DNA of 64,000 nt, taken from the NCBI RefSeq assembly GCF_019039255.1, contig NZ_CP077062.1, forward strand, positions 2,356,001 to 2,420,000, given 5' to 3'. This document shows positions 1-64,000 of the stretch, piece by piece. Source of the DNA: Nocardioides panacis (GTDB lineage Bacteria; Actinomycetota; Actinomycetes; Propionibacteriales; Nocardioidaceae). A program made the position numbers and the translations under genes. Numbering within the stretch: the stretch's first letter is position 1; every line of letters begins with the position of its first letter. The notes under the pieces were generated by a model, which was not told where the DNA came from, searched no databases, and saw nothing but the letters and a program-made list of their open reading frames with translations.

Positions 1-289
1 CCGGCAGGAACGCGGTGCCGACGGCGTACGCGTGCGGCTGCGGGAGCTCGAAGTCGACGACCGCACGGAAGAAGGCGTCCGGGAGGCCGAGCAGGATGCC
101 CGCGCCGTCACCGGAGTCGGGCTCGGCGCCGGTCGCGCCGCGGTGCTCGAGGTTGCGGAGCGCGGTGATCGCCTTGGCGACGATGTCGTGGCTCGCCTCG
201 CCGGTGAGGGTGGCGACGAACGCGACCCCGCAGGCGTCGTGCTCGTGGAGTCCGTCGTACAGCCCCTGGGGCGCCGGGAACGCGTGCAT
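1..289 (-). CDS. gltB: Glutamate synthase large subunit (GltB), N-terminal fragment
   Basis: This is the first 96 residues of the NADPH-dependent glutamate synthase alpha chain, which makes two glutamates from glutamine and 2-oxoglutarate; the gene runs off the left edge. The protein opens [12 protein letters not shown], followed by [12 protein letters not shown]. The cysteine in that motif is the N-terminal nucleophile of the class II glutaminase domain once the short propeptide is removed. [19 protein letters not shown] is the usual glutaminase segment. The ATG at 289 has a GGGAGGG ribosome site about 8 nt upstream, which fixes the start. The 190-nt gap on its upstream side should hold its promoter, but no clear hexamers stand out. 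Confidence 0.93.
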
Positions 290-479
290 GGGCCATCCCT
301 CCCGTCGTCGTGGCACCCGAAATGGTCCGCGGGGGAGGCGGTCCGGGCGCTTTCTCATGCAAGTGACGCAGGGGACGACATTGGCCCAAGCATCGAGAAG
401 ACTACAGCACGGTAACGTTCGGCAGCCCGGCCAGCGGGACGGGTGGCTCACACTCTGGACGGCGCCCCGGAGGGCCGGA

Positions 480-1214
480 TCAGCCGATCCCGGCGCTCCC
501 CACGAGGCTGCCGAACACGTACGTCAGGCCGGCCGCGGCGGCGCCCAGGACCATCTGCCGCGACCCGCCGTACCACCAGGACCTGCTGGTCACCTGGGTC
601 ACCACGGCGCCGCAGACGAACAGCGCGAGCAGCGTCACCAGCATCCCGGGGACCAGGGTGTCCGCGCCGAGCAGATAGGGCAGCACCGGGATCAGCGCGC
701 CCACGGCGAACGAGAGGAACGACGACACCGCCGCGACCATCGGCGAGGCCAGGTCGTCGGGGTCGACGCCGAGCTCCTCGCGCGCGTGCACCGCCACCGC
801 GTTGTCCACGTTCGCGTGGATCTGCCGGGAGACCTCCGCGGCGAGCACCGGGTCGATCCCCTTCGCGACGTACATCTCGGCCAGCTCGCCGGCCTCGCCC
901 TCCGGGTTGGCGATGATCTCGCGGCGCTCCTTGTCGATCTCGCGCTGGGCGGCCTCGGACTGGCTGGCGACCGAGGTGTACTCCCCCGCCGCCATCGAGA
1001 ACGCCCCCGCAGCCAGGCCGGCGAGCCCGGCGAGCACGACGGCGGCGGACCCGGTGTGGTCCCGGGTCCCGCCCGCGACCCCGGCGATCAGCGCCAGGTT
1101 GGAGACCAGGCCGTCCATCGCGCCGAACACCGCGGGACGCAGCCAGCCACCGGTGACGTCGGGGTGGTCGTGGGAGATCTCCGGAAGATCGGGAACGCGC
1201 GCGTCGGTGGTCAT
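480..1214 (-). CDS. VIT1/CCC1 family transporter
   Basis: This is a predicted inner-membrane transporter of the vacuolar iron transporter family (VIT1/CCC1), whose members move Fe2+ or Mn2+ out of the cytoplasm. The 244-residue protein has an N-terminal segment with [16 protein letters not shown], typical of the first VIT helix. Next comes a Met/Glu-rich membrane helix ([19 protein letters not shown]), then a charged cytoplasmic stretch rich in Glu that in VIT proteins binds metal, and finally three hydrophobic segments. The ATG at 1214 (MTTDARV) was preferred because the longer form only adds a basic tail that looks like untranslated leader. It lies 48 nt downstream of lgt and may share its transcript. 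The metal is not predictable from sequence. Confidence 0.85.
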
Positions 1215-1262
1215 GGGCGCCAACCTAACCAAGCGGCGCCGGCATTTCACCGAAGGAAAGCC

Positions 1263-2271
1263 TCACCTGTCCTGGGGATCGTCCTCCGGCACCGGATGCT
1301 GGTCGGTGCCCCCTGGGTCACGTCTCGTCACCGTTGTCGGAGCACCCTCCACGGCGGCGGAGCTGGGTACGGCGGTCGCGTCGGCGTCGGACCCGGCGGC
1401 GGTGCCGTCGGTCCCGGCGGACGGGACGTAGCTGTCGCGGAACACCGACTCCTCGCGGCCGGGGTGCCGCCGGCCGACCACCACGAAGTACGTCGCGGCG
1501 AGCAGGAACACCACGATCGAGGTCCACACGTTCAGCCGCAGGCCGAACACGTCGTTGGCCTCGACGGCGTCGATCCGGAGGTACTCGATCCAGCCCCGGC
1601 CGGCGGTGTAGCCCATGACGTAGAGCGCGAACGCCCGGCCGTGGCCGAGCCGGAACCGGCGGTCGGCCCAGACGACCAGCGCCGCGACGCCGAGGTTCCA
1701 ACCGAACTCGTAGAGGTAGGTGGGGTGGAACGTCTCGTACTTCTGGTACTGCGGCGCGAGCGACGCCCGGTGCGCCGGGTCGATCTCCAGCCCCCAGGGC
1801 AGCGTCGTGGGCTTGCCGAACAGCTCCTGGTTGAACCAGTTGCCCCAGCGGCCGATCGCCTGGGCGACCACGATCCCGGGGGCCAGCGCGTCGGCCATCG
1901 GCGGCAGCTTGATGCCGTAGCGCCGGCAGCCGATCCAGGCGCCGACGCCGCCGAGCGCGATCGCCCCCCCAGATGCCCAGGCCGCCCTGCCAGACGTAGA
2001 GCGCCTTGATCGGCTCCCCGCCCTCGCCGAAGTAGTTCCGCGGGTCGGTGATCACGTGGTAGAGCCGGCCGCCGACGAGGCCGAACGGCACCGCCCAGAT
2101 GGCGATGTCGGAGACCTGGCCGCGCACGCCGCCGCGGGCCGCCCAGCGACGCTCGCCCATCCAGATCGCCACGACGACGCCGAGGATGATGCACAGCGCG
2201 TAGGCGCGGATCGGGATCGGGCCGAGGTGCCAGACGCCCTGGCCGGGACTGGGGATGAAGAGCGGGATCAC
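1263..2271 (-). CDS. lgt: Prolipoprotein diacylglyceryl transferase (Lgt), frameshifted in the sequence as given
   Basis: Lgt transfers diacylglycerol from phosphatidylglycerol to the lipobox cysteine of prolipoproteins at the cytoplasmic membrane. The first part carries [11 protein letters not shown] (the conserved Lgt His region), and the second part [13 protein letters not shown], the Lgt signature, followed by several membrane helices and a hydrophilic C-terminal tail. The two parts are in different frames. At 1964-1970 there is a run of seven C (seven G in the coding strand), and removing one restores [15 protein letters not shown] through to the second half, giving about 335 residues. 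The start is a GTG whose bases overlap the stop of the SCO1-like gene (GTGA), indicating translational coupling. Lgt is normally essential in actinobacteria or at least important, so a sequencing error is likelier than a true pseudogene. Confidence 0.88.
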
Positions 2272-2921
2272 AGGCCGGGCACCTTGTCGTCGAGGATCGT
2301 GGTGATGTCGTCGGCCAGCGTGGACGGGTCGGTGCCCTGGGTCCAGACGAAGGGGGCCCGGTGGTCCGGGAGCAGGCCGATGATCTGGGTGCCGTGCGCG
2401 ACGTCGTAGCCGCCGGACGCGAGCTTCTTGCCCTTCGCGATCTCCACGTCGAACGCCGTGCCGAGCTCGACGATCTTCGCGAGGTCGCCGGTCAGCCCGT
2501 CGAAGGACGGGTCGAAGCGGTCCAGGTAGCTGCGCAGGGTGGCGACGTCGTCGCGGGCCGGGTCGGTGGTGACGAAGACCATCTGCACCTTGGCTCTCTG
2601 CGCGTCGTCGAGCCGGGTCAGCGAGGAGGCGATGTTGGCCATCACGACCTGGCAGATGTCCGGGCAGTGCGTGTAGCCGAAGAAGACCAGGGTCAGCGGC
2701 TTCGTGGCATCCGTCGCCAGGTCGTACGTCGCCCCGTCGGCGTCCTCGAGCGGCACCGAGGGCACCCGGTAGGGGGTGGGCAGCACGATGCCGTTGAGGC
2801 CGTCGTCGTCGTGGATGCTGACGTCCGCGACCGGTCCCTCGGCGCCCGGCGACTGCCCGCCGCAGCCGGCCAGCAGCAGCGCGAGCACGGCGGTCATCGA
2901 GGCGAGGGTGCGACTACGCAC
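2268..2921 (-). CDS. SCO1/SenC-family copper lipoprotein
   Basis: This is a thioredoxin-fold SCO protein, likely a copper chaperone for cytochrome c oxidase assembly on the outer face of the membrane. It has a signal peptide with a lipobox (LLAGC, Cys about residue 20). The SCO metal-binding CxxxC sits in [12 protein letters not shown], and the distal His in [14 protein letters not shown]. The length of 217 residues is normal. It overlaps the end of trpA by 8 nt and the start of lgt by 4 nt, so trpA, this gene and lgt are probably co-translated. Placement next to lgt is apt, because Lgt would lipidate this protein. Confidence 0.9.
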
Positions 2922-3707
2922 GCCGGACGCCCTCGGCGAGGTCGCGGGTGAGCTCGGCCAGCGAGGCGAGCCCGGCCGCCCGGTCCGGACCGGCGTCGAG
3001 CAGCCGGCGCACGAACGCCGACCCGACGATCACGCCGTCGGCGTAGCGGGCCACCTCGGCGGCCTGGTCGCCGCCGGAGACGCCGAGCCCGACGCACACC
3101 GGCAGGTCGGTGACCGCGCGGGTCCGCTCGACCAGCGGGGCCGCGAGGTCGCTGCTGGCGTCCCGGGCACCGGTCACCCCCATCACCGCGGTCGCGTAGA
3201 CGAAGCCCCGGCACGCCTGCGCGGTCTGCCGCAGCCGCACGTCGGTGGAGGACGGCGCGACCAGGAAGATCTTGTCGAGCCCGGTGGCGTCCGCGGCGAC
3301 GACCCACTCGTCGGCCTCGTCGGGCACCAGGTCGGGGGTGATCAGTCCGGCGCCGCCGGCGCTGGCCAGGTCGCGCGCGAACCGGTCGACGCCGTAGCGC
3401 ACGACGGGGTTCCAGTAGGTCATCACCACGGTGGGCACGCCCGTCTGCGCGACGGCCTCGACGGCGCGGAGCACGTCGCTGGTGCGGGTGCCGGCCTCGA
3501 GCGCCTGCTGGGCGGCCGCCTGGATGGTCGGGCCGTCCATCACCGGGTCGCTGTAGGGCAGCCCCACCTCGATCACGTCGCAGCCGGCCTCGACCATCAC
3601 CCGCATGGCCTGCACGGAGCCGTCGAGGTCGGGGAAGCCGGCGGGCAGGTAGCCGACCAGCGCGCTGCGGCCCTCCGCCTTCGCCGCGGCGAAGGCCTTC
3701 TGGGTGC

Positions 3708-3711
<4 letters not shown>
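2914..3711 (-). CDS. trpA: Tryptophan synthase alpha subunit
   Basis: TrpA cleaves indole-3-glycerol phosphate to indole and glyceraldehyde 3-phosphate, and passes indole through a tunnel to TrpB. The 265-residue TIM-barrel protein contains both catalytic acids in the usual contexts: Glu in [12 protein letters not shown] and Asp in PVMDGPTIQ. The phosphate-binding loops (GLGVSGGDQ and IVGSAFV) are also present. The ATG at 3711 overlaps the trpB stop as ATGA, the classic coupling for equimolar subunits. It is the last trp gene of trpC-trpB-trpA and reads directly into the SCO1-like gene. Confidence 0.97.
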
Positions 3712-5021
<1,310 letters not shown>

Positions 5022-5056
5022 GCGGTGCGTGCTCCTGTGGGTGCTCGTCGCGCGAG

Positions 5057-5863
5057 CTAGTCGCGCTGCTTCAGGGCGGGGTGCGCGCCGGCGGCCACCA
5101 GGTCGGCGACCGCGGAGCGGGGGTCGTCCCCCTTGACCAGGGTCTCGCCGACCAGGACGACGTTCGCGCCCTGCTTGGCGTACTCGAAGACGTCGTGCGC
5201 GCCACGGACGCCGGACTCGGCCACCCGCACCACGTCGTCGGGGATCCGGGGGGCCAGCCGGGCGAAGGTGTCCCGGTCGACCTCGAGGGTCTTCAGGTTG
5301 CGGGCGTTCACGCCGATCAGGGTCGCGCCGGCGGCCAGCGCCCGCTCGACCTCCTCCTCGTCGTGCACCTCGACCAGCGGGGTCAGGCCGATGGAGACCG
5401 CCCGGTCGAGCAGCGCCTCGAGCTCGTTCTGGGTGAGCGCCGCGACGATCAGCAGGGCCAGGTCGGCGCCCGCGGCGCGGGCCTCCCACAGCTGGTAGGA
5501 GGTGACCATGAAGTCCTTGCGGAGCACCGGGATGCCGACCGCGGCCCGGACCGCCTCGAGGTCGGCCAGGCTGCCGCCGAAGCGGCGACGCTCGGTCAGC
5601 ACGCTGATCGTGGCCGCGCCGCCGGACTCGTAGTTCGCCGCCAGCCGCGCGGGGTCCGTGATCGTGGCGAGCGCGCCCTTGCTCGGGCTGGACCGCTTGA
5701 CCTCCGCGATCACGCTGACGCCGGGGGCCCGGAAGGCCGGCATCGGGTCGAGGGCGTCCGGGGCGTGGCGCGCCGCCTCCTTGAGGTCCGCGAGCGGGAC
5801 CGCCGCCTCCCGCTCGGAGAGGTCGGAGCGGACACCCTCGATGATCTCGTCGAGGACGCTCAT
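5057..5863 (-). CDS. trpC: Indole-3-glycerol phosphate synthase
   Basis: TrpC closes the indole ring, converting CdRP to indole-3-glycerol phosphate. It is a monofunctional TIM barrel (about 268 residues) with [12 protein letters not shown] (catalytic Lys and phosphate contacts), [15 protein letters not shown] and VAESGV in the normal order. There is no TrpF domain; in this organism that step is expected from PriA at 12.9 kb. A GTG lies two codons upstream, but the ATG at 5863 is placed about 7 nt after a GGAGGGG ribosome site and is the better start. No leader peptide or attenuator is visible in the 140 nt before it. Confidence 0.96.
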
Positions 5864-6004
5864 GGACACCCCTCCCTGCTGATGACGCTGCTGACGAACC
5901 TGTCGTTGACGTTGCCGATGGCCCGGCGCTCTGACCAGGTCCCTAGACTCTCACGAGACCCGGACCCACCCCGAACCGCGCCCACCGCGCACGGAGACAC
6001 CCCG

Positions 6005-6532
6005 ATGAGCTACCCGCCCGGAACGCCCGATCCCACCGATCCCGACGGCAGTCGCGGCGCCGGTGACCCGTGGGCCACCCCGTCCGGCGACCAGCCCACG
6101 CAGCCGACCCCGCAGCCGCCGTACGGCGCCCCGCAGCAGCCCTACGGCTACGGCCAGCCGGACTACGGCCAGCAGCCCTACGGCTACCCCCCGCAGCCGG
6201 GCTACGGGCAGCAGCCGCCCTACGGCTACCCCGCCCCGCAGCGCACGAACGGCAAGGCCACCGCGGCGCTGTGGACCGGGATCGCCTCGCTGGTGCTGGC
6301 GTTCTGCTGCGGCCTCGGCATCACCGGCATCCTGCCCATCGTGCTCGGCGTGAAGGCCCGCGGCGAGATCCGCGCGACCGGCGGGCAGCAGGAGGGCGAC
6401 GGCATGGCGCTGGCCGGGATCATCACCGGAGCCGTCGCGGTGGTGCTCAGCCTGGTCGTCATCGCGGTCATCGTGCTCGCCTTGGTCAGCGGCGACGCCA
6501 ACTTCGACGGGACCACCCAGACCCGCGTCTGA
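6005..6532 (+). CDS. DUF4190 membrane protein with Pro/Tyr/Gly-rich N-terminus
   Basis: This 175-residue protein has two parts. Residues 1-80 are disordered and rich in Pro, Gln, Gly and Tyr, with repeats of the QQPYGY type. Residues 80-165 hold two membrane helices around the conserved GxKARGEIRATG and GDGMALAGIITG motifs of the DUF4190 family. Its function is unknown, and members are usually small membrane proteins of Gram-positive bacteria. A -10-like TAGACT lies at 5944-5949, so the mRNA probably has a short leader. The following gene encodes a shorter relative, suggesting tandem duplication. Confidence 0.8.
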   Translation: MSYPPGTPDPTDPDGSRGAGDPWATPSGDQPTQPTPQPPYGAPQQPYGYGQPDYGQQPYGYPPQPGYGQQPPYGYPAPQRTNGKATAALWTGIASLVLAFCCGLGITGILPIVLGVKARGEIRATGGQQEGDGMALAGIITGAVAVVLSLVVIAVIVLALVSGDANFDGTTQTRV

Positions 6533-6622
6533 GCGTCTTCCTTCCCGCGGGCACCGGAACCGATAGCGTCTGCCGCCACGACCGGTCGCCCGACCGGTCG
6601 CGTTCTCACGTGGGGAGACACC

Positions 6623-6967
6623 ATGAGCTACTCGGCACCTCCGCCGCCCGGTCAGAGCGGCCCGCCCGGCTACGGCGACCAGTACGGCGGCGGCTACGTG
6701 CAGCCGGGCAACAACCCGAAGGCCGTCTGGGCGCTGGTCACCGGCCTCCTCGGCCTGCTGTGCTGCGGCCCGGTCGGGATCGCCGGGATCGTGCTGGGCA
6801 ACTCCGCCAAGCGCGAGATCGACGCGGCCGGCGGCGCGCAGACCGGCCGCGGCATGGCGCAGGCCGGCGTCGTCCTGGGGATCATCGCCGTGGTGTGGAC
6901 GGTGATCGCGCTGGTGCTGTTCGTCACCGGGGTGCTCAGCCTGCCCTCGAGCAGCACCTCCCCGTAG
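6623..6967 (+). CDS. DUF4190 membrane protein (paralogue of the preceding gene)
   Basis: This 114-residue protein opens with a short Pro/Gly/Tyr-rich tail and then has two hydrophobic helices. Between them lie GNSAKREIDAAGG and GRGMAQAGVVLG, the same DUF4190 signatures as in the gene 90 nt upstream. A cysteine pair (LLCCGPVG) in the first helix matches the FCCGLG of the neighbour. A likely -10 (TAGCGT, 6564-6569) and a GGGGAG ribosome site just before the ATG indicate independent transcription. The function is unknown. Confidence 0.8.
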   Translation: MSYSAPPPPGQSGPPGYGDQYGGGYVQPGNNPKAVWALVTGLLGLLCCGPVGIAGIVLGNSAKREIDAAGGAQTGRGMAQAGVVLGIIAVVWTVIALVLFVTGVLSLPSSSTSP

Positions 6968-6971
6968 CCCG

Positions 6972-7406
6972 TCAGGGCGCGAGCCACGCCCCGGCGGGTG
7001 TGTTGCGGACCACCGCGAACGCGAGCGCCACGACGAGTAGCGACACCGCGAGGACCACGTGCCGGCGTGCGGCACCCTGCCGCACCCGGCCGTGCCAGCG
7101 GTCCAGCGTCGTCCGCGCCCAGGCGAGCACCAGGAACGGGATCGCCGCCACGAGGAGCAGGTTGCTCGAGGCCGCGGCCGCGACGTCGCCGCGCGTGAGG
7201 TCGTTGACCGCGCGCAGGCCGCCGCACCCGGGGCAGTAGGTGCCTGTGAGCAGCAGCCAGGGGCAGTAGCCCCACGCCCCGCTCCGGTGCGGGTCGCGCA
7301 GGTGCAGCAGCACGCTCGCGCCGAGCACGCCCCCGGCCAGCAGCAGCGGCCCGCTGACCCGCTGCCGGCGGCTGCGCGGGACCTGCGGCGGGAGCGTGGT
7401 GGTCAC
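6972..7406 (-). CDS. DUF2752 membrane protein
   Basis: This 144-residue predicted membrane protein of the DUF2752 family has the defining segment CPWLLLTGTYCPGCGGLRAVNDL, in which two Cys-Pro motifs and the CPGCG cluster resemble a metal- or heme-linked site. About three membrane helices follow. Members often sit in actinobacterial gene clusters with trp or cell-envelope genes, but no activity is established. It lies directly downstream of the HGxxPAAW protein (1 nt apart) and is the last gene of the hisI operon. It converges with the DUF4190 pair with only 4 nt between them. Confidence 0.82.
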   Translation of the reverse strand: MTTTLPPQVPRSRRQRVSGPLLLAGGVLGASVLLHLRDPHRSGAWGYCPWLLLTGTYCPGCGGLRAVNDLTRGDVAAAASSNLLLVAAIPFLVLAWARTTLDRWHGRVRQGAARRHVVLAVSLLVVALAFAVVRNTPAGAWLAP

Positions 7407-7407
7407 G

Positions 7408-7614
7408 TCAGTGACGCGAGGCGGGCACCTGCTCGGCGCCCAGACCCATCCGCTGCATGACCTTGCCGACGACCGGGCCGAGCACGCCGATCACGACGCC
7501 GACCCAGAACATCGGCCAGTTGCCGATGACGAGGCCGAGACCCCCGACGACGAAGCCGACCAGGATGACCAGCACCCCGGTCCAGGCGGCGGGGGTGTTG
7601 CCGTGGTGAGCCAT
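7408..7614 (-). CDS. HGxxPAAW-family small membrane protein
   Basis: This 68-residue protein begins MAHHGNTPAAW, which matches the HGxxPAAW signature of a small actinobacterial family normally found beside tryptophan genes. Two hydrophobic helices follow, joined by a short Gly-rich turn (VIGNWPMFWVGVVIG). The ATG at 7614 was chosen because the family signature starts there; the longer reading frame adds 13 residues with no similarity. The GGGGAGCTCC upstream supplies a ribosome site. Its role is unknown; conserved neighbourhood suggests a link to tryptophan metabolism or transport. Confidence 0.85.
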   Translation of the reverse strand: MAHHGNTPAAWTGVLVILVGFVVGGLGLVIGNWPMFWVGVVIGVLGPVVGKVMQRMGLGAEQVPASRH

Positions 7615-7669
7615 CGCGGGGAGCTCCTTGCAGATCGGGAAGCGGACACGCACATCCTAGGACCTGGGC

Positions 7670-8254
7670 TCAGGCGGTCGGGTCGCGCCCGTCGTCCAAC
7701 GCGCGCCACATGTCCTGCTCGCCGACCGGAGCGGTCGCGCGGGCGTCGGCCTGGGCAGCCGGCGCGTCGTACCTGCTGCCCATCGCCGGCCACCGAGGCG
7801 CCCACAGCAGGGCGAGCACGAAGGCCACGGTGCTGAGCAGCCCTCCGACGGCGGCCGCGTAGTACCAGCCGGTGACCGCGGTGCTGAAGGCGTCGGCGCC
7901 GGACGCCCCCTTCGCCATCACGGCGGTCAGCGAGTCGGCCTGCGCGCGGCCGTGCGAGGCGAGGGTGGCGGCGAGCGCGCCGGCCGAGGCGAGCACGCCG
8001 AGCACGGAGACCACGCGCCGGGTCCGCAGGCGGACCACCAGGACCACGCCCCAGGCGGCCAGGGCCACCAGCGCGAGCGCGACGACCAGCGGCGCGGACT
8101 CCGAGCCCTTCGCGACGGCGGTCACCGGGGTGCCGGCCGCGCTGCCGGTGGTGCGGGCCCAGTCGTGCGCGCCCGCGACGGCCGCCAGCGCGGCTCCGCC
8201 GAGCCCGAGCAGGACGACCGGCCCGAACGAGCGGCTGCGCGGCCGCTCAGCCAT
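7670..8254 (-). CDS. Trp biosynthesis-associated membrane protein
   Basis: This 194-residue protein has four predicted membrane helices and fits the Trp_oprn_chp family, found in actinobacteria next to trp genes. Features are a short basic N-terminus and [10 protein letters not shown] in the first extracytoplasmic loop. That loop is followed by a helix pair, an [13 protein letters not shown] segment, and a soluble C-terminal tail of about 35 residues ending in Asp/Arg. It overlaps the end of hisI by 8 nt, so translation is coupled. In many relatives this gene follows trpE, but here no trpE lies between hisI and it. The biochemical role is not established. Confidence 0.84.
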
Positions 8255-8597
8255 CGGACAGCGGGAGCGTGGAGGCGTCGAAGCAGGTGCGGTCGCCGGT
8301 GTGGCAGGCCGGGCCCTCCTGGTCGACCTTGACCAGCAGCGTGTCGCCGTCGCAGTCGAGGCGGACCTCCTTGACGTGCTGGCGGTGGCCGGACGTCTCG
8401 CCCTTGACCCACAGCTCCTGGCGCGACCGGCTCCAGAACGTCGTACGCCCGGTGGTGAGGGTGCGGTGCAGCGCCTCGTCGTCCATCCAGCCGACCATCA
8501 GCACCTCGCCGGTGTCGTGCTGCTGCACGACCGCCGCCACGAGTCCCTGCGCGTCCCGCTTGAGACGGTCCGCGATGTCCGGAGCGAGCGATGTCAT
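8247..8597 (-). CDS. hisI: Phosphoribosyl-AMP cyclohydrolase
   Basis: HisI opens the adenine ring of phosphoribosyl-AMP, the third step of histidine synthesis. The 116-residue protein is monofunctional (no HisE domain). It contains [27 protein letters not shown], the acidic [11 protein letters not shown] motif that binds Mg2+, and the two cysteines of the shared zinc site in [10 protein letters not shown]. It begins the run hisI, Trp-associated protein, HGxxPAAW protein, DUF2752. A GATACT hexamer (8604-8609 on this strand) lies 6 nt before the ATG, suggesting a leaderless transcript. Confidence 0.96.
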
Positions 8598-8630
8598 GGG
8601 TCCAGTATCCCGGCCGACGGAAGCCGGGAG

Positions 8631-10454
8631 TCAGTGGGAGGACTGCTGGGCGGCCCAGGAGGCGTGCAGGCGGCCGTAGACGCCCCCCTCGGCGACCAGG
8701 TCGGCGTGCGGGCCGCGTTGCACGACCCGGCCCTTGTCGACCACCACCACCTCGTCGGCGTTCTCGGCGGTGGTCATCCGGTGCGCGATCGTCACCGAGG
8801 TGCGGCCCTTGGTGAGCCGCTCCAGGGCCCGGGCGATCCGCATCTCCAGGGCGGGGTCGACCGCGCTGGTCGCCTCGTCGAGGACCAGCAGCTCGGGGTC
8901 GGCGAGGTGCGCCCGGAGCAGGGCGACGAGCTGCCGCTCCCCCGCCGACAGCGACTCGCCGCGCTGGCCGACGCGGGTGTCCAGGCCGCGCGGCAGGGTC
9001 TCCAGCCAGTCGGTCAGCCCGAGCTGCTCGACGCCGGTGAGGATCTCCTCGTCGCTGGCGTCGAGCTTGCCGTAGAGCGCGTTGGCCCGCAGCGTCGAGT
9101 CGAACAGGAAGCCCTCCTGCGGCACCAGCACGACCCGCTCGCGCAGCGACGAGAACGGCACGTCGCGCAGGTCCGACCCGTGCAGGCGTACGACGCCGGA
9201 GCTCGGGTCCATCAGCCGGGTCAGCAGCTTGGCCAGCGTGGTCTTGCCCGAGCCGGTCTCGCCGACCACCGCGAGCCGGGTGTTGGGGGCGATCTCCAGG
9301 TCGATCCCGTGCAGCACCGGGGCGCCGCCGGGGTAGGCGAACCCGACGTCCTCGAAGGAGATCGTCACCGGCTCGTCCGGCAGCCGGGTGCCCGCGTCAC
9401 CGGGGTCGACGACGTCGGCCGGGGTGTCCAGGATGCCGATCACCCGGCGCCACCCGGCGATGGCGTTCTGGGCGTCGGTGAGCACCTGCGTGCCGATCTG
9501 CACGGGGCCGACGAACAGCGTGACCAGGAACGCGAAGGCCAGCACCTTGCCCGCGGTGATGTCGCCGTCGACGCCGAGCAGCACGCCGACGATCAGCACG
9601 CCGGCGTTCGCGAGGCCGGCCGACACCCCGCCGAGCGAGAAGGAGAACGCGGTCAGGCCCTGCGCCTTGGTGCTGGCGGCCTTGTAGCGGTCGATGGCGG
9701 TGTCGATGCGCTCCTGGGTGCGCCCCTCGATCGCGTAGGACCGGACGGTGGCCGCCCCCACGACCGGCTCCGAGACGGCGCTCAGCATCACGCCGACCTG
9801 CTGGCGGACGGTGCCGTAGGCCGCGGAGAGCCGGCGCTGGAAGTAGCGCAGGGACAAGAACAGCGGCAGGAAGCAGACCCAGACCACGATCGTCAGCTGC
9901 CAGCTGTAGTAGGCCATCACCAGGGTGGCGACCAGGATCTGGCCGAACGAGACGATCGAGATGATGCCGCCGAAGATCAGGAACTGCGAGACCTGGTCGA
10001 CGTCGCTGGTGACCCGGGACACCAGGGCGCCGCGCCGCTCGGTGTTCTGGGTGAGCAGCGGCAGGTCGTGGACGTGCCGGAACGCCTTGATCCGCAGGGT
10101 GGCCAGGCCGCGCTCGGCGCTGGTGAACAGCCGGTAGGTCATCTGGTACGACGCCAGGCCGGTCACCACCACGGCGACCGCGGCGACCATCATCACCGTC
10201 GCGGTGAAGGCGACGTCGGGACCGCCGGGTGCGTTCACGCCCTTGTCGAGGGTCTGCTGCACGGCGACCGGCACGACGATCCGGCCGAGCGTCGAGAGCA
10301 CCGCGAACGCGAGCGTCCCGCGGATGCCGTCCTTGAGCTCCGGCGACAGCTCGATGCCGCGGGCGATCGTGCGCATCGCCCGCATCGACTCGCCGGAGTC
10401 CATGCTGGTGCCGGTCGGGGGGCCCGTCTGGGGGCCCGTCGTGGTGCTGGTCAC
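8631..10454 (-). CDS. ABC exporter half-transporter, catalytically complete subunit
   Basis: This is a type IV (exporter) half-transporter of 607 residues with six N-terminal membrane helices and a C-terminal ATPase. Walker A is GETGSGKTT, Walker B LLVLDEATSAVD with the catalytic Glu, and the switch His is in IAHRM. The signature is LSAGERQ rather than LSGGQ. The preceding half-transporter shows the opposite pattern (good signature, altered Walker B and switch). Together they predict a heterodimer with one consensus and one degenerate ATP site, as in TM287/288 or BmrCD. The GTG start overlaps the partner's stop (GTGA). The substrate is unknown; multidrug or lipid export is a reasonable guess. 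Confidence 0.9.
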   Translation of the reverse strand: MTSTTTGPQTGPPTGTSMDSGESMRAMRTIARGIELSPELKDGIRGTLAFAVLSTLGRIVVPVAVQQTLDKGVNAPGGPDVAFTATVMMVAAVAVVVTGLASYQMTYRLFTSAERGLATLRIKAFRHVHDLPLLTQNTERRGALVSRVTSDVDQVSQFLIFGGIISIVSFGQILVATLVMAYYSWQLTIVVWVCFLPLFLSLRYFQRRLSAAYGTVRQQVGVMLSAVSEPVVGAATVRSYAIEGRTQERIDTAIDRYKAASTKAQGLTAFSFSLGGVSAGLANAGVLIVGVLLGVDGDITAGKVLAFAFLVTLFVGPVQIGTQVLTDAQNAIAGWRRVIGILDTPADVVDPGDAGTRLPDEPVTISFEDVGFAYPGGAPVLHGIDLEIAPNTRLAVVGETGSGKTTLAKLLTRLMDPSSGVVRLHGSDLRDVPFSSLRERVVLVPQEGFLFDSTLRANALYGKLDASDEEILTGVEQLGLTDWLETLPRGLDTRVGQRGESLSAGERQLVALLRAHLADPELLVLDEATSAVDPALEMRIARALERLTKGRTSVTIAHRMTTAENADEVVVVDKGRVVQRGPHADLVAEGGVYGRLHASWAAQQSSH

Positions 10455-12241
10455 GGGACGCTCACCTCCCCGCTCTCGCTGTCGGCCTCCTGCTCGTAGG
10501 CGTTCACCAGGTCGGCGTAGCCGGGGTTGCGGGCCAGCAGGTCCGCGTGGGTGCCCTGGTCGTCGATCCGGCCGTCGGCGAGGTAGACCACCTCGTCGGC
10601 CAGGGCGATCGTGGCCTTGCGGTAGGCCACCACGACCACGCTGGAGTCCGCGGAACCGGTGCGCAGGGCCGCGAGGATCCGCGCCTCCACCTCGGGGTCG
10701 ACCGCGGAGGTCGCGTCGTCCATCACCAGCAGCCGCGGGTGCCGGACCAGGGCGCGGGCCAGCGAGAGCCGCTGCCGCTGGCCGCCGGAGAGCGTGGTGC
10801 CCCGCTCCCCCAGCCGGGTGTCGAGGCCCTGGGGCAGCGCGGCGACGAAGCCGTCGGCCTGCGCGGTCCGCAGCGACGCCCACACCCCGTCGTCGGAGAC
10901 GTCGGCGCCGAGCGTGACGTTGCCGCGCACGGTGTCGTCGAACAGGAACGCCTGCTGCGCCACCAGCGCGACGTGCTGGGCCAGCGCACCGGGCGCGAGC
11001 TCGCGCAGGTCCACGCCGTCGACCAGCACCTGCCCCTCGTCCGGGTCGACGAGCCGCACGAGCAGGGAGGTCATCGTGGACTTGCCGCTGGCGGTGGCGC
11101 CGACCACCGCGACGGTCCGTCCGGGCTCGACGCTGAAGGTGAGGCCCTGCAGGAGCGGCGGCCCGTCGACGTAGTGGTAGGCCAGGCCGCGCACGTCGAG
11201 CCGGGCACCCGCGGCGGTGCGGGCGATCTCGCGGGCGCCGTACGCCATCTCGCCGGTCGCGTCGAGCACCGCCTGCACGCGCCGGAAGCCGACGACGCTG
11301 CGCGGGAACTCCCCGACCAGCCAGCCGAGCGAGCGGATCGGGAACGACACGATGGTGAGCAGGTAGGCCACCGTGACGACGTTGCCGGGGTCCGTGGCGC
11401 CCATCTCGACCCGCAGCACGCCGACCGCCAGCACGGCGAGGACGCCGAGGCTCGGCAGCGCCTCGAGCACCGGGTCGAACACGGCGCGGATCCGGCCGGC
11501 CCGGACGTTCACGTCGCGCAGGGCGTGCGCCTTGGCCGCGAACCGGGCGGTCTCCTCGGTCTCGCGGCCCAGGCTCTTGACCACCAGCGCCCCGTCGAAC
11601 GACTCGTGGGCGACCTCGCTGAGCTCGGCGCGCAGCGCCTGCGCCCGGGTCATCAGCGGCGACTGCCAGCGCTGGTAGACGATGTTCGTGACGATCACGA
11701 TCGGGAACACCAGCAGGCCGACGACGGCGAGCACCAGGTCGGTGAAGAGCATCTGGGCGACCGCGATCACCATCATCGCGACCGTGCCGACCGCCATCGG
11801 CAGCGGCGCGATCGGCGCCCAGGCGGCCTCGACGTCGGAGTTCGCGTTGGAGAGCAGCTGGCCGGTGGGGTGCTGCTGGTGCCACGACATCGGCAGCCGG
11901 AGGTACTGGCGGGTGACGTCACGCCGGTAGTGCGCCTGCATGCGGTACTGCATGACGCCGGCACCGAGCCGGCGCGCGACGATGCCGACGGCCCGCAGGA
12001 TCGCCACCGCCACGAACAGCGCCAGGATGGTCAGCAGCCCGCCGGGACGGATGTCCCCGTCGTCGAAGGCCGGCAGCACGACGTGGTCGGTCGACCAGCC
12101 GAGCACCCAGGCGTCCGCGACGGTCAGCGCGCCGAACAGCACGCTGCCCAGGGTGGAGAGGGTGAAGATCCAGGGCTCGCGCCGGATGGCGACGCCCAGG
12201 ACGGCGAAACCGTCGCGCAGCGTCCCCTCCCTGTTCGTCAC
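10451..12241 (-). CDS. ABC exporter half-transporter, degenerate-site subunit
   Basis: This is the first gene of the pair, a 596-residue half-transporter with a six-helix membrane domain and an ATPase. Walker A (GATASGKST) and the signature LSGGQRQRLSLARAL are canonical. Walker B reads LLVMDDATSAVD, with Asp in place of the catalytic Glu, and the switch histidine is Tyr (VAYRKA). Its own ATP-binding half is therefore expected to hydrolyse poorly, and it pairs with the LSAGE signature of the partner to form the degenerate site. The start is GTG at 12241. It diverges from the TIGR03085 gene with only 24 nt between starts, so the two promoters must overlap. Confidence 0.9.
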   Translation of the reverse strand: MTNREGTLRDGFAVLGVAIRREPWIFTLSTLGSVLFGALTVADAWVLGWSTDHVVLPAFDDGDIRPGGLLTILALFVAVAILRAVGIVARRLGAGVMQYRMQAHYRRDVTRQYLRLPMSWHQQHPTGQLLSNANSDVEAAWAPIAPLPMAVGTVAMMVIAVAQMLFTDLVLAVVGLLVFPIVIVTNIVYQRWQSPLMTRAQALRAELSEVAHESFDGALVVKSLGRETEETARFAAKAHALRDVNVRAGRIRAVFDPVLEALPSLGVLAVLAVGVLRVEMGATDPGNVVTVAYLLTIVSFPIRSLGWLVGEFPRSVVGFRRVQAVLDATGEMAYGAREIARTAAGARLDVRGLAYHYVDGPPLLQGLTFSVEPGRTVAVVGATASGKSTMTSLLVRLVDPDEGQVLVDGVDLRELAPGALAQHVALVAQQAFLFDDTVRGNVTLGADVSDDGVWASLRTAQADGFVAALPQGLDTRLGERGTTLSGGQRQRLSLARALVRHPRLLVMDDATSAVDPEVEARILAALRTGSADSSVVVVAYRKATIALADEVVYLADGRIDDQGTHADLLARNPGYADLVNAYEQEADSESGEVSVP

Positions 12242-12252
12242 GGTCCCCAGCC

Positions 12253-12258
12253 TAGGGT
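12253..12258 (+). promoter_or_regulatory. -10 hexamer TAGGGT of a leaderless promoter
   Basis: TAGGGT lies 7 nt before the ATG at 12266, so transcription would start at or next to the start codon. There is no ribosome site. No clear -35 is seen. Confidence 0.55.
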
Positions 12259-12265
12259 GGGTGCC

Positions 12266-12906
12266 ATGACGCGAAGCCCCCGGCCGGCACAGCTCGAGCG
12301 CACCGCCCTGTGCGACACCGCCCTGCAGGTCGGCGAGGACGGGCCGACGCTCTGCGACGGCTGGGACGTCAAGGACCTGGTCGTGCACCTGCTGGTCCGC
12401 GAGGGCAGCCCCGCGGCCGCCGGCATCGTGCTCCCCCGCTGGCGCGGGTCACCGACGCGGTGTCCCGGCGGGTCGGCCGGCGCGACTTCCCGGTGCTGGT
12501 GGAGAAGCTCCGCGGCGGGCCGCCGCGGCTGTCGCCGTACGCCGTCCCGCAGCTCGACTCGGTCCTGAACACCCTGGAGTTCTTCGTGCACCACGAGGAC
12601 ATCCGGCGGGCCCAGCCCGGCTGGTCCGCCCGCGACCTGGGCGACCCGAGGGAGAAGGTGCTGTGGTCGATGCTCGGCACCGCCGGCAAGGGGCTGCTGC
12701 GCGGCTCGCCCGTCGGGGTCACGGCCGAGAACGCCATCACCGGCTCCCGCAAGGCGCTCAAGACCGGGGCCCCGACCGTGACGGTCCGCGGGCTGCCGAG
12801 CGAGATCACCCTGTTCGTGTTCGGTCGCCGGGACCAGGCCCGCGTCGAGCTGCTCGGCGACGACGCCGACGTCGCAGGTCTCAACGGGACCTCCCTCGGG
12901 ATCTGA
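12266..12906 (+). CDS. TIGR03085-family metal-binding protein, frameshifted in the sequence as given
   Basis: This is an actinobacterial protein of the DinB/mycothiol-dependent maleylpyruvate isomerase fold (TIGR03085). The start has ERTALCDTAL and TLCDGWDVKDLVVHLLVREGS, with the first metal-ligand His. A later segment has LNTLEFFVHHEDIRRAQPGW, with the remaining His ligands. The halves are in different frames. At about 12434-12438 there is a run of five C after CT, and adding one C restores IVLPPLARVTDAVSRR and gives about 213 residues. Unlike the other breaks in this window, this one is a missing base. The ligands are intact, so a DinB-like thiol transferase is plausible; the substrate is unknown. 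Confidence 0.8.
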
Positions 12907-12922
12907 GCCGGGGCCCGGCTCC

Positions 12923-12928
12923 TAGGCT
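12923..12928 (+). promoter_or_regulatory. -10 hexamer TAGGCT of a leaderless promoter (priA)
   Basis: TAGGCT is 6 nt before the priA ATG, with no ribosome site between, as in several other genes of this window. It would drive priA-hisF separately from the reverse-strand his genes. Confidence 0.55.
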
Positions 12929-12934
12929 GGTGCC

Positions 12935-13681
12935 ATGAGCGACTACCTCGAGCTGCTGCCCGCCGTCGACATCGCGGACGGCCAGGCCGTCCAGCTGGTG
13001 CAGGGAGTGGCCGGCTCGGAGAAGCGCTTCGGCGACCCCGTCGAGGCGGCCCTGAACTGGCAGCGCCGGGGCGCCGAGTGGATCCACCTCGTCGACCTCG
13101 ACGCGGCGTTCGGGCGTGGCCACAACCGCGACCTGCTCGCCCGGATCGTCGGCACCCTGGACATCAAGGTCGAGATGAGCGGCGGCATCCGCGACGACGC
13201 CTCCCTCGAGGCCGCGATGGCGACCGGCTGCCGCCGGGTGAACATCGGCACCGCGGCCCTCGAGCAGCCGGAGTGGTGCGCGGCGGCCATCGCGACGTAC
13301 GGCGACCGGGTGGCCGTCGGGCTCGACGTGCGCGGCCGGACGCTGGCGGCCCGCGGCTGGACCGAGGAGGGCGGCGACCTGTACGACGTCCTGGCCCGTC
13401 TCGACGCCGAGGGCTGTGCGCGCTACGTGGTCACCGACGTCCACAAGGACGGCATGCTCCAGGGGCCGAACCTCGACCTGCTGCGCTCGGTGTGCGCCGC
13501 GACCGACCGGCCGGTCGTCGCCTCGGGCGGCATCACCGAGCTCACCGACCTGTCCGCGCTGATGACGCTGGTGCCCGAGGGCGTCGAGGGCGCGATCGTC
13601 GGCACCGCGCTCTACGAGGGCCGGTTCACCCTCGAGGACGGCCTGGCGCTGACCCGGCCCGCCCGGGACGGCGCCCGATGA
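12935..13681 (+). CDS. priA: Phosphoribosyl isomerase A, predicted dual HisA/TrpF
   Basis: This is a (beta/alpha)8 isomerase for ProFAR in histidine synthesis. In actinobacteria lacking trpF it also isomerises PRA in tryptophan synthesis. The 248-residue protein shows the catalytic Asp near the N-terminus ([18 protein letters not shown]), MSGGIRDD, the PriA-type loop with [10 protein letters not shown] (the Arg/Trp that distinguish PriA from HisA), and the second catalytic Asp in [15 protein letters not shown]. No trpF is seen near trpCBA, which supports dual use. hisF overlaps its stop (ATGA). Confidence 0.94.
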
Positions 13682-14440
13682 CGCTCGCGGTCCGGGTGAT
13701 CCCCTGCCTCGACGTGGACGCCGGGCGGGTGGTCAAGGGCATCAACTTCCAGGACCTGCGCGACGCGGGTGACCCGGTGGAGCTGGCCAAGGTCTACGAC
13801 GCCGAGGGCGCCGACGAGCTCACCTTCCTCGACATCTCGGCCTCCCACGAGGGGCGGGCCACCACGATGGAGATCGTCTCGCGCACGGCCGAGCAGGTGT
13901 TCATCCCGCTGACCGTGGGTGGCGGGGTCAGCGACGTCGCGCACGTGGACGCCCTGCTGCGGGCCGGAGCCGACAAGGTCGCGGTGAACACCGCCGCGAT
14001 CCGCAGGCCCGAGCTGGTGGCCGAGATCGCCGACCGCTTCGGCAACCAGGTGCTGGTGCTGTCGGTCGACGCGCGGCGCGCACCGGGCACCGACTCCGGC
14101 TTCGAGGTCACCACGCACGGCGGCCGACGCAGCGCCGGGCTCGACGCGGTCGCGTGGGCCAGCCGGGCGGCCGAGCTCGGGGCCGGCGAGATCCTGCTCA
14201 ACGCGATGGACGCCGACGGCACCCAGGACGGCTTCGACCTCGACCTGATCCGGCTGGTCCGCGCCGCGGTCACGGTCCCGGTGATCGCGTCCGGCGGCGC
14301 CGGACGGGTCGAGCACTTCGCGCCGGCCGTGGACGCCGGCGCGGACGCCGTGCTGGCCGCGACGGTGTTCCACTTCGGCACCCTGCGCATCGGCGACGTG
14401 GAAGCGCTCGCTCGCCGAGGCGGGGCAGCCGGTCCGCTAG
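13678..14440 (+). CDS. hisF: Imidazole glycerol phosphate synthase cyclase subunit (HisF), frameshifted near the C-terminus
   Basis: HisF uses ammonia from HisH to make imidazole glycerol phosphate and [20 protein letters not shown] (catalytic Asp), [20 protein letters not shown] and ASGGAG are all present. The last codons are out of frame: after [11 protein letters not shown] the text reads GTGGAAGCG, whereas removal of one G at 14400-14401 gives the normal HisF ending ([13 protein letters not shown], stop at 14440) and a 253-residue protein. This break is at a GG pair rather than a long run. Without the correction the frame would read through far into the opposite-strand gene. Partner HisH is 2.8 kb away on the other strand. 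Confidence 0.9.
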
Positions 14441-16761
14441 CGCGGCTGCTTGAGGGCGTACATCCGCGCGTCCGCCGCGTGCACCAGTCGTCCGAACTCC
14501 CGGGCGTCCTCGGGGAACACGCTGATCCCGATGCTGGTGGACACGGTGACCTGCTGGCCGCGGACCTCCGCCGGCTGCCGGACCGCGTCCGCGAGCTGGT
14601 CGGCGATGTCCTCGGCGGTCGCCCGCGCGGTGGCGACGTCCAGCCCGGTGACGGCGACCAGGAACTCGTCGCCGCCGAGCCGGGCCAGCAGGTCGCTGCG
14701 CCGCAGGTGCGACCGCAGCCGCTGCGCGGTGACCTGCAGGAGCTCGTCGCCCCCGGCGTGCCCGAGCGAGTCGTTGACCGCCTTGAACCCGTCGAGGTCC
14801 AGGAACAGCAGCGCCAGCGCGCTGTCACCCACCTGCGCCTCCCACAGCTCGGCCTCGACGCGCTCCTCGAAGCGGCGGCGGTTCATCAGGCCGGTCAGCG
14901 GGTCGGTGTAGGCCAGCTGCTCGATCCGGGCGAGGTAGGCGTGGGCCCGGTCGGTCTCCTGACGCAGCGCCCGCTCGGCCTCGACGCGGTCGGTCACGTC
15001 GTTCTGCACGCCGATGTACTGCACGACGCGGCCGTCGGCGTCGGTCACCGGCGAGAGGTGCACCTCGTTCCACCACGGCCGGCGGTCGGGACCGCGGTAG
15101 TTCAGCAGCAGCTCGCGGCACTCGTCGCCCGCGACGATCGCGTCCCGGATCCGGGAGATGGCGGCCCGGTCGGTGTCCGGTCCCTGGAGGAACCGGCAGT
15201 TGCGGCCGAGCAGCTCGTCGGTCCGGAAGCCGGCCAGCCCCTCGAACGCGGCGTTCGCGAACACCAGCGGGTAGTCGGGCCGGGTCATGTCCGCGATCGT
15301 CACGCCGCTGTTGGTCGCGCCGAGCGCCCGCTCGAGCAGCGCGTCCCCGGTGGTCGCGGCGCGGCCCGGACGGCCCGGCAGGCCGGCCGCGGCGACCCGC
15401 GGGGAGAGCCCGTCGACCGGCCCCGCCTCCGCCGCGCCGGCCGGCCGGGCGGCCGGTCGGGCGCCGACCGGCCGCGGGGCGACCCGGGACAGCAGCGCTT
15501 GGCCGGCCCGCACGACGGTGTCGCCCTGGTAGGTCAGGGCGTACTCGAACATCCGGTCCAGGTCCGGCCCGGTGTCCCCGAGGTCGCGGGCCAGCAGGGC
15601 CGCGTTGAAGTGCGGGCTGACCACGACGACGTCCCACTCGCCGCGCACCGGGTCGTGCTCGGCGAGGTCGGCGCCGCGCAGGCCGGGGACCGGCTCCTGG
15701 GACAGGTCCTCGCCGAGGGTGCAGACGAACCCGGTCCGCTCGACCAGGTCGCGGTAGCGCGCGATGGTGGCCGGAGTGAAGTGGTGCGCGTGCTGGAAGG
15801 TGGAGGCGACCACGCAGGACTCGCCGATCCGGATCGCCTCGCGCTCGAGCTGCTTGCTGAGCTCGACGAGCAGCCGCTTCGGGGAGCGACGCAGCGGCGT
15901 CCCGGGCGGCAGGCAGCCGAACGGCGAGTCCGTCGCCGTCCCGTCCCGGTCCGCGCAGCCCGAGGGCAGCACCAGGGCCTGGATCGGCAGCCGCGGGTCG
16001 GGCTCGGCGGTGGGCCGGCCGAACAGCCAGCCCTGGCCGAGCGTCGCGCCCAGGGCGCGGGCCGTCCGCAGGTGCCGCTCGGTCTCGATGCCCTCGGCGA
16101 GCACCACGGCACCGGTGCGCTCGGCGTAGGAGTTGACCGCGTTCATGATCTCGGCGATCGCCGGTGTCGGCTGCCGCTGCACCAGGCTGAGGTCGAGCTT
16201 GACCACGTCGGGGCGCAGCAGGGGCATGAAGGCCAGCGACGCGGGTTCGGCGCCGACGTCGTCGAGCGCGACGCCCCAGCCGAGGCTGCGGACCCGCTCG
16301 ACGGTGCGCAGCAGCTCCGCCGGGCGCGCGGCGAGCGCACGCTCGGTGATCTCCAGGACGATCCGCAGCTCGCCCGGCGCGGCGTCGGCGATCGCGACCA
16401 GGTCCTCGACGGGTGCGGCGTCCAGCACCTCGGGCTCGACGTTGACGAAGACGGTCAGCGGGGCGAGCAGGCCCTTCTCGACGGCACCGCGGAACGCCGC
16501 CGCCCGGCACGCCTCGTCGAGCTGGGCGAGCAGGCCGGCCTCCCGGGCCGCCGCGAACAGCGCGTCCGGCGAGGCGAGGTCACCCTCGGGGCCGCGGGCC
16601 AGGGCCTCGTATGCCACGACGGCGCCGGTCTGCAGGTCGACGATCGACTGGTAGACGCTGACGACGGCACCGTCGGCGATGACCTCGGCGATCGACGTGC
16701 CGGTGGAGAGCTGTGTCACAGGGGCCCCAGAGATGAGTGCGTGCCCGAGCGGCGGCTTCAC
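14437..16761 (-). CDS. Predicted blue-light c-di-GMP enzyme: EAL-DICT-LOV-GGDEF
   Basis: This is a 774-residue, apparently cytoplasmic protein. Residues about 20-250 form an EAL phosphodiesterase domain with YEALARG, FVNVEP, LEITE, ALDDVG, VKLD and LAEGIE, so all main metal and substrate residues appear kept. Residues about 285-425 match the DICT sensory domain, and a Pro/Ala-rich linker follows. Residues about 475-595 are PAS-like with the LOV hallmark GRNCRFLQG (photoadduct Cys522), NYR, WWNE and GVQ, the flavin-contact Asn, Asn and Gln. Residues 610-770 are GGDEF with an intact GGDEF at 696-700 and the inhibitory RxxD at 687-690. Both synthesis and hydrolysis of c-di-GMP are possible. The start is GTG; a second GTG 14 codons later is an alternative. 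Confidence 0.88.
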
Positions 16762-16834
16762 CCGGCTGCACGATCCTACGTAAGAACGGACCGCCGCGTG
16801 TGCATTTTGTCCCTGTTCGTAAGCCCCGCCACGC

Positions 16835-17185
16835 TCAGCGGCGTCGCGGCACCAGCAGGGTGACCAGCACCGGGGCGGCCAGCAGGCTGACGACCAGGGC
16901 CGCGAGCCGGGCGGCCCAGTCGGGCCGCAGCACCCAGACCACGACGTTCAGCGCGACCACCAGCGCCAGCACCAGGGACCGCTGCACGCGCCGGCGCCGG
17001 GCCAGCGTGCCGGTCGGCCGGTGGGTCCGGGTGACCCGCGGGAGCCGGTCGGTGGTCGCCCTCCGCACGGCGGTCGCGCGCGCCGTACGCCGCTCCCGGC
17101 GTTCCTGCTCCGCGGCCCGGGCGGCGGTCCGCAGCGCCGTCTCGTGCTCGCGCGCGGCCCGCCGGCGGGCGCGCTCCTTGCTCAT
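16835..17185 (-). CDS. Basic protein with two C-terminal membrane helices, function unknown
   Basis: This 116-residue protein is not recognised. Residues 1-65 are extremely rich in Arg and Ala, probably a helical or coiled cytoplasmic segment. Residues 66-112 form two membrane helices with a short WVLRPDW turn, and it ends in PRRR. It lies just after hisH in the his operon, a place often occupied by a small membrane protein in related genomes. An 11-bp tandem repeat separates its ATG from the hisH stop. The repeat contains further ATGAGC copies, so the exact start is uncertain, but the ATG at 17185 is the only one that opens this frame. Confidence 0.65.
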
Positions 17186-17220
17186 CGGGGGCTCATCGGG
17201 GGCTCACCGGGGGCTCATCC
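17181..17220. repeat. 11-bp tandem repeat at the hisH / small-protein junction
   Basis: There are three full units and one partial unit of CTCATCGGGGG (one has CTCACC). On the reverse strand each reads CCCCCGATGAG, carrying an ATGA stop/start overlap. The hisH stop lies in the partial unit and the next gene's ATG in the first unit. The array looks like slippage that multiplied an ATGA coupling junction. Confidence 0.8.
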
Positions 17221-17850
17221 CTTCAACGAGTCGACCCAGTTGCGCAGCAGCGCCGCGCCCGCGTCCCCGGACTTCTCCGGGTGGAACTGGGTGGCCGTCA
17301 GCGGGCCGTTCTCCACCGCGGCCACGAACCGGTCGCCGCCGTGCGTCGCCCACGTCACCAGCGGTGCACGGGTCCGGTCGTTGGTGCGCAGCACCCACTC
17401 GCGCACGCCGTAGGAGTGCACGAAGTAGAACCGCTCCCCCGCCACCCCGTCGAAGAGCCGGGTGCCCTCGGGGACCTCGACGGTGTTCCACCCCATGTGG
17501 GGTACGACGGGCGCCTGCAGGCGTTCCACCACGCCGGGCCACTCGTCGAGCCCGGGGGTGTCCACGCCGTGCTCGACACCGTGCTCGAACAGCACCTGCA
17601 TGCCCACGCAGATGCCCAGGACCGGCCGGCCGCCGGCGAGGCGGCGGCCGACGATCTCGTGCCCCTTGGCCGCGCGCAGCCCCTCGACGCAGGCCCGGAA
17701 GGCGCCGACGCCCGGCACCACGAGCCCGTCGCAGTCCATCGCGGCGGCCCGGTCGGAGGTCAGCGTGACGTCCGCGCCGGCCCGTTCGAGCGCACGCACG
17801 GCGGAGCGGGTGTTCCCCGACCCGTAGTCGAAGACGACGACGTCGGTCAC
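17215..17850 (-). CDS. hisH: Imidazole glycerol phosphate synthase glutaminase subunit
   Basis: HisH is the class I glutamine amidotransferase that feeds ammonia to HisF. The 211-residue protein has DYGSGNTRS, the PGVGAF oxyanion region, the nucleophile Cys in LGICVGMQ, and the His-Glu pair in QFHPEKS. It starts with GTG 7 nt downstream of hisB, in the order hisD-hisC-hisB-hisH. Its partner hisF is in the priA-hisF unit on the opposite strand rather than immediately downstream as in many actinobacteria. Confidence 0.95.
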
Positions 17851-17857
17851 AGGGCGC

Positions 17858-18457
17858 TCACAGGCTGCCCTTGGTGCTGGGGACCCCGGTCTCCCGCGGG
17901 TCGAAGGCGACCGCGTCGCGCAGGGCGCGGGCCACGGCCTTGAACTGCGCCTCGACGAGGTGGTGCGGGTCGCGGCTGGAGAGCACGCGGACGTGCAGGG
18001 CGATCTGGGCGTGGAAGGCCAGCGTCTCGAAGACGTGCCGGGTCAGCGAGCCGAGGTAGGAGTCGCCGATGGTGACGTAGGCCTGCGCGTCCGGCTCGCC
18101 GGTGTGCACGCAGTAGGGCCGCCCGGAGACGTCGACGGCGCACTGCACGAGCGCCTCGTCGAGCGGGACCAGGGAGTCGCCGAAGCGCCGGATCCCGGCC
18201 TTGTCGCCGAGCGCCACGCGCAGCGCGTCGCCCAGCGCGATCGCGGTGTCCTCGACGGTGTGGTGCGCGTCGATGTGCGTGTCGCCCTCGGTCTGCACGG
18301 TCAGGTCGACCAGCGAGTGCCGGGAGAACGACGACAGCATGTGGTCGTAGAACCCGACGCCCGTCGAGACGTCGTGGCGGCCGGTGCCGTCGAGGTCGAG
18401 CTCGACGAGCACCTTGGACTCCTTGGTCGCACGCTCGATGCGGGCCGTCCTGCTCAT
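17858..18457 (-). CDS. hisB: Imidazoleglycerol-phosphate dehydratase
   Basis: HisB dehydrates imidazole glycerol phosphate to imidazole acetol phosphate using a di-manganese centre. The 199-residue protein is the monofunctional actinobacterial form, without the histidinol-phosphatase domain. Metal-binding motifs are present in both repeats: [10 protein letters not shown] and [12 protein letters not shown] in the first, [10 protein letters not shown] and [12 protein letters not shown] in the second. The ATG overlaps the hisC stop (ATGA). Confidence 0.96.
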
Positions 18458-19545
18458 CCGAGACCTCTTCCTAGGGTGGCCGTCAGCGCTGTGTGGAACG
18501 CGGTCATCTCCGCGGGAGTGCCGACGGAGACCCGGAGCCAGCCGTCCGGGCCGGTCTCGCGGATCAGCACGCCCTGGTCCAGTAGACCCTGCCAGACCGC
18601 GTGGCGGTCCGCGAACCGGCCGAACAGCACGTAGTTGGCGTCGCTCTCCGCGACCGTGAGCCCCTGGCCGCGCAGCCAGCTCACCGTGCGGTCCCGCTCG
18701 GCGCGCAGGTCGTCGACCCGGGCGAGCAGCTCGTCGGCGTGCCGCAGCGCCACCCGCGCGACCGCCTGGGTGACCGCGGACAGGTGGTAGGGCAGCCGGA
18801 CCACGCGCAGCGCGTCGGTGATCTCCGTCGAGGCGGCCAGGTAGCCGAGCCGGGCTCCGGCCAGCGCGAACGCCTTGCTCATCGTGCGGCTGACGACCAG
18901 GTTCGGGGTCTCCGCGAGCACCTCGAGCGCGCTCGGCGTGCCCGCCCTGCGGAACTCGCCGTAGGCCTCGTCGATCACCACGATCCCGTCGACCTCCGCG
19001 GCGGCGGCGCACACGGCGGTCACCGTCGCGGGCGGCAGGGCGGTGCCGGTGGGGTTGTTCGGCGAGGGCAGCAGCACCACGCTCGGCCGGTGCTTCGCGA
19101 TCACCTCGACGGCGTGCGCGACGTCGAGGGAGAAGTCCTCCTCGCGGTGGCCGACGACCCAGTCGGTCATCGCGTCGCGGGCGTACTCCGGGTACATCGA
19201 GTACGTCGGCGCGAACGACACCGCCGTGCGGCCCGGGCCGCCGAAGGCCTGCAGGATCTGCAGCATCACCTCGTTGGAGCCGTTGGCGGCCCAGACCTGG
19301 GCGGGCGTGACGCCGTGCCCGAGGTAGGCCGCGAGGTCCTCCCGCAGCGCGGTGAACTCCCGGTCCGGGTAGCGGTTCAGCGTGCGGGTCGCGTCCGCGA
19401 CCGCGGCCGCGACGTCGGCGACGACCGCCTCGCTCGGGCCGTAGGGGTTCTCGTTGACGTTGAGCTGGACGGGTACGTCGATCTGCGGGGCGCCGTACGG
19501 CTCGACACCGCGCAGCTCCTCGCGCAGAGGCGCTGTGAAGGTCAC
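18454..19545 (-). CDS. hisC: Histidinol-phosphate aminotransferase
   Basis: HisC is a fold-type I PLP aminotransferase that converts imidazole acetol phosphate and glutamate to histidinol phosphate. The 363-residue protein has [11 protein letters not shown] (substrate contacts), [21 protein letters not shown] and the PLP lysine in [17 protein letters not shown]. It follows hisD by 7 nt and overlaps hisB by 4 nt, so the group is one operon. Close relatives include aromatic-acid aminotransferases, but position supports HisC. Confidence 0.95.
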
Positions 19546-19552
19546 CGGCCGG

Positions 19553-20851
19553 TCAGCGCTCCTCGACCCGGACGCGGACGGCCGCGCCGTGACCGGGCAG
19601 GTCCTCGGCCTCGGCCAGCGTGACCACGTGGGAGGCGACGTCGCGCAGCGCCTGCTCGTCGTACTCGATGACGTGCAGGGCCTTGCGGAACGACCGCACC
19701 GACAGCCCGGAGCTGTGGCAGGCGCAGCCGCCGGTGGGCAGGACGTGGTTGGAGCCGGCGCAGTAGTCGCCGAGCGAGACGGGCGCGAAGGGGCCGACGA
19801 AGATCGCGCCGGCGTTGCGCACCCGGCGGGCCAGGGCGGCGGCGTCGCGGGTCTGGATCTCGAGGTGCTCGGCGGCGTAGGCGTCGACGACCTGCAGGCC
19901 CTGCTCGAGGTCGTCGACCAGCACGATCCCGGACTGCTCGCCCGACAGCGAGGTGCGGATCCGCTCGACGTGCCGGGTGGCCGAGACCTGCTTGTCGAGC
20001 TCGGCCTCGACCTCGTCGGCGAGCGTCGTCGACGGGGTGACCAGCACGGCCGCGGCCATCGGGTCGTGCTCGGCCTGGCTGAGCAGGTCGGCCGCGACGT
20101 ACGCCGGGTCGGCGGTGTCGTCGGCGAGGATCGCGATCTCGGTCGGTCCGGCCTCCGAGTCGATGCCGACGGTGCCCTTGAGCAGCCGCTTGGCGGAGAC
20201 GGTGTAGATGTTGCCGGGCCCGGTGACCAGGTCGACCTTGCGGCACGGGCCGGCGCCGTAGGCGAACATCGCGACGGCCTGGGCGCCGCCGACGGCGTAC
20301 ACCTCCTCGATGCCGAGCAGGGCGCACGCCGCCAGGATCGTCGGGTGCGGCAGTCCGCCGAACGCCTTCTGCGGGGAGGACGTCAGCGCGATCGACTCGA
20401 CGCCGGCCACCTGCGCGGGGACCACGTTCATCACCACGCTGGACACCAGCGGCGCGATGCCGCCGGGGACGTAGAGCCCGACCCGCTGGATCGGCACCAT
20501 CATCTGGCTGACCGTCCCGCCGGGGACGACCTGCGTGGTGACGTCCTGCTCGAGCTCGGCCTCGCAGGTGGCGCGCAGCCGCCTCACCGACTCCTCGAGG
20601 CCGGCCCGGATCGCCGGGTCGAGCTGCTCGAGGGCCGCGTGGATCGCCGCGACCGGCACCGCGATGTCGGTCTGCTCGACGCCGTCGAACCGCGCGGAGT
20701 ACTCCGTGATGGCCTCCACTCCCCGATGACGCACGGCGTCGCAGATCGGGCGCACGACGTCGAGGGCGGCCTCGACGTCGAAGTCGGCGCGGGGCACGAC
20801 GGTGCGGTAGTCGGGGGCGGTGGCTCCCCGGAGGTCGATGCGGCGGATCAT
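19553..20851 (-). CDS. hisD: Histidinol dehydrogenase
   Basis: HisD performs the last two steps of histidine synthesis, oxidising histidinol to histidine with two NAD+ and a zinc ion. The 432-residue protein contains [56 protein letters not shown] (zinc and catalytic residues) and [16 protein letters not shown]. The start MIRRIDLRG at 20851 fits the family; the longer frame upstream is unlikely coding because a promoter hexamer lies just before the ATG. It heads hisDCBH. Confidence 0.96.
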
Positions 20852-20858
20852 GCCCGCC

Positions 20859-20864
20859 AGTCTA
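20859..20864 (-). promoter_or_regulatory. -10 hexamer TAGACT of a leaderless promoter (hisDCBH)
   Basis: On the reverse strand TAGACT stands 7 nt before the hisD ATG, predicting a leaderless mRNA for the operon. The Lon-domain gene diverges from the same 85-nt region. Confidence 0.55.
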
Positions 20865-20923
20865 GGTGCGACTCGCCTGCGTCCCAGGCGGTGGTTCGTG
20901 GGGGGAGACCGCCGCCACATCGG

Positions 20924-20929
20924 TAGGTT
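20924..20929 (+). promoter_or_regulatory. -10 hexamer TAGGTT of a leaderless promoter
   Basis: TAGGTT is 7 nt before the GTG start at 20937, with no ribosome site between. Confidence 0.5.
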
Positions 20930-20936
20930 GGGTCCC

Positions 20937-21611
20937 GTGCGCGAGCAGCTGCCGATCTTCCCCCTCAACACCGTGATGTTCCCCGGTGTCACGGTGCCCC
21001 TGCACGTCTTCGAGGACCGCTACCGCGCGCTGGTCCACCACCTGCTCGCCATCCCCGACAAGTCCCTGCGGCTGTTCGGGGTGGTCGCGATCCGGGAGGG
21101 CTACGAGGTCGGGGCGCACGGCGTGCACTCGGTGCACCGGGTGGGCTGCGTGGTCCAGATGGTCTCGGTCGAGCCCTACGAGGACGGCCGCTTCGACATC
21201 GAGGTGGTCGGCCGGCACCGGCTGCGGCTCGACGGCCTCGACACCTCCGGGGAGTTCCTGGTCGGCGACGTCGAGGTGCTGACCGAACGCACCCCCAAGG
21301 GCACCGACGCGACCCACGAGGCCGAGCGCACGTTCGCGACGTTCGAGGAGTACCGCCGCCGGCTCTCGCAGCTGCGCGGCGGGGACGTGCTCGACGGCGA
21401 CCTGCCGCGCGACCCCGAGTTCCTCTCCTACAGCCTGTCCGCGACCTGCCTGCTCACCCTCACCGAGCGCCAGGAGCTGCTGGAGGCGGACACCCCGCTC
21501 GAGCGGCTGGTGATGTTGCGGCACGCGCTGCGCGAGGAGATGCGCGCGATGCGGGCGATCCCGTCACTCCCGGCCACCGAGGTCGCGCGCACCCGCTGGT
21601 CCCCCAACTAG
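20937..21611 (+). CDS. Lon N-terminal (LON substrate-binding) domain protein
   Basis: This 224-residue protein is essentially a stand-alone Lon substrate-binding domain. It begins [30 protein letters not shown], the standard start of that domain, followed by GVVAIREG, the [26 protein letters not shown] beta region and a C-terminal helical segment. It lacks ATPase and protease domains, so it is not a Lon protease. Related single-domain proteins are widespread in actinobacteria with unclear function, possibly substrate or partner binding. The GTG start at 20937 agrees with the domain start and with a leaderless promoter. Confidence 0.85.
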
Positions 21612-21675
21612 GGCGCTCCGGTGATCGACGACTTCTTCGGGTCCCCGGCCGGGGACCCGGGCGCGGGCGGCTGAG

Positions 21676-22176
21676 GTGGCGTCCCGGCGCGGCGCGGGCG
21701 GCACCCCGGCGACGGTCGCCCTGACGAAGGCGGGCATCGCCTTCACCGAGCACGCGTACGCCCACGACCCGGCGGCCGCGTCGTACGGCCTGGAGGCGGC
21801 CGACGTCCTCGGGCTGGACCCGGCGCGGGTGCTCAAGACGCTGCTCGTCTCGGTCGACGGCCGGCTCGTCGTCGGCGTGGTGCCGGTGTCCGGACAGCTC
21901 GACCTCAAGGCGGTCGCCGCCGCGGTCGGGGGCAAGAAGGCGACGATGGCCGACCCGGCCGCGGCCGAGCGGGCGACCGGGTACGTCGTCGGCGGGATCT
22001 CCCCGGTCGGCCAGAAGCGGGCCCACCCCACGGTGCTCGACGAGTCCGCGCTGGCGTGCGACGTCGTCTACGTCTCCGGCGGGCGGCGGGGTCTGGACCT
22101 CGGCCTCTCCCCCGCCGACCTGGTCCGCGTCACGGGGGCGACGGTGGCCCCGATCGGCCGTCCGCCCGCCCGTTGA
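21676..22176 (+). CDS. ybaK: YbaK/EbsC-type Cys-tRNA(Pro) deacylase
   Basis: This is a 166-residue editing-domain protein of the YbaK family, which hydrolyses cysteine wrongly attached to tRNA(Pro). Typical elements are ATVALTKAGIAFTEHAY, a DPARVLKTLLV segment with the conserved Lys, the LDLKAVAAAVGGKKATMAD block, and GYVVGGISPVGQKR with the GxxSPxG loop. The GTG start at 21676 follows a weak GGCTGAGG site. It converges with an aldo/keto reductase, the two ending on either side of a 22-bp repeat array. Confidence 0.9.
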   Translation: MASRRGAGGTPATVALTKAGIAFTEHAYAHDPAAASYGLEAADVLGLDPARVLKTLLVSVDGRLVVGVVPVSGQLDLKAVAAAVGGKKATMADPAAAERATGYVVGGISPVGQKRAHPTVLDESALACDVVYVSGGRRGLDLGLSPADLVRVTGATVAPIGRPPAR

Positions 22177-22240
22177 CCCGGGCCTAGCGCCGGCTCGACC
22201 CGGGCCTGACGCCGGCTCGACCCGGGCCTAGCGCCGGCGG
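22175..22240. repeat. 22-bp tandem repeat, three copies (same family as 30874-31045)
   Basis: Units start at 22175, 22197 and 22219, exactly 22 nt apart, each with GACCCGGGCCT followed by a GCGCCGGCTC-like half. On the reverse strand the core is AGGCCCGGGTCGA, matching the core of the longer array at 30.9 kb. The array lies between two convergent genes and includes the aldo/keto reductase stop codon. Confidence 0.85.
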
Positions 22241-23280
22241 AGCCGCTTGTCCGCGACGGCCGGGGCGACGTACCCCTCGTCGGACGCGGCCAGCGTCCGG
22301 CCCGGCGGGACGATCTCGTCGATCCGGTCCAGCACGTCGCTGCTCAGCGTCACGTCGGCGGCGCCGACCTGCGACTCGAGGTGCTCCAGGGTGCGCGGGC
22401 CGATGATCGGCGAGGTGACGGCCGGGTGCTGCATCACGAACGCGAGTGCCAGGTGGACCAGCGACAGGCCGGACTCCTCCGCGAGCACCGCAAGGGCCTC
22501 CACGGCGTCGAGCTTGGCCTGGTTGACCGGGTCGCTCAGGTCGAAGCGGGCCGGCATCCGGGCGGCGCGCCGGGACTCCGGCGCGTCCCGGCCCTTGCGG
22601 TAGCGGCCGCTCAGCCAGCCGCCGGCGAGTGGGCTCCAGGGCAGCACGCCCATGCCGTAGCGCTGCGCGACCGGCAGCAGGTCCCTCTCGATCCCGCGCA
22701 CCAGCAGGGAGTACGGCGGCTGCTCGGTGACGAAGCGCCCGAGGCCACGCCGCTCGGAGGTCCAGTGCGCCTCGACGACCTGGTGGGCGGGGTACGTCGA
22801 GCAGCCGAACGCCCGGATCTTGCCCTGCCGCTGCAGGTCCGTCAGCGCACCCAGGGTCTCCTCGAGGTCGGTCTCCGGGTCGGGCCGGTGCACCTGGTAG
22901 AGGTCGATCCAGTCGGTCTGCAGCCGGCGCAGGCTGTTCTCCACCTCCGCGAGGATCCAGCGGCGCGAGTTGCCCCGCTTGTTGGGGTCGCCCGGGGTGC
23001 CCATCGGCGCGCCGACGTCCACGCCCATCTGGCCGTGGAACTTGGTCGCCAGGATCACGTCGTCCCGACGGCCCTTGAGCGCCTTGCCGACGATCTCCTC
23101 GGACTCGCCCTGCGAGTACACGTCGGCGGTGTCCACGAAGTTGATGCCTGCGTCGAGCGCCCGGTGGATGATCCCGACCGACGTGTCGTGGTCGGGCTCC
23201 CCCCAGGCCCCGAACATCATCGCTCCGAGACAGAGCGGGCTGACCTGCATTCCGGTGCGTCCGAGGCTGCGGTACTCCAT
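22228..23280 (-). CDS. Aldo/keto reductase
   Basis: This is a 350-residue NADP(H)-dependent TIM-barrel oxidoreductase of the YajO/Tas-like aldo/keto reductase group. Catalytic residues are visible: Asp and Tyr in NFVDTADVYSQGESEEIVG, Lys in VILATKFHG, and His in DLYQVHRPDPETD. The coenzyme-binding C-terminal region has SPIIGPRTLEHLESQ. The start MEYRSLGRTGMQVS is the usual one for the family. The 11 C-terminal residues are basic and derive partly from the repeat region. The substrate is not predictable. Confidence 0.9.
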   Translation of the reverse strand: MEYRSLGRTGMQVSPLCLGAMMFGAWGEPDHDTSVGIIHRALDAGINFVDTADVYSQGESEEIVGKALKGRRDDVILATKFHGQMGVDVGAPMGTPGDPNKRGNSRRWILAEVENSLRRLQTDWIDLYQVHRPDPETDLEETLGALTDLQRQGKIRAFGCSTYPAHQVVEAHWTSERRGLGRFVTEQPPYSLLVRGIERDLLPVAQRYGMGVLPWSPLAGGWLSGRYRKGRDAPESRRAARMPARFDLSDPVNQAKLDAVEALAVLAEESGLSLVHLALAFVMQHPAVTSPIIGPRTLEHLESQVGAADVTLSSDVLDRIDEIVPPGRTLAASDEGYVAPAVADKRLRRR

Positions 23281-23382
23281 GCCGCCCAACGTACGACGGC
23301 CGCGGTCATCCACCGTGAGGGAGGCGCGCGGCAGCCGGGAGGGTGAGGGTCGTGGGGCACCTGGGGGCCGGTCGACGACGGG

Positions 23383-24297
23383 GTGTCGCAGATGCTGGCA
23401 AGCTGGCGGGAGGGCCCCACGAGGCGCGCGATCGTGGCCTTCGTCGAGCGGACGGTGGCCGAGCACGTGCCGGTCGCGGAGCGCGTCGCGGTGTTCGACA
23501 ACGACGGCACGCTGTGGTGCGAGCAGCCCCTCCCCAGCCCGGCCGACTTCATCGCGCGCCGGTTGTCGGAGATGGCCGACGTCGACCCGGACCTGCGCGA
23601 CCGCCAGCCCTGGAAGGCGGCCTACGAGAACGACCCCACCTGGCTGCGGACCGTCCTCGCCGAGCACTACGCGGGCGACGACCGGGCGCTGCCCACCCTC
23701 CTCGACGGGATCCTCGCCGCCTACGACGGGATCGACGTCGACGACTTCGAGGCGCGGTCGGGGGCGTTCCTGCGCACCGCCCGGCACCCCACCCTCGGGC
23801 GCAGGTACGTCGACTGCGCCTACGCACCGATGGTCGAGCTGCTCGGCTACCTCGAGGAGAACGGGTTCACCAGCTACATCGCCTCGGGCGGCGGGCGCGA
23901 CTTCATGCGGTCGGTCAGCCAGGAGGTCTACGGCATCCCCCGCGACCGGGTGATCGGCAGCGCCAGCACGCTCACCTACACGAGTGGTCCCGGGGGCGGG
24001 ACGATCACGCACAACGCCGAGGCCGACTACCTCGACGACGGTCCCCAGAAACCGGTCCGGATCGGGAGCCGGACCGGCCGTCGACCCCTGCTGGCGGCCG
24101 GCAACTCCAACGGCGACGTACCGATGCTGGAGTTCGCCCACCGCGACGACGGGGCGACCCTGCGCCTGCTCGTGGCGCACGACGACGCCGCGCGCGAGTT
24201 CGCCTACACCACCGGGGCGGAGCGGGCGCTGGCGCGGGCCGCCGAGCAAGGGTGGACGGTGGTCAGCATGAAGGACGACTGGACCCGGGTCTTCTGA
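23383..24297 (+). CDS. HAD-superfamily phosphatase
   Basis: This is a 304-residue haloacid dehalogenase-like hydrolase of the phosphoserine phosphatase-like subgroup. Motif I is VFDNDGTLW (nucleophile Asp then Asp), motif II is in SYIASGGGRDFM (Ser), and motif IV is AAGNSNGDVPML, with the metal-binding Asp in the last. A helical cap separates motifs I and II (about residues 50-145). The GTG at 23383 is the annotated start; an ATG three codons later is equally possible. Small-molecule phosphatase activity is likely; the substrate is unknown. It converges with the ClC gene. Confidence 0.82.
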   Translation: MSQMLASWREGPTRRAIVAFVERTVAEHVPVAERVAVFDNDGTLWCEQPLPSPADFIARRLSEMADVDPDLRDRQPWKAAYENDPTWLRTVLAEHYAGDDRALPTLLDGILAAYDGIDVDDFEARSGAFLRTARHPTLGRRYVDCAYAPMVELLGYLEENGFTSYIASGGGRDFMRSVSQEVYGIPRDRVIGSASTLTYTSGPGGGTITHNAEADYLDDGPQKPVRIGSRTGRRPLLAAGNSNGDVPMLEFAHRDDGATLRLLVAHDDAAREFAYTTGAERALARAAEQGWTVVSMKDDWTRVF

Positions 24298-24313
24298 CCC
24301 CTCACCACGCCCC

Positions 24314-25645
24314 TCACCGGGCCTTCGCCGGCGCCGGCTCCTCCGGTCCGGTGGGGCCGGGGGCGGGCAGCACGTTGGTCAGGACGAAGGCGACCACCAC
24401 CGCGACCACGACCTGCGGGGTCACCGAGATGCCGTCGGTGCCGAGCAGCAGGGTGGCCAGCAGCGTCGAGGTCAACGGCAGCCGCAGCATCGACGTACAC
24501 ATGGCTCCGATGCCCATCGCGATCGCCGGCGCGAGGCTCATGCCCGGCAGCCCGGACAGCGCGATGCCGAGCGCGGCGCCGATGAACATCGACGGGAAGA
24601 CCGGGCCGCCGCGAAAGGCGCTCAGCGAGACAGCGTAGGCGAGCGTCTTGCACACCAGGAGCAGGAGCAGGACACCCACCGAGTAGTCGGCCGCGTGCTC
24701 GACGAGCACCGGCAGGGAGTCCTGCCCGGAGAACAGGACCTGGCTGAAGCTGTTGCCGGAGATCAGCTGGTAGGCCATCGCCGTCAGCCCGACGAGCAGC
24801 CCGAGGCCGGCGGTGACCAGCACCCGGTTCAGGTGCACGACCGGGCGCAGCGACAGCCCGATGCGGCGGATCACCCAGCCCAGCAGCGCGCCGATCGCGC
24901 CGACGGCCAGTGCGTAGGCCATGGTGGCCAGGGTCGGGTCGACCGCCGGCGGCACCGTGGTGAGCGACAGCGAGAAGCTCCCCAGGCCGGTCCAGCTGTC
25001 CAGGCCCACGAAGACCAGCGCCCCGATGCCGGAGGCGAGCAGGCCCGGGAGTGCCACCAGGCTCAACGTCGCGCCGCCGATGCCGGCGACCTCCATGATC
25101 AGGAAGGCGGCGAGCACCGGGGAACCGAACAGCGTGCTGATCGCCGCGAAGCTCCCCGCCGAGGCCATGATCGTCGCGGCCATCGGCGGGGCGTCCTTGC
25201 GCAACTGGTGCACCGTTAGCGCACCCAGGCCGGCGCCGATGGCGATCAGGGGCGCCTCGGGCCCGAGGACCGCGCCCAGGCTGAGCGTGGTCAGGGCCGC
25301 GAGGGCCACGCCCGGCAGGTCCCGGTCGACGGGTGCGCCGCCGCCGGCCTGGAACCCGAACGCCGGCGAGTGCCCGCAGTTCCCGGGCAGGTGGCGGATG
25401 GTCAGCCCGGTCAGCAGGCCCGAGAGCATCAACCACGGCACCGGCCACCAGGCCGGCGTCCCGCCGGCGAGGAGGTCGTGCGGAAGGTCGGTGAACACCA
25501 GCTCCTGGATCTTCGCGACGAGGGCCAGGAAGCCGTAGGCGATCGCGGAGATCGGGGCGCCGAGGATCGCGGCGAGCACCAGCGCCGAGAGGTACTGCTT
25601 GGACCGGATGGTCGTGACCGGGTCCAGCGGCGCCGACGCGCTCAT
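24314..25645 (-). CDS. ClC-family chloride channel/transporter
   Basis: This 443-residue membrane protein has about ten hydrophobic segments and ClC motifs. The filter region GAVLGPEAP corresponds to GREGP with the gating glutamate, and FRGGPVFPSMFIGAALG corresponds to the GGIFAP region. A second glutamate in FLIMEVAG aligns with the internal proton glutamate of E. coli ClC, which would favour H+/Cl- exchange over a simple channel. Its ATG shares a base with the gadB stop (TGATG), so translation is coupled to glutamate decarboxylase, consistent with acid resistance. The motif alignments were made by eye. Confidence 0.88.
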   Translation of the reverse strand: MSASAPLDPVTTIRSKQYLSALVLAAILGAPISAIAYGFLALVAKIQELVFTDLPHDLLAGGTPAWWPVPWLMLSGLLTGLTIRHLPGNCGHSPAFGFQAGGGAPVDRDLPGVALAALTTLSLGAVLGPEAPLIAIGAGLGALTVHQLRKDAPPMAATIMASAGSFAAISTLFGSPVLAAFLIMEVAGIGGATLSLVALPGLLASGIGALVFVGLDSWTGLGSFSLSLTTVPPAVDPTLATMAYALAVGAIGALLGWVIRRIGLSLRPVVHLNRVLVTAGLGLLVGLTAMAYQLISGNSFSQVLFSGQDSLPVLVEHAADYSVGVLLLLLVCKTLAYAVSLSAFRGGPVFPSMFIGAALGIALSGLPGMSLAPAIAMGIGAMCTSMLRLPLTSTLLATLLLGTDGISVTPQVVVAVVVAFVLTNVLPAPGPTGPEEPAPAKAR

Positions 25646-27035
25646 CAGTGGTGGAAGCTGTTGGGCTGCTCCTCGTGCGGCATCGGGCCGGAGAGGTCGT
25701 CCAACCAGTCGATGGCCGTGCGCAGGTCGCGGAGGAAGAGCTCGGCCATGTCGTGGCTGAAGCCGTTGCGGACCACGACCCGGAGCACCGCGAGGTCCTC
25801 CCGCTTGGGGGGGCATGGTGTACGCCGGGACGAGCCAGCCGCGTTCGCGGAGCTTGCGCGAGACGTCGTACACATCGTACTTCGTGACCTGCCCGGACAT
25901 CGAGAAGGTCACCACCGGCAGCTCGGTGCCGTCGGAGATGACGTGGAACTCCGGCATCGCGTGCAGCGTCCGGGCGATGTGCACCGCGACGTCCTGGCAG
26001 GTCTGCTGGACCAGCCGGAAGCCGTCCCGGCCGAGTCGGAGGAACTGGTAGTACTGCAGGACGACCTGCGCGCCCGGGCGCGAGAAGTTCAGCGCGAAGG
26101 TGGGCATGTCGCCGCCCAGGTAGTTGACGTGGAACACCAGGTCGGCCGGCAGGTGCTCCTTGTCCCGCCACAGCACCCAGCCCACCCCCGGGTAGACCAG
26201 CCCGAACTTGTGCCCGGACGACTGGATCGAGACGACCCGCGGGAGTCGGAAGTCCCAGACCAGGTCGGGCTGGATGAACGGGGCGACGAACCCTCCCGAC
26301 GCGGCGTCCACGTGCAGCGGCACCGAGACGCCACTGGTCTGCTCGTAGTCGTCGAGCCGGGCGCAGATCTCGGCCACCGGTTCGTAGGTGCCGTCCATCG
26401 TGGAGCCGAGCACGGCCACCACCCCGATGGTGTTCTCGTCGACGTGCTCCAGCAGCCGGTCGGGCGTGAGGTGGAAGACGTCTCCTTCCAGCGGGATGTA
26501 GCGCGGCTCCACCTCCCAGTAGTTCGCGAACTTCTCCCAGACCACCTGGACGTTGCCGCCCATGACGATGTTCGGCCGGTCCGTCGGCAGCCCGGCGGCA
26601 CGCCTGGCGGTCTGCCACCGGCGCTTGAGCGCGAGGCCGGCGAGCATGCAGCCCTCGGAGCTCCCGGTGGTCGACGTACCGATGCTGTCGACGGCGTCCG
26701 GGGCGTGCCAGAGGTCGGCGAGCATGGCCACGCAGCGGGCCTCGATCTCGGCGGTCTGCGGGTACTCGTCCTTGTCGACCATGTTCTTGTCGAAGGTCGC
26801 GGCGTACAGCCGGTCGGCCTCCTCGTCCATCCACGTCGTGACGAAGGTGGCGAGGTTGAAGCGGGCGTTGCCGTCGAGCATCGCCTCGTCCAGGACGATC
26901 TGGTACGCCGTCTGGGGCAGCATCTCCCCCCGCGGGGATCCGGCTCTTGGGCACCTCGAGCATGCCGGACCGGGTGAACCGTGGGACCTCGCTCCGGTCC
27001 TGCGCGTCGGAGCTGGTGCTCGTGTGGATGGCCAT
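25645..27035 (-). CDS. gadB: Glutamate decarboxylase, frameshifted twice in the sequence as given
   Basis: This is a PLP enzyme converting glutamate to GABA with consumption of a proton. Corrected, it has 462 residues, the usual GAD length. The N-terminal part (SEVPRFTRSGMLEVPKSRIP), the long middle part with TSTTGSSEGCMLAGLALKRRW and the PLP lysine in SSGHKFGLVYPGVGWV, and the last part (KREDLAVLRVVVRNGFSHDM ... NSFHH) are in three frames. One extra G lies in the run at 26925-26935 (repair gives IPAGEMLPQTAY), and one extra base in the seven-base run at 25807-25813 (repair gives YTMPPKREDL). Both are single-base expansions of homopolymers. An AGGAC/GGAGG site precedes the ATG at 27035. The stop is coupled to the ClC gene. 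Confidence 0.88.
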
Positions 27036-27169
27036 GCCGGTCCTCCGTCGGTCGCTCGGCGATCCCCCCAACCAACCGTGGAACCCGGTGCCGCGTCGTC
27101 ATCTGCTCGGGATGATCCGGCGTCCGCGCCGACGCGCTCGAATGTCCCCGGTCAGGAGGTGGGCCCGCG

Positions 27170-28012
27170 ATGGCGGAGTATCCCCGCGCCCCGGAGGGCT
27201 GGACGGTCGCGAGCCGCCGGTCGTCGGGGCCGTTCGCGACCGAGGTGGTGTTCGCGCACCCGGACGGCCGCACGCTGCGCTGGTCCTCGCGGCGGCACCG
27301 CAAGCACACCTCGCGGCTGTCGCGCACCCGGCCGGGCCGCGAGCGGCTGCTCTGGTCCCCGCACCGCGCGTCCTGGTGGATCGCGGTGCTGTTCATCGTC
27401 GGCTCCGCGTGCTTCCTGCTCGGTCCGCTGCCGTTCTTCCTCGAGGCCGTCGGGGCGCAGGCCGACGCCCGGGTGTTCTTCGTCGGGTCGGTGTTCTTCA
27501 CCTCCGCGGCGACGCTGCAGTGGCTGGAGACGATCAACGCCGACCCCGGGCCCGCCGCGACCGCCCGCGGACCGCTCCGGCTGGTCGCCTGGGAGCCGCG
27601 CCGGATCGACTGGTGGAGCAGCGGCGTCCAGCTGGCCGGGACGGTGTTCTTCAACGCGACGACCTGGCGGGCGCTGAGCACGGCGGTCGACGCCCCGTCG
27701 TACGACCAGGTCGTGTGGCGGCCGGACGCCTACGGCTCGATCTGCTTCCTGGTGTCCGGGTACCTCGCACACGTCGAGGTGTCCGGCGGCTGGCTGCGCC
27801 GCGCGCCCCGGTCGCTGGAGGGTGCGTTGGTCGCGGTGAACCTGTTCGGGTGCGTCGCGTTCGCGGTCTCGGCCGTTGCGGCGTACGTCCTGCCGTCCAC
27901 GGGCGACGTCCTCGCCGTCAACGTCGCCAACATCTCCACGTCGGTCGGCGCACTCGCGTTCCTGGTCGGCGCCGTGCTGCTGCTCCCCGAGGGGTCCTCC
28001 TCGCAGCCCTGA
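27170..28012 (+). CDS. Integral membrane protein, possibly YrhK-like
   Basis: This 280-residue protein has a hydrophilic N-terminus (about 70 residues, including an Arg/His-rich stretch) and then six predicted membrane helices. The first pair (WWIAVLFIVGSACFLLGPLPFF ending in FVGSVFFTSAATLQWLETIN) resembles the YrhK domain, with its small-residue GSxxF patterns. A second similar block follows (IDWWSSGVQLAGTVFFN, ICFLVSGYLAHVEV), suggesting an internal duplication. No catalytic residues are recognised. It stands alone on the forward strand, divergent from gadB and convergent with the DUF402 gene. Confidence 0.65.
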   Translation: MAEYPRAPEGWTVASRRSSGPFATEVVFAHPDGRTLRWSSRRHRKHTSRLSRTRPGRERLLWSPHRASWWIAVLFIVGSACFLLGPLPFFLEAVGAQADARVFFVGSVFFTSAATLQWLETINADPGPAATARGPLRLVAWEPRRIDWWSSGVQLAGTVFFNATTWRALSTAVDAPSYDQVVWRPDAYGSICFLVSGYLAHVEVSGGWLRRAPRSLEGALVAVNLFGCVAFAVSAVAAYVLPSTGDVLAVNVANISTSVGALAFLVGAVLLLPEGSSSQP

Positions 28013-28040
28013 TCCTCGGCCGCCGGGTCAGCCCTCCCGG

Positions 28041-28721
28041 CTACGCCCCGGTGCGTCCGGCCAGCTCGTCGAAGTCCCACGTCGCCTGCGCGGGCAGCGC
28101 GGGGCGCTGCCACGCGGGGTCGGGTCGCCAGTCCGTCCACGGCTCGTCGAACGGGAACCCGCACGCCTCGAAGACGGCCACCGCGGCCTCGGCGTGACCC
28201 CGGAAGGCCTCCGCCTCGTCCGCGGTGAAGGCTCCTTCCTCGACCGCCGCCTGCAGCTCGTCCTCGTCCTTCAGGGCGGCGGCACCCTCCCGGGGCAGCC
28301 ACACGTCGAGCACCCGGTCGGAGGTGAACAGGTGCCGACCCTCGCGGTGGCTCACCGCTTCGAGGTTGACGTACCAGCCGTCGAACTCCCACGGCTCGTC
28401 CCAGAACAGCCAGACGCTCCAGGGCACCGCGGGCGGCGCGATCCGCAGGATGCCCGGCCCGTGCCACTGCCCTCGCGCCGTCGCCCGCGGTCCGACGAAG
28501 CGGTCGCCGGGCTCGGCCGCCCTCAGGGGCTTGCCGTTCCGCAGCACCGCCTTGAGCCGCTCCGTCCCGGGGGCGAGCCACGCCACGAGCCCGCGTTCGT
28601 CGTCTCGTACGACGGTCATCGGGTCGACGAACTCCGCGTCCCCCGGCCGCCACGTGGGACGGCGGTAGTGCCACAGGATGTGCTCGCCTCGCTGCCAGGA
28701 CATCGACGGACCGTAACCCAT
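28041..28721 (-). CDS. DUF402 domain protein
   Basis: This is a 226-residue soluble protein of the DUF402 (FomD/Ntdp-like) family. Typical pieces are the beta-rich start with WHYRRPTW, the VWLFWDEPWEFDGWYVNLE core, the following DRVLDVWLPREG segment with acidic metal ligands, and a helical C-terminus with Glu/Asp-rich repeats. Characterised relatives hydrolyse nucleoside di- or triphosphates or CMP esters using divalent metals. The role here is unknown. The ATG at 28721 is the longest start; an in-frame ATG at 28703 (MSWQRG) is nearly as good, and neither has a strong ribosome site. Confidence 0.75.
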   Translation of the reverse strand: MGYGPSMSWQRGEHILWHYRRPTWRPGDAEFVDPMTVVRDDERGLVAWLAPGTERLKAVLRNGKPLRAAEPGDRFVGPRATARGQWHGPGILRIAPPAVPWSVWLFWDEPWEFDGWYVNLEAVSHREGRHLFTSDRVLDVWLPREGAAALKDEDELQAAVEEGAFTADEAEAFRGHAEAAVAVFEACGFPFDEPWTDWRPDPAWQRPALPAQATWDFDELAGRTGA

Positions 28722-28799
28722 CCTGTCCGCCGGGAGCCGCCCAGCGGGACGTCCTCAGGTCCGGAACGCCTCGTCGGGTCCGTGGGTTCTCAGGGTCCC

Positions 28800-28979
28800 T
28801 CAGAGCCGGATGCTGAACAGGACGTGCCCGCTCCTGATGCACTCGTGATGCTGGACGCTTCCGCCGTCCCGTGAACAGCTCGCGCGGTCCTCCTTGGCCG
28901 CCGCGACCGTGCCGTAGCCGGTGGCGATCAGGTTCAGGGCGAGTGCAACCAGGACGGCGATGGCCAGTCTCTTGCTCAT
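28800..28979 (-). CDS. Small secreted protein, unknown (59 residues)
   Basis: This short gene is predicted from a strong ribosome site (AAAGGAGATCCAC before ATG) and a clean signal peptide. The protein begins MSKRLAIAVLVALALNLIA with a TVAAAKE cleavage region near residue 28, leaving about 31 mature residues. Two cysteines (35 and 47) could form one disulfide, around a GGSVQHHE turn, and the protein ends in HVLFSIRL. No family is recognised. The ribosome site lies in a perfect 7-bp hairpin (28982-29002), so translation may be controlled by RNA folding. Confidence 0.6.
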   Translation of the reverse strand: MSKRLAIAVLVALALNLIATGYGTVAAAKEDRASCSRDGGSVQHHECIRSGHVLFSIRL

Positions 28980-28981
28980 GT

Positions 28982-29002
28982 GGATCTCCTTTTCCGAGAT
29001 CC
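28982..29002 (-). promoter_or_regulatory. Hairpin sequestering the ribosome site of the small secreted gene
   Basis: The arms GGATCTC and GAGATCC (7 bp, perfect) enclose a 7-nt loop, GGAAAAG on the coding strand. The AAGGAG ribosome site spans the loop and the second arm, 2-3 nt before the ATG at 28979. This is a possible structure-based translational switch. Confidence 0.5.
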
Positions 29003-29207
29003 TTTGTACGCCCCAAACTCGCGACGTTCACACAGCACGCGGCTCGGACACCGTGCCGGCACCAGTGGTCTGGACAAGCTCGCTCAGGCGTCCCACCCGA
29101 CCCTCCGGGCGATCCTCGGCCGGGAGCGGGCTGCCACGCGAGGAACCGGCTCGACAGCCGCACTCCTTCTGCCACGGTTGTGCACGGGACGCTCAGCGGG
29201 CGGCCCG

Positions 29208-30752
29208 TCAGCGGGCGAGGACGACGTGGAGGTCGTGGCGGAAGGAGAGCTCGGCGTGGCTGGGTTGTCGGGGTCGGGTGGTGCGGGGTGGTCGGGTGGG
29301 TCCGGGGGGCAGGGGTGGTCGGGTGCGGTGTCGGTGTCCGGTGGGGGTGGTGGTCTCCACTGCCGGACCGGTCCCGGTGCCGGTGTGGGGGTTGGTGGTG
29401 TGGGTGGTCCAGCCGGGGGCTTCCTTGGCGTAGTTGCAGGCCGCGCAGAGCCCCTGGGCGTTGCCGGCGGTGGTGGGGCCGCCGGTGCGGGCCGGGTGGG
29501 GGTGGTCGAGGTGTCGGATCGGGGCGTTGCACCAGGGGGTGCGGCAGTGCTGGTCGCGCAGCACCAGGAACCGGCGCAGGAGTCCGGTGAACCGGCGGCG
29601 CCGGGAGTCCATCGCGACCAGCTGCCCGGTCTCCGGGCTGGTGTAGAGGCGGCGTACCCAGACCTCCGCCTCGGTGCCGGTGCCGGTGGTGCGCAGCCAG
29701 TCCCGGACCCAGGGGGCGGGCAGCGGTCCGTAGCCCGCGAGCTGCACCGGCACGTCCACCGCCTCCACCGCCTCCACCGGATCGTGCGGGTCGTCCGCAG
29801 GGGTCCGGTGGGTGCCGAGCAGGGTGGTGTCGGTCATCACCAGGGCGATCTCGACCGGGACCGCGGTGGCGGTGGTCTGGCCGGTGACCCGTTCGACCAG
29901 GGTGTCGGCCATGATCTGCCCGCGGCTGCGGGCGTCCCCGCCCGAGCGCAGGGTGTCGGCGTGCCGGGTCAGCGCGGCGTAGAGCGCGACGCCCTGGACC
30001 GCGGGCAGCAGCCCGGACAGGCAGGCCATCGTGTCCGGCGCCGGGCGTAGGGTGACCCGGCGCTCGTGGTGCGCGCGGGCGGCCCGGTCGGTGAGCGCGT
30101 GCGGGTCGAGCCGGTAGCCGATCCGGCGGGCCTCCGCGGCCGCCTCGCGGTCTCCCAGCGCCCCGATCCCGCCGGGTCGGGCGGCCAGCTCGGCGTCCAC
30201 CCGGACCCGGTCCGCACCGGACAGGCAGGCGGTCTCCCGGGCGATCAGGGTGGCCCGCCACTCCGAGGTCTGCCCCGCGGCCAGCGCGGCCAGGGTGTGC
30301 GGCAGCTCGCTCACCAGGGCCCGGGCCAGCCCCAGGTGCCGGGCGCCCTTGACCGGGCTGTCGCGGCGGGCCAGCCCGACCTGCGCCGCGACCCCCGCGC
30401 CGACCCGCCGCTCCGGCACCCCGGCGGCCCGCTGGGCGGCCCGCTGGGAGGCCTCGAACCCGACCGTGACCCGCGCCTGCGCCGCCGCCGCAGCCGCCTT
30501 CAACCGCTCCAGCACCACCAGCTGCTCGACCCGCTCCGCATCCGAGACAACACCCCCGGCGCCCATGCCACCGCCGCCATCGTGGGTGTCGTCGTCGGCG
30601 TCGTCGGTGCCGTCCAGCTGGTTGTCGGCACCCAGCGAGCCCAGCGCCTGCACCCAGCCGGACAGCACCCGGGAGTCGGGCACAGCAGCCTCCAGCAGCC
30701 CGGGAACCGGGCTTCCCTGCTCGGGCTTCAATGTCGAACGGTCTTCGATCAT
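29208..30752 (-). CDS. DUF222/13E12-type HNH endonuclease-like protein
   Basis: This is a 514-residue protein with an N-terminal DUF222 helical region (13E12 repeat family, about residues 70-350). A C-terminal HNH nuclease domain follows: LRDQHCRTPWCNAPIRHLDHPHPARTGG, then NAQGLCAACNYAKEAPGW, giving the His-Asn-His and the two CxxC-like zinc pairs. The last 60 residues are Pro/Thr/His-rich. Such genes occur in many copies in actinobacterial genomes, often near mobile or repeat DNA, but this copy has no transposase neighbours. No function is proven; DNA cleavage is inferred from the motif. The 22-bp repeat array lies directly upstream. Confidence 0.85.
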   Translation of the reverse strand: MIEDRSTLKPEQGSPVPGLLEAAVPDSRVLSGWVQALGSLGADNQLDGTDDADDDTHDGGGGMGAGGVVSDAERVEQLVVLERLKAAAAAAQARVTVGFEASQRAAQRAAGVPERRVGAGVAAQVGLARRDSPVKGARHLGLARALVSELPHTLAALAAGQTSEWRATLIARETACLSGADRVRVDAELAARPGGIGALGDREAAAEARRIGYRLDPHALTDRAARAHHERRVTLRPAPDTMACLSGLLPAVQGVALYAALTRHADTLRSGGDARSRGQIMADTLVERVTGQTTATAVPVEIALVMTDTTLLGTHRTPADDPHDPVEAVEAVDVPVQLAGYGPLPAPWVRDWLRTTGTGTEAEVWVRRLYTSPETGQLVAMDSRRRRFTGLLRRFLVLRDQHCRTPWCNAPIRHLDHPHPARTGGPTTAGNAQGLCAACNYAKEAPGWTTHTTNPHTGTGTGPAVETTTPTGHRHRTRPPLPPGPTRPPRTTRPRQPSHAELSFRHDLHVVLAR

Positions 30753-30873
30753 GTGTTCGATTCTAGACGGGCCCGCCGACAGGATCGATGGCCGAACGAG
30801 ATCTGTGGACGACGCCCCACGACAGGGATCCAGCCACCCTCAGCAGAGCAGGAAGCCGGCACAGGGCTGGCGC

Positions 30874-31045
30874 GAGTCCCGGGTCGGTGTGACGTGAGGG
30901 CCGGGTCGGCGTGACACACGGGCCGGGTCGACCTTGCGTAGGGCCCGGGTCGGCATCGCCGGAGGCCCGGGTGAGCATGTCCAGGGCCCGGGTCGACATG
31001 GCCGGAGGGCCGGGTCGACGTCGCCCAAGGCCCGGGTCGGCAGGA
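30874..31045. repeat. 22-bp tandem repeat array, eight degenerate copies
   Basis: CGGGT cores begin at 30880, 30902, 30924, 30946, 30968, 30989, 31011 and 31033, a 22-nt period with one 21-nt step. The unit starts (A)GGCCCGGGTCG and is followed by about 10 variable bases, often with GCATCGCC or ACATGGCC. It fills most of the 366-nt gap between the HNH gene and the VOC gene. There are no unique spacers, so it is not a CRISPR array. Confidence 0.88.
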
Positions 31046-31118
31046 CAGGTGGCCGCGCTCGGCGCGCTCCTCCGGTGCCGTGCGGCGGGAGTGCACACCG
31101 GCCTGGCACGGTGGGGGG

Positions 31119-31499
31119 ATGACGGCACCCCACCTCTCCCTGTCCGGCGTCGTGCTCGGCGCGCCCGACCCGCAGGCCCTCGCGACCTTCTACGAGGCCC
31201 TCCTCGGCTACGAGCGCGTGGAGGACAGCGAGGAGTGGGTGGTGACCCGGCCGGCCGGCGGCGTACTCCCCGGACTGTCCTTCCAGCGGGAGAAGTACCA
31301 CGTCGCACCGACCTGGCCGGGCGGCCCGACCGACCAGCAGATGCAGGTCCACCTCGACGTCGCGGTCAGCGACCTCGACGCGGCCGGGGCCCTGGCCGAG
31401 CGCGCCGGAGCGGTGCTGGCGGAGTACCAGCCGCAGGAGGACGTGCGCGTGTGGATCGACCCCGCGGGGCACCCGTTCTGCCTGTTCCTGCAGGGCTGA
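31119..31499 (+). CDS. VOC/glyoxalase-fold protein
   Basis: This is a 126-residue single-domain protein of the vicinal oxygen chelate superfamily (glyoxalase/bleomycin-resistance fold). It has two beta-alpha-beta3 modules: LSLSGVVLGAPDPQALATFYEALLGYE in the first, and VHLDVAVSDLDAAGALAERAGAV ending in DPAGHPFCLFLQ in the second. Candidate metal ligands are His in VHLDV and Glu/Gln near the ends, although the usual first ligand is not obvious. Actinobacteria have many such proteins and substrate cannot be inferred. The ATG at 31119 follows GTGGGGGG, a poor ribosome site. Confidence 0.82.
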   Translation: MTAPHLSLSGVVLGAPDPQALATFYEALLGYERVEDSEEWVVTRPAGGVLPGLSFQREKYHVAPTWPGGPTDQQMQVHLDVAVSDLDAAGALAERAGAVLAEYQPQEDVRVWIDPAGHPFCLFLQG

Positions 31500-31637
31500 C
31501 CGGACGGACACCGACGGCGTCGGCCGAACGGACCGGTCGAACCCGAAAACCGGCGAACCAGACACGTGCCGCGTACGGTGGCACGACCGGCCGAGGTACG
31601 GCCGTGGGGGGAACCGAGTCATCGAAAGAGTGCTGTC

Positions 31638-31793
31638 ATGCCTGTCGTCCTGCTCGTCTGCGCCGCCCTCCTGCTCGTCGCGGCCGCCTGGACCGCCTAC
31701 CGCCACCGTGCGGCGCGCACCTGGGACCGCGAGCTCGACGCCGCCTTCGACGGCGGCGACCGCCGCCCGCTCGCCGAGCACCGCTCCCTCTGA
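31638..31793 (+). CDS. Small single-helix membrane protein, unknown (51 residues)
   Basis: This is predicted from an ATG at 31638 (MPVVLLVCAALLLVAAAW), one N-terminal membrane helix, and a charged tail with TWDRELDAAF and a basic/acidic end. Coding bias is consistent with a gene, but the ribosome site is weak (GAAAGAG), and no family is recognised. A longer frame from 31566 exists but adds only low-complexity residues. Confidence 0.45.
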   Translation: MPVVLLVCAALLLVAAAWTAYRHRAARTWDRELDAAFDGGDRRPLAEHRSL

Positions 31794-31826
31794 CGCAGGG
31801 GACGTCCCTCGGTCGTCCGCCCGTGC

Positions 31827-32159
31827 TCAGACGGAGTCGCGCCAGTCCAGGTCCGGCCGGTGCCGCACGGCCGCGACCACGCAGAGCGTGCCGCACAGCA
31901 ACAGCGGCAGGCCGATGGAGAACAACGCGATGTACCCGAGCCCGAACAGCCCGATCGCGCTGACCACCAACGCGACCCGCCGGCGCGGAGCCTTCGGGCG
32001 TACGGCGTAGCCCGACGCCGCGACGCACACGACCAAGATGGTCAGCGCCCACCAGGACGGGCGGCTGCCCTGCGCCAGGACGAGGTACACGTACAGCGCG
32101 GTGATCGCCGCGGTGAGCACCGAGGCGCACAGCGGCAACAGGTCGAGTCGTCGGGGCAC
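31827..32159 (-). CDS. Hypothetical membrane protein
   Basis: This roughly 110-residue protein has four hydrophobic segments (LCASVLTAAITALYVYLVL, WWALTILVVCVAASGYAV, VALVVSAIGLFGLGYIALF, GLPLLLCGTLCVVAAV) and an acidic C-terminus. No family is recognised. Two starts are possible. GTG at 32159 follows CAGACT by 6 nt and would be leaderless. GTG at 32237 overlaps the etfA stop (GTGA) but adds 26 Ser/Arg-rich residues across a 19-bp direct repeat. The shorter form was preferred. Confidence 0.55.
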   Translation of the reverse strand: MPRRLDLLPLCASVLTAAITALYVYLVLAQGSRPSWWALTILVVCVAASGYAVRPKAPRRRVALVVSAIGLFGLGYIALFSIGLPLLLCGTLCVVAAVRHRPDLDWRDSV

Positions 32160-32186
32160 GGGGACAGTCTGCCGGAGTCGTCTCGA

Positions 32187-32224
32187 CGAGCTCGACCAGC
32201 CGTGCCGAGCTCGACCGCCCGTGC
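32187..32224. repeat. 19-bp direct repeat, two copies
   Basis: Two adjacent units, 32187-32205 and 32206-32224, share CGAGCTCGACC and CCGTGC with two mismatches. They lie just downstream of etfA. Confidence 0.6.
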
Positions 32225-32233
32225 GGGGCGTGG

Positions 32234-33211
32234 TCACGACCTGCGGCGGCGGAGCTCCTCGTTGATCGCGGGCACGATCTCGTGCAGGTCGCCGATCACC
32301 GCGTAGTGCGCCTTGGTCACCATCGGCGCGTCAGGGTCGGTGTTGATCGCCAGGATCGTCTTCGAGCTCGACATGCCGGCCCAGTGCTGGATCGCCCCGC
32401 TGATGCCGCACGCGACGTACAGGTCGGGCGAGACCCGGCTGCCGGTCTGGCCGACCTGCTCGTGGTGCGGGCGCCAGCCCAGGCTGGTGACGACCCGCGA
32501 GACACCGAGCGAGGCGTCGAGCAGCTCGGTCAGCTCGAGGAGGTCGGCGAAGCCGTCGGCCCCGCCGGCACCCCGCCCGGCGCCGACGACGACCCGCGCG
32601 GCCTTCAGGCCGCCGGACTCGTCGGGCTCCCCCGGCTCGGTGCGGACGACCCGGGCGCGGAGGTCCGCGTCGCTCACGGCCACGTCGATCGGGTGTACGA
32701 CGGGCGTGGTCGACGTCTCGGCCTCGGCGGGGTCGCACGCGTGACCGGCCACGGAGAACACCGCGACCCCGTCGGTCAGCGCGATCTCCTCGAGCGCCGA
32801 GCCACCGAGCACCTGGCGGGAGACGACCAGCGGGCTGGTCGAGTCGACCTCGACGACGTTCGCGGCCATCGTCACGCCGAGCCGGCAGGCGACGTGCGCG
32901 AGCACCTCGTTGCCCCGCGGTGTGCCGGCGGCCGTGACCACCGTCGCGTCGCCGACCGCCGCGACCACGGCCGCCGCCCAGGCGGCCGCCGCGTAGGACG
33001 TGAACGCGTCACCGTCGGCGTGGTGCACCACCGAGACGCCGTAGGCGCCGAGCTGGTCGACGAGGCCGGAGGGGCCGTCGCCGACGACCAGCGCGTGCAC
33101 GTCGGCGTCGAGACCGCGGACGAACGTCAGCGTCTCCCGGGACACCTCGGTGGCGCCGCCGCCGTCGGTCTCGACCAGCACCAGCACGGCCGCATGCGTC
33201 GCAGGGCTCAT
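32234..33211 (-). CDS. etfA: Electron transfer flavoprotein alpha subunit
   Basis: This is a 325-residue ETF alpha subunit, which holds FAD and accepts electrons from flavoprotein dehydrogenases to pass them to the respiratory quinone pool via ETF dehydrogenase. The C-terminal FAD domain has ARVVVGAGRGAGG, SLGWRPHHEQVGQTGSRVSPDLYVACGISGAIQH and INTDPDAPM, all standard. Stop/start overlaps link dehydrogenase-etfB-etfA into one unit, so this ETF probably serves the dimethylglycine/sarcosine dehydrogenase rather than beta-oxidation. Confidence 0.94.
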   Translation of the reverse strand: MSPATHAAVLVLVETDGGGATEVSRETLTFVRGLDADVHALVVGDGPSGLVDQLGAYGVSVVHHADGDAFTSYAAAAWAAAVVAAVGDATVVTAAGTPRGNEVLAHVACRLGVTMAANVVEVDSTSPLVVSRQVLGGSALEEIALTDGVAVFSVAGHACDPAEAETSTTPVVHPIDVAVSDADLRARVVRTEPGEPDESGGLKAARVVVGAGRGAGGADGFADLLELTELLDASLGVSRVVTSLGWRPHHEQVGQTGSRVSPDLYVACGISGAIQHWAGMSSSKTILAINTDPDAPMVTKAHYAVIGDLHEIVPAINEELRRRRS

Positions 33212-33981
33212 CGCACGACCCCCAGCTTCTCCAGCAGGTCGACGACCGCTCCGGCCGCCGCAGGACCCTCGCCGAGCACCTCGACCTGGCTCGGTTGCAG
33301 GGGCGGCAGCTTGAGCCGTCGCCGCCCGGGGCCGGCCGGCTCGTGGGTCGGGACGACCTCCTCGACGGCGATCTTCTTGGCCTTCATGCGGCCGGGGATC
33401 GAGGGGTAGCGCGGCTCGACACCGCCCTCGGACACGGTCAGCACGGCGGGCAGCGCGACGTCGAAGATCTCGGTGCCGCCGTCCGGGCTGCTGCCGCGGA
33501 CGTCCACCCGGTCACCCGACACGGACAGCGTCGAGACGCCGGTGACGACCGGCCGGTCGAGCAGGTAGGACAGCCGCACGCCGACCTGGAAGTCGCCGGT
33601 GTCGGAGGCGTCGTTGCCCAGCAGCACCAGGTCGTACGACGTCCCGGCGGCCTCGTGGGCCCGGACCACGTCGGCGATCGCGGCGGCGACGTCGGCCGGC
33701 CCGAAGGCACCCGCGTCGGCCTCGACAAGCACCGCGGCCGTGCAGCCGAGGGCCAGGGCGTTGCGCAGCTGCTCGACGGCGTCCGAGGAGCCGAGCGTCA
33801 GCACGGTCGCCGTGCCGCCGGTGTCCTTGGCGACCTGGATCGCCAGCTCGACGGCGCAGTCCTCGTGGGGGCTGACGGTGTGCCCGAGCGAGGAGTCGTC
33901 GACGGCCATCGCGTCCGCGGTCAGGCTGATCTCGCCGCCGAGGTCGGGGACCCGCTTGATGCAGACCAGGACGTTGCTCAT
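33208..33981 (-). CDS. etfB: Electron transfer flavoprotein beta subunit
   Basis: This is a 257-residue ETF beta subunit that binds AMP and docks the dehydrogenase. It has VLVCIKRVPD at the start, SPHEDCAVELAIQV, LTLGSSDAVEQLRNALALG (AMP/recognition region) and VLLGNDASDTGDFQVG. The ATG overlaps the stop of the upstream dehydrogenase (ATGA), and its own stop overlaps etfA. This tight coupling argues for a dedicated electron path from the methylamine dehydrogenase. Confidence 0.94.
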   Translation of the reverse strand: MSNVLVCIKRVPDLGGEISLTADAMAVDDSSLGHTVSPHEDCAVELAIQVAKDTGGTATVLTLGSSDAVEQLRNALALGCTAAVLVEADAGAFGPADVAAAIADVVRAHEAAGTSYDLVLLGNDASDTGDFQVGVRLSYLLDRPVVTGVSTLSVSGDRVDVRGSSPDGGTEIFDVALPAVLTVSEGGVEPRYPSIPGRMKAKKIAVEEVVPTHEPAGPGRRRLKLPPLQPSQVEVLGEGPAAAGAVVDLLEKLGVVR

Positions 33982-36491
33982 CCGCGGATCCGTTCGTTGG
34001 CGGGGTCGAGCAGCGGCGTGCTGTCGACGGAGCCGACGGTCACCGGGTAGAGCTCCTCCATGTAGGACACGGCGAGCTCGTTGCCGACCCGCGCCTCGGA
34101 CGGCGGCAGGTAGGCGAGCAGCACGTGCTTGCCCAGCGAGGGCCCCGACCCGGCGCTCGTGACGTAGGGGTGGTGGCCGTGCCCGTCGGTGAGCGTCCCG
34201 CCCTCGCGGGTCAGGATCGGCTCACCCCCGAGCATGTAGCGCTTCTCCCCCGACGCCGAGGTGTGGTCGTCGACGGTCAGGGTGCAGAGCACCGCCTGCG
34301 GCGCGGCCTCGCGCTGGGCGAGGTACGCCTGCCTGCCCACGAAGTCCGCGGCCTTCACCTTGGGCCGCTGCATGCCGGCCTCGACGATGCTGCGCTCGGC
34401 GTCGAGCTCGGCGCCGTACGCGCGGTAGCCCTTCTCGATCCGGCCGGTGGTGCCGTAGACGCCGATCCCGACCGGGCGCGCGCCGTGCGGCGCGCCGGCC
34501 TCGAGCAGCCGGTCCCACAGCGCCGCGGCGTGGCCCATCGGCACGTAGAGCTCCCAGCCGAGCTCGCCGACGTAGGAGATCCGGGACGCCAGCACCGGGG
34601 TGCCGGCCACCGTGATCTCCCGGCAGGTCAGGAAGCCGAAGCCCTCCTCGGACACGTCGTCCGAGGTCAGCGAGGCGAGGATGTCGCGGGCCCGCGGACC
34701 CCAGACGCCGATCGTGGAGACCTCGTCGGTCAGGTCGGTCAGCGTCGTCGCCCCGTCGTCGGGCAGCTGGTCGGAGAACCACTTGCGGTCCGCCATGCCG
34801 TGCGCGCCGCCGGTGACCACGCGGAAGTGGTCCTCGCCGAGCCGCATCACCGTGAGGTCGGACAGGAAGCCGCCCTTCGCGTCGAGCACCGGGGTGTAGA
34901 TCACCTTGCCGACCGCGACGTCGCACTGGGAGACGCAGGTGTGCTGCACGACGTCCAGGGCGGCCGGACCGGTGATGTCGAAGACCGCGAACGCGGTCAG
35001 GTCGATGATGCCGGCGGCCTCGCGCATGCGCAGGTGCTCGGCGTTGACGATCGGGCTCCACCAGCGCGCGTCCCACTCGTTCGTGCGCGGCATCACGGCG
35101 TCGCCGTACGTCTCGAGGAGGTCGGCGTTCGACTCGTACCACTGCGGGCGCTCCCAGCCGACGGCCTCGAAGAACCGCGCACCGAGCTTGGTCTCGGAGT
35201 CGTGCATCGGGGAGAGGCGCTGGTCGCGGTCGGACTCGTACTGCTCGGCGGGGTGCACGATGCCGTAGGTCTTGATGAACGACTCGGTGGTGCGCAGCCG
35301 GGTGTGCTCGCGGCGCATCTGGTGCGGGTAGAAGCGGGCGATGTCGCTGTGGTGGACGTCGATCTCGGGGTGCCCGTCGGTCATCCACTCGGCCACCGCG
35401 CGCCCGACGCCGGGGCCCTCCTTGATCCACACCGCGGCGGCGGTCCAGAGGCCCTTCACCAGGCTCTCGCCGAGGATCGGGTTGCCGTCGCAGGTCAACG
35501 ACAGCAGGCCGTTGATCGCGTAGCGGATCTCCGCGCCCTCGGCGCCGAGCAGCTCCGGCATCAGCTCGTAGGCCTGCTCGAGCTGCGGGTCGAAGTCGTC
35601 GGAGGTGAAGGGCATCTCCGTCGGGGACAGCTTGGCCTGCTCGATCGAGGGGATCTCCTCGGGCTCGTGCAGGATCGCGCGGTGCGCGTAGGAGCCGACC
35701 TCCATGTCGGCGCCGTGCTGCCGCTCGTAGCAGAACGTGTCCATGTCCCGGACGATCGGGAAGGAGATCTCCCCCTCGGTGCCGGCCAGCTGCGGGCAGG
35801 GGCCGACGCTGATCATCTGGTGCACCGCCGGGGTCAGCGGGATGCTGATGCCGGCCATGTCGCCGATCTTCGGGCTCCACACGCCGCACGCGATCACCAC
35901 GTGCTCGGCCTCGATGTCGCCGCCGCTGGTGCGGACCCGGCGGATCCGGCCGTCCTCGACGTCCAGGCCGGTCACCTCCACCGTGGGTACGACGGTCAGG
36001 GCACCGGTCGCCAGGGCCGTCTCGCGCATGATGGTGCCGGCCCGCAGCGAGTCGACGACCCCGACCGACGGGGTCCAGAACGCGCCGATGATCTGGTCGG
36101 GGTCGAGGAACGGGACCTTCTCGGCCACGAACGCCGGGTCGACCAGCTCGGACTCGATGCCCCAGGCCCGGGCCGACGACATCCGCCGGCGCAGCTCCTG
36201 CATGCGCTCCTCGGTGCGCGCCACCTCGAAGCCGCCGGACTCGGTGAAGACGCCCATCTCCTTGTACTGCCGCATCGAGTCGAGCGTCAGGTCCGTGATC
36301 TCCCGGCTGTGGTCCACCGGGAAGATGAAGTTCGAGGCGTGACCGGTCGAGCCACCGGGGTTCGGCAGCGCGCCCTTGTCGATCTGGACGATGTCCGTCC
36401 AGCCCAGCCGGGCCAGGTGGTGGACGAGGCTGTTGCCGACGATGCCGGCGCCGATCACGACGACGCGGGCAGTGGACGGGACCGAGGCCAT
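33978..36491 (-). CDS. Dimethylglycine/sarcosine dehydrogenase-like FAD oxidoreductase with GcvT domain
   Basis: This is an 837-residue two-part protein. Residues 1-400 form a DAO-type FAD domain: VVVIGAGIVGNSLVHHLARLG nucleotide motif and GGSTGHASNF, where the His is placed like the covalent-FAD His of mammalian DMGDH/SarDH. Residues about 425-830 form a GcvT-like folate-binding domain (TNEWDARWWSPIVNAEHLRMREAAGIIDL, GELGWELYVPMGHA) that would capture formaldehyde as methylene-THF. An adjacent, coupled ETF suggests a dehydrogenase rather than an oxidase. The exact substrate (dimethylglycine, sarcosine or both) cannot be told. A 34-bp operator lies 29 nt before the ATG at 36491. Confidence 0.87.
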   Translation of the reverse strand: MASVPSTARVVVIGAGIVGNSLVHHLARLGWTDIVQIDKGALPNPGGSTGHASNFIFPVDHSREITDLTLDSMRQYKEMGVFTESGGFEVARTEERMQELRRRMSSARAWGIESELVDPAFVAEKVPFLDPDQIIGAFWTPSVGVVDSLRAGTIMRETALATGALTVVPTVEVTGLDVEDGRIRRVRTSGGDIEAEHVVIACGVWSPKIGDMAGISIPLTPAVHQMISVGPCPQLAGTEGEISFPIVRDMDTFCYERQHGADMEVGSYAHRAILHEPEEIPSIEQAKLSPTEMPFTSDDFDPQLEQAYELMPELLGAEGAEIRYAINGLLSLTCDGNPILGESLVKGLWTAAAVWIKEGPGVGRAVAEWMTDGHPEIDVHHSDIARFYPHQMRREHTRLRTTESFIKTYGIVHPAEQYESDRDQRLSPMHDSETKLGARFFEAVGWERPQWYESNADLLETYGDAVMPRTNEWDARWWSPIVNAEHLRMREAAGIIDLTAFAVFDITGPAALDVVQHTCVSQCDVAVGKVIYTPVLDAKGGFLSDLTVMRLGEDHFRVVTGGAHGMADRKWFSDQLPDDGATTLTDLTDEVSTIGVWGPRARDILASLTSDDVSEEGFGFLTCREITVAGTPVLASRISYVGELGWELYVPMGHAAALWDRLLEAGAPHGARPVGIGVYGTTGRIEKGYRAYGAELDAERSIVEAGMQRPKVKAADFVGRQAYLAQREAAPQAVLCTLTVDDHTSASGEKRYMLGGEPILTREGGTLTDGHGHHPYVTSAGSGPSLGKHVLLAYLPPSEARVGNELAVSYMEELYPVTVGSVDSTPLLDPANERIRG

Positions 36492-36519
36492 GAGAGGCTC
36501 CTCCGAGTCGAGGTTTCTG

Positions 36520-36553
36520 TTGCGTATCATGCAACGCAATGCGTCATATGAAA
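36520..36553. promoter_or_regulatory. 34-bp IclR-type operator, copy A (dehydrogenase-ETF operon)
   Basis: It begins TTGCGTATCATGCAAC and aligns base by base with three other sites in this window. The inner palindrome is TTGCGT-N8-ACGCAA; the distal half-site here is degenerate. It is centred about 45 nt upstream of the dehydrogenase start. Confidence 0.7.
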
Positions 36554-36636
36554 CAGCCTCCAGCATGCGGCTCCCCCGCCGCGCCTGTCAACCAGGCACG
36601 ACGGGGGGAAACGGCCGGATCCCCGGGGTCAGTTGG

Positions 36637-37602
36637 TCAGGTGCCCTGCAGCCACTGCTTGACCATGTCCGGGTTGTCGTCGATCCACTTCTTCGCGGCC
36701 GCGTCGGGGTCCATCTTGTCCTTGGCGATGTACTCCGCGACCTTGTTCTGGTCGTCGTTGGTCCACTGGAAGTTCTTCACCAGCGTGTAGGCCGGCGAGC
36801 CCGAGTCGGCGAACTTCTTCGAGACCAGCTTGTTCAGCTTGTACGGCGGGTAGTCGCAGGCGACCTTGGCCGGGTCGGAGTCGCAGCCCGGGGTGTACTT
36901 CGGCAGGTTCACCTTGACCAGCGGGATCTCCGAGAAGAACCAGTCGGGCTGGTAGAAGTACGCCAGCAGCGGGGTCTTGTTCTTCTCCGCCGAGCGGAAG
37001 CTCTGGATCAGCGCGGCCTCGCTGCCGCCGACCACGACCTTGTAGTTGAGGTGCAGGTTCTTGACCAGCGCCTCGTCGTTCGTCACGTAGGACGGGTCGC
37101 CGTCGAGCAGCTGGCCCTTGCCACCCGACTCCGAGGTCTTGAACAGGTCGGCGTACTTGTTCAGGTTCTTCCAGTCGGTGATGTCGGGGTACTTCTGGGC
37201 CATCCACGGCGGGACGTACCAGCCGATGATGCCTTCGTTCTTGGTCAGCCCGGCGTCCTGGACGGTCTTCTGCTGGTCGACGTACTTCTTGACCAGGTCG
37301 GGGTGGCCCCAGTTCTCCACGATCGTGTCGGTGGTGCCGGCCGACATGCCCTGCCAGCCGACCTCCTCCTTGACGTCCTGGTAGTTCACCGTGCAGCCGA
37401 GCTTGGTCTTCGCGAGGTGCCCGATGACGTAGGCGTTGGCTTCGTACCCGGTCCACGGGTTCACCGCGATGTTGACGGTGCCGCAGGACTTGCCGCTCGC
37501 GGACTTGGTCTCCTTGATGTTGCCCCCGCCGCAGGCACTCACCGTTACCGCGAGCGCCGCTGCCACGCATGCCAGCCGGAGCCGGTTCGATGTACGTGCC
37601 AT
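36637..37602 (-). CDS. proX: Glycine betaine/quaternary amine ABC transporter substrate-binding lipoprotein
   Basis: This is a 321-residue OpuAC/ProX-type binding protein anchored by a lipobox (TVSACGGG, Cys near residue 24). The mature part starts TVNIAVNPWTGYEANAYV, typical of the family. It contains Trp/Tyr residues expected for a cation-pi cage (WVGWQ-like GWQGMS, ENWGHP, WYVPPWMAQKYPD, YFYQPDWFFSEI). Two Cys in GCDSDPAKVACDYPP may form a disulfide. It is the last gene of betB-betA-proV-proW-proX, 50 nt after proW. Which quaternary amine it binds is inferred from context. Confidence 0.9.
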   Translation of the reverse strand: MARTSNRLRLACVAAALAVTVSACGGGNIKETKSASGKSCGTVNIAVNPWTGYEANAYVIGHLAKTKLGCTVNYQDVKEEVGWQGMSAGTTDTIVENWGHPDLVKKYVDQQKTVQDAGLTKNEGIIGWYVPPWMAQKYPDITDWKNLNKYADLFKTSESGGKGQLLDGDPSYVTNDEALVKNLHLNYKVVVGGSEAALIQSFRSAEKNKTPLLAYFYQPDWFFSEIPLVKVNLPKYTPGCDSDPAKVACDYPPYKLNKLVSKKFADSGSPAYTLVKNFQWTNDDQNKVAEYIAKDKMDPDAAAKKWIDDNPDMVKQWLQGT

Positions 37603-37652
37603 GTGCTTGTCGTTCCCTTCGTGACGATCGCCCGGGCGGGCGAAGCTGGTGG

Positions 37653-39650
37653 TCAGCGGCCGTAGCGCGCTGCGGTGTACTTGGCGATCCGGTCGACCAT
37701 GACGCCGAGGGCGGTGATCGCGATGCCCGCGGCGAGGCCCTTGCCGAACAGCTGGCCCTGCGAGAAGCCGGACACCACGATGTAGCCGAGGCTGCCGGCG
37801 CCGACCATGCCGCCGATCACGACCATCGAGAGCACGTAGAGCAGTCCCTGGTTGGTCGCCAGCACGATCGCCGGACGGGCCATCGGCAGCTGCACCTTGG
37901 TGATCATCTGCCAGCGGGTGCTCCCCGAGGCCTCGGCGGCCTCGACGGTGGTGGGCGCGACCCCGCGGATGCCGTCGGCGACGAGCTTGGTGGCCAGCGG
38001 CAGCGCGTAGGCGACGGCCGCCACGATCGCGGTGAACCGGCTGGTGGAGAACAGCGCGAGAGCCGGCACGAGGTAGACGAACGGCGGCAGGGTCTGCAGC
38101 GCGTCCAGGAACGGCCGGATGACCGTGTCGACCCGTCGGCTGCGTCCCATCCAGACACCGAGCAGCACCGCCAGGATCATCACCAGCACGGTGGCCACGA
38201 TCGTGGTGGTCAAGGTGATCATCGCGTCGTGCCACAGGCCCATCGCCAGGATCACCCCCTCGCACACGGCGGTGACGACGGTCGGCCGCCAGCCGCCGAG
38301 GAAGTAGGAGAAGCCCAGCAGCACCGCGGCCATCAGCCACCAGGGCGTGTCGGCCATCAACGTCTGGAGCGGGTTCAGGAAGCCGTAGCTGACGGCGTTC
38401 TTGAAGCCGGAGGTGAACGTGTCGACGTTGTTGACGACACTGTCGGTCGCCGAGTTGATCGCGTCGGCGATCGTGGGGCCGACGTCCAGCTTCTGCGGGA
38501 ACTGCGCGAGCTGGAGGTAGAGGCGGGACAGGTAGATGCAGACCGCGACCACGACCGCGCCGACGCCCAGGACGATCCGCCGGGTGCGGGTCGACATCCG
38601 GCCCCGCGTCTGCCGCTCGGCGCGCTCGCTGGCCGCCGTGGTGGTCCGGTCGAGCATGATCGCCATCACGACGATCGCCAGGCTGGGCACGGCTGCCGCG
38701 CCGACGTCGAGGTTCTGCAGCGCCTGCACGACCGGCTGGCCCAGCCCGGGCCCGTTGACGAAGGCGGCGATGGTGGCCATCGACAGCGCGGCCAGCGTGC
38801 ACTGGTTGATGCCCAGCACGATCGTCCGGCGGGCCATCGGCAGCTGGACCCGGCGCAGCAGCTGCCGGCGGGTGACCCCGAGCGAGTCGGCAGCCTCGAC
38901 GGTCGTCGGCGACACCGACCGGATGCCGTGCTCGGCGATCCGCACCAGCGGCGGCAGGGCGTAGACGAGGGTCACCAGGATCGCGCAGGTCGCGCCGATC
39001 CCGAAGACCAGCGCGAACGGCGTCAGGTAGGCGAACGACGGCATCGTCTGCATCACGTCGAGCACCGGCGTCACCAGGTCGGAGAGCCACTTGCGCCGCG
39101 ACATCCCGACGCCGAGCGGCAGGCCGATCACCACGCAGAGCAGCACCGCGATCACGGTGACGATCAGCGTGTCCATGCTGTCCTGCCAGTAGCCCAGGAT
39201 CCCGAAGGCCAGCGTCGAGGCGACGACCAGCACCATCGAGCGCAGGCCCGCGGCGGCGTACGCGACCCAGCCGAAGATCGCGACCACGCCGAGCCAGCCG
39301 ATCTGCGGGACCGGGCGGCCCGGGGCCGGGGCGGAGATGAGGTACTGGATCTGCTCGAAGACCCAGTTGGTGAACGTGACGATGTTGCCGATCACGCCGT
39401 GGAAGAACCAGTTGGTCGGCGTCGCCGCCTGGATCGCGTCCCGGACGCCGTTCAACCAGCGCTGCAGGCCGTTCAGGTCCTGGAAGCCGGTGGCCAGGGT
39501 GTCCTGGTGCTTGAGCAGCGCCCAGCCGACCACCCAGACCGTGACCACGATCGCCAGCCACATGCCGGTGCGGCGCGGCTTGGTCGTCGCGACGTAGGGC
39601 TGCTCCTCGCGGGAGGTGGGCCGCGGCCGGGGCGGGGACGCGATGCTCAC
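37653..39650 (-). CDS. proW: Glycine betaine ABC transporter permease, double-length ProW
   Basis: This 665-residue permease has two full BPD_transp_1 domains in one chain, so a single polypeptide could replace the usual ProW dimer. The first cytoplasmic coupling loop reads [23 protein letters not shown] and the second [23 protein letters not shown]; the two halves are clear duplicates. Each half has about six membrane helices, and an Arg-rich linker (residues about 330-345) joins them. It overlaps proV (ATGA). The duplicated domains retain both coupling helices, so both should contact ProV. Confidence 0.9.
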
Positions 39651-40720
39651 GGCTGCGTCCCCTCCTCGGCGACCACGACCCGCAGGATGTCCTCGTCGTC
39701 GACCACGCCGAGGAACTCCTCACCGTCGTACACGCGCACGGCGCCGCGCACCTCGAGGACCTTGCGCGCGGCGTCCCGGACGATCTCGTCGGCCTGCATC
39801 ACCGGGCCGTCCGAGGACTCGCCCTCGTGCGGCTGGCGGCAGACGTAGCGCAGGGTGAGCACGTGCGACCGGGGTACGTCGCTGACGAAGTCCTTGACGT
39901 AGTCGTCGGCCGGCTCGGCCACCACCTGGGCGGGCGTCCCGATCTGGACGATCTCGCCGTCGCGCATGATCAGGATCCGGTCCCCCAGCTTGAGCGCCTC
40001 CTGGAGGTCGTGGGTGATGAAGATCATCGTCTTCCCGACCTCCTCGTGCAGCCGGATCACCTCGTTCTGCATGTCCCGCCGGATCAGCGGGTCGAGGGCC
40101 GAGAAGGGCTCGTCGAACATCATCAGGGTCGGGTCGCCGGCCAGCGCCCGGGCCAGCCCGACCCGCTGCTGCATGCCGCCGGAGAGCTGGTCGGGGTAGG
40201 AGTCCTCGTTGCCGCTCAGGCCGACCAGGTCGACCATCTCCTGGGCCCGGGCGCGGCGCTCGGCCTTGGACACGCCGCGCACCTCGAGCCCGAAGGCCAC
40301 GTTGTCGCGCACCGTGCGGTGCGGCAGCAGCCCGAAGTGCTGGAACACCATCGCCACGTGGTTGCGGCGCAGCTCGCGCAGCCGGGCGTCGTCGGCGCCG
40401 GTGATGTCCTGCCCGCCGATCGTCACGCTGCCCTGGGTCGGCTCGATCAGCCGGGTGAGCAGCCGGACCAGCGTCGACTTGCCGGAGCCGGACAGGCCCA
40501 TCACCACGAACACCTCGCCCGGCCGCACCTCGAACGACACGTCCTTGACCGCCATGACGCAACCGGTCTTGGCCTGCAGCTCCTTGCGCGACAGGTCGGC
40601 GTCCGGCGTGCCGATGATCTTGTCGGCCTTGGCGCCGAAGATCTTCCAGAGTCCCTTGACCGACAGCGCCGACTCCTCGTCGGACGTCGAGCTGGCGGGA
40701 GCTGCCTCGGTCTGCGTCAT
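39647..40720 (-). CDS. proV: Glycine betaine ABC transporter ATP-binding protein
   Basis: This is a 357-residue ATPase of the ProV/OpuAA type. Walker A is GLSGSGKST, the Q-loop is in [14 protein letters not shown], the signature [15 protein letters not shown], Walker [14 protein letters not shown], and the switch His is in FITHDLQEA. The C-terminal region (about residues 290-357) contains CBS-like sequence ([32 protein letters not shown]), used for ionic-strength gating in OpuA. The ATG overlaps the betA stop and the stop overlaps proW. Confidence 0.94.
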
Positions 40721-42394
40721 CGGTGGTCTCCTGGGGGGTACAGCGGACTGTTCTCGCGGTAGCGGTAGAACGGGGCGTCCGAAGCGGGCAGGGGCGTGTT
40801 CCCGAGGATCAGGTCGGCGCTCTTCTCGGCGAGCATCATCACCGGGGCGTAGATGTTGCCGTTGGTGATGTAGGGCATCGAGGAGGCGTCCACGACGCGC
40901 AGCCCCTCGACGCCGTGCACGCGCATCGTCTCGGGGTCGAGCACCGACTGGTCGTCGACGCCCATCCGGGCGGTGCACGAGGGGTGCAGCGCGGTCTCGG
41001 CGTCCTTGGCGACCCAGTCCAGGATCTCCTGGTCGGTCTCCACCGACGGACCGGGTGAGATCTCCCCGTCGTTGAAGGCCGCGAACGCCGGCTGGTTGAG
41101 GATCTCCCGGGCGGCCCGGACCATCTCGATCCACTCGCGCCGGTCGTTCTCGGTCGAGAGGTAGTTGAACCGCAGCGCCGGGTGCTCCCGCGGGTCGGTC
41201 GACTTGAGCGTGACGGTGCCGCGCACGTCGGAGTACATCGGCCCGATGTGCACCTGGTAGCCGTGCTCCGCGGCGGGCTGCGACCCGTCGTACCGGATCG
41301 CGATGGGCAGGAAGTGGAACATCAGGTTCGGGTAGTCGACCCGGTCGTTGCTGCGGATGAACCCGCCGGCCTCGAAGTGGTTGGTGGCCCCGACGCCGCT
41401 GCGCAGGAAGAGCCACTCGGCGCCGATGCGTGGCTTGTGCCGGTGCTTGAGCCAGGGCCCGATGGAGACCGGCTGCTTGGAGGCGTACTGGATGTAGACC
41501 TCTAGGTGGTCCTGGAGGTTGCTGCCCACTCCGGGCAGGTCGGCGACCACCGGGATGCCGAGCTTCTCGAGGTCGGCCTTCGGCCCGATCCCCGACAAGA
41601 GCAGCAGCTGCGGCGAGTTGATCGCGCCACCGCAGAGGATGACCTCCTTGGCGTGCACCCGCGTGCTGCCGCGGCCCGGGCGCCGGTAGTCGACGCCGGT
41701 GACCCGGTTGCCCTGCACCACCAGCCCGGTGACCATCGCGAGCGTGTGCACGTCGAGGTTCTTGCGGCCCATCACGGGGTGCAGGTAGGCACGGGCGGCG
41801 CTGAGCCGGCGGCCCCGGTGCACGTTGCGGTCGAAGGCCGCGAAGCCCTCCTGCCGGTAGCCGTTGACGTCGTCGGTGAGCGGGTGCCCGGCCTGCTGGA
41901 CCGCCTCGAAGAAGGCACCGAACAGCGGGCCGGTGGCCGGGCCGCGCTCCAGGACCAGGGGGGCCGCTGCCGCCGCGCCAGGCGTCGGCGCCGGCCAGGC
42001 AGGTCTCCATCCGCTTGAAGTACGGCAGGCAGTGCGCGTAGTCCCACGCCTTCATGCCGTCGTCGGCCGCCCAGCGCTCGAAGTCCAGCGGGTTGCCGCG
42101 CTGGAAGATCATCCCGTTGATGCTGCTCGAGCCGCCGAGCACCTTGCCGCGGGCGTGGTAGACCTTGCGGCCGCCCATGTGCGGCTCGGGCTCGGACTCG
42201 TACTTCCAGTCGTAGAGCCGGTTGCCGATCGGGTACGGCAGCGCCGCCGGCATGTGGATGAACGGGTCGATCTTGATGTCGCTGCGGCCCGCCTCGAGCA
42301 CCAGGACCGTCGTACCCGGGTCGGCGCTGATCCGGTTCGCGAGGGCACAGCCGGCGGATCCTCCTCCGACGATGACGTAGTCGTACGTGCTCAT
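40717..42394 (-). CDS. betA: GMC oxidoreductase, probable choline dehydrogenase (BetA), frameshifted in the sequence as given
   Basis: This is a GMC flavoenzyme predicted to oxidise choline to betaine aldehyde. The N-terminal part has the FAD motif [15 protein letters not shown] and the GMC signature [11 protein letters not shown]. The second part has [24 protein letters not shown] with the active-site His, and [14 protein letters not shown]. The halves are out of frame: the six-base G run at 41958-41963 has one extra base, and removal restores [13 protein letters not shown] and a protein of about 558 residues. It follows betB by 13 nt and couples to proV (ATGA). Substrate assignment rests on betB and the transporter. 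Confidence 0.87.
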
Positions 42395-42407
42395 GCCCTC
42401 GCCACTC

Positions 42408-43895
42408 CTAGTGGTCGGTTCCGGTGGCCCCGTCGAACCAGCGTTGGGGCGCCGGGTTCACGTTGTGCCAGACGTGTTTGGTCTCGCGGTACTCGTCGAG
42501 GCCGGCGGCGCCCAGCTCGCGGCCGACGCCGGACTGCTTGTAGCCGCCCCACTCCGCCTGCGGGACGTAGGGGTGGTAGTCGTTGATCCACACCGTGCCC
42601 ATGCGCAGCCGGGCCGCGACCCGCTCGGCCTTGCCGCCGTTGCTGGTCCACACCCCGCCGGCGAGGCCGTAGATGCTGTCGTTGGCGATCCGCACCGCGT
42701 CGGCCTCGTCGCGGAACGTCTCGACGGTCAGCACCGGCCCGAACGACTCCTCCTGCACGACGGACATGGAGCTCTCGCAGCCGTCCAGCAGCGTGGGCAG
42801 GTAGTAGAAGCCGCCGGCCAGCTCCGGGTCGTCGGGACGGGCTCCCCCGCAGCGCAGCTGCGCGCCCTCGGCCAGTCCGCGGGCGACGTACGCCTCGACC
42901 TTGGCGCGGTGCGCGGCGGAGATCAGCGGGCCGGTCTCGGCCTTGTCGTCGAACGGGCCGCCGAGGCGGATCAGCTCCGCGCGGCGGACCAGCTCGTCGA
43001 CGAACTCGTCGTGCACGGACTCCTCGACCAGCAGCCGGGCGCCGGCCGAGCAGACCTGTCCGGAGTGCAGGAACACGGCGGTGAGGGCGAAGTCGAGGGC
43101 CGCCTCGCGGTCGGCGTCGGCGAACACGATGTTGGGGTTCTTGCCGCCGAGCTCCAGCGCGACCTTCTTCACGGTCGCGGCGGCCGAGGCCATGATCCCC
43201 CGGCCGGTCGCCAGCCCACCGGTGAACGAGACCAGGTCGACGCGGGGGTCCTCGCTGAGCAGCGCGCCGGCCCGCGGGCCGGCGCCGAGCACGAGGTTCG
43301 CCACTCCGGCCGGGACGCCGGCCTCCTCGAGCAGCACCATCAGGTGGATCGCGGTGTGCGGGGTGAGCTCGCTGGGCTTGAGCACGAAGGTGTTGCCGGC
43401 GGCCAGGCAGGGCGCGACCTTCCAGGCGGTCTGCAGCAGCGGGTAGTTCCACGGCGTGATCAGGCCGCAGACCCCGACGGGCTCGTGCACGATCCGGCTG
43501 ACCACGTCGGCACGGCCGGTGTCCACCACCCGGCCGGCGTCCTGGGCCGCCACGTTGCCGTAGTGCCGGAACACCCCGACGACGTCGTCGACGTCGTACT
43601 CGCTCTCGACCAGGCGCTTGCCGGTGTCCAGCGACTCGGCGCGGGCGACCAGCGCCTTGTCGCGCTCCAGCAGGTCGGCGACCCGGTGCAGCAGCGCGCC
43701 CCGCTCGATCGCGGAGCCGCCCGGCCAGCTGCCCTCGTCGAAGGCGGCCCGGGCCGCGGCGATCGCGGCGGCGGTGTCCTGCGGCCCGGCCTCGTCGATC
43801 TCGGCCACGAGCGACCCGTCCGCCGGGCAGCGGATCTCACGGCGCTCGCCCTCGCGAGCACCCTCCCATCGCCCCCCGACGTAGAGCTGCGGCAC
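42408..43895 (-). CDS. betB: Betaine aldehyde dehydrogenase
   Basis: This is a 495-residue NAD(P)-dependent aldehyde dehydrogenase. [16 protein letters not shown] and LKPSELTP bind coenzyme and position the catalytic Asn. Catalytic Glu is in [10 protein letters not shown] and catalytic Cys in [12 protein letters not shown]. The C-terminal Trp/Tyr-rich [19 protein letters not shown] resembles the betaine-aldehyde-binding region. It is first in betB-betA-proV-proW-proX, starting with GTG 31 nt from operator B. Together with BetA it would make glycine betaine from imported choline. Confidence 0.92.
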
Positions 43896-43925
43896 GTTGC
43901 TGGTGTCCGATCAGTCCGGGATGAG

Positions 43926-43959
43926 TTGCGTATGTCGCAACTTGGTGTGCTGTACGCAA
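43926..43959. promoter_or_regulatory. 34-bp IclR-type operator, copy B (betBA-proVWX operon)
   Basis: The outer arms TTGCGTA and TACGCAA are a perfect 7-bp inverted repeat; the hexamers TTGCGT and ACGCAA are 22 nt apart, as in copies C and D. An inner half-site, TTGCGTATGTCGCAA, is also palindromic. It lies between betB and the stop of iclR. Confidence 0.75.
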
Positions 43960-43993
43960 CAGGATTGCGGCTCGGCGCGGAACCGTCAAGAAC

Positions 43994-44764
43994 CTAGGAG
44001 GTTCCGAAACCCAAACGTCGCGAGACCTCGTCGGCGGCGTCCTGCACCACCGGCACGAGCTCCTTGACCCGGGCCTCACCCAGCCGGAAAGTCGGTCCGG
44101 ACACGCTCAGCGAGGCGATCACGTCCCCGTGGGCGTTGCGGATCGGCGCCGCGATGGCGGTCAGCCCGACCTCGAGCTCGTCGACCGCGACGGCGTACCC
44201 CTGCTCGCGCACCTCGGCCAGCTCGCGGCGCAGCTTGGCCTTGGTGGTGACCGTCTCCGCGGTGTAGGACGGCAGCCGCGGCAGCCGGTTGTCGATCTCG
44301 TCGCTGGACAGGCCGCAGAGCAGCACCTTGCCGTTGGAGGTGGCGTGCAGCGGGATGTGCTGGCCGACCCAGTTGTGCGACTGGAGCGCGGACTGGCCGG
44401 CGACCTGGTCGAGGTAGAGCGCGGACCGGTCCGAGAGCACCGCGATGTTCACCGTCTCCCCCGAGTCGGCCGCCAGCTTGCGGCAGATCGGCCGGGCCTC
44501 CTGGACCACGTCGAGGCGGGCGGTGGTGGCGCCGGCGAGGCGCAGCACGCCGACACCGAGGCGGTACTTGCCGCGCTCCTCGTTCTGCTCCACCATGCCG
44601 TGGGACTCCAGCGTGGCGACCAGCCGGAACGCGGTGCTCTTGTGCACCCCGAGCTCGACGGCGATCTCGGTGACGCCGGCCTCACCGAGCCGGGCGAGGA
44701 TGCCCAGGATGGTGAGCGCCCGGTCGACAGACTGGACCGATGCCGGAGCCTCGCCGTTCCCCAT
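43994..44764 (-). CDS. IclR-family transcriptional regulator (betaine regulon)
   Basis: This is a regulator of about 256 residues. The N-terminal winged helix-turn-helix spans residues 10-75 (SVDRALTILGILARLGEAGVTEIAVELGVHKSTAFRLVATLESHG), and the IclR effector domain follows (LHATSNGKVLLCGLS, VDELEVGLTAIAAPI, LSVSGPTFRLG). The ATG at 44764 was taken; a TTG six codons upstream is possible. TACGGT lies 6 nt before the ATG, so the mRNA is probably leaderless, and operator C covers the region 24-57 nt upstream, indicating autoregulation. The four operator copies suggest it controls the whole betaine regulon. The effector is unknown, perhaps betaine or dimethylglycine. Confidence 0.9.
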   Translation of the reverse strand: MGNGEAPASVQSVDRALTILGILARLGEAGVTEIAVELGVHKSTAFRLVATLESHGMVEQNEERGKYRLGVGVLRLAGATTARLDVVQEARPICRKLAADSGETVNIAVLSDRSALYLDQVAGQSALQSHNWVGQHIPLHATSNGKVLLCGLSSDEIDNRLPRLPSYTAETVTTKAKLRRELAEVREQGYAVAVDELEVGLTAIAAPIRNAHGDVIASLSVSGPTFRLGEARVKELVPVVQDAADEVSRRLGFGTS

Positions 44765-44770
44765 AGACTG

Positions 44771-44776
44771 ACCGTA
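44771..44776 (-). promoter_or_regulatory. -10 hexamer TACGGT of a leaderless iclR promoter
   Basis: TACGGT stands 6 nt before the iclR ATG on the reverse strand. Operator C occupies the expected -35 region. Confidence 0.45.
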
Positions 44777-44787
44777 GCGCAACCGTG

Positions 44788-44821
44788 TTGCGTATCACAG
44801 AATGTGTCTCTCTTGACGCAA
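44788..44821. promoter_or_regulatory. 34-bp IclR-type operator, copy C (iclR / purU divergent)
   Basis: TTGCGT and ACGCAA lie 22 nt apart, the same geometry as copies B and D. It lies between divergent iclR and purU and could control both. Confidence 0.7.
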
Positions 44822-44860
44822 CGTGAATCTCCCCCCGCAGGCCCGACCGCAAGGGACGCC

Positions 44861-45715
44861 ATGACCGACCAGACCTACGTCTTGACCCTCACCTGCCCCG
44901 ACCGGGCCGGCATCGTGCACGCGGTGACGGGTCTGCTGGTCGAGCAGCACGGCAACATCGTGGAGAGCCAGCAGTTCGGCGACCTCGCCGAGGACCGGTT
45001 CTTCATGCGGGTGAAGTTCGCGGTCGAGGGGGACGTGACGGTCGCGTCGCTGCGGGCGGCGTTCACGCCGGTGGCCGAGCGGTGGGGCATGGCCTGGGAG
45101 CTCTGGGCCGCCACGGCGCCGTACCGGACGCTGATCCTGGTCTCGAAGTTCAGCCACTGCCTCAACGACCTGCTGTTCCGGTGGAGCAGCGGCTCGCTGC
45201 AGATCGACGTCGCCGGCGTGGTGTCCAATCACCCCGACTGCGAGACGCTGGTCCGGTCCTACGGCGTGCCCTACCACCACGTCCCGGTGACGCCGGAGAC
45301 CAAGGCCGACGCCGAGGCGAAGATGCTGTCGCTGGTGGACACCCTCGACGTCGACCTCGTCGTGCTGGCGCGCTACATGCAGGTGCTCACCGACGAGACC
45401 TGCCGCGCGCTGTCCGGCAAGGCGATCAACATCCACCACTCGTTCCTGCCCAGCTTCAAGGGCGCCCGGCCCTACCACCAGGCCTTCGACCGTGGCGTGA
45501 AGCTGGTCGGGGCCACCGCGCACTACGTGACCGGCGACCTCGACGAGGGCCCGATCATCGAGCAGGACGTGATGCGCGTCGACCACGGGTACGACGCGGC
45601 CGCCCTCGCCGCCGCCGGGCGCGACGTGGAGAGCCAGGTGCTGTCCCGGGCGGTCCGCTGGCACGCCGAGTCCCGGGTCCTGCTCAACGGCCACAAGACC
45701 GTCGTCTTCCGCTGA
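44861..45715 (+). CDS. purU: Formyltetrahydrofolate deformylase
   Basis: PurU hydrolyses 10-formyl-THF to formate and THF, freeing THF when one-carbon units are in excess. The 284-residue protein has an N-terminal ACT domain (TLTCPDRAGIVHAVTGLLVE) and a C-terminal formyltransferase-fold domain with VVSNHPDCE, the active-site INIHHSFLPSFKGARPYHQA and TAHYVTGDLDEGPII. Operator C upstream and its position between betaine genes suggest it clears formyl-THF made from betaine methyl groups. A long hairpin directly overlaps its stop. Confidence 0.93.
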   Translation: MTDQTYVLTLTCPDRAGIVHAVTGLLVEQHGNIVESQQFGDLAEDRFFMRVKFAVEGDVTVASLRAAFTPVAERWGMAWELWAATAPYRTLILVSKFSHCLNDLLFRWSSGSLQIDVAGVVSNHPDCETLVRSYGVPYHHVPVTPETKADAEAKMLSLVDTLDVDLVVLARYMQVLTDETCRALSGKAINIHHSFLPSFKGARPYHQAFDRGVKLVGATAHYVTGDLDEGPIIEQDVMRVDHGYDAAALAAAGRDVESQVLSRAVRWHAESRVLLNGHKTVVFR

Positions 45716-45768
45716 CCCGTCACTCGTGCAGCCAAGACACGCGTGTCTGGCTGCACGAGTGACGGGTC
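45714..45768. terminator. Bidirectional hairpin between purU and mttB
   Basis: The inverted repeat has outer arms GACCCGTCACTCGTGCAGCC / GGCTGCACGAGTGACGGGTC (20 bp, perfect), one unpaired A, and inner arms AGACAC / GTGTCT around GC. The two genes converge on it. No U-tract follows, as is common in actinobacteria. Confidence 0.75.
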
Positions 45769-45772
45769 GCGG

Positions 45773-47212
45773 TCAGTCGCCGAGCTCCGCGCGACGCCGG
45801 ACGACGTACTCCTCGAGCTCCAGCCGGACCGCGTCGTCGAGCGGCGGCGCGACGTACTCCTCGAGCTTGGCCTGGTAGGTCTTCGAGGCGCGCGCGTTGG
45901 TGTCCAGCGAGCCGTTGCGCATCCACCGCTCGTAGTTCTCCGAGGAGGACAGCAGCGGCCGGTAGAAGCAGGTCCGGAACCGCTCCATGGTGTGCATCGC
46001 ACCCAGGAAGTGCCCGCCGTGCCCGACCTCCAGGTGCGCGCCGAAGGCGAGCGAGTCCTCGTCGATCTCCAGCGGGGTGAACTCGGCCTGCATCATCTGC
46101 AGGATCTCGACGTCCACGATGAACTTCTCGAAGCCGGCGACCAGGCCGCCCTCCAGCCAGCCGGCCGAGTGCATCACCCAGTTGGCGCCGGCGAGGAACG
46201 TCGGCAGCATCGTCATCAGCGCCTCGTAGCCGGCCTGCGCGTCGGCGACCTGCGAGGAGGTCAGCCCGCCGCCGGAGCGGAACGGCAGCCCGAAGTGCCG
46301 GGCGATCTGGCCGGTGCAGAGCAGGCCGATGCCCGACTCCGGGGTGCCGAAGGTCGGCGAGCCGGACTGCATGTCGATGTTGGACAGGAACGACCCGAAG
46401 ATCACCGGGGCGCCGGGGCGGATCAGCTGGGTGAGCGCGATGCCGGTCAGCGCCTCGGCGATCTGCTGGACCAGCGCGGCCGGGATCGTCACCGGGGACA
46501 TCGCGCCCATCAGGATGAACGGCGTCACCACGCAGGGCTGGCCGGCCAGGGTGTACTCGAACAGCGACTCCAGCATCCGGTCGTCCCAGTGCAGCGGGGA
46601 GTTGCAGTTGATCAGCGAGATCGACACCGGGGTCTGCTCGATCGCCTCCCGCCCGCCGAACAGGATCTCGCCCATCCGGATGGTGTCGCGGGCGTTCACG
46701 CCGGAGACCACGTTGCCCATGTAGACCTTGTCGGTCAGGGTCTGCAGCGCGTAGGTCATGTCGAGGTGCCGCGAGTCGAGCGGGGTGTCGTTGGGCTCGC
46801 AGATCACGCCACCGGCCGAGTCGAGCACCGGGAACACCTGCGCCAGCTTGGCGAACCGCTCGAAGTCGTTCATCGTCGCGTCGCGGCGCACGTCGCCCTC
46901 GCGCACGAACGGCGGGCCGTAGACCGCGCCGAAGGCCATCGCGTCACCGCCGATGTGGATGCTGTGCTCCGGGTTGCGGGCCTGCACGTCGAACTCGCGC
47001 GGCGCCAGGGCGACCTGCTCGAGGATCCACTCGGGGTCGAAGAAGACGTTCTGCCCCTCGACCTTCTGGCCGGCCTCGCGGAACAGCGTGAGCGCCCGCT
47101 CGCTGTCGAACTCGACACCGATCTCCGTGACGATCCGGCGCCAGCCCGCATCGAGCTTGGACATCGCGTCCTCGGAGAGGATCTCGTACCTCGGCATCTT
47201 GTTGCGGAACAT
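45773..47212 (-). CDS. MttB-superfamily corrinoid methyltransferase, probable glycine betaine methyltransferase
   Basis: This is a 479-residue protein of the trimethylamine methyltransferase (MttB) superfamily, which moves a methyl group from a quaternary amine to the Co(I) of a corrinoid protein. There is no in-frame UAG, so it is a non-pyrrolysine member, the group containing the betaine-specific MtgB. Characteristic parts are IHIGGDAMAFGAVYGPPFV, PVSISLINCNSPLHWDDRMLES, VTPFILMGAMSPVTIPAA, FGTPESGIGLLCTGQIARH and the C-terminal GHGGHFLGAMHTMERFR. An AGGAGGT ribosome site fixes the ATG at 47212. Glycine betaine is inferred from neighbours; other betaines are possible. It diverges from the regulator and corrinoid operon. 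Confidence 0.88.
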   Translation of the reverse strand: MFRNKMPRYEILSEDAMSKLDAGWRRIVTEIGVEFDSERALTLFREAGQKVEGQNVFFDPEWILEQVALAPREFDVQARNPEHSIHIGGDAMAFGAVYGPPFVREGDVRRDATMNDFERFAKLAQVFPVLDSAGGVICEPNDTPLDSRHLDMTYALQTLTDKVYMGNVVSGVNARDTIRMGEILFGGREAIEQTPVSISLINCNSPLHWDDRMLESLFEYTLAGQPCVVTPFILMGAMSPVTIPAALVQQIAEALTGIALTQLIRPGAPVIFGSFLSNIDMQSGSPTFGTPESGIGLLCTGQIARHFGLPFRSGGGLTSSQVADAQAGYEALMTMLPTFLAGANWVMHSAGWLEGGLVAGFEKFIVDVEILQMMQAEFTPLEIDEDSLAFGAHLEVGHGGHFLGAMHTMERFRTCFYRPLLSSSENYERWMRNGSLDTNARASKTYQAKLEEYVAPPLDDAVRLELEEYVVRRRAELGD

Positions 47213-47279
47213 TCCGACCTCCTGGACGGGATCTTGGCGGTTCTGCTTGACCGGCGCTGATCGGCATCCTAGCCTCATC

Positions 47280-47300
47280 ATGTGGAAGTCGGTTCCACAT
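47280..47300. promoter_or_regulatory. Palindromic operator between mttB and the second iclR
   Basis: ATGTGGAA and TTCCACAT form a perfect 8-bp inverted repeat around GTCGG. The right arm is followed by CATGAAAC, giving an overlapping IclR-box-like palindrome (GTTCCAC ... ATGAAAC). It differs from the 34-bp operator and is probably bound by the adjacent second IclR protein. Confidence 0.65.
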
Positions 47301-47330
47301 CATGAAACAATCCCGTAACCCGAGGTCCCG

Positions 47331-48115
47331 ATGGCGAGCACCGCCCCGGCAGGCACGCAGGCGGTCGACCGCGCCGCTGCGCTGGTCGACCTCGTCGTGC
47401 GCGCCGACGAGCCGCTGAGCTTCACCGAGCTCAGCGACGAGACCGGGCTGGCCCGGTCCACGACCTCGCGCCTGCTCGCCGCCCTCGAGCGCACCGAGCT
47501 CATCGAGCGCGACGCCGCCGGTGGGTACGTCGCCGGCCCGCTGTTCGCGCTGCACGCCGCGCTGCACGACCCCTGGCCGCAGATCGCCCGGCTGGCCCGA
47601 CCGGTCCTGGAGACCGTCGGCGAGCAGACCGGCGAGACCGTCCACCTCGGGGTACGTCGCGGCGAGGACGTCGTGCACATCGCCCAGGTCGAGTCGACGT
47701 TCCTGCTGTCGGCGCGCGACTGGAACCAGGTCGACGTACCCCCGCACTGCTCGTCGCTGGGCAAGGTGCTCTACGCCTTCGACGTGCTGCCGGTCCCGAG
47801 CGGCCGGCTCGAGCGACGTACCCCCCGCACGATCACCACCCGCGAGGCGCTCACCACCGAGCTCGCCACGATCCGCCGGCAGCGCTACGCGACCACGGTG
47901 GACGAGCTCGAGACCGGGCTCACCGGTATCGCGGCACCCGTCGAGGGACGCGACGGCGTGTTCGCCGCCCTCGGCATCTCCGGGCCGACCGCCCGGCTCC
48001 AGGACCGGGCCGACCGCATCGGTCGGCTCCTCATCGAGCAGGCCGACGCCCTGTCGGCGCTGCTCCGGCGCAGGACCCTGCACGGCACCGACGGCACGAA
48101 GAAGGAGGGCGCGGC

Positions 48116-48119
<4 letters not shown>
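47331..48119 (+). CDS. IclR-family transcriptional regulator (corrinoid operon)
   Basis: This 262-residue regulator has an N-terminal winged helix (AVDRAAALVDLVVRADEPLSFTELSDETGLARSTTSRLLAALERTE) and a C-terminal IclR effector domain (TVHLGVRRGEDVVHIAQVES, CSSLGKVLYAF, VDELETGLTGIAAPV, ALGISGPTARL). It is the first gene of a forward operon: its stop overlaps the corrinoid-protein ATG (ATGA). It faces mttB across a palindrome at 47280-47300, so it probably controls mttB and its own operon. The effector may be a methylated amine. Confidence 0.9.
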
Positions 48120-48780
<661 letters not shown>

Positions 48781-48784
<4 letters not shown>

Positions 48785-49656
48785 GCGAGCTGCTCGAGAC
48801 CACCCTGCGCGGCACCGGCGCCGAGGTCGTGCTGGGCCACACCCGCCGGTTCTGCCTGATCGGCGAGCGCATCAACCCCACCGGCCGGCGGATCTTCCAG
48901 GAGCAGCTGCGCGCCGGGGACCTGTCCGCGATCGAGCGCGACGTCCTCGCGCAGGTCGAGGGCGGCGCGGACGTGCTCGACGTCAACATGGGCGTGCCGA
49001 TGACCGACGAGCCCGAGCTGCTGGCCAAGGCGATCACCCTGGTCCAGCAGCTCACCGACAAGCCGATCTGCATCGACTCCTCCGTCGTGGAGGCGCTCGA
49101 GGCCGGGCTGTCGGTCTACCAGGGCCGGGCGCTGGTCAACTCGATCACCGCCGAGGACGACCGGATGGCGCTGATCCTCCCCCTCGTCAAGAAGTACGAC
49201 GCCGCGATCATCGCGCTGCCGAACGACGCCGAGGAGATCCCGATGGAGGCGGACCGCCGCCTCGAGCTCGTGCAGCACATCGTCGACGTCGCCACCACGG
49301 AGTACGGCATCGCCAAGCAGGACATCGTGATCGACCCGCTGGCCATGCCCATCGGCGCGGACACCCAGGTCGTGAACACCACCCTGGAGACGATGCGCCG
49401 GATCCGCGAGGTGCACGGGCTGAACATGACCTGCGGCGCCTCCAACGTGTCCTTCGGGATGCCCGACCGGCACACCCTGGGCGCGGCGTTCCTGCCGATG
49501 GCGATGACCGCCGGCCTGACCAGCGCGATCATGGACACCCGGACCCCGCAGATCGTCACCGCGGTCAAGGCGGCCGACCTGCTGCTCGGCCACGACGACT
49601 GGGGTGGCGCCTGGATCGCCGCACACCGCAAGAAGCAGGCCTCCGCCGCCGGATGA
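48781..49656 (+). CDS. Methyltetrahydrofolate:corrinoid methyltransferase-like (pterin-binding) protein
   Basis: This is a 291-residue TIM-barrel protein of the pterin-binding family (AcsE/MtgA/MetH-domain type). FCLIGERINPTGRRIF is the folate-binding start, followed by GGADVLDVNMGVP, ICIDSSVVEALEAGL, LVNSITAEDD, IALPNDAEEIP and MTCGASNVSFGMPDR (catalytic Asn). In this setting it should move the methyl from methyl-corrinoid to THF, producing methyl-THF for the MetF-like reductase at 52.9 kb. The stop overlaps the RACo-like gene (ATGA). Confidence 0.92.
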
Positions 49657-51593
49657 ACGACACCCCGAGCAGCCAGCCGCCCGACGTGGAGATGGACGAC
49701 CTCCGCCGGGAAGGCCTCATCGACCGTCCCGACGGCCCCGGCTCCCAGCCGCACGACGGCGTGGGCCGGGTGCACCTGTCGTTCACGCCGTCCGGGCGGG
49801 ACGTCCGCGTCCCCCCGGGCGTGAGCGTGTTCGACGCGGCCAGCTGGAACGGTCTCGCGATCGACTCGACGTGCGGCGGGCACGGCACCTGCAAGAAGTG
49901 CCGGGTCCAGGTCGTCGGCGGCACCGTGCCGGTGCACCGGCTCGACGTCCGCACCTTCACCGCCGCCCAGCTCGCCGACGGCTGGCGGCTGGCCTGCCTC
50001 GCGCAGGCGACCACCGACCTGAAGATCGACGTGCCGCCGCTGACCACCCGCCCCAAGGCGGCCACCCTCGGCGTCGGGCGTCAGGTGATCCTCCGCCCGG
50101 CGGTGCAGAAGAGGTACGTCGAGCTCAGCGAGCCGACCCTGCAGGACCAGCGCACCGACCTGCAGCGGGTGCTCGACGAGATCGACGACCTCGAGCTCAC
50201 CCCGGACCTGCACGTCCTGCGCCGGCTGCCCGCCGTGCTCCGGGCCGCGGACTTCAAGGTGACCGCGGTGATCGTCGATGAGGCCCTCGTGGACGTCGAG
50301 CCCGGTGACACGACGGCGCGGCGGTTCGCGGTCGCCTTCGACCTCGGCACCACCACGGTCGTCGCGACCCTGCTCGACACCGCCACCGGCACCCCGGCCG
50401 CGGTGGCCTCGATGCTCAACAAGCAGCAGCCCTTCGGCGCCGACGTGATCACCCGGATCAGCGCCACGATGATGGACCCGCAGGCCGCCGAACGGCTCCG
50501 GGACCTGGCCCAGGCGACGCTGGCCGAGCTCACCGCCGAGGTGCTCGCCGAGGCGGAGGTCGAGCCCGGCGAGGTCTACGAGGTCGCGCTGGCCGGCAAC
50601 GCCACGATGACCGCCCTGGTGCTCGGCATCGACCCCGAGCCGCTCGGCGTCGCGCCGTTCGTGATGTCCAGCAGCACGCTGCCCGCGCTGCTCGCCTCCG
50701 ACCTCGGCCTCGAGCTGCACCCGCGGGCCCGGGCCGTGGTCTTCCCGGCCCTCGGCGCGTACGTCGGCGGCGACATCGTCGCGGGCATGCTGGCCACCGG
50801 CATGGACCGCGACAAGCGGACCCGGCTGTTCATCGACGTGGGCACCAACTGCGAGATCGTGCTCAGCGACGGCGACACCATCGTCTCCACGGCCGCACCC
50901 GCCGGCCCGGCCTTCGAGGGCGGCGCCATCCGCTGCGGCATGCGGGCGGCCGACGGTGCCGTCGAGGTGGTCCGGATCGACGCCGACGGCGTGCACCTGC
51001 AGACCATCGGCGACGTCGAGCCGCAGGGCCTGTGCGGCTCCGGCCTGGTCGACGTGGTCTCCGAGCTGGTCCGGGCGGACCTGCTGGACTCCTCGGGACG
51101 GTTCGTCAGCGACGAGCGGGCCGCGGAGATCGCCCCGCAGGTCGCGGACCGGCTGACCAGCATCGGCCAGGAGCGGGTGTTCGTGCTGCACCGGCCCGAG
51201 GCGGACTCGCCGCCGGAGGAGTCGGTCTACCTCTCCCAGCGCGACGTCCGCGAGCTGCAGTTCGCCAAGGGCGCCATCGCCACCGGCTGGACGCTGCTGC
51301 TCGAGCAGCTCGGCCTGGAGCAGGCGGACGTCCAGCAGGTGCTGCTGGCCGGCTCGTTCGGGAGCTACCTCTCCCCCGCCGCGGCCGTCCGGATCGGCCT
51401 GGTGCCCAAGATCCCGGTGCTCCGGATCGTCTCCGCCGGCAACGTCGCGGGCGAGGGCGCGAAGATGAGCCTGCTGAGCGTGCGCGAGCGCGCCGGCGCC
51501 CTGGCCCTGCTCGAGGAGGTGACCTATGTCGAGCTCTCCGACCGCACCGACTTCAACGACCGGTTCATCGACCTCCTCGCGTTCCCCGGCTGA
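49653..51593 (+). CDS. RACo-like reductive activator of corrinoid protein (2Fe-2S ferredoxin + ASKHA)
   Basis: This is a 646-residue activator that would reduce inactive Co(II) to Co(I) at the cost of ATP. The N-terminal plant-type [2Fe-2S] domain has CGGHGTCKKC (Cys74, 80, 83) and Cys115 in WRLACLA. A linker and a DUF4445/ASKHA ATPase domain follow, with VAFDLGTTTVVATLLD, GALAGNATM-like ALAGNATMTALVLG, LFIDVGTNCEIVLSDG and VLLAGSFGSYLSP. Length and order match RACo/RamQ-type activators. In an aerobe oxygen would inactivate Co(I) often, so such a repair enzyme would be needed. The electron donor is unknown. Confidence 0.93.
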   Translation: MNDTPSSQPPDVEMDDLRREGLIDRPDGPGSQPHDGVGRVHLSFTPSGRDVRVPPGVSVFDAASWNGLAIDSTCGGHGTCKKCRVQVVGGTVPVHRLDVRTFTAAQLADGWRLACLAQATTDLKIDVPPLTTRPKAATLGVGRQVILRPAVQKRYVELSEPTLQDQRTDLQRVLDEIDDLELTPDLHVLRRLPAVLRAADFKVTAVIVDEALVDVEPGDTTARRFAVAFDLGTTTVVATLLDTATGTPAAVASMLNKQQPFGADVITRISATMMDPQAAERLRDLAQATLAELTAEVLAEAEVEPGEVYEVALAGNATMTALVLGIDPEPLGVAPFVMSSSTLPALLASDLGLELHPRARAVVFPALGAYVGGDIVAGMLATGMDRDKRTRLFIDVGTNCEIVLSDGDTIVSTAAPAGPAFEGGAIRCGMRAADGAVEVVRIDADGVHLQTIGDVEPQGLCGSGLVDVVSELVRADLLDSSGRFVSDERAAEIAPQVADRLTSIGQERVFVLHRPEADSPPEESVYLSQRDVRELQFAKGAIATGWTLLLEQLGLEQADVQQVLLAGSFGSYLSPAAAVRIGLVPKIPVLRIVSAGNVAGEGAKMSLLSVRERAGALALLEEVTYVELSDRTDFNDRFIDLLAFPG

Positions 51594-52182
51594 CGCGGGC
51601 CGGGTGGCGCTGATCGCCTGCGGGGCGATCGCCGCCCCGTGCGCGCAGGTGGTCGCCGCGCACGGGTGGCCGGTCGACGTACACCCGCTGCCGCCGCTGC
51701 TGCACAACCACCCGGAGCGGATCGCCCGGCAGGTGGAGGCCCTGGCCGACGAGCTGGCGGGTCGCTACGACCGCCTGGCGATCGGCTACGCCGACTGCGG
51801 GACCTACGGCGCCCTCGACCAGGTGTGCGAGCGCCGCGGACTCGCCCGGCTCGCGGGACTGCACTGCTACGACGTCTTCGGGGGCGCCGACCGGCTGACG
51901 GCGATGTTCGAGGCCGAGCCGGGGACCTACGTGCTCACCGACTTCCTGGTGCGCTCGTTCGGCCGGACGGTGGTCGCCGAGCTCGGGCTGGACCGCTACC
52001 CGGAGCTGCGCGACGACTACTTCGCGCACTACACCCGGATGGTCTGGCTGGCCCAGCAGCCCGACGACGAGCTGCGCCGGCTGGCCCAGGAGGCCGCGGA
52101 CCGGGTCGGACTGCCGCTGGTGGTCGTGGAGACCGGGCACACGGGCCTCGAACGCGCCCTCGCCGAGCTCCTCGTCTCGTAG
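51526..52182 (+). CDS. DUF1638 protein
   Basis: This is a roughly 218-residue soluble protein with DUF1638 features: VALIACGAIAAPC, the HPLPPLLHNHPERI segment, and the YADCGTYGALD motif with Cys, plus HCYDVFGGADRL and a conserved WLAQQPD late in the protein. DUF1638 genes recur with corrinoid methyltransferases, but no activity is established. The ATG at 51526 has an excellent GAGGAGGT site but overlaps the RACo gene by 68 nt and gives a 26-residue Ser/Thr-rich head. The GTG at 51604 starts exactly at the conserved region. The first was kept with reservation. Confidence 0.78.
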   Translation: MSSSPTAPTSTTGSSTSSRSPADAGRVALIACGAIAAPCAQVVAAHGWPVDVHPLPPLLHNHPERIARQVEALADELAGRYDRLAIGYADCGTYGALDQVCERRGLARLAGLHCYDVFGGADRLTAMFEAEPGTYVLTDFLVRSFGRTVVAELGLDRYPELRDDYFAHYTRMVWLAQQPDDELRRLAQEAADRVGLPLVVVETGHTGLERALAELLVS

Positions 52183-52185
52183 GCT
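52180..52185 (+). promoter_or_regulatory. -10 hexamer TAGGCT of a leaderless promoter
   Basis: The hexamer uses the DUF1638 stop codon TAG and stands 6 nt before the ATG at 52192, so the metallo-hydrolase gene may also be transcribed on its own without a leader. Confidence 0.5.
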
Positions 52186-52191
52186 CCGGCC

Positions 52192-52920
52192 ATGGCCTCG
52201 ACCCCCTCGATCGAGCTGGCGCCCGGCGTGTTCCGGATCCCGACCGCCGGCCGCAACCTGGTCAACTCCTTCGCCCTCCTGCAGGACGACGGCAGCGTCA
52301 CGCTCGTCGACACCGGGCTCAAGCGGGCCCCGGCCCGGATCGTGGCCGGCCTCGCCGCCCTCGGCAAGCACCCCCGCGACGTCACCCGCATCGTGCTCAC
52401 CCACGTGCACCCCGACCACGCCGGCGGGGCCGCCGAGATGGCCCGGCAGACCGGTGCACCGGTCCTCGCGCACGGCGACGACCACGGCTGGGCCCGGGCC
52501 GGGCGCATCCACGGGGCGACCGACCGGTCGACGCTGCTCGGCCGGCTCTTCGCGCGGACCGGGGACGCCCGGATCGAGGCCTTCGAGCCCGGGCCGGCCC
52601 TCGTCGACGGCGAGGTGCTGCCGGTCAGCGGCGGCCTGCGCGTCGTGCACACCCCCGGCCACTCCCCCGGCCACGTCTCGCTGCTGGTCGAGCCGACCGG
52701 CACGCTGATCACCGGCGACGCACTGTTCAACTTCCCGTGGATGCGCCGGGCGAGGCTCTCCCCTGCCTACCTGTGCTCGGACTTCGCGATGACCCGGCGC
52801 ACGGCGCACCGGCTCGGCGAGCTGGAGTACGACGTCGCGGCGTTCACCCACGGCCCGGAGATCACCGAGCGGGCCCGGGAGACGGTGCGCGGGATCCTCG
52901 CGGACCTCCCGGCCAGCTAG
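52192..52920 (+). CDS. MBL-fold metallo-hydrolase
   Basis: This is a 242-residue metallo-beta-lactamase-fold hydrolase. Metal motifs are THVHPDHAGG (HxHxDH), the His in VVHTPGHSPGHV, the bridging Asp in LITGDALFNFP and a final His in AAFTHGPEI. The size fits glyoxalase II-like or other thioester/lactone hydrolases. It lies 9 nt after DUF1638 and could belong to the corrinoid operon, for instance handling a formaldehyde or glutathione/mycothiol adduct. It also has its own leaderless promoter, so the link is uncertain. Confidence 0.85.
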   Translation: MASTPSIELAPGVFRIPTAGRNLVNSFALLQDDGSVTLVDTGLKRAPARIVAGLAALGKHPRDVTRIVLTHVHPDHAGGAAEMARQTGAPVLAHGDDHGWARAGRIHGATDRSTLLGRLFARTGDARIEAFEPGPALVDGEVLPVSGGLRVVHTPGHSPGHVSLLVEPTGTLITGDALFNFPWMRRARLSPAYLCSDFAMTRRTAHRLGELEYDVAAFTHGPEITERARETVRGILADLPAS

Positions 52921-52930
52921 CGCACGGCCC

Positions 52931-53788
52931 TCAGCCGGTCGAGGCCATCAGCCGGTCGAGGTACTCCCGCCGCCACGCCTCGGTCTCGGCCACCTGGTTG
53001 AACGTGTAGACGTGCAGGCCGGTGACCAGCGAGCCCGGTCGGGCCAGGGCCGGCGCGCACCGCTCGAGGAACCGCTCGCCGGTGAAGCCGCCGGGCGCCG
53101 CGAGCCGGGTGAGCGTGCCCTTGTGCTTGACCAGGAACCGGGTCGAGTCGCCGACCCCGATCTTGGTCGCCATGCTGAGCAGCTTGGCGCGGTCGATCGG
53201 CCCCGGGATGCCCAGCAGCACCGGCATCGTGATGCCGCGCAGCCGCATCCGGTCGATCCAGGTCCTGATGCTGTCGGGGTCGAAGTTCAGGTTGCTGACC
53301 ACGTGCGTGGCGTGCCGGCGCTTGTCCCACATCGACTGCACGGTGAGGTCGTCGCTGATCGTGGGGTGCGACTCCGGGTAGCCGGTGATGCCGACCTCCG
53401 GGAACGGCCGTCCGAGCGCGGTCAGGTCCTCCAGGAGGTCCAGGGCGCAGATGTAGTCGCCGGCCGGCGGGTCCTGGTCGCCGCCCGGCACGAACACCGT
53501 GCGCACGCCGGCGGCCTGCATCCGCGCCACGATCTCCGCGAGCTCGGTGCGTCCGGAGACCATCCGGGCGGCCAGGTGCGGGACCGTCGCGTAGCCGTGC
53601 CGGGCCAGCCGCTCGGTCAGCGCGAGGGTGGCCTCGATGCCCTTGGCCGGGGACGCCGTGACGGTGACCGTCCGGTCGAGGGGCAGGTGCTCGAGCACCT
53701 TCTCCTCGACGGACGACGTGGGCAGCACCTCGTAGCGCGCCGACGTGAGCATGTCGGCGAGGAAGGCTCCGTGCGTTTTGTTGCGCAT
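52931..53788 (-). CDS. Methylenetetrahydrofolate reductase (MetF)-like protein
   Basis: This is a flavin-dependent MTHFR-family TIM barrel of about 286 residues. VTVTASPAKGIEATLALTERLA, TVPHLAARMV, VFVPGGDQDPPAGDY, EVGITGYPESHP and TGLHVYTFNQV follow the family order. In catabolism it could run in reverse, oxidising methyl-THF from the corrinoid pathway to methylene-THF. Three in-frame starts lie inside or beside operator D (53800 and 53788 ATG; the latter chosen). The overlap of operator and start suggests tight repression. It may be distinct from a biosynthetic MetF elsewhere in the genome. Confidence 0.85.
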   Translation of the reverse strand: MRNKTHGAFLADMLTSARYEVLPTSSVEEKVLEHLPLDRTVTVTASPAKGIEATLALTERLARHGYATVPHLAARMVSGRTELAEIVARMQAAGVRTVFVPGGDQDPPAGDYICALDLLEDLTALGRPFPEVGITGYPESHPTISDDLTVQSMWDKRRHATHVVSNLNFDPDSIRTWIDRMRLRGITMPVLLGIPGPIDRAKLLSMATKIGVGDSTRFLVKHKGTLTRLAAPGGFTGERFLERCAPALARPGSLVTGLHVYTFNQVAETEAWRREYLDRLMASTG

Positions 53789-53814
53789 GATGCAACTCAT
53801 TTCGCGATACGCAA
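53781..53814. promoter_or_regulatory. 34-bp IclR-type operator, copy D (metF-like gene)
   Basis: TTGCGC and ACGCAA are 22 nt apart; the inner TTGCGCATGATGCAAC matches copy A closely. It covers the start-codon region of the MetF-like gene. Confidence 0.7.
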
Positions 53815-53893
53815 TTCGGCGGCCAGCGTATCGCCGCACGCGGGCCCCCCCACAAGCATCACGGGGATGTCGCGGGGGGCCTGCCGCGAACGG

Positions 53894-55507
53894 TCAGTCC
53901 GTGCTCAACCGGACCAGACCGTGCTGCACGTCGTCGCCGTCCGTCCAGCCGCTGATCCCGAGCGCGTCGAGCGGGGCGACGTTCTGCTTCACCTCGGGGT
54001 CCCCGTCGGAGACCAGGTCGGCCAGCTGCTCGGCCCAGCCGCGCCCGGCGTCGAAGTTCACGAAGACCACCGCGTTGGCGCGGTCCGGCTCCGGCACCAC
54101 GTCCTCGAACGCGGCCACCCCGCCGAGCGTGCCCTGCGTGAGCAGCTGCGACACGTACGCCTGGTCGAGCCCGACCGCCACCACGCCGTCCCCGGAGGCG
54201 ACCTTCACCAGGTCGCCGCTCGGACCTGCGGCCGCCTTGAGCTTGTCGATGATCGGCGTGATCTTCGCCGGGTCGCCCTGGATCCGCAGGCCGGCCGGGA
54301 CCTTGCTCGGGTCCGGTGACTCGGTGAGCGCCTTCAGGTCCGTGCCGGCGTCGACGGACAGGCTGACCCCGTCGCCGAGCAGCGTCTCGATGTCCTCGGG
54401 CAGCTGCAGACCGGTGGCCCGCTCCCCCTGGGCGAGCATCTGGTCGTAGTCGCCGCCCAGGCTGCTGCGCAGGCCCTCGGTGAAGGAGTCCAGCCAGCCG
54501 TCCCGGAGCGCGACCGACAGCACCGCCGCCGTCGTACCGGGCAGCGTGGAGACGTCCGGGCCGCCCTGGGCCGCCGAGCCGCCCGCACCCTCGGGCAGGC
54601 CCTTGGCGCTGAACTCCGCCTCGACCGCACCGTCGGAGAACCGCAGCACCCCGGCGGCGCCCTGGAAGCTCGCGAAGGACTTGCCGAGCTGGTCGATCCG
54701 GCCCTGGTCGACCGAGCCGCCGGCGTCGTGGCGCATCGCGGTCATCACCGCGTCGGGTGCGTCCTGGGACGCGTACATCGTGACGATGCCCGGGTCGCCG
54801 GTCCGCCCGGTCGCGGTCGTGAAGTCCTCGGAGTCGGCCAGAGTGGCGGCGTCGACGTCGGTGGCGATCCCGTCGGCCTCCTGCTGGGTCTCCGCGACCA
54901 GCATGTAGTCGCCGCGGAACGCCAGACCGGTGCGCGAGGGCTCCTGGTCGGTCGGACCGTCGCAGCTCTCGATCTTGCGGAAGCCGGCCTTCGCCTTGTC
55001 CTGGTCGGTGACCTGCAGCACGACCAACGGCAGCGCGCCCTGCTCGGAGTCCGGTACGGCGGCCATCGCGACGCGGTCACCGATCCACGGCTCGACGTCG
55101 CGGGCGTAGTCGAGGTCGGAGCAGTCGCCGCTCTTGACGATCTCCTCGAAGACCGTCCTGCGCAGGTCGTCGCCGTCGCCGAGCCCGAGCTCCTTCTTCA
55201 GCGCCGGGAACTTGCGCAGGATCTTGAAGGCCTCGATCTTCTGGGACGCGGACGGGTCGAGGTCGAGGCTGACGTAGCCGACCGCGTCCGCGGGCACCGC
55301 GGTCGCCGGCGAGCTGCCGCCGGCCATCAGCTGCACGACGCCGTAGGCGCCGGCGCCGACCGCCGCGACGACCGCCACGGCCGCGGCGGCGACCAGACCG
55401 GTGCGGCGGCCGCGACCCCGGAGGGGCGTGCCGCCCGGCGTCGTGGCACCGGTGGAGGTGTCGGCGCCGAGGTACTCGGGCTCGGGTCCTGGGTCGTTCG
55501 TGGTCAT
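53894..55507 (-). CDS. DUF3352 secreted/membrane-anchored protein
   Basis: This is a 537-residue DUF3352 protein. It has a cytoplasmic Thr/Gly/Arg-rich head, one membrane helix at about residues 36-60 (TGLVAAAAVAVVAAVGAGAYGVV), and a large extracytoplasmic domain starting PADAVGYVSLDLDPSASQK, the family signature. The middle has LPLVVLQVTDQDKAKAGF repeats with paired beta motifs, and a Cys pair (SGDCSDL, ESCDGPT) may form a disulfide. Function is unknown. The ATG at 55507 was preferred over a GTG nine codons upstream. Confidence 0.8.
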   Translation of the reverse strand: MTTNDPGPEPEYLGADTSTGATTPGGTPLRGRGRRTGLVAAAAVAVVAAVGAGAYGVVQLMAGGSSPATAVPADAVGYVSLDLDPSASQKIEAFKILRKFPALKKELGLGDGDDLRRTVFEEIVKSGDCSDLDYARDVEPWIGDRVAMAAVPDSEQGALPLVVLQVTDQDKAKAGFRKIESCDGPTDQEPSRTGLAFRGDYMLVAETQQEADGIATDVDAATLADSEDFTTATGRTGDPGIVTMYASQDAPDAVMTAMRHDAGGSVDQGRIDQLGKSFASFQGAAGVLRFSDGAVEAEFSAKGLPEGAGGSAAQGGPDVSTLPGTTAAVLSVALRDGWLDSFTEGLRSSLGGDYDQMLAQGERATGLQLPEDIETLLGDGVSLSVDAGTDLKALTESPDPSKVPAGLRIQGDPAKITPIIDKLKAAAGPSGDLVKVASGDGVVAVGLDQAYVSQLLTQGTLGGVAAFEDVVPEPDRANAVVFVNFDAGRGWAEQLADLVSDGDPEVKQNVAPLDALGISGWTDGDDVQHGLVRLSTD

Positions 55508-55567
55508 CGTTCGTTCCCCCTGCGAGAGCGGCACCGGACCCGGACGGGTCGGTGCTGGGGAGCCAGC

Positions 55568-56170
55568 CTAACGGGCCTCGGGAGTCCGCGCAGACGACTC
55601 GGGAGCGCCGTCCGGACGGCCCTCGTGGTGCCGCGCGCCGGCGTCCGTCGGGCTCTCGTCGGCCGGGCCCACCGCGCGCACCGGAGCGGTCCCGAGGAGC
55701 ACCACGAGGGCACCGGCGAGCACCGCGACCGGCCAGGCGAGGTAGACGGTGAAGGCGTCCACGCCGAGCCGCTCCGGGACGCGCGCGCCGACCTTCGCGG
55801 CCGCCAGCGCCGCACCGGGGTCGCCGGGGCCGAGCAGGTGACCGGTCAGCGCCATCACCACGGCGGCGAGCACCGACCCCACCAGCAGGGCGGCGCTGGT
55901 GAGCAGCGGGTCACGGGTGCGCCACCAGGTCAGGCCGAGCCCGCTGAGCAGGCCCGCGACGCCGGCGATCACGGCGTACAGGCCGTCCGCCGCGAACCGA
56001 CGGCTCAGGTCGGTCTCCCCCATCACGCCGCCGTCCGCGGTCTTCGTGTAGGCCGCGGGGTCCCACAGCAGCCACCACAGCACGCCGCACAGGACGCCGA
56101 GGGCGACCAGCACGCCGAGCACGACGGCGACGTCCCGGCCGGAGGCCGGGCTCCGGGGAGATCCCGCCAT
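55568..56170 (-). CDS. DUF2567 membrane protein
   Basis: This is a 200-residue protein with four membrane helices of the actinobacterial DUF2567 family. It has VLGVLVALGVLCGVLWWLLWDP, an extracytoplasmic loop (AADGLYAVIAGVAGLLSGL nearby), TWWRTRDPLL, and a C-terminal hydrophilic tail rich in Glu, Ser and Arg. Its ATG shares a base with the dnaE stop (TGATG), so it is translated after dnaE. The function is unknown. Confidence 0.8.
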   Translation of the reverse strand: MAGSPRSPASGRDVAVVLGVLVALGVLCGVLWWLLWDPAAYTKTADGGVMGETDLSRRFAADGLYAVIAGVAGLLSGLGLTWWRTRDPLLTSAALLVGSVLAAVVMALTGHLLGPGDPGAALAAAKVGARVPERLGVDAFTVYLAWPVAVLAGALVVLLGTAPVRAVGPADESPTDAGARHHEGRPDGAPESSARTPEAR

Positions 56171-59100
56171 CAGCCGGCCAGGCAGTGCGGCCCGAGCAGC
56201 GCCTTGAGGTCGGCGAACAGCGCCGGGCTCGCCGCCACCCTCAGGCGGTCGTCCAGCTTCATCACGGTGGTGGAGGTCTTGGTCATCAACCGCAACCGTA
56301 CTTCCGTGACACCAGGGTGGGTGCCCAGGACGTCCTTGAGCTGCTCGACGACCGGCATCGTGCACCGGGTCGACGGCATCGAGATCACCACCGGGCCGGA
56401 CGGGCCGTCCGCGAGGTCGGGCACGCTGATCTCCTGGCCGTGCAGCTCCGGCTGGTCCTTGGACCGGGAGAGCCGGCCCTTGACGGTGACGATCGCGTCC
56501 TCGTTGAGCAGCGTGCTGGCCAGCTGGTAGGCGCTGGGGAACAGCAGCACGTCGATGCCGCCCTCGAGGTCCTCGAGGGTGAACATCGCCCACGCGTCGC
56601 CGCGCTTGGTGATCTTGCGCTGGACCGAGGTGATCAGGCCGGACACGGTGACCGTCGACCCGTCGGCCCGGTCCTCGTCGAGCAGCAGCTGGCCGATGGT
56701 GCAGTCGGCCGAGGCGGACAGGATGTGCTCGAGTCCGAGGAGCGGGTGGTCGGAGACGTAGAGCCCGAGCATCTCCCGCTCGTGGCCGAGCAGGGTCATC
56801 TTGTCCCAGTCGTCGATGTCGGGCACCGTCACCGAGACCCCGAACCCGGCGTCCTCGTCGAGACCGCCGAACAGGGAGTCCTGCCCGATCGCCTCGTTGC
56901 GCTTGATGTCGACGTACTGGTCGACGGCCGCCTCGTGGATCGCGACCAGCGCACGACGGCGGTGCTTCATGTCGTCGAAGGCCCCGGCCTTGACCAACGA
57001 CTCGATCACGCGCTTGTTGCACACCTGCACGGGCACCTTGGACAGGAAGTCGTTGAAGTCGGTGAACCGGCCCTGCGACTCGCGGGCGGCGACGATGCCG
57101 TCGACGACGTTGTGCCCGACGTTGCGGATGGCGGTCAGGCCGAAGCGGATGTCGCGGCCCACCGGCGTGAAGTTGGACGACGACTCGTTGACGTCGGGCG
57201 GCAGCACCTGGATCTTCATCTTGCGGCACTCGTTGAGGTAGATCGCCATCTTGTCCTTGTCGTCCTTGACGGACGTCAGGAGGGCGGCCATGTACTCGGC
57301 GGGGTAGTTGGCCTTGAGGTAGGCGGTCCAGTAGGTGATGACGCCGTAGGCCGCGGAGTGCGACTTGTTGAACGCGTAGTCGGAGAACGGCAGCAGGATC
57401 GCCCAGAGCGTGTCGATGGCGTCCTGCGGGAAGCCCCGCTCCAGCATGCCGGCCTGGAAGCCGGCGTACTGCTTGTCCAGCTCCGACTTCTTCTTCTTGC
57501 CCATCGCGCGGCGGAGGTTGTCCGCGGCGCCCAGGGTGAAGCCGGCGAGCGCCTGGGCGATCGCCATGACCTGCTCCTGGTAGACGATCAGGCCGTAGGT
57601 CTCCCCCAGCACCGGCTCGAGGGCCTCTGCCAGCGCCGGGTGGATCGGGTCGATCGGCTCGCGACCGTTCTTGCGGCGGGCGTACTTGTTGTGGGAGTCC
57701 GCGCCCATCGGGCCCGGCCGGTAGAGCGCGCTGACCGCCGTGATGTCGGCGAACTGGTCGGGCCGCATCGAGCGCAGCAGCGCGCGCATGCCGCCACCGT
57801 CGAGCTGGAAGACGCCGAGGGTGTCGCCCCGGCCCATGAGCTCGTAGGTCGCCACGTCGTCGAACGGCAGCTCCTCGAGCACGACGGTCTCGTCACGGTT
57901 GGCCGCGATGTTCGCCAGGGCGTCCTCGAGCGTGTGCAGGTTGCTCAGGCCCAGGAAGTCCATCTTGACCAGCCCGAGCGCCTCGCACATCGGGTAGTCG
58001 AACTGGGTGATGACCGCACCGTCCTGCGGGCGGGACATGATCGGCACGATGTCGATCAGCGGCTCGCTGGACATGATCACGCCGGCCGCGTGCACGCCCC
58101 AGTTGCGGATCTGCCCCTCGAGCCCGAGGGCGGTCTGGAAGATCGTCCGGACGTCGACCTCCGCGTCGTGCAGCGCCCGGAACTCGCCGCCCTCGGCGTA
58201 GCGCTTGTGGTCGCGGTCGAAGATGGCGCCGAGGGGCACGCCCTTGCCCATCACGTCGGGCGGGAGCGCCTTGGTGATCCGGTCGGAGATGGCGAACCCG
58301 TGGTCGAGCACCCGGGCGGCGTCCTTGATCGCGGCCTTGGACTTGAGCCGGCCGAAGGTGGCGATCTGGGCGACCCGGTCGGCGCCGTACTTCGCGGTGA
58401 CGTAGGCGATCACCTCACCGCGGCGGTGGTCGTCGAAGTCGATGTCGAAGTCCGGCATCGAGGGACGCTCGGGGTTGAGGAACCGCTCGAAGAACAGTCC
58501 GTGCTCGAGCGGGCACAGGTCGGTGATGCGCAACGCGTAGGCCGCGATGGACCCGGCGCCGGACCCCCGGCCGGGACCGACACGGATGCCGTTGTCCTTG
58601 GACCACTGGATGAAGTCGGCGACGACGAGGTAGTAGCCGCAGTAGCCCTTCGTCGAGATGATCGCGAGCTCCATCTCGACGCGGTCCTTGACCTGCTGCG
58701 TCAGGCGCTCGCCGGGGTAGCGGGCCTCGATGCCGCGCCACACCTCCTTGCGGAACCAGCTCTCCTCGGTCTCGCCGGCCGGGATGTCGGCGCGGGCCAT
58801 GTAGCCGCCGGTGGACTCGACGAACTCCACCTCGCAGCGCTCGGCGATGGCGAGGGTGTTGTCGCAGGCCTCGGGGAAGTCCGCCCACAGCTCGCGCATC
58901 TCGGCCGCGGACTTGATGTAGTACCCGCCGCCGTCGAACTTGAGCCGGTTGGTGTCGGAGAGCCGCTTGCCGGAGGCGACGCAGATGAGCGCGTCCTGGG
59001 CGGCGGCGTCCTCCGGGCGGTTGTAGTGCGTGTCGTTGGTGACGACGGTCGGCAGGTCGAGGGTCTTGGCGATGCGGAGCAGGTCAGCGCGGGTGGCCCG

Positions 59101-59725
59101 CTCGGCGGCGATGCCGTGGTCCATCAGTTCGAGGAAGAAGTTGTCCTTGCCGAAGATGTCCTGGAACTCGCCGGCCGCCCGCAGCGCCTCGTCGTACTGA
59201 CCGAGGGTGAGGCGGGTCTGGATCTCGCCGGACAGGCAGCCGGTGCTCGCGATGATCCCCCCCCGAGTAGCGCTGGAGGAGCTCGCGGTCCATGCGGGGC
59301 TTGTAGTAGTAGCCCTCCAGGCTGGACAGGCTGGCGAGGCGGAAGAGGTTGTGCATGCCCTCCGTGGACTCGGCCCACATCGTCATGTGGGTGTAGGCAC
59401 CGCCGCCCGCGACGTCCTTGCCGCCTTCCTCGGCGGCGTCCCCCTTGCCCCACCGCACCCGGCGCTTCTCGAAGCGGGACGTGTCGGGGGTGAGGTAGGC
59501 CTCGATCCCGATGATCGGCTTCACGCCGTGCCGCTTCGCCTTCGCGTAGAAGTCGAAGGCACCGTGGAGGTTGCCGTGGTCGGTCATCGCGACCGCCGGC
59601 ATCTCGAGCTCGGCCACGCGGGAGAAGAGTCCGTCGAGCAGCGAGGCCCCGTCGAGCATGGAGTACTCGGTGTGCACGTGCAGGTGGACGAAGTCGTCCG
59701 AGCTGCTGCCTGAACCGCCTGGCAT
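56170..59725 (-). CDS. dnaE: DNA polymerase III alpha subunit (DnaE), frameshifted in the sequence as given
   Basis: This is the replicative polymerase of the DnaE1 type, 1184 residues when corrected. The N-terminal PHP domain (FVHLHVHTEYSMLDGASLL, AMTDHGNLHGAFDFY) is followed by the palm with PDFDIDFDDHRR (catalytic Asp), GRGSGAGSIAAYAL, and PGPMGADSHNKYARRKNG. Tandem helix-hairpin-helix and OB-fold domains lie near the C-terminus. At 59258-59265 there are eight C (eight G in the coding strand), and removing one joins QRYSGG to IIASTGCLSGE. DnaE is essential, so this is almost surely a sequencing error. A 14-bp palindrome abuts the ATG at 59725. Confidence 0.94.
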
Positions 59726-59739
59726 GGGCAGATCTGCCC
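59726..59739. promoter_or_regulatory. 14-bp perfect palindrome abutting the dnaE start
   Basis: GGGCAGATCTGCCC is perfectly palindromic and ends at the base before the dnaE ATG, covering where the ribosome site should be. The only purine-rich tract (AAAGGGG) overlaps its far edge. Confidence 0.5.
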
Positions 59740-59895
59740 CTTTCCGAACTCATGAGCGCACCACAAAACGGACCTACGGGGAACCGCGGCCTGGCATCGT
59801 GGGGAAGAGCGGCCAGCCTACGGGACCCGAGGAGTCGATGGTGGCAGGACCCTCCGACATCCCAGCATCGGGACCGCCGCCGGCCGGGGGCCGGG

Positions 59896-60306
59896 TCAGG
59901 ACCGGGCGGCCGCGCCCCAGCCGTGCCAGGAGTCGACCTCGATCCAGGCGCTCACCCGGCGCCGGTCACGGTTGCGGTAGGCCTCCCCGCCGTAGTGCCG
60001 TGAGAGCCGGTCGATGTCGGCCAGGTCGGGGTCGTCGCGGAGCTCCACGACCCTCCCCTGGACGCTCACGTGGGTGTACCAGGACGCCTCGTCGAGGGCG
60101 GTCAACGAGACCCGCGGGTCCCGGCGGAGGTAGTCCAGCCGCTTGCGTCCCTCGTCCATGTTGACCAGCAGCCGGCCGTCCTCCTCGAGGAGGTACCAGG
60201 TGGCCACGGACACCGGCTGGCCGTCCGGTCGCAGCGACACGATCACCGCGGGGTTCGGCTTGGCGAGCATCGCCAGCACGTCGTCGGGCAGGGGTGCTGC
60301 GGGCAT
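59896..60306 (-). CDS. PPOX-class F420/FMN-dependent oxidoreductase-like protein
   Basis: This is a 136-residue split-barrel protein of the pyridoxamine 5'-phosphate oxidase-like family. PAVIVSLRPDGQPVSVATWYLLEEDGRLLVNMDEGRKRLDYLRRDPRVSL is the typical cofactor-binding start. VQGRVVELRDDPD and the closing RVSAWIEVDSWHGW complete the fold. Actinobacterial relatives often use coenzyme F420 rather than FMN. The substrate is unknown. It is last in the run that starts with the TraR/DksA gene. Confidence 0.85.
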   Translation of the reverse strand: MPAAPLPDDVLAMLAKPNPAVIVSLRPDGQPVSVATWYLLEEDGRLLVNMDEGRKRLDYLRRDPRVSLTALDEASWYTHVSVQGRVVELRDDPDLADIDRLSRHYGGEAYRNRDRRRVSAWIEVDSWHGWGAAARS

Positions 60307-60330
60307 GGTGGTCCTCCGGTCGGTGGGCGG

Positions 60331-61063
60331 TCAGATCGGGCAGCCGTCGGGGCCGCAGGCCTGGTCGGTCCCCCTCCGGCGTACCCACCGCCGCGGATCC
60401 CACCAGGGTCAGCGGGGCGCGCTCGGACCAGGCCCGGTCCAGCACCGCGAGCAGCTGGTCGGCGGGCTGCGCCCCGGACACGCCGAACTTCCGGTCCACC
60501 ACGAAGAACGGCACCCCGCTGATCCCCAGCGCCCGGGCCTCGGCCTCGTCGGCGCGCACGGCGTCCGCGTAGCCGTCCCCGGCCAGCACCTGCTCGGCCT
60601 CCGCACGGTCGAGACCGGCCTCGACGGCCAGCCGGACCAGCGTGGCGGCGTCCCCGACGGGCTGGCTCTCGCTGAAGTAGGCCCGCATGAACCGCTCCTT
60701 GGCCGCGTCCTGGAGCCCGCGGTCGGCGGCGAGGTGGACCAGCCGGTGCGCGTCGAAGGTGTTGGAGCGCAGCGAGCTGTCCAGGTGGAACTCCAAGCCC
60801 TCGCCGGCGGCGGCCTCGGTCACCGACGCGACGGCCGCCTCGGCACGGTCGAGCGGCATGCCGTACTTCGCGGCGATCAGCTCCGCGTGCGCGGGGCCCT
60901 CCCCGGCGGCGTGCGCGGACTCGGTGGTGGGGTCGAGCTCGAAGCTGCGCCACTCCACCTCGACCTCGTCGCGGTGCGCGAACTGCGCCAGCGCCGCCTC
61001 GAAGCGGCGCTTCCCGATGTAGCACCAGGGGCACACGACGTCGGACCAGATCTCGACCTTCAC
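60331..61063 (-). CDS. FrnE-like DsbA-family protein, frameshifted at the C-terminus
   Basis: This is a DsbA/2-hydroxychromene-2-carboxylate isomerase-fold protein of the FrnE type, 243 residues when corrected. The redox motif is SDVVCPWCYIGKRRF (CPWC), and the cis-Pro loop is GISGVPFFVVDRKFGVSGAQ. The normal FrnE tail, with two further Cys (ACGPDGCPI), appears only after removing one G from the five-base run at about 60380-60384, which gives EGTDQACGPDGCPI and a stop at 60331. As written, the frame would read on into the PPOX gene. Role: cytoplasmic disulfide chemistry, perhaps oxidative stress. The GTG start has a good GAAGGAG site. Confidence 0.88.
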
Positions 61064-61093
61064 GGTTTCTCCTTCAACGGTTGGCTCACCGGC

Positions 61094-61846
61094 TCAACTC
61101 CCTGAAGGTCCGTTCTGTTCCGTCCCGGGTCGGGCGGCCGCGTCGAGGCTCTCGGCGATCACCTGCGCCATGATCCGGCGCAGCCGCTCCTCCCCCAGCG
61201 ACGGCGCGACCCGGGCCATCCGCGCGACGATCTCGTCCTCGCGGCGCCGGTCGCGGCCGGCCTCGCCGGGGACGTCCTTGAGCTCCTGCACCCGAGCGGT
61301 CAGGCCGGCCCGCTCGGCCAGCAGGGCCGCGAGCCGGTCGTCGACGGCGTCGATCCGCCGGCGCAGCCCGGGCAGCGAGGACGGGTCCGGCCAGGCCATC
61401 TCCAGGTCCGGCTCGCCCTCCTCGTTGTCCGAGCCGTCGGTCCGTCGTACGACGCCGAGGCCGTGCCGCGCGTAGAACCGCTGCGCCCCGGCGTTCGCCT
61501 CGAACACCCACAGCCCGAACCCGCCGGGGCGCAGGCCCTTCGCCAGCTCCAGCAGCGTGGACCCGATGCCCTGCCCGGTGAGTCGCGGGTCGACGTACAG
61601 GGAGTGCAGCCAGTCGTCCTCGAGCACCAGCAGCCCCACGGGTACGTCGCCCCGCTCGGCCAGCCACACCTCGACGCCGTCGACGTCGAACAGCGAGCGC
61701 ATCCACCGGCGCACGGCGGGCTCGGGGTGCACCGTTGGCGGCACCGCGGGGAACGCCGCGGCCCGGGCGGAGAGGTAGAGCGTGGCGAGCGCGTCGGCGT
61801 CCTCAGGGGTCGCCGGCCGCACCGTCAGGTCCGGCTCAGACGGCAT
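61094..61846 (-). CDS. GNAT acetyltransferase-chorismate mutase fusion
   Basis: This is a 250-residue two-domain protein. Residues 1-160 are a GNAT N-acetyltransferase: [43 protein letters not shown] (acetyl-CoA loop, Q/RxxGxG) and [17 protein letters not shown]. Residues about 165-240 are an AroQ-type chorismate mutase: [35 protein letters not shown] and IMAQVIAES, which place Arg, Arg, Lys, Glu and Gln where the AroQ active site needs them. It may add chorismate mutase activity for phenylalanine/tyrosine synthesis. It overlaps the RluD-type gene by 11 nt. The acetylated substrate is unknown. Confidence 0.83.
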
Positions 61847-62786
61847 CGCGCAGGGTGTCCAGGGCGTGCTGGAGGTCGTCGGGGTACTCCGACTCGTACT
61901 CGACCTGCTCACCGGACTCGGGGTGCTCGAAGCCCAGCCGGACCGCGTGCAGCCACTGCCGGGTGAGCCCGACCCGCTCGGACAGCGTCGGGTCGGCGCC
62001 GTAGGTGATGTCGCCGACGCAGGGGTGCTTGAGCGCCGCCATGTGCACCCGGATCTGGTGCGTGCGGCCGGTCTCGAGGTGCACCTCGAGCAGGGTGGCG
62101 AACCGGTGCGCCTCGAGGGTCTCGTAGTGGGTGATGCTCGCCTTGCCGTCGGCGCGGACGGTGAACTTGTAGTCGTGCTTGGGGTGCCGGGCGATCGGCG
62201 CGTCCACGGTGCCCGACAGCGGGTCCGGGTGCCCCTGGACCAGGGCGTGGTAGGTCTTGTCGACGGTCCGCTGCCGGAAGGCGTTCTTGAGCACGGAGTA
62301 GGCCCGCTCGGACTTGGCGATCACCATCACGCCGGAAGTGCCGACGTCGAGCCGCTGCACGATGCCCTGGCGCTCGGCGGCGCCGCTGGTCGAGATCCGG
62401 AAGCCGGCCGCGACGAGGTGCCCGACGACCGTGGGACCGGTCCAGCCCGGGCTGGGGTGCACGGCGACGCCGACGGGCTTGTCGATCACCACGATGGCGT
62501 CGTCGTCGTGGATGATCTTGATGCCCTCGACGGTCTCCGGGACGACGGCGAACGGGTCGACGGCGGCGGGGATCGCGACGTCCAGCATGGAGCCGGGCTC
62601 GACCCGGTCGGACTTCGCGGGCGGTTCCCCGTCGACGCTGACGTGCCCGCTGAGGATCAGCTCGGCGGCGCGGGTGCGCGAGAGCCCGAACATCCGGGCG
62701 ATCGCGGCGTCCACGCGCTCGCCGGCGAGGCCGTCGGGAACCGTCACCGTGCGCCGCTCGTGACCGGAGAAGTCGGGGCCCGTCAC
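61836..62786 (-). CDS. RluD-type 23S rRNA pseudouridine synthase
   Basis: This is a 316-residue RluA-family synthase. An N-terminal S4 RNA-binding domain ([32 protein letters not shown]) precedes the catalytic domain. The latter has [17 protein letters not shown], the active-site [18 protein letters not shown] (catalytic Asp in HRLD, here QRLD), and [17 protein letters not shown]. RluD modifies helix 69 of 23S rRNA in other bacteria; the exact target here is inferred. It starts with GTG coupled to the lspA stop (GTGA). Confidence 0.92.
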
Positions 62787-63370
62787 GAGGCGCCGGCGGG
62801 GTCGGCGCCGCGCGAGCGGGTGCCGTTGACGGACATCCCTCGCACGGCCTGGAGGATGAGGACGCCGGCTGCGATGTTGATGCAGACGTCGGCGACGTTG
62901 AAGATCGGCCAGTTCGGCAGCTGCACGAAGTCCACGACGTGACCGCGCAGGAAGCCCGGCGAGCGGAACACCCGGTCGGTGAGGTTGCCGAGGATGCCGG
63001 CCATCAGGAACCCCAGGCCGATCGCCCAGCCGGTGCTGCGCAGCCGGCGGACCGTCCACAGCACCGCGACCGCGGCGGCGATCGCGACGCAGGTGAGCAC
63101 GAGGGTGTACGACGTGCCGGTGCTGAACGCGGCTCCGGGGTTGCGGGCGAGGTAGAGGGTCACCAGGTCACCGACGACCTGCACCGGCGGGCGGCCGGTG
63201 AGGTGCTGGACGGCCAGCACCTTGGTGACCACGTCGACGGTGTAGCCGACCGCGGCGATCACGGCGAACACCACCAGGGCACCCGGACGCGCCCGCGGAC
63301 GCTCGACGGGGTCGGTGGGGGAAGTGGTCGAGTCGCTGGAGTTCAGCGACGCTCCTCGCGCTGCTTGCAT
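62783..63370 (-). CDS. lspA: Lipoprotein signal peptidase
   Basis: This is a signal peptidase II of about 195 residues, the aspartic membrane protease that removes the signal peptide after Lgt has lipidated the precursor. Both catalytic aspartates are in context: [25 protein letters not shown] and [16 protein letters not shown]. Four membrane helices are present, and NPGAAFS is also typical. The N-terminal 35 residues are a hydrophilic extension rich in Ser, Thr and Pro, and the gene overlaps the TraR/DksA gene by 28 nt. Internal starts are possible. Confidence 0.93.
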
Positions 63371-64000
63371 GACAGGCACAGTGTCGCACGCGGAAAAGCC
63401 ATCAACCGCATCTTGCCGATCGGCTCCCCGCCGATCTCGCAGACGCCGTAGGTGCCGTCCTCGATGCGGGCCAGGGCCCGCTCGGTCTGGGCGAGCATCT
63501 CCCGCGCGTTGTTGGCCAGGCTCATCTCGTGGTCGCGCTCGAACGTCGTCGAGCCGACGTCGGCCTGGTCGTTGCCGGCGCCGTCGCCCGCGTCCCGCAT
63601 CAGGTCGTGCAGCTCGTGCTCGGCCAGGTTGAGCTCGGAGCGGAGCCGTTCGCGGTCGGCGTTGAGGTCGCCGCGCACCTCGGCCAGCTCGGCCTTGGTC
63701 CACGGGCTCTCGTCGGCCTTCACCGCGAGCTTCGCCGGGGCCGTGGACTTCCTGGCCGCTGTCTTCTTGGTGGCTGGTGTCGTGGCGGGAGCCTTCTTGG
63801 CCGCCGCCTTCTGGGTCGGAGTGGTCACCGGGGCCTTCTTCGCTGCAGTCTTCGGGCTGTCCGCGGTCTTCTTCACGGCAGGCAACTTCTGGGGGGCGGC
63901 GCTCGACGTCCGCTTCGACGTCTTCCTCGCCGTCGTCGGGGCCGGCGCCCGGGTCGCCGACTTCGTGGTCGCCCGCTTCGTGGGCGACGTGCTGACCTTC
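63343..64000 (-). CDS. TraR/DksA-family zinc-finger protein with H1-like N-terminal tail (5' end outside window)
   Basis: The reading frame stays open to the right edge, so the gene starts beyond the window. The visible 219 residues begin with about 95 residues of Lys/Ala/Thr/Pro repeats (KKT, AAKKAP, TTPATKK types), like the C-terminal tails of histone H1 and actinobacterial HupB. A coiled-coil (ELAEVRGDLNADRERLRSELNLAE) and the DksA-like end follow. The zinc finger is GVCEIGGEPIGKMRL ... [10 protein letters not shown], where the second Cys of the first pair is Gly. RNA-polymerase or DNA binding is inferred from family. Confidence 0.82.
   Translation of the reverse strand, partial: KVSTSPTKRATTKSATRAPAPTTARKTSKRTSSAAPQKLPAVKKTADSPKTAAKKAPVTTPTQKAAAKKAPATTPATKKTAARKSTAPAKLAVKADESPWTKAELAEVRGDLNADRERLRSELNLAEHELHDLMRDAGDGAGNDQADVGSTTFERDHEMSLANNAREMLAQTERALARIEDGTYGVCEIGGEPIGKMRLMAFPRATLCLSCKQREERR

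Follow-up and report, generated by a model that had tools for sequence, protein, structure and literature searches.

We describe a locus of Nocardioides panacis that is very probably an actinobacterial version of vitamin-B12 glycine betaine demethylation, compact and conserved, removing the first methyl group. It lies within a 64,000-nucleotide stretch of the genome analysed as a whole (hereafter, the window), where an MttB-family gene is divergent from an operon encoding an IclR-family regulator, a corrinoid protein, a pterin-binding methyltransferase, a RACo-type activator and a DUF1638 protein; an MBL-fold gene and then a MetF paralogue lie downstream of DUF1638. Profile searches detected all six components named in a preliminary description of this DNA (MttB, corrinoid protein, pterin-binding methyltransferase, RACo, DUF1638 and MTHFR). 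That gene list was correct as far as it went, but it missed the IclR regulator that is the operon's first gene, as well as the palindrome in the divergent gap. Co-located here are MtgB, MtgC, MtgD, a RamA/RACo-type activator, DUF1638 and an extra MetF, the set of the aerobic MtgBCD kind, and we consider it likely that the locus encodes aerobic cobalamin-dependent glycine betaine demethylation of this kind, in a form specific to Actinobacteria.

45773..47212, minus strand: MttB-superfamily non-pyrrolysine methyltransferase, MtgB-like, 479 aa, proposed glycine betaine:corrinoid methyltransferase
47281..47299, no strand: palindrome TGTGGAAGTCGGTTCCACA in the divergent gap, putative IclR-type operator
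47331..48119, plus strand: IclR-family regulator, operon gene 1 (IclR_C 104 bits, HTH_IclR 51 bits)
48116..48784, plus strand: corrinoid protein, MtgC-like (PF02607 and PF02310; B12-binding 107 bits)
48781..49656, plus strand: pterin-binding methyltransferase, MtgD/AcsE-like (PF00809 100 bits; PRK07535 317 bits, cut-off 259)
49653..51593, plus strand: RACo-type ATP-dependent corrinoid reductive activator with an N-terminal 2Fe-2S domain
51604..52182, plus strand: DUF1638 protein (PF07796 80 bits; start taken as GTG 51604)
52192..52920, plus strand: MBL-fold hydrolase (Lactamase_B 104 bits), outside the conserved core
52931..53839, minus strand: divergent MTHFR, MetF2-like, proposed to oxidise methyl-THF (PF02219 45 bits, cut-off 24)

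Products of the divergent genes

The MttB-like protein belongs to the MttB superfamily: in a profile search it matches positions 5-500 of the 500-position PF06253 (MTTB) model with 622 bits. As noted previously, its gene has no in-frame UAG, nor any other internal stop; in the column where solved MttB 7xcl has pyrrolysine (X), the window protein has leucine, and the pyrrolysine MttB equivalog TIGR02369 scores 276 bits against a cut-off of 525. The length of 479 residues given earlier is correct: we prefer this start because AGGAGG precedes the ATG at 47212, whereas the 502-aa mechanical ORF, which we rejected, opens within a palindrome. The protein is 41% identical to D. hafniense MtgB (2qne/9yce), 45% to 4yyc, which we take to be an S. 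meliloti protein, and 24% to 7xcl. In D. hafniense MtgB, docking predicted Y94, N199, R309 and H345 as betaine contacts (PMC6855144). They correspond to Y121, N225, R335 and H371 in the window protein and to Phe, Cys, Tyr and Tyr in 7xcl. These residues are retained in every row of a ~45% identical set (34 rows, three from Acidimicrobiia), and among 26 other rows from the phylum they are retained in 21-26; being shared so widely, they do not distinguish one betaine from another.

In a tree of a 68-row subset, built without E. limosum MtpB, MtcB and MtyB, the window clade comprised 27 rows (support 100/100), and another clade, with rhizobial proteins and 4yyc, comprised 34 (support 100/99); the 34-locus proteobacterial-type group includes three Acidimicrobiia (L090, L092 and L102). 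The window MttB falls outside the rhizobial-type aerobic MtgB clade in this subset tree, which is also without R. pomeroyi sequences. D. hafniense MtgB, the sole proven glycine betaine enzyme in the tree, sits outside the window clade.

The corrinoid protein carries the DxHxxG motif reported earlier (DVHDIG at residue 103) and falls in its own actinobacterial clade, apart from the rhizobial-type one. It scores below the glycine betaine-specific MtgC cut-offs (158 versus 310 bits for NF047995; 194 versus 370 for NF047996, MtgC_2). The second methyltransferase, which the preliminary description compared with sets of the MtgB/C/A kind, is MtgD/AcsE-like and not MtgA: it resembles pterin modules of the AcsE and MetH types with solved structures, and 6SJ8/6SK4, the structures of D. 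hafniense MtgA (PMC7154762), were absent among the 17 solved matches listed for it at 1e-8. The activator has the 2Fe-2S, linker, middle and ASKHA C-terminal domains of the RACo type, with all four Pfam domains over cut-off (Fer2 41 bits, linker 85, middle 181, RACo_C_ter 250). It matches chain 3zyy, which we take to be RACo, with 333 bits, and the narrower AcsV model with 432, below its cut-off of 800. ATGA overlaps had been described for most of these genes; they are present at IclR2/MtgC, MtgC/MtgD and MtgD/RACo, but not at RACo/DUF1638 if DUF1638 starts at GTG 51604 (its mechanical ORF is longer, from 51526). Elsewhere, the genome encodes two further MTHFRs, a typical one scoring 317 bits and a weak one scoring 36 bits.

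Conservation, regulation and genomic setting

Of the related actinobacterial loci, 30 have 6 kb or more of flank on the operon side, and in 28 of these all five operon genes (IclR, MtgC, MtgD, RACo and DUF1638) adjoin MttB. Taken singly in these 30 loci, the IclR gene was found in 29 and DUF1638 in 28; 27 had an MTHFR, belonging to either of two types, and in three of these it was weak and distant. The operon is missing at three window-type loci with some room, L082 (10 kb), L083 (4.5 kb) and L063 (3.2 kb), and the MBL-fold gene had no tblastn match at 1e-10 across 80 related loci. Named isolates of Nocardioides, Pimelobacter, Phycicoccus, Pseudonocardia, Planobispora, Trebonia and Actinophytocola are among those carrying related loci.

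The palindrome is the window's only site at ≤3 mismatches to its 21-base form (0.02 expected). A one-spacing motif scan yielded few close matches (6 of 40 homologous gaps at ≤3 mismatches), whereas TRTGGAA-N5/6-TTCCAYA at ≤2 mismatches was found in 31 of 40 homologous gaps versus 24 of 1600 control segments, although this two-spacing scan was chosen with the one-spacing result known and is not blind. We infer a pairing of regulator and palindrome, in which the operon-encoded IclR protein would control both divergent transcripts via the TGTGGAA-N5/6-TTCCACA site.

On the far side of MttB lie the genes that the preliminary description had called oxidative betaine genes, and a second regulator:

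32234..33211, minus strand: electron transfer flavoprotein alpha-like (best 131 bits to ETF-type models, below cut-offs)
33208..33981, minus strand: electron transfer flavoprotein beta-like (best 84 bits to ETF-type models, below cut-offs)
33978..36566, minus strand: dimethylglycine oxidase/dehydrogenase-like flavoprotein with a GcvT domain
37653..39650, minus strand: choline/glycine betaine-type ABC permease, two permease domains (TIGR03416 351 bits, cut-off 363; ProW model 331, cut-off 439)
40717..42394, minus strand: BetA-like choline dehydrogenase (PRK02106 519 bits, cut-off 605, C-terminal part; GMC_oxred_N on the other frame)
42408..43895, minus strand: BetB-like betaine-aldehyde dehydrogenase (TIGR01804 593 bits, cut-off 669)
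43994..44782, minus strand: second IclR-family regulator (IclR_C 161 bits)
44861..45715 (start approximate), plus strand: PurU, formyltetrahydrofolate deformylase, convergent with the MttB gene (TIGR00655 341 bits, cut-off 286)

This setting is borne out for PurU, which exceeds its cut-off, and for the flavoprotein, which matches N,N-dimethylglycine oxidase 1pj5, its best solved relative, over its full length (518 bits, versus 301 to dimethylglycine dehydrogenase 4pab). BetB, BetA, the ProV/ProW-like genes and EtfBA show similarity but stay below equivalog cut-offs where NCBI models scored, and the ProX candidate had no match at all. The betA reading frame changes near 41.96 kb; with the gene thus frame-shifted in the assembly, the choline-to-betaine step may not work here. 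An ORF at 44795-45694 (minus strand) was dismissed as spurious, matching no family and overlying PurU on the opposite strand.

MttB is present in 64 of 197 Nocardioidaceae genomes, so that in about a third of the sampled family betaine use may depend on B12. A close orthologue of the dimethylglycine enzyme accompanies it in 62 of these 64 genomes, as opposed to 6 of the 133 lacking MttB, with shared ancestry ignored and with the orthologue threshold of 70% identity set after seeing the gap. Identity in the 62 genomes is 72-100% (some matches are fragments), and in 50 of them both genes share a contig, ≤34 kb apart. The two exceptions, G404 and G426, have relatives only 38-39% identical, while three of the six genomes with the dimethylglycine enzyme alone have a full-length GbcA-like match, a possible alternative source of dimethylglycine. 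Of four Pseudonocardia loci, three (L054, L057, L060) have the flavoprotein gene, together with EtfBA, directly adjoining MttB. This co-occurrence ties the system to the conversion of glycine betaine to dimethylglycine.

Proposed pathway and competing explanations

From the gene identities, architecture and co-occurrence, we infer the substrate and each enzymatic step. The MttB-like protein would take one methyl group from glycine betaine, leaving dimethylglycine, and load it onto Co(I) in the corrinoid protein; the pterin-binding enzyme would pass this methyl from the corrinoid to tetrahydrofolate. The MetF paralogue could then oxidise methyl-THF to methylene-THF, with RACo and DUF1638 re-reducing Co(II) that arises from accidental oxidation; the ETF-linked flavoprotein would oxidise dimethylglycine and PurU would recycle formyl-THF. 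The earlier proposal of one corrinoid and two oxidative demethylations is supported for the first two steps by the architecture, the co-occurring dimethylglycine enzyme, the four MtgB residues kept and the lack of a GbcA-class oxygenase, but for the third (sarcosine) no SoxB over cut-off was found. The genome encodes a haem-copper oxidase and has a corrin-ring gene scoring over cut-off.

The MttB-like protein might act on another quaternary amine (proline betaine, carnitine, gamma-butyrobetaine, choline or a related osmolyte), the betaine genes being merely neighbours. Eubacterium MttB paralogues are reported to use different betaines with one shared corrinoid protein (PMC8604678, PMC12478193), and neither the predicted contact residues nor a tree without MtpB, MtcB and MtyB discriminates here. 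We nevertheless find such a substrate unlikely given the near one-to-one co-occurrence and proximity of the dimethylglycine enzyme, the expected consumer of demethylated glycine betaine; ten neighbours in four related loci, a thin sample, included no carnitine or proline-betaine genes. It seems very improbable that the corrinoid module, paired with an MtgE-type protein as a split methionine synthase, serves methionine synthesis and that betaine demethylation is secondary or absent. R. pomeroyi MtgC and MtgD are described as doing both jobs (PMC12478193), and an MtgE-type, BHMT-annotated protein is encoded at genome position 1,452,032; it shares 44-47% identity with its counterparts in 11 rhizobial-type loci and 61-63% with those within Phycicoccus clusters L046 and L052. 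However, its gene is unlinked here and occurs in 2 of 46 actinobacterial loci with limited flanks, the genome encodes a full-length MetH (2152 bits, cut-off 1497), and MttB is not known to take part in making methionine.

We give the least credence to the idea that a Rieske monooxygenase or BHMT takes the first methyl off glycine betaine and that the corrinoid locus has another function. The GbcAB Rieske monooxygenase achieves the same net first step and product, dimethylglycine, but as an oxygenase without B12. The preliminary description had the corrinoid route replacing both enzymes, and indeed no GbcA-class oxygenase was found genome-wide: GbcA is the best NCBI model for the genome's one Rieske alpha subunit (L036), but the match covers only positions 30-230 with 127 bits, as against nearly full-length matches of 302-442 bits in 17 other family genomes. 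BHMT is less cleanly absent. The protein at 1,452,032 has the betaine-homocysteine methyltransferase model as its best NCBI match (282 bits, cut-off 338), yet it is nearer to methionine synthase 1q7m (183 bits) than to betaine-homocysteine methyltransferase 1lt7 (89 bits). Mutual exclusion of GbcA and MttB does not hold in the family, with MttB also present in 7 of the 17 genomes with full-length GbcA-like matches (Fisher p 0.43).

Relation to known systems

The earlier view that such gene sets occur mainly in anaerobes no longer holds: MtgB/C/D, RamA, DUF1638 and MetF2 were reported in 2025 for cobalamin-dependent betaine demethylation in aerobic Ruegeria pomeroyi, with these kinds of parts up on betaine and mtgBCD in many proteobacteria (Mausz et al. 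2025, PMC12478193). As described there, this system shares with the window an MttB-family MtgB, a separate corrinoid protein, a PF00809 MtgD, a RamA-type activator, DUF1638, a dedicated second MetF, aerobic life and, in many members, nearby later-demethylation genes, which makes the novelty of our locus weaker than first stated. The window differs in its tight divergent operon with an IclR gene and in the unlinked MtgE-type gene; new are the separate, well-supported actinobacterial clade of MttB and corrinoid protein, apart from the rhizobial-type clade, the conserved IclR-type palindrome and a genome that keeps full MetH. None of the papers listed by our literature searches described an actinobacterial locus of this type; a non-pyrrolysine mttB reported from a sponge microbiome is not placed in Actinobacteria in the available text of that study (PMC9999580).

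Perhaps, and we suggest this tentatively, the aerobic corrinoid betaine demethylase of Actinobacteria was put together independently of the proteobacterial one. It would have MttB and corrinoid clades, an IclR switch and an operator of its own and, in genomes that retain MetH, would be largely uncoupled from methionine synthesis. If true, the marine MtgBCD route would have its equivalent among Gram-positive bacteria, and Phycicoccus, whose clusters include an MtgE-type gene, would carry a coupled form. On our main reading, the locus extends oxygen-tolerant B12-dependent betaine demethylation beyond proteobacteria to an actinobacterial group. The compact operon would also lend itself to studies of how cobalamin is reductively re-activated under air, of what DUF1638 does and of which ligand the regulator binds.

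D. hafniense MtgB/MtgC/MtgA has the same reaction order and classes of the first two proteins, but D. hafniense is an anaerobe, unlike the apparently aerobic window organism, and its MtgA is reported as without sequence identity to then-solved structures (PMC7154762), whereas the window enzyme matches AcsE-/MetH-type modules. The split methionine synthase of Phaeobacter inhibens likewise combines a split corrinoid system, a ferredoxin-DUF4445 activator and a DUF1638 protein, but is described as serving methionine synthesis (PMC5764234), for which the window genome has MetH. The methanogen pyrrolysine TMA methyltransferase MttB (7xcl) shares only the superfamily with the window MttB, differing in overall identity, in the pyrrolysine replaced by leucine and in the predicted contact residues.

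Gene order and conservation of the operon

The source assembly is one 4.9 Mb contig of 99.96% completeness; the window takes up its bases 2,356,001-2,420,000 and has a G+C content of 72%. Its MttB protein, present as one copy in the genome, has its closest named relatives in the Nocardioidaceae.

Genes at the locus
EtfA, EtfB, dimethylglycine oxidase-like flavoprotein, ABC transporter genes, BetA, BetB and an IclR regulator, minus strand
PurU, plus strand, convergent with the MttB-family gene
45773-47212, minus strand, MttB-family gene
IclR, corrinoid protein, pterin-binding methyltransferase, RACo, DUF1638 and an MBL-fold gene, plus strand, divergent from the MttB gene
Divergent MTHFR, minus strand, beyond the plus-strand gene run

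A homologue scan of named genomes yielded, among the best 80 MttB relatives listed, 46 homologues at 59–89% identity (window-type), then 34 at about 44–47%. By title the closer 46 are actinobacterial, except two titled only “uncultured bacterium”. The complete corrinoid system claimed in the preliminary description proved real: its genes are present. On the operon side the flank reaches ≥6 kb in 30 of the closer loci and is shorter in 16; of those 30, 28 carry IclR together with the corrinoid protein, the pterin enzyme, RACo and DUF1638. The exceptions are locus L061, with no DUF1638 match, and L082, with none of the five operon genes; these five are likewise all missing from the shorter flanks of L063 (3.2 kb) and L083 (4.5 kb). 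An MTHFR of either of two types occurs at 27 of the 30 loci, three of them outside the operon and ~30% identical, and at L077 the genes are co-directional rather than divergent.

Between the MttB and IclR starts lies TGTGGAAGTCGGTTCCACA (47281-47299), the single such site in the window at ≤3 mismatches, against an expected 0.02. With a spacer of 5 or 6, adopted post hoc after a first look with single spacing, TRTGGAA-N5/6-TTCCAYA was found at ≤2 mismatches in 31 of 40 homologous gaps vs 24 of 1600 control segments taken from those loci; part of these controls may overlap the palindrome. All 22 sites with ≤1 mismatch across the 46 closer loci fall inside the MttB/IclR gap. We infer from sequence that the palindrome would be an operator, paired with the operon’s own IclR protein.

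Two further observations concern individual genes. betA (40717-42394, minus strand) switches frame near 41.96 kb, its N-terminal ~144 residues lying in a different frame from the rest, i.e., either a real pseudogene or an assembly error within a G/C-rich stretch. The MBL-fold hydrolase gene directly after DUF1638 (52192-52920, plus strand) had zero tblastn matches at 1e-10 in the best 80 related loci, and is perhaps a recent arrival.

MttB lineages and predicted substrate

The MttB tree was built on a subset of 68 rows. Besides the window it took in 25 of the 45 window-type loci that have a full MttB, 13 of the 34 in the ~45% set, 26 genomes from the phylum and, as references, three solved proteins. 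Window-type MttB formed a clade of its own (27 rows, bootstrap/SH-aLRT 100/100); D. hafniense MtgB fell outside it, and also outside a separate 34-row clade (100/99) holding 4yyc, proteobacterial sequences and other actinobacterial ones. We take 4yyc to be an S. meliloti protein; it is 92% identical to a Pararhizobium protein. The corrinoid protein gave the same split (37 actinobacterial rows together, aLRT 99) in a quickly made tree whose reference branches are very long. Given two MttB clades and a split repeated by the corrinoid protein, Actinobacteria hold at least two MttB lineages, and the window’s differs from the rhizobial-type one. Among metagenome bins, L073 and L104 are titled Bifidobacterium breve and Klebsiella pneumoniae; the L073 MttB groups with other actinobacterial bins and that of L104 is 46% identical, like the proteobacterial set, and both titles look misassigned.

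Docking placed residues matching window Y121, N225, R335 and H371 around betaine in D. hafniense MtgB (PMC6855144). These are kept in 43–45 of 45 window-type rows, 34 of 34 of the ~45% set, and 21–26 of 26 other phylum rows, while the residues at these positions differ in MttB 7xcl. Kept across all three sets and differing in 7xcl, they speak for a predicted betaine-type substrate over trimethylamine and do not discriminate glycine betaine from other betaines. The claimed reaction, a predicted cobalamin-dependent removal of the first methyl of glycine betaine, is very likely right; its substrate and the individual steps are likewise predictions.

Link to dimethylglycine oxidation and prior knowledge

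Across 197 genomes, labeled Nocardioidaceae from their nearest named relatives, MttB occurred in 64 and the dimethylglycine enzyme in 68 at ≥72% identity, a threshold set post hoc since matches were seen at ≥72% or at ~40% and below. Both were present in 62 genomes, MttB only in 2, the dimethylglycine enzyme only in 6, and neither in 127 (Fisher p = 2e-41, related genomes counted as independent). The pair shared one contig in 50 of the 62 (start-to-start median 13.8 kb, maximum 34 kb) and lay on separate contigs in 12. Among the best 80 relatives listed, the dimethylglycine enzyme was found inside the flank at ≥55% identity in 9 of 29 loci of ≥15 kb.

The pathway was already known from aerobic R. 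pomeroyi through a 2025 study (PMC12478193), so its aerobic form is not new and the surprise is smaller than first stated. RamA-like and DUF1638 proteins have been tied to B12 re-activation in P. inhibens (PMC5764234). No description of the actinobacterial locus was found in an open-access library, which covers few subscription papers and preprints. The part that holds up as new is a second lineage, an actinobacterial one, combining a conserved operon, a palindrome, and a tight link to dimethylglycine oxidation.

Other methyl-transfer and amine genes

The genome also encodes a full-length MetH, a typical MTHFR in addition to the divergent one, a corrin-ring methyltransferase over cut-off, and a haem-copper oxidase. 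The genome-wide search bore out the absence of GbcA, that of BHMT less cleanly. No GbcA-class protein was found genome-wide, the sole PF00848 Rieske alpha subunit aligning with half of the GbcA model at 127 bits; nearly full-length GbcA matches occur in 17 of the 197 family genomes (302–442 bits), none at the curated 670. A BHMT-annotated protein is present, though it is a MetH-like homocysteine methyltransferase scoring under the BHMT cut-off. It shares 44–47% identity with the copies of 11 rhizobial-type loci, and 61–63% with those adjoining MTHFR in two Phycicoccus clusters. The S. meliloti counterpart, named MtgE, was argued to be unnecessary for betaine demethylation and to be without betaine-binding residues (PMC12478193). 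In the two Phycicoccus loci (L046:4078-4971 and L052:4089-4961), an MtgE-type gene lies between MTHFR and DUF1638, which suggests that the system is coupled to methionine synthesis in them.

SoxB had no match over its cut-off in the genome; a second dimethylglycine-type flavoprotein (genome position 4,371,802, 36% identical) could, at a guess, act on sarcosine. At G000:C1:3930877-3932154 (L037:9877-11154), a Rieske oxygenase alpha subunit adjoins a PaaE-like reductase; a zinc alcohol dehydrogenase lies alongside and an ammonium transporter ~3 kb off. Among solved proteins this Rieske subunit comes closest to carnitine monooxygenase (108 bits), so another quaternary amine may be its substrate. 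Some actinobacterial genomes (G208, G440, G402, G411, G424, G430 and G452), all drafts, show two or three MttB-family matches, and the copies may serve different quaternary amines.
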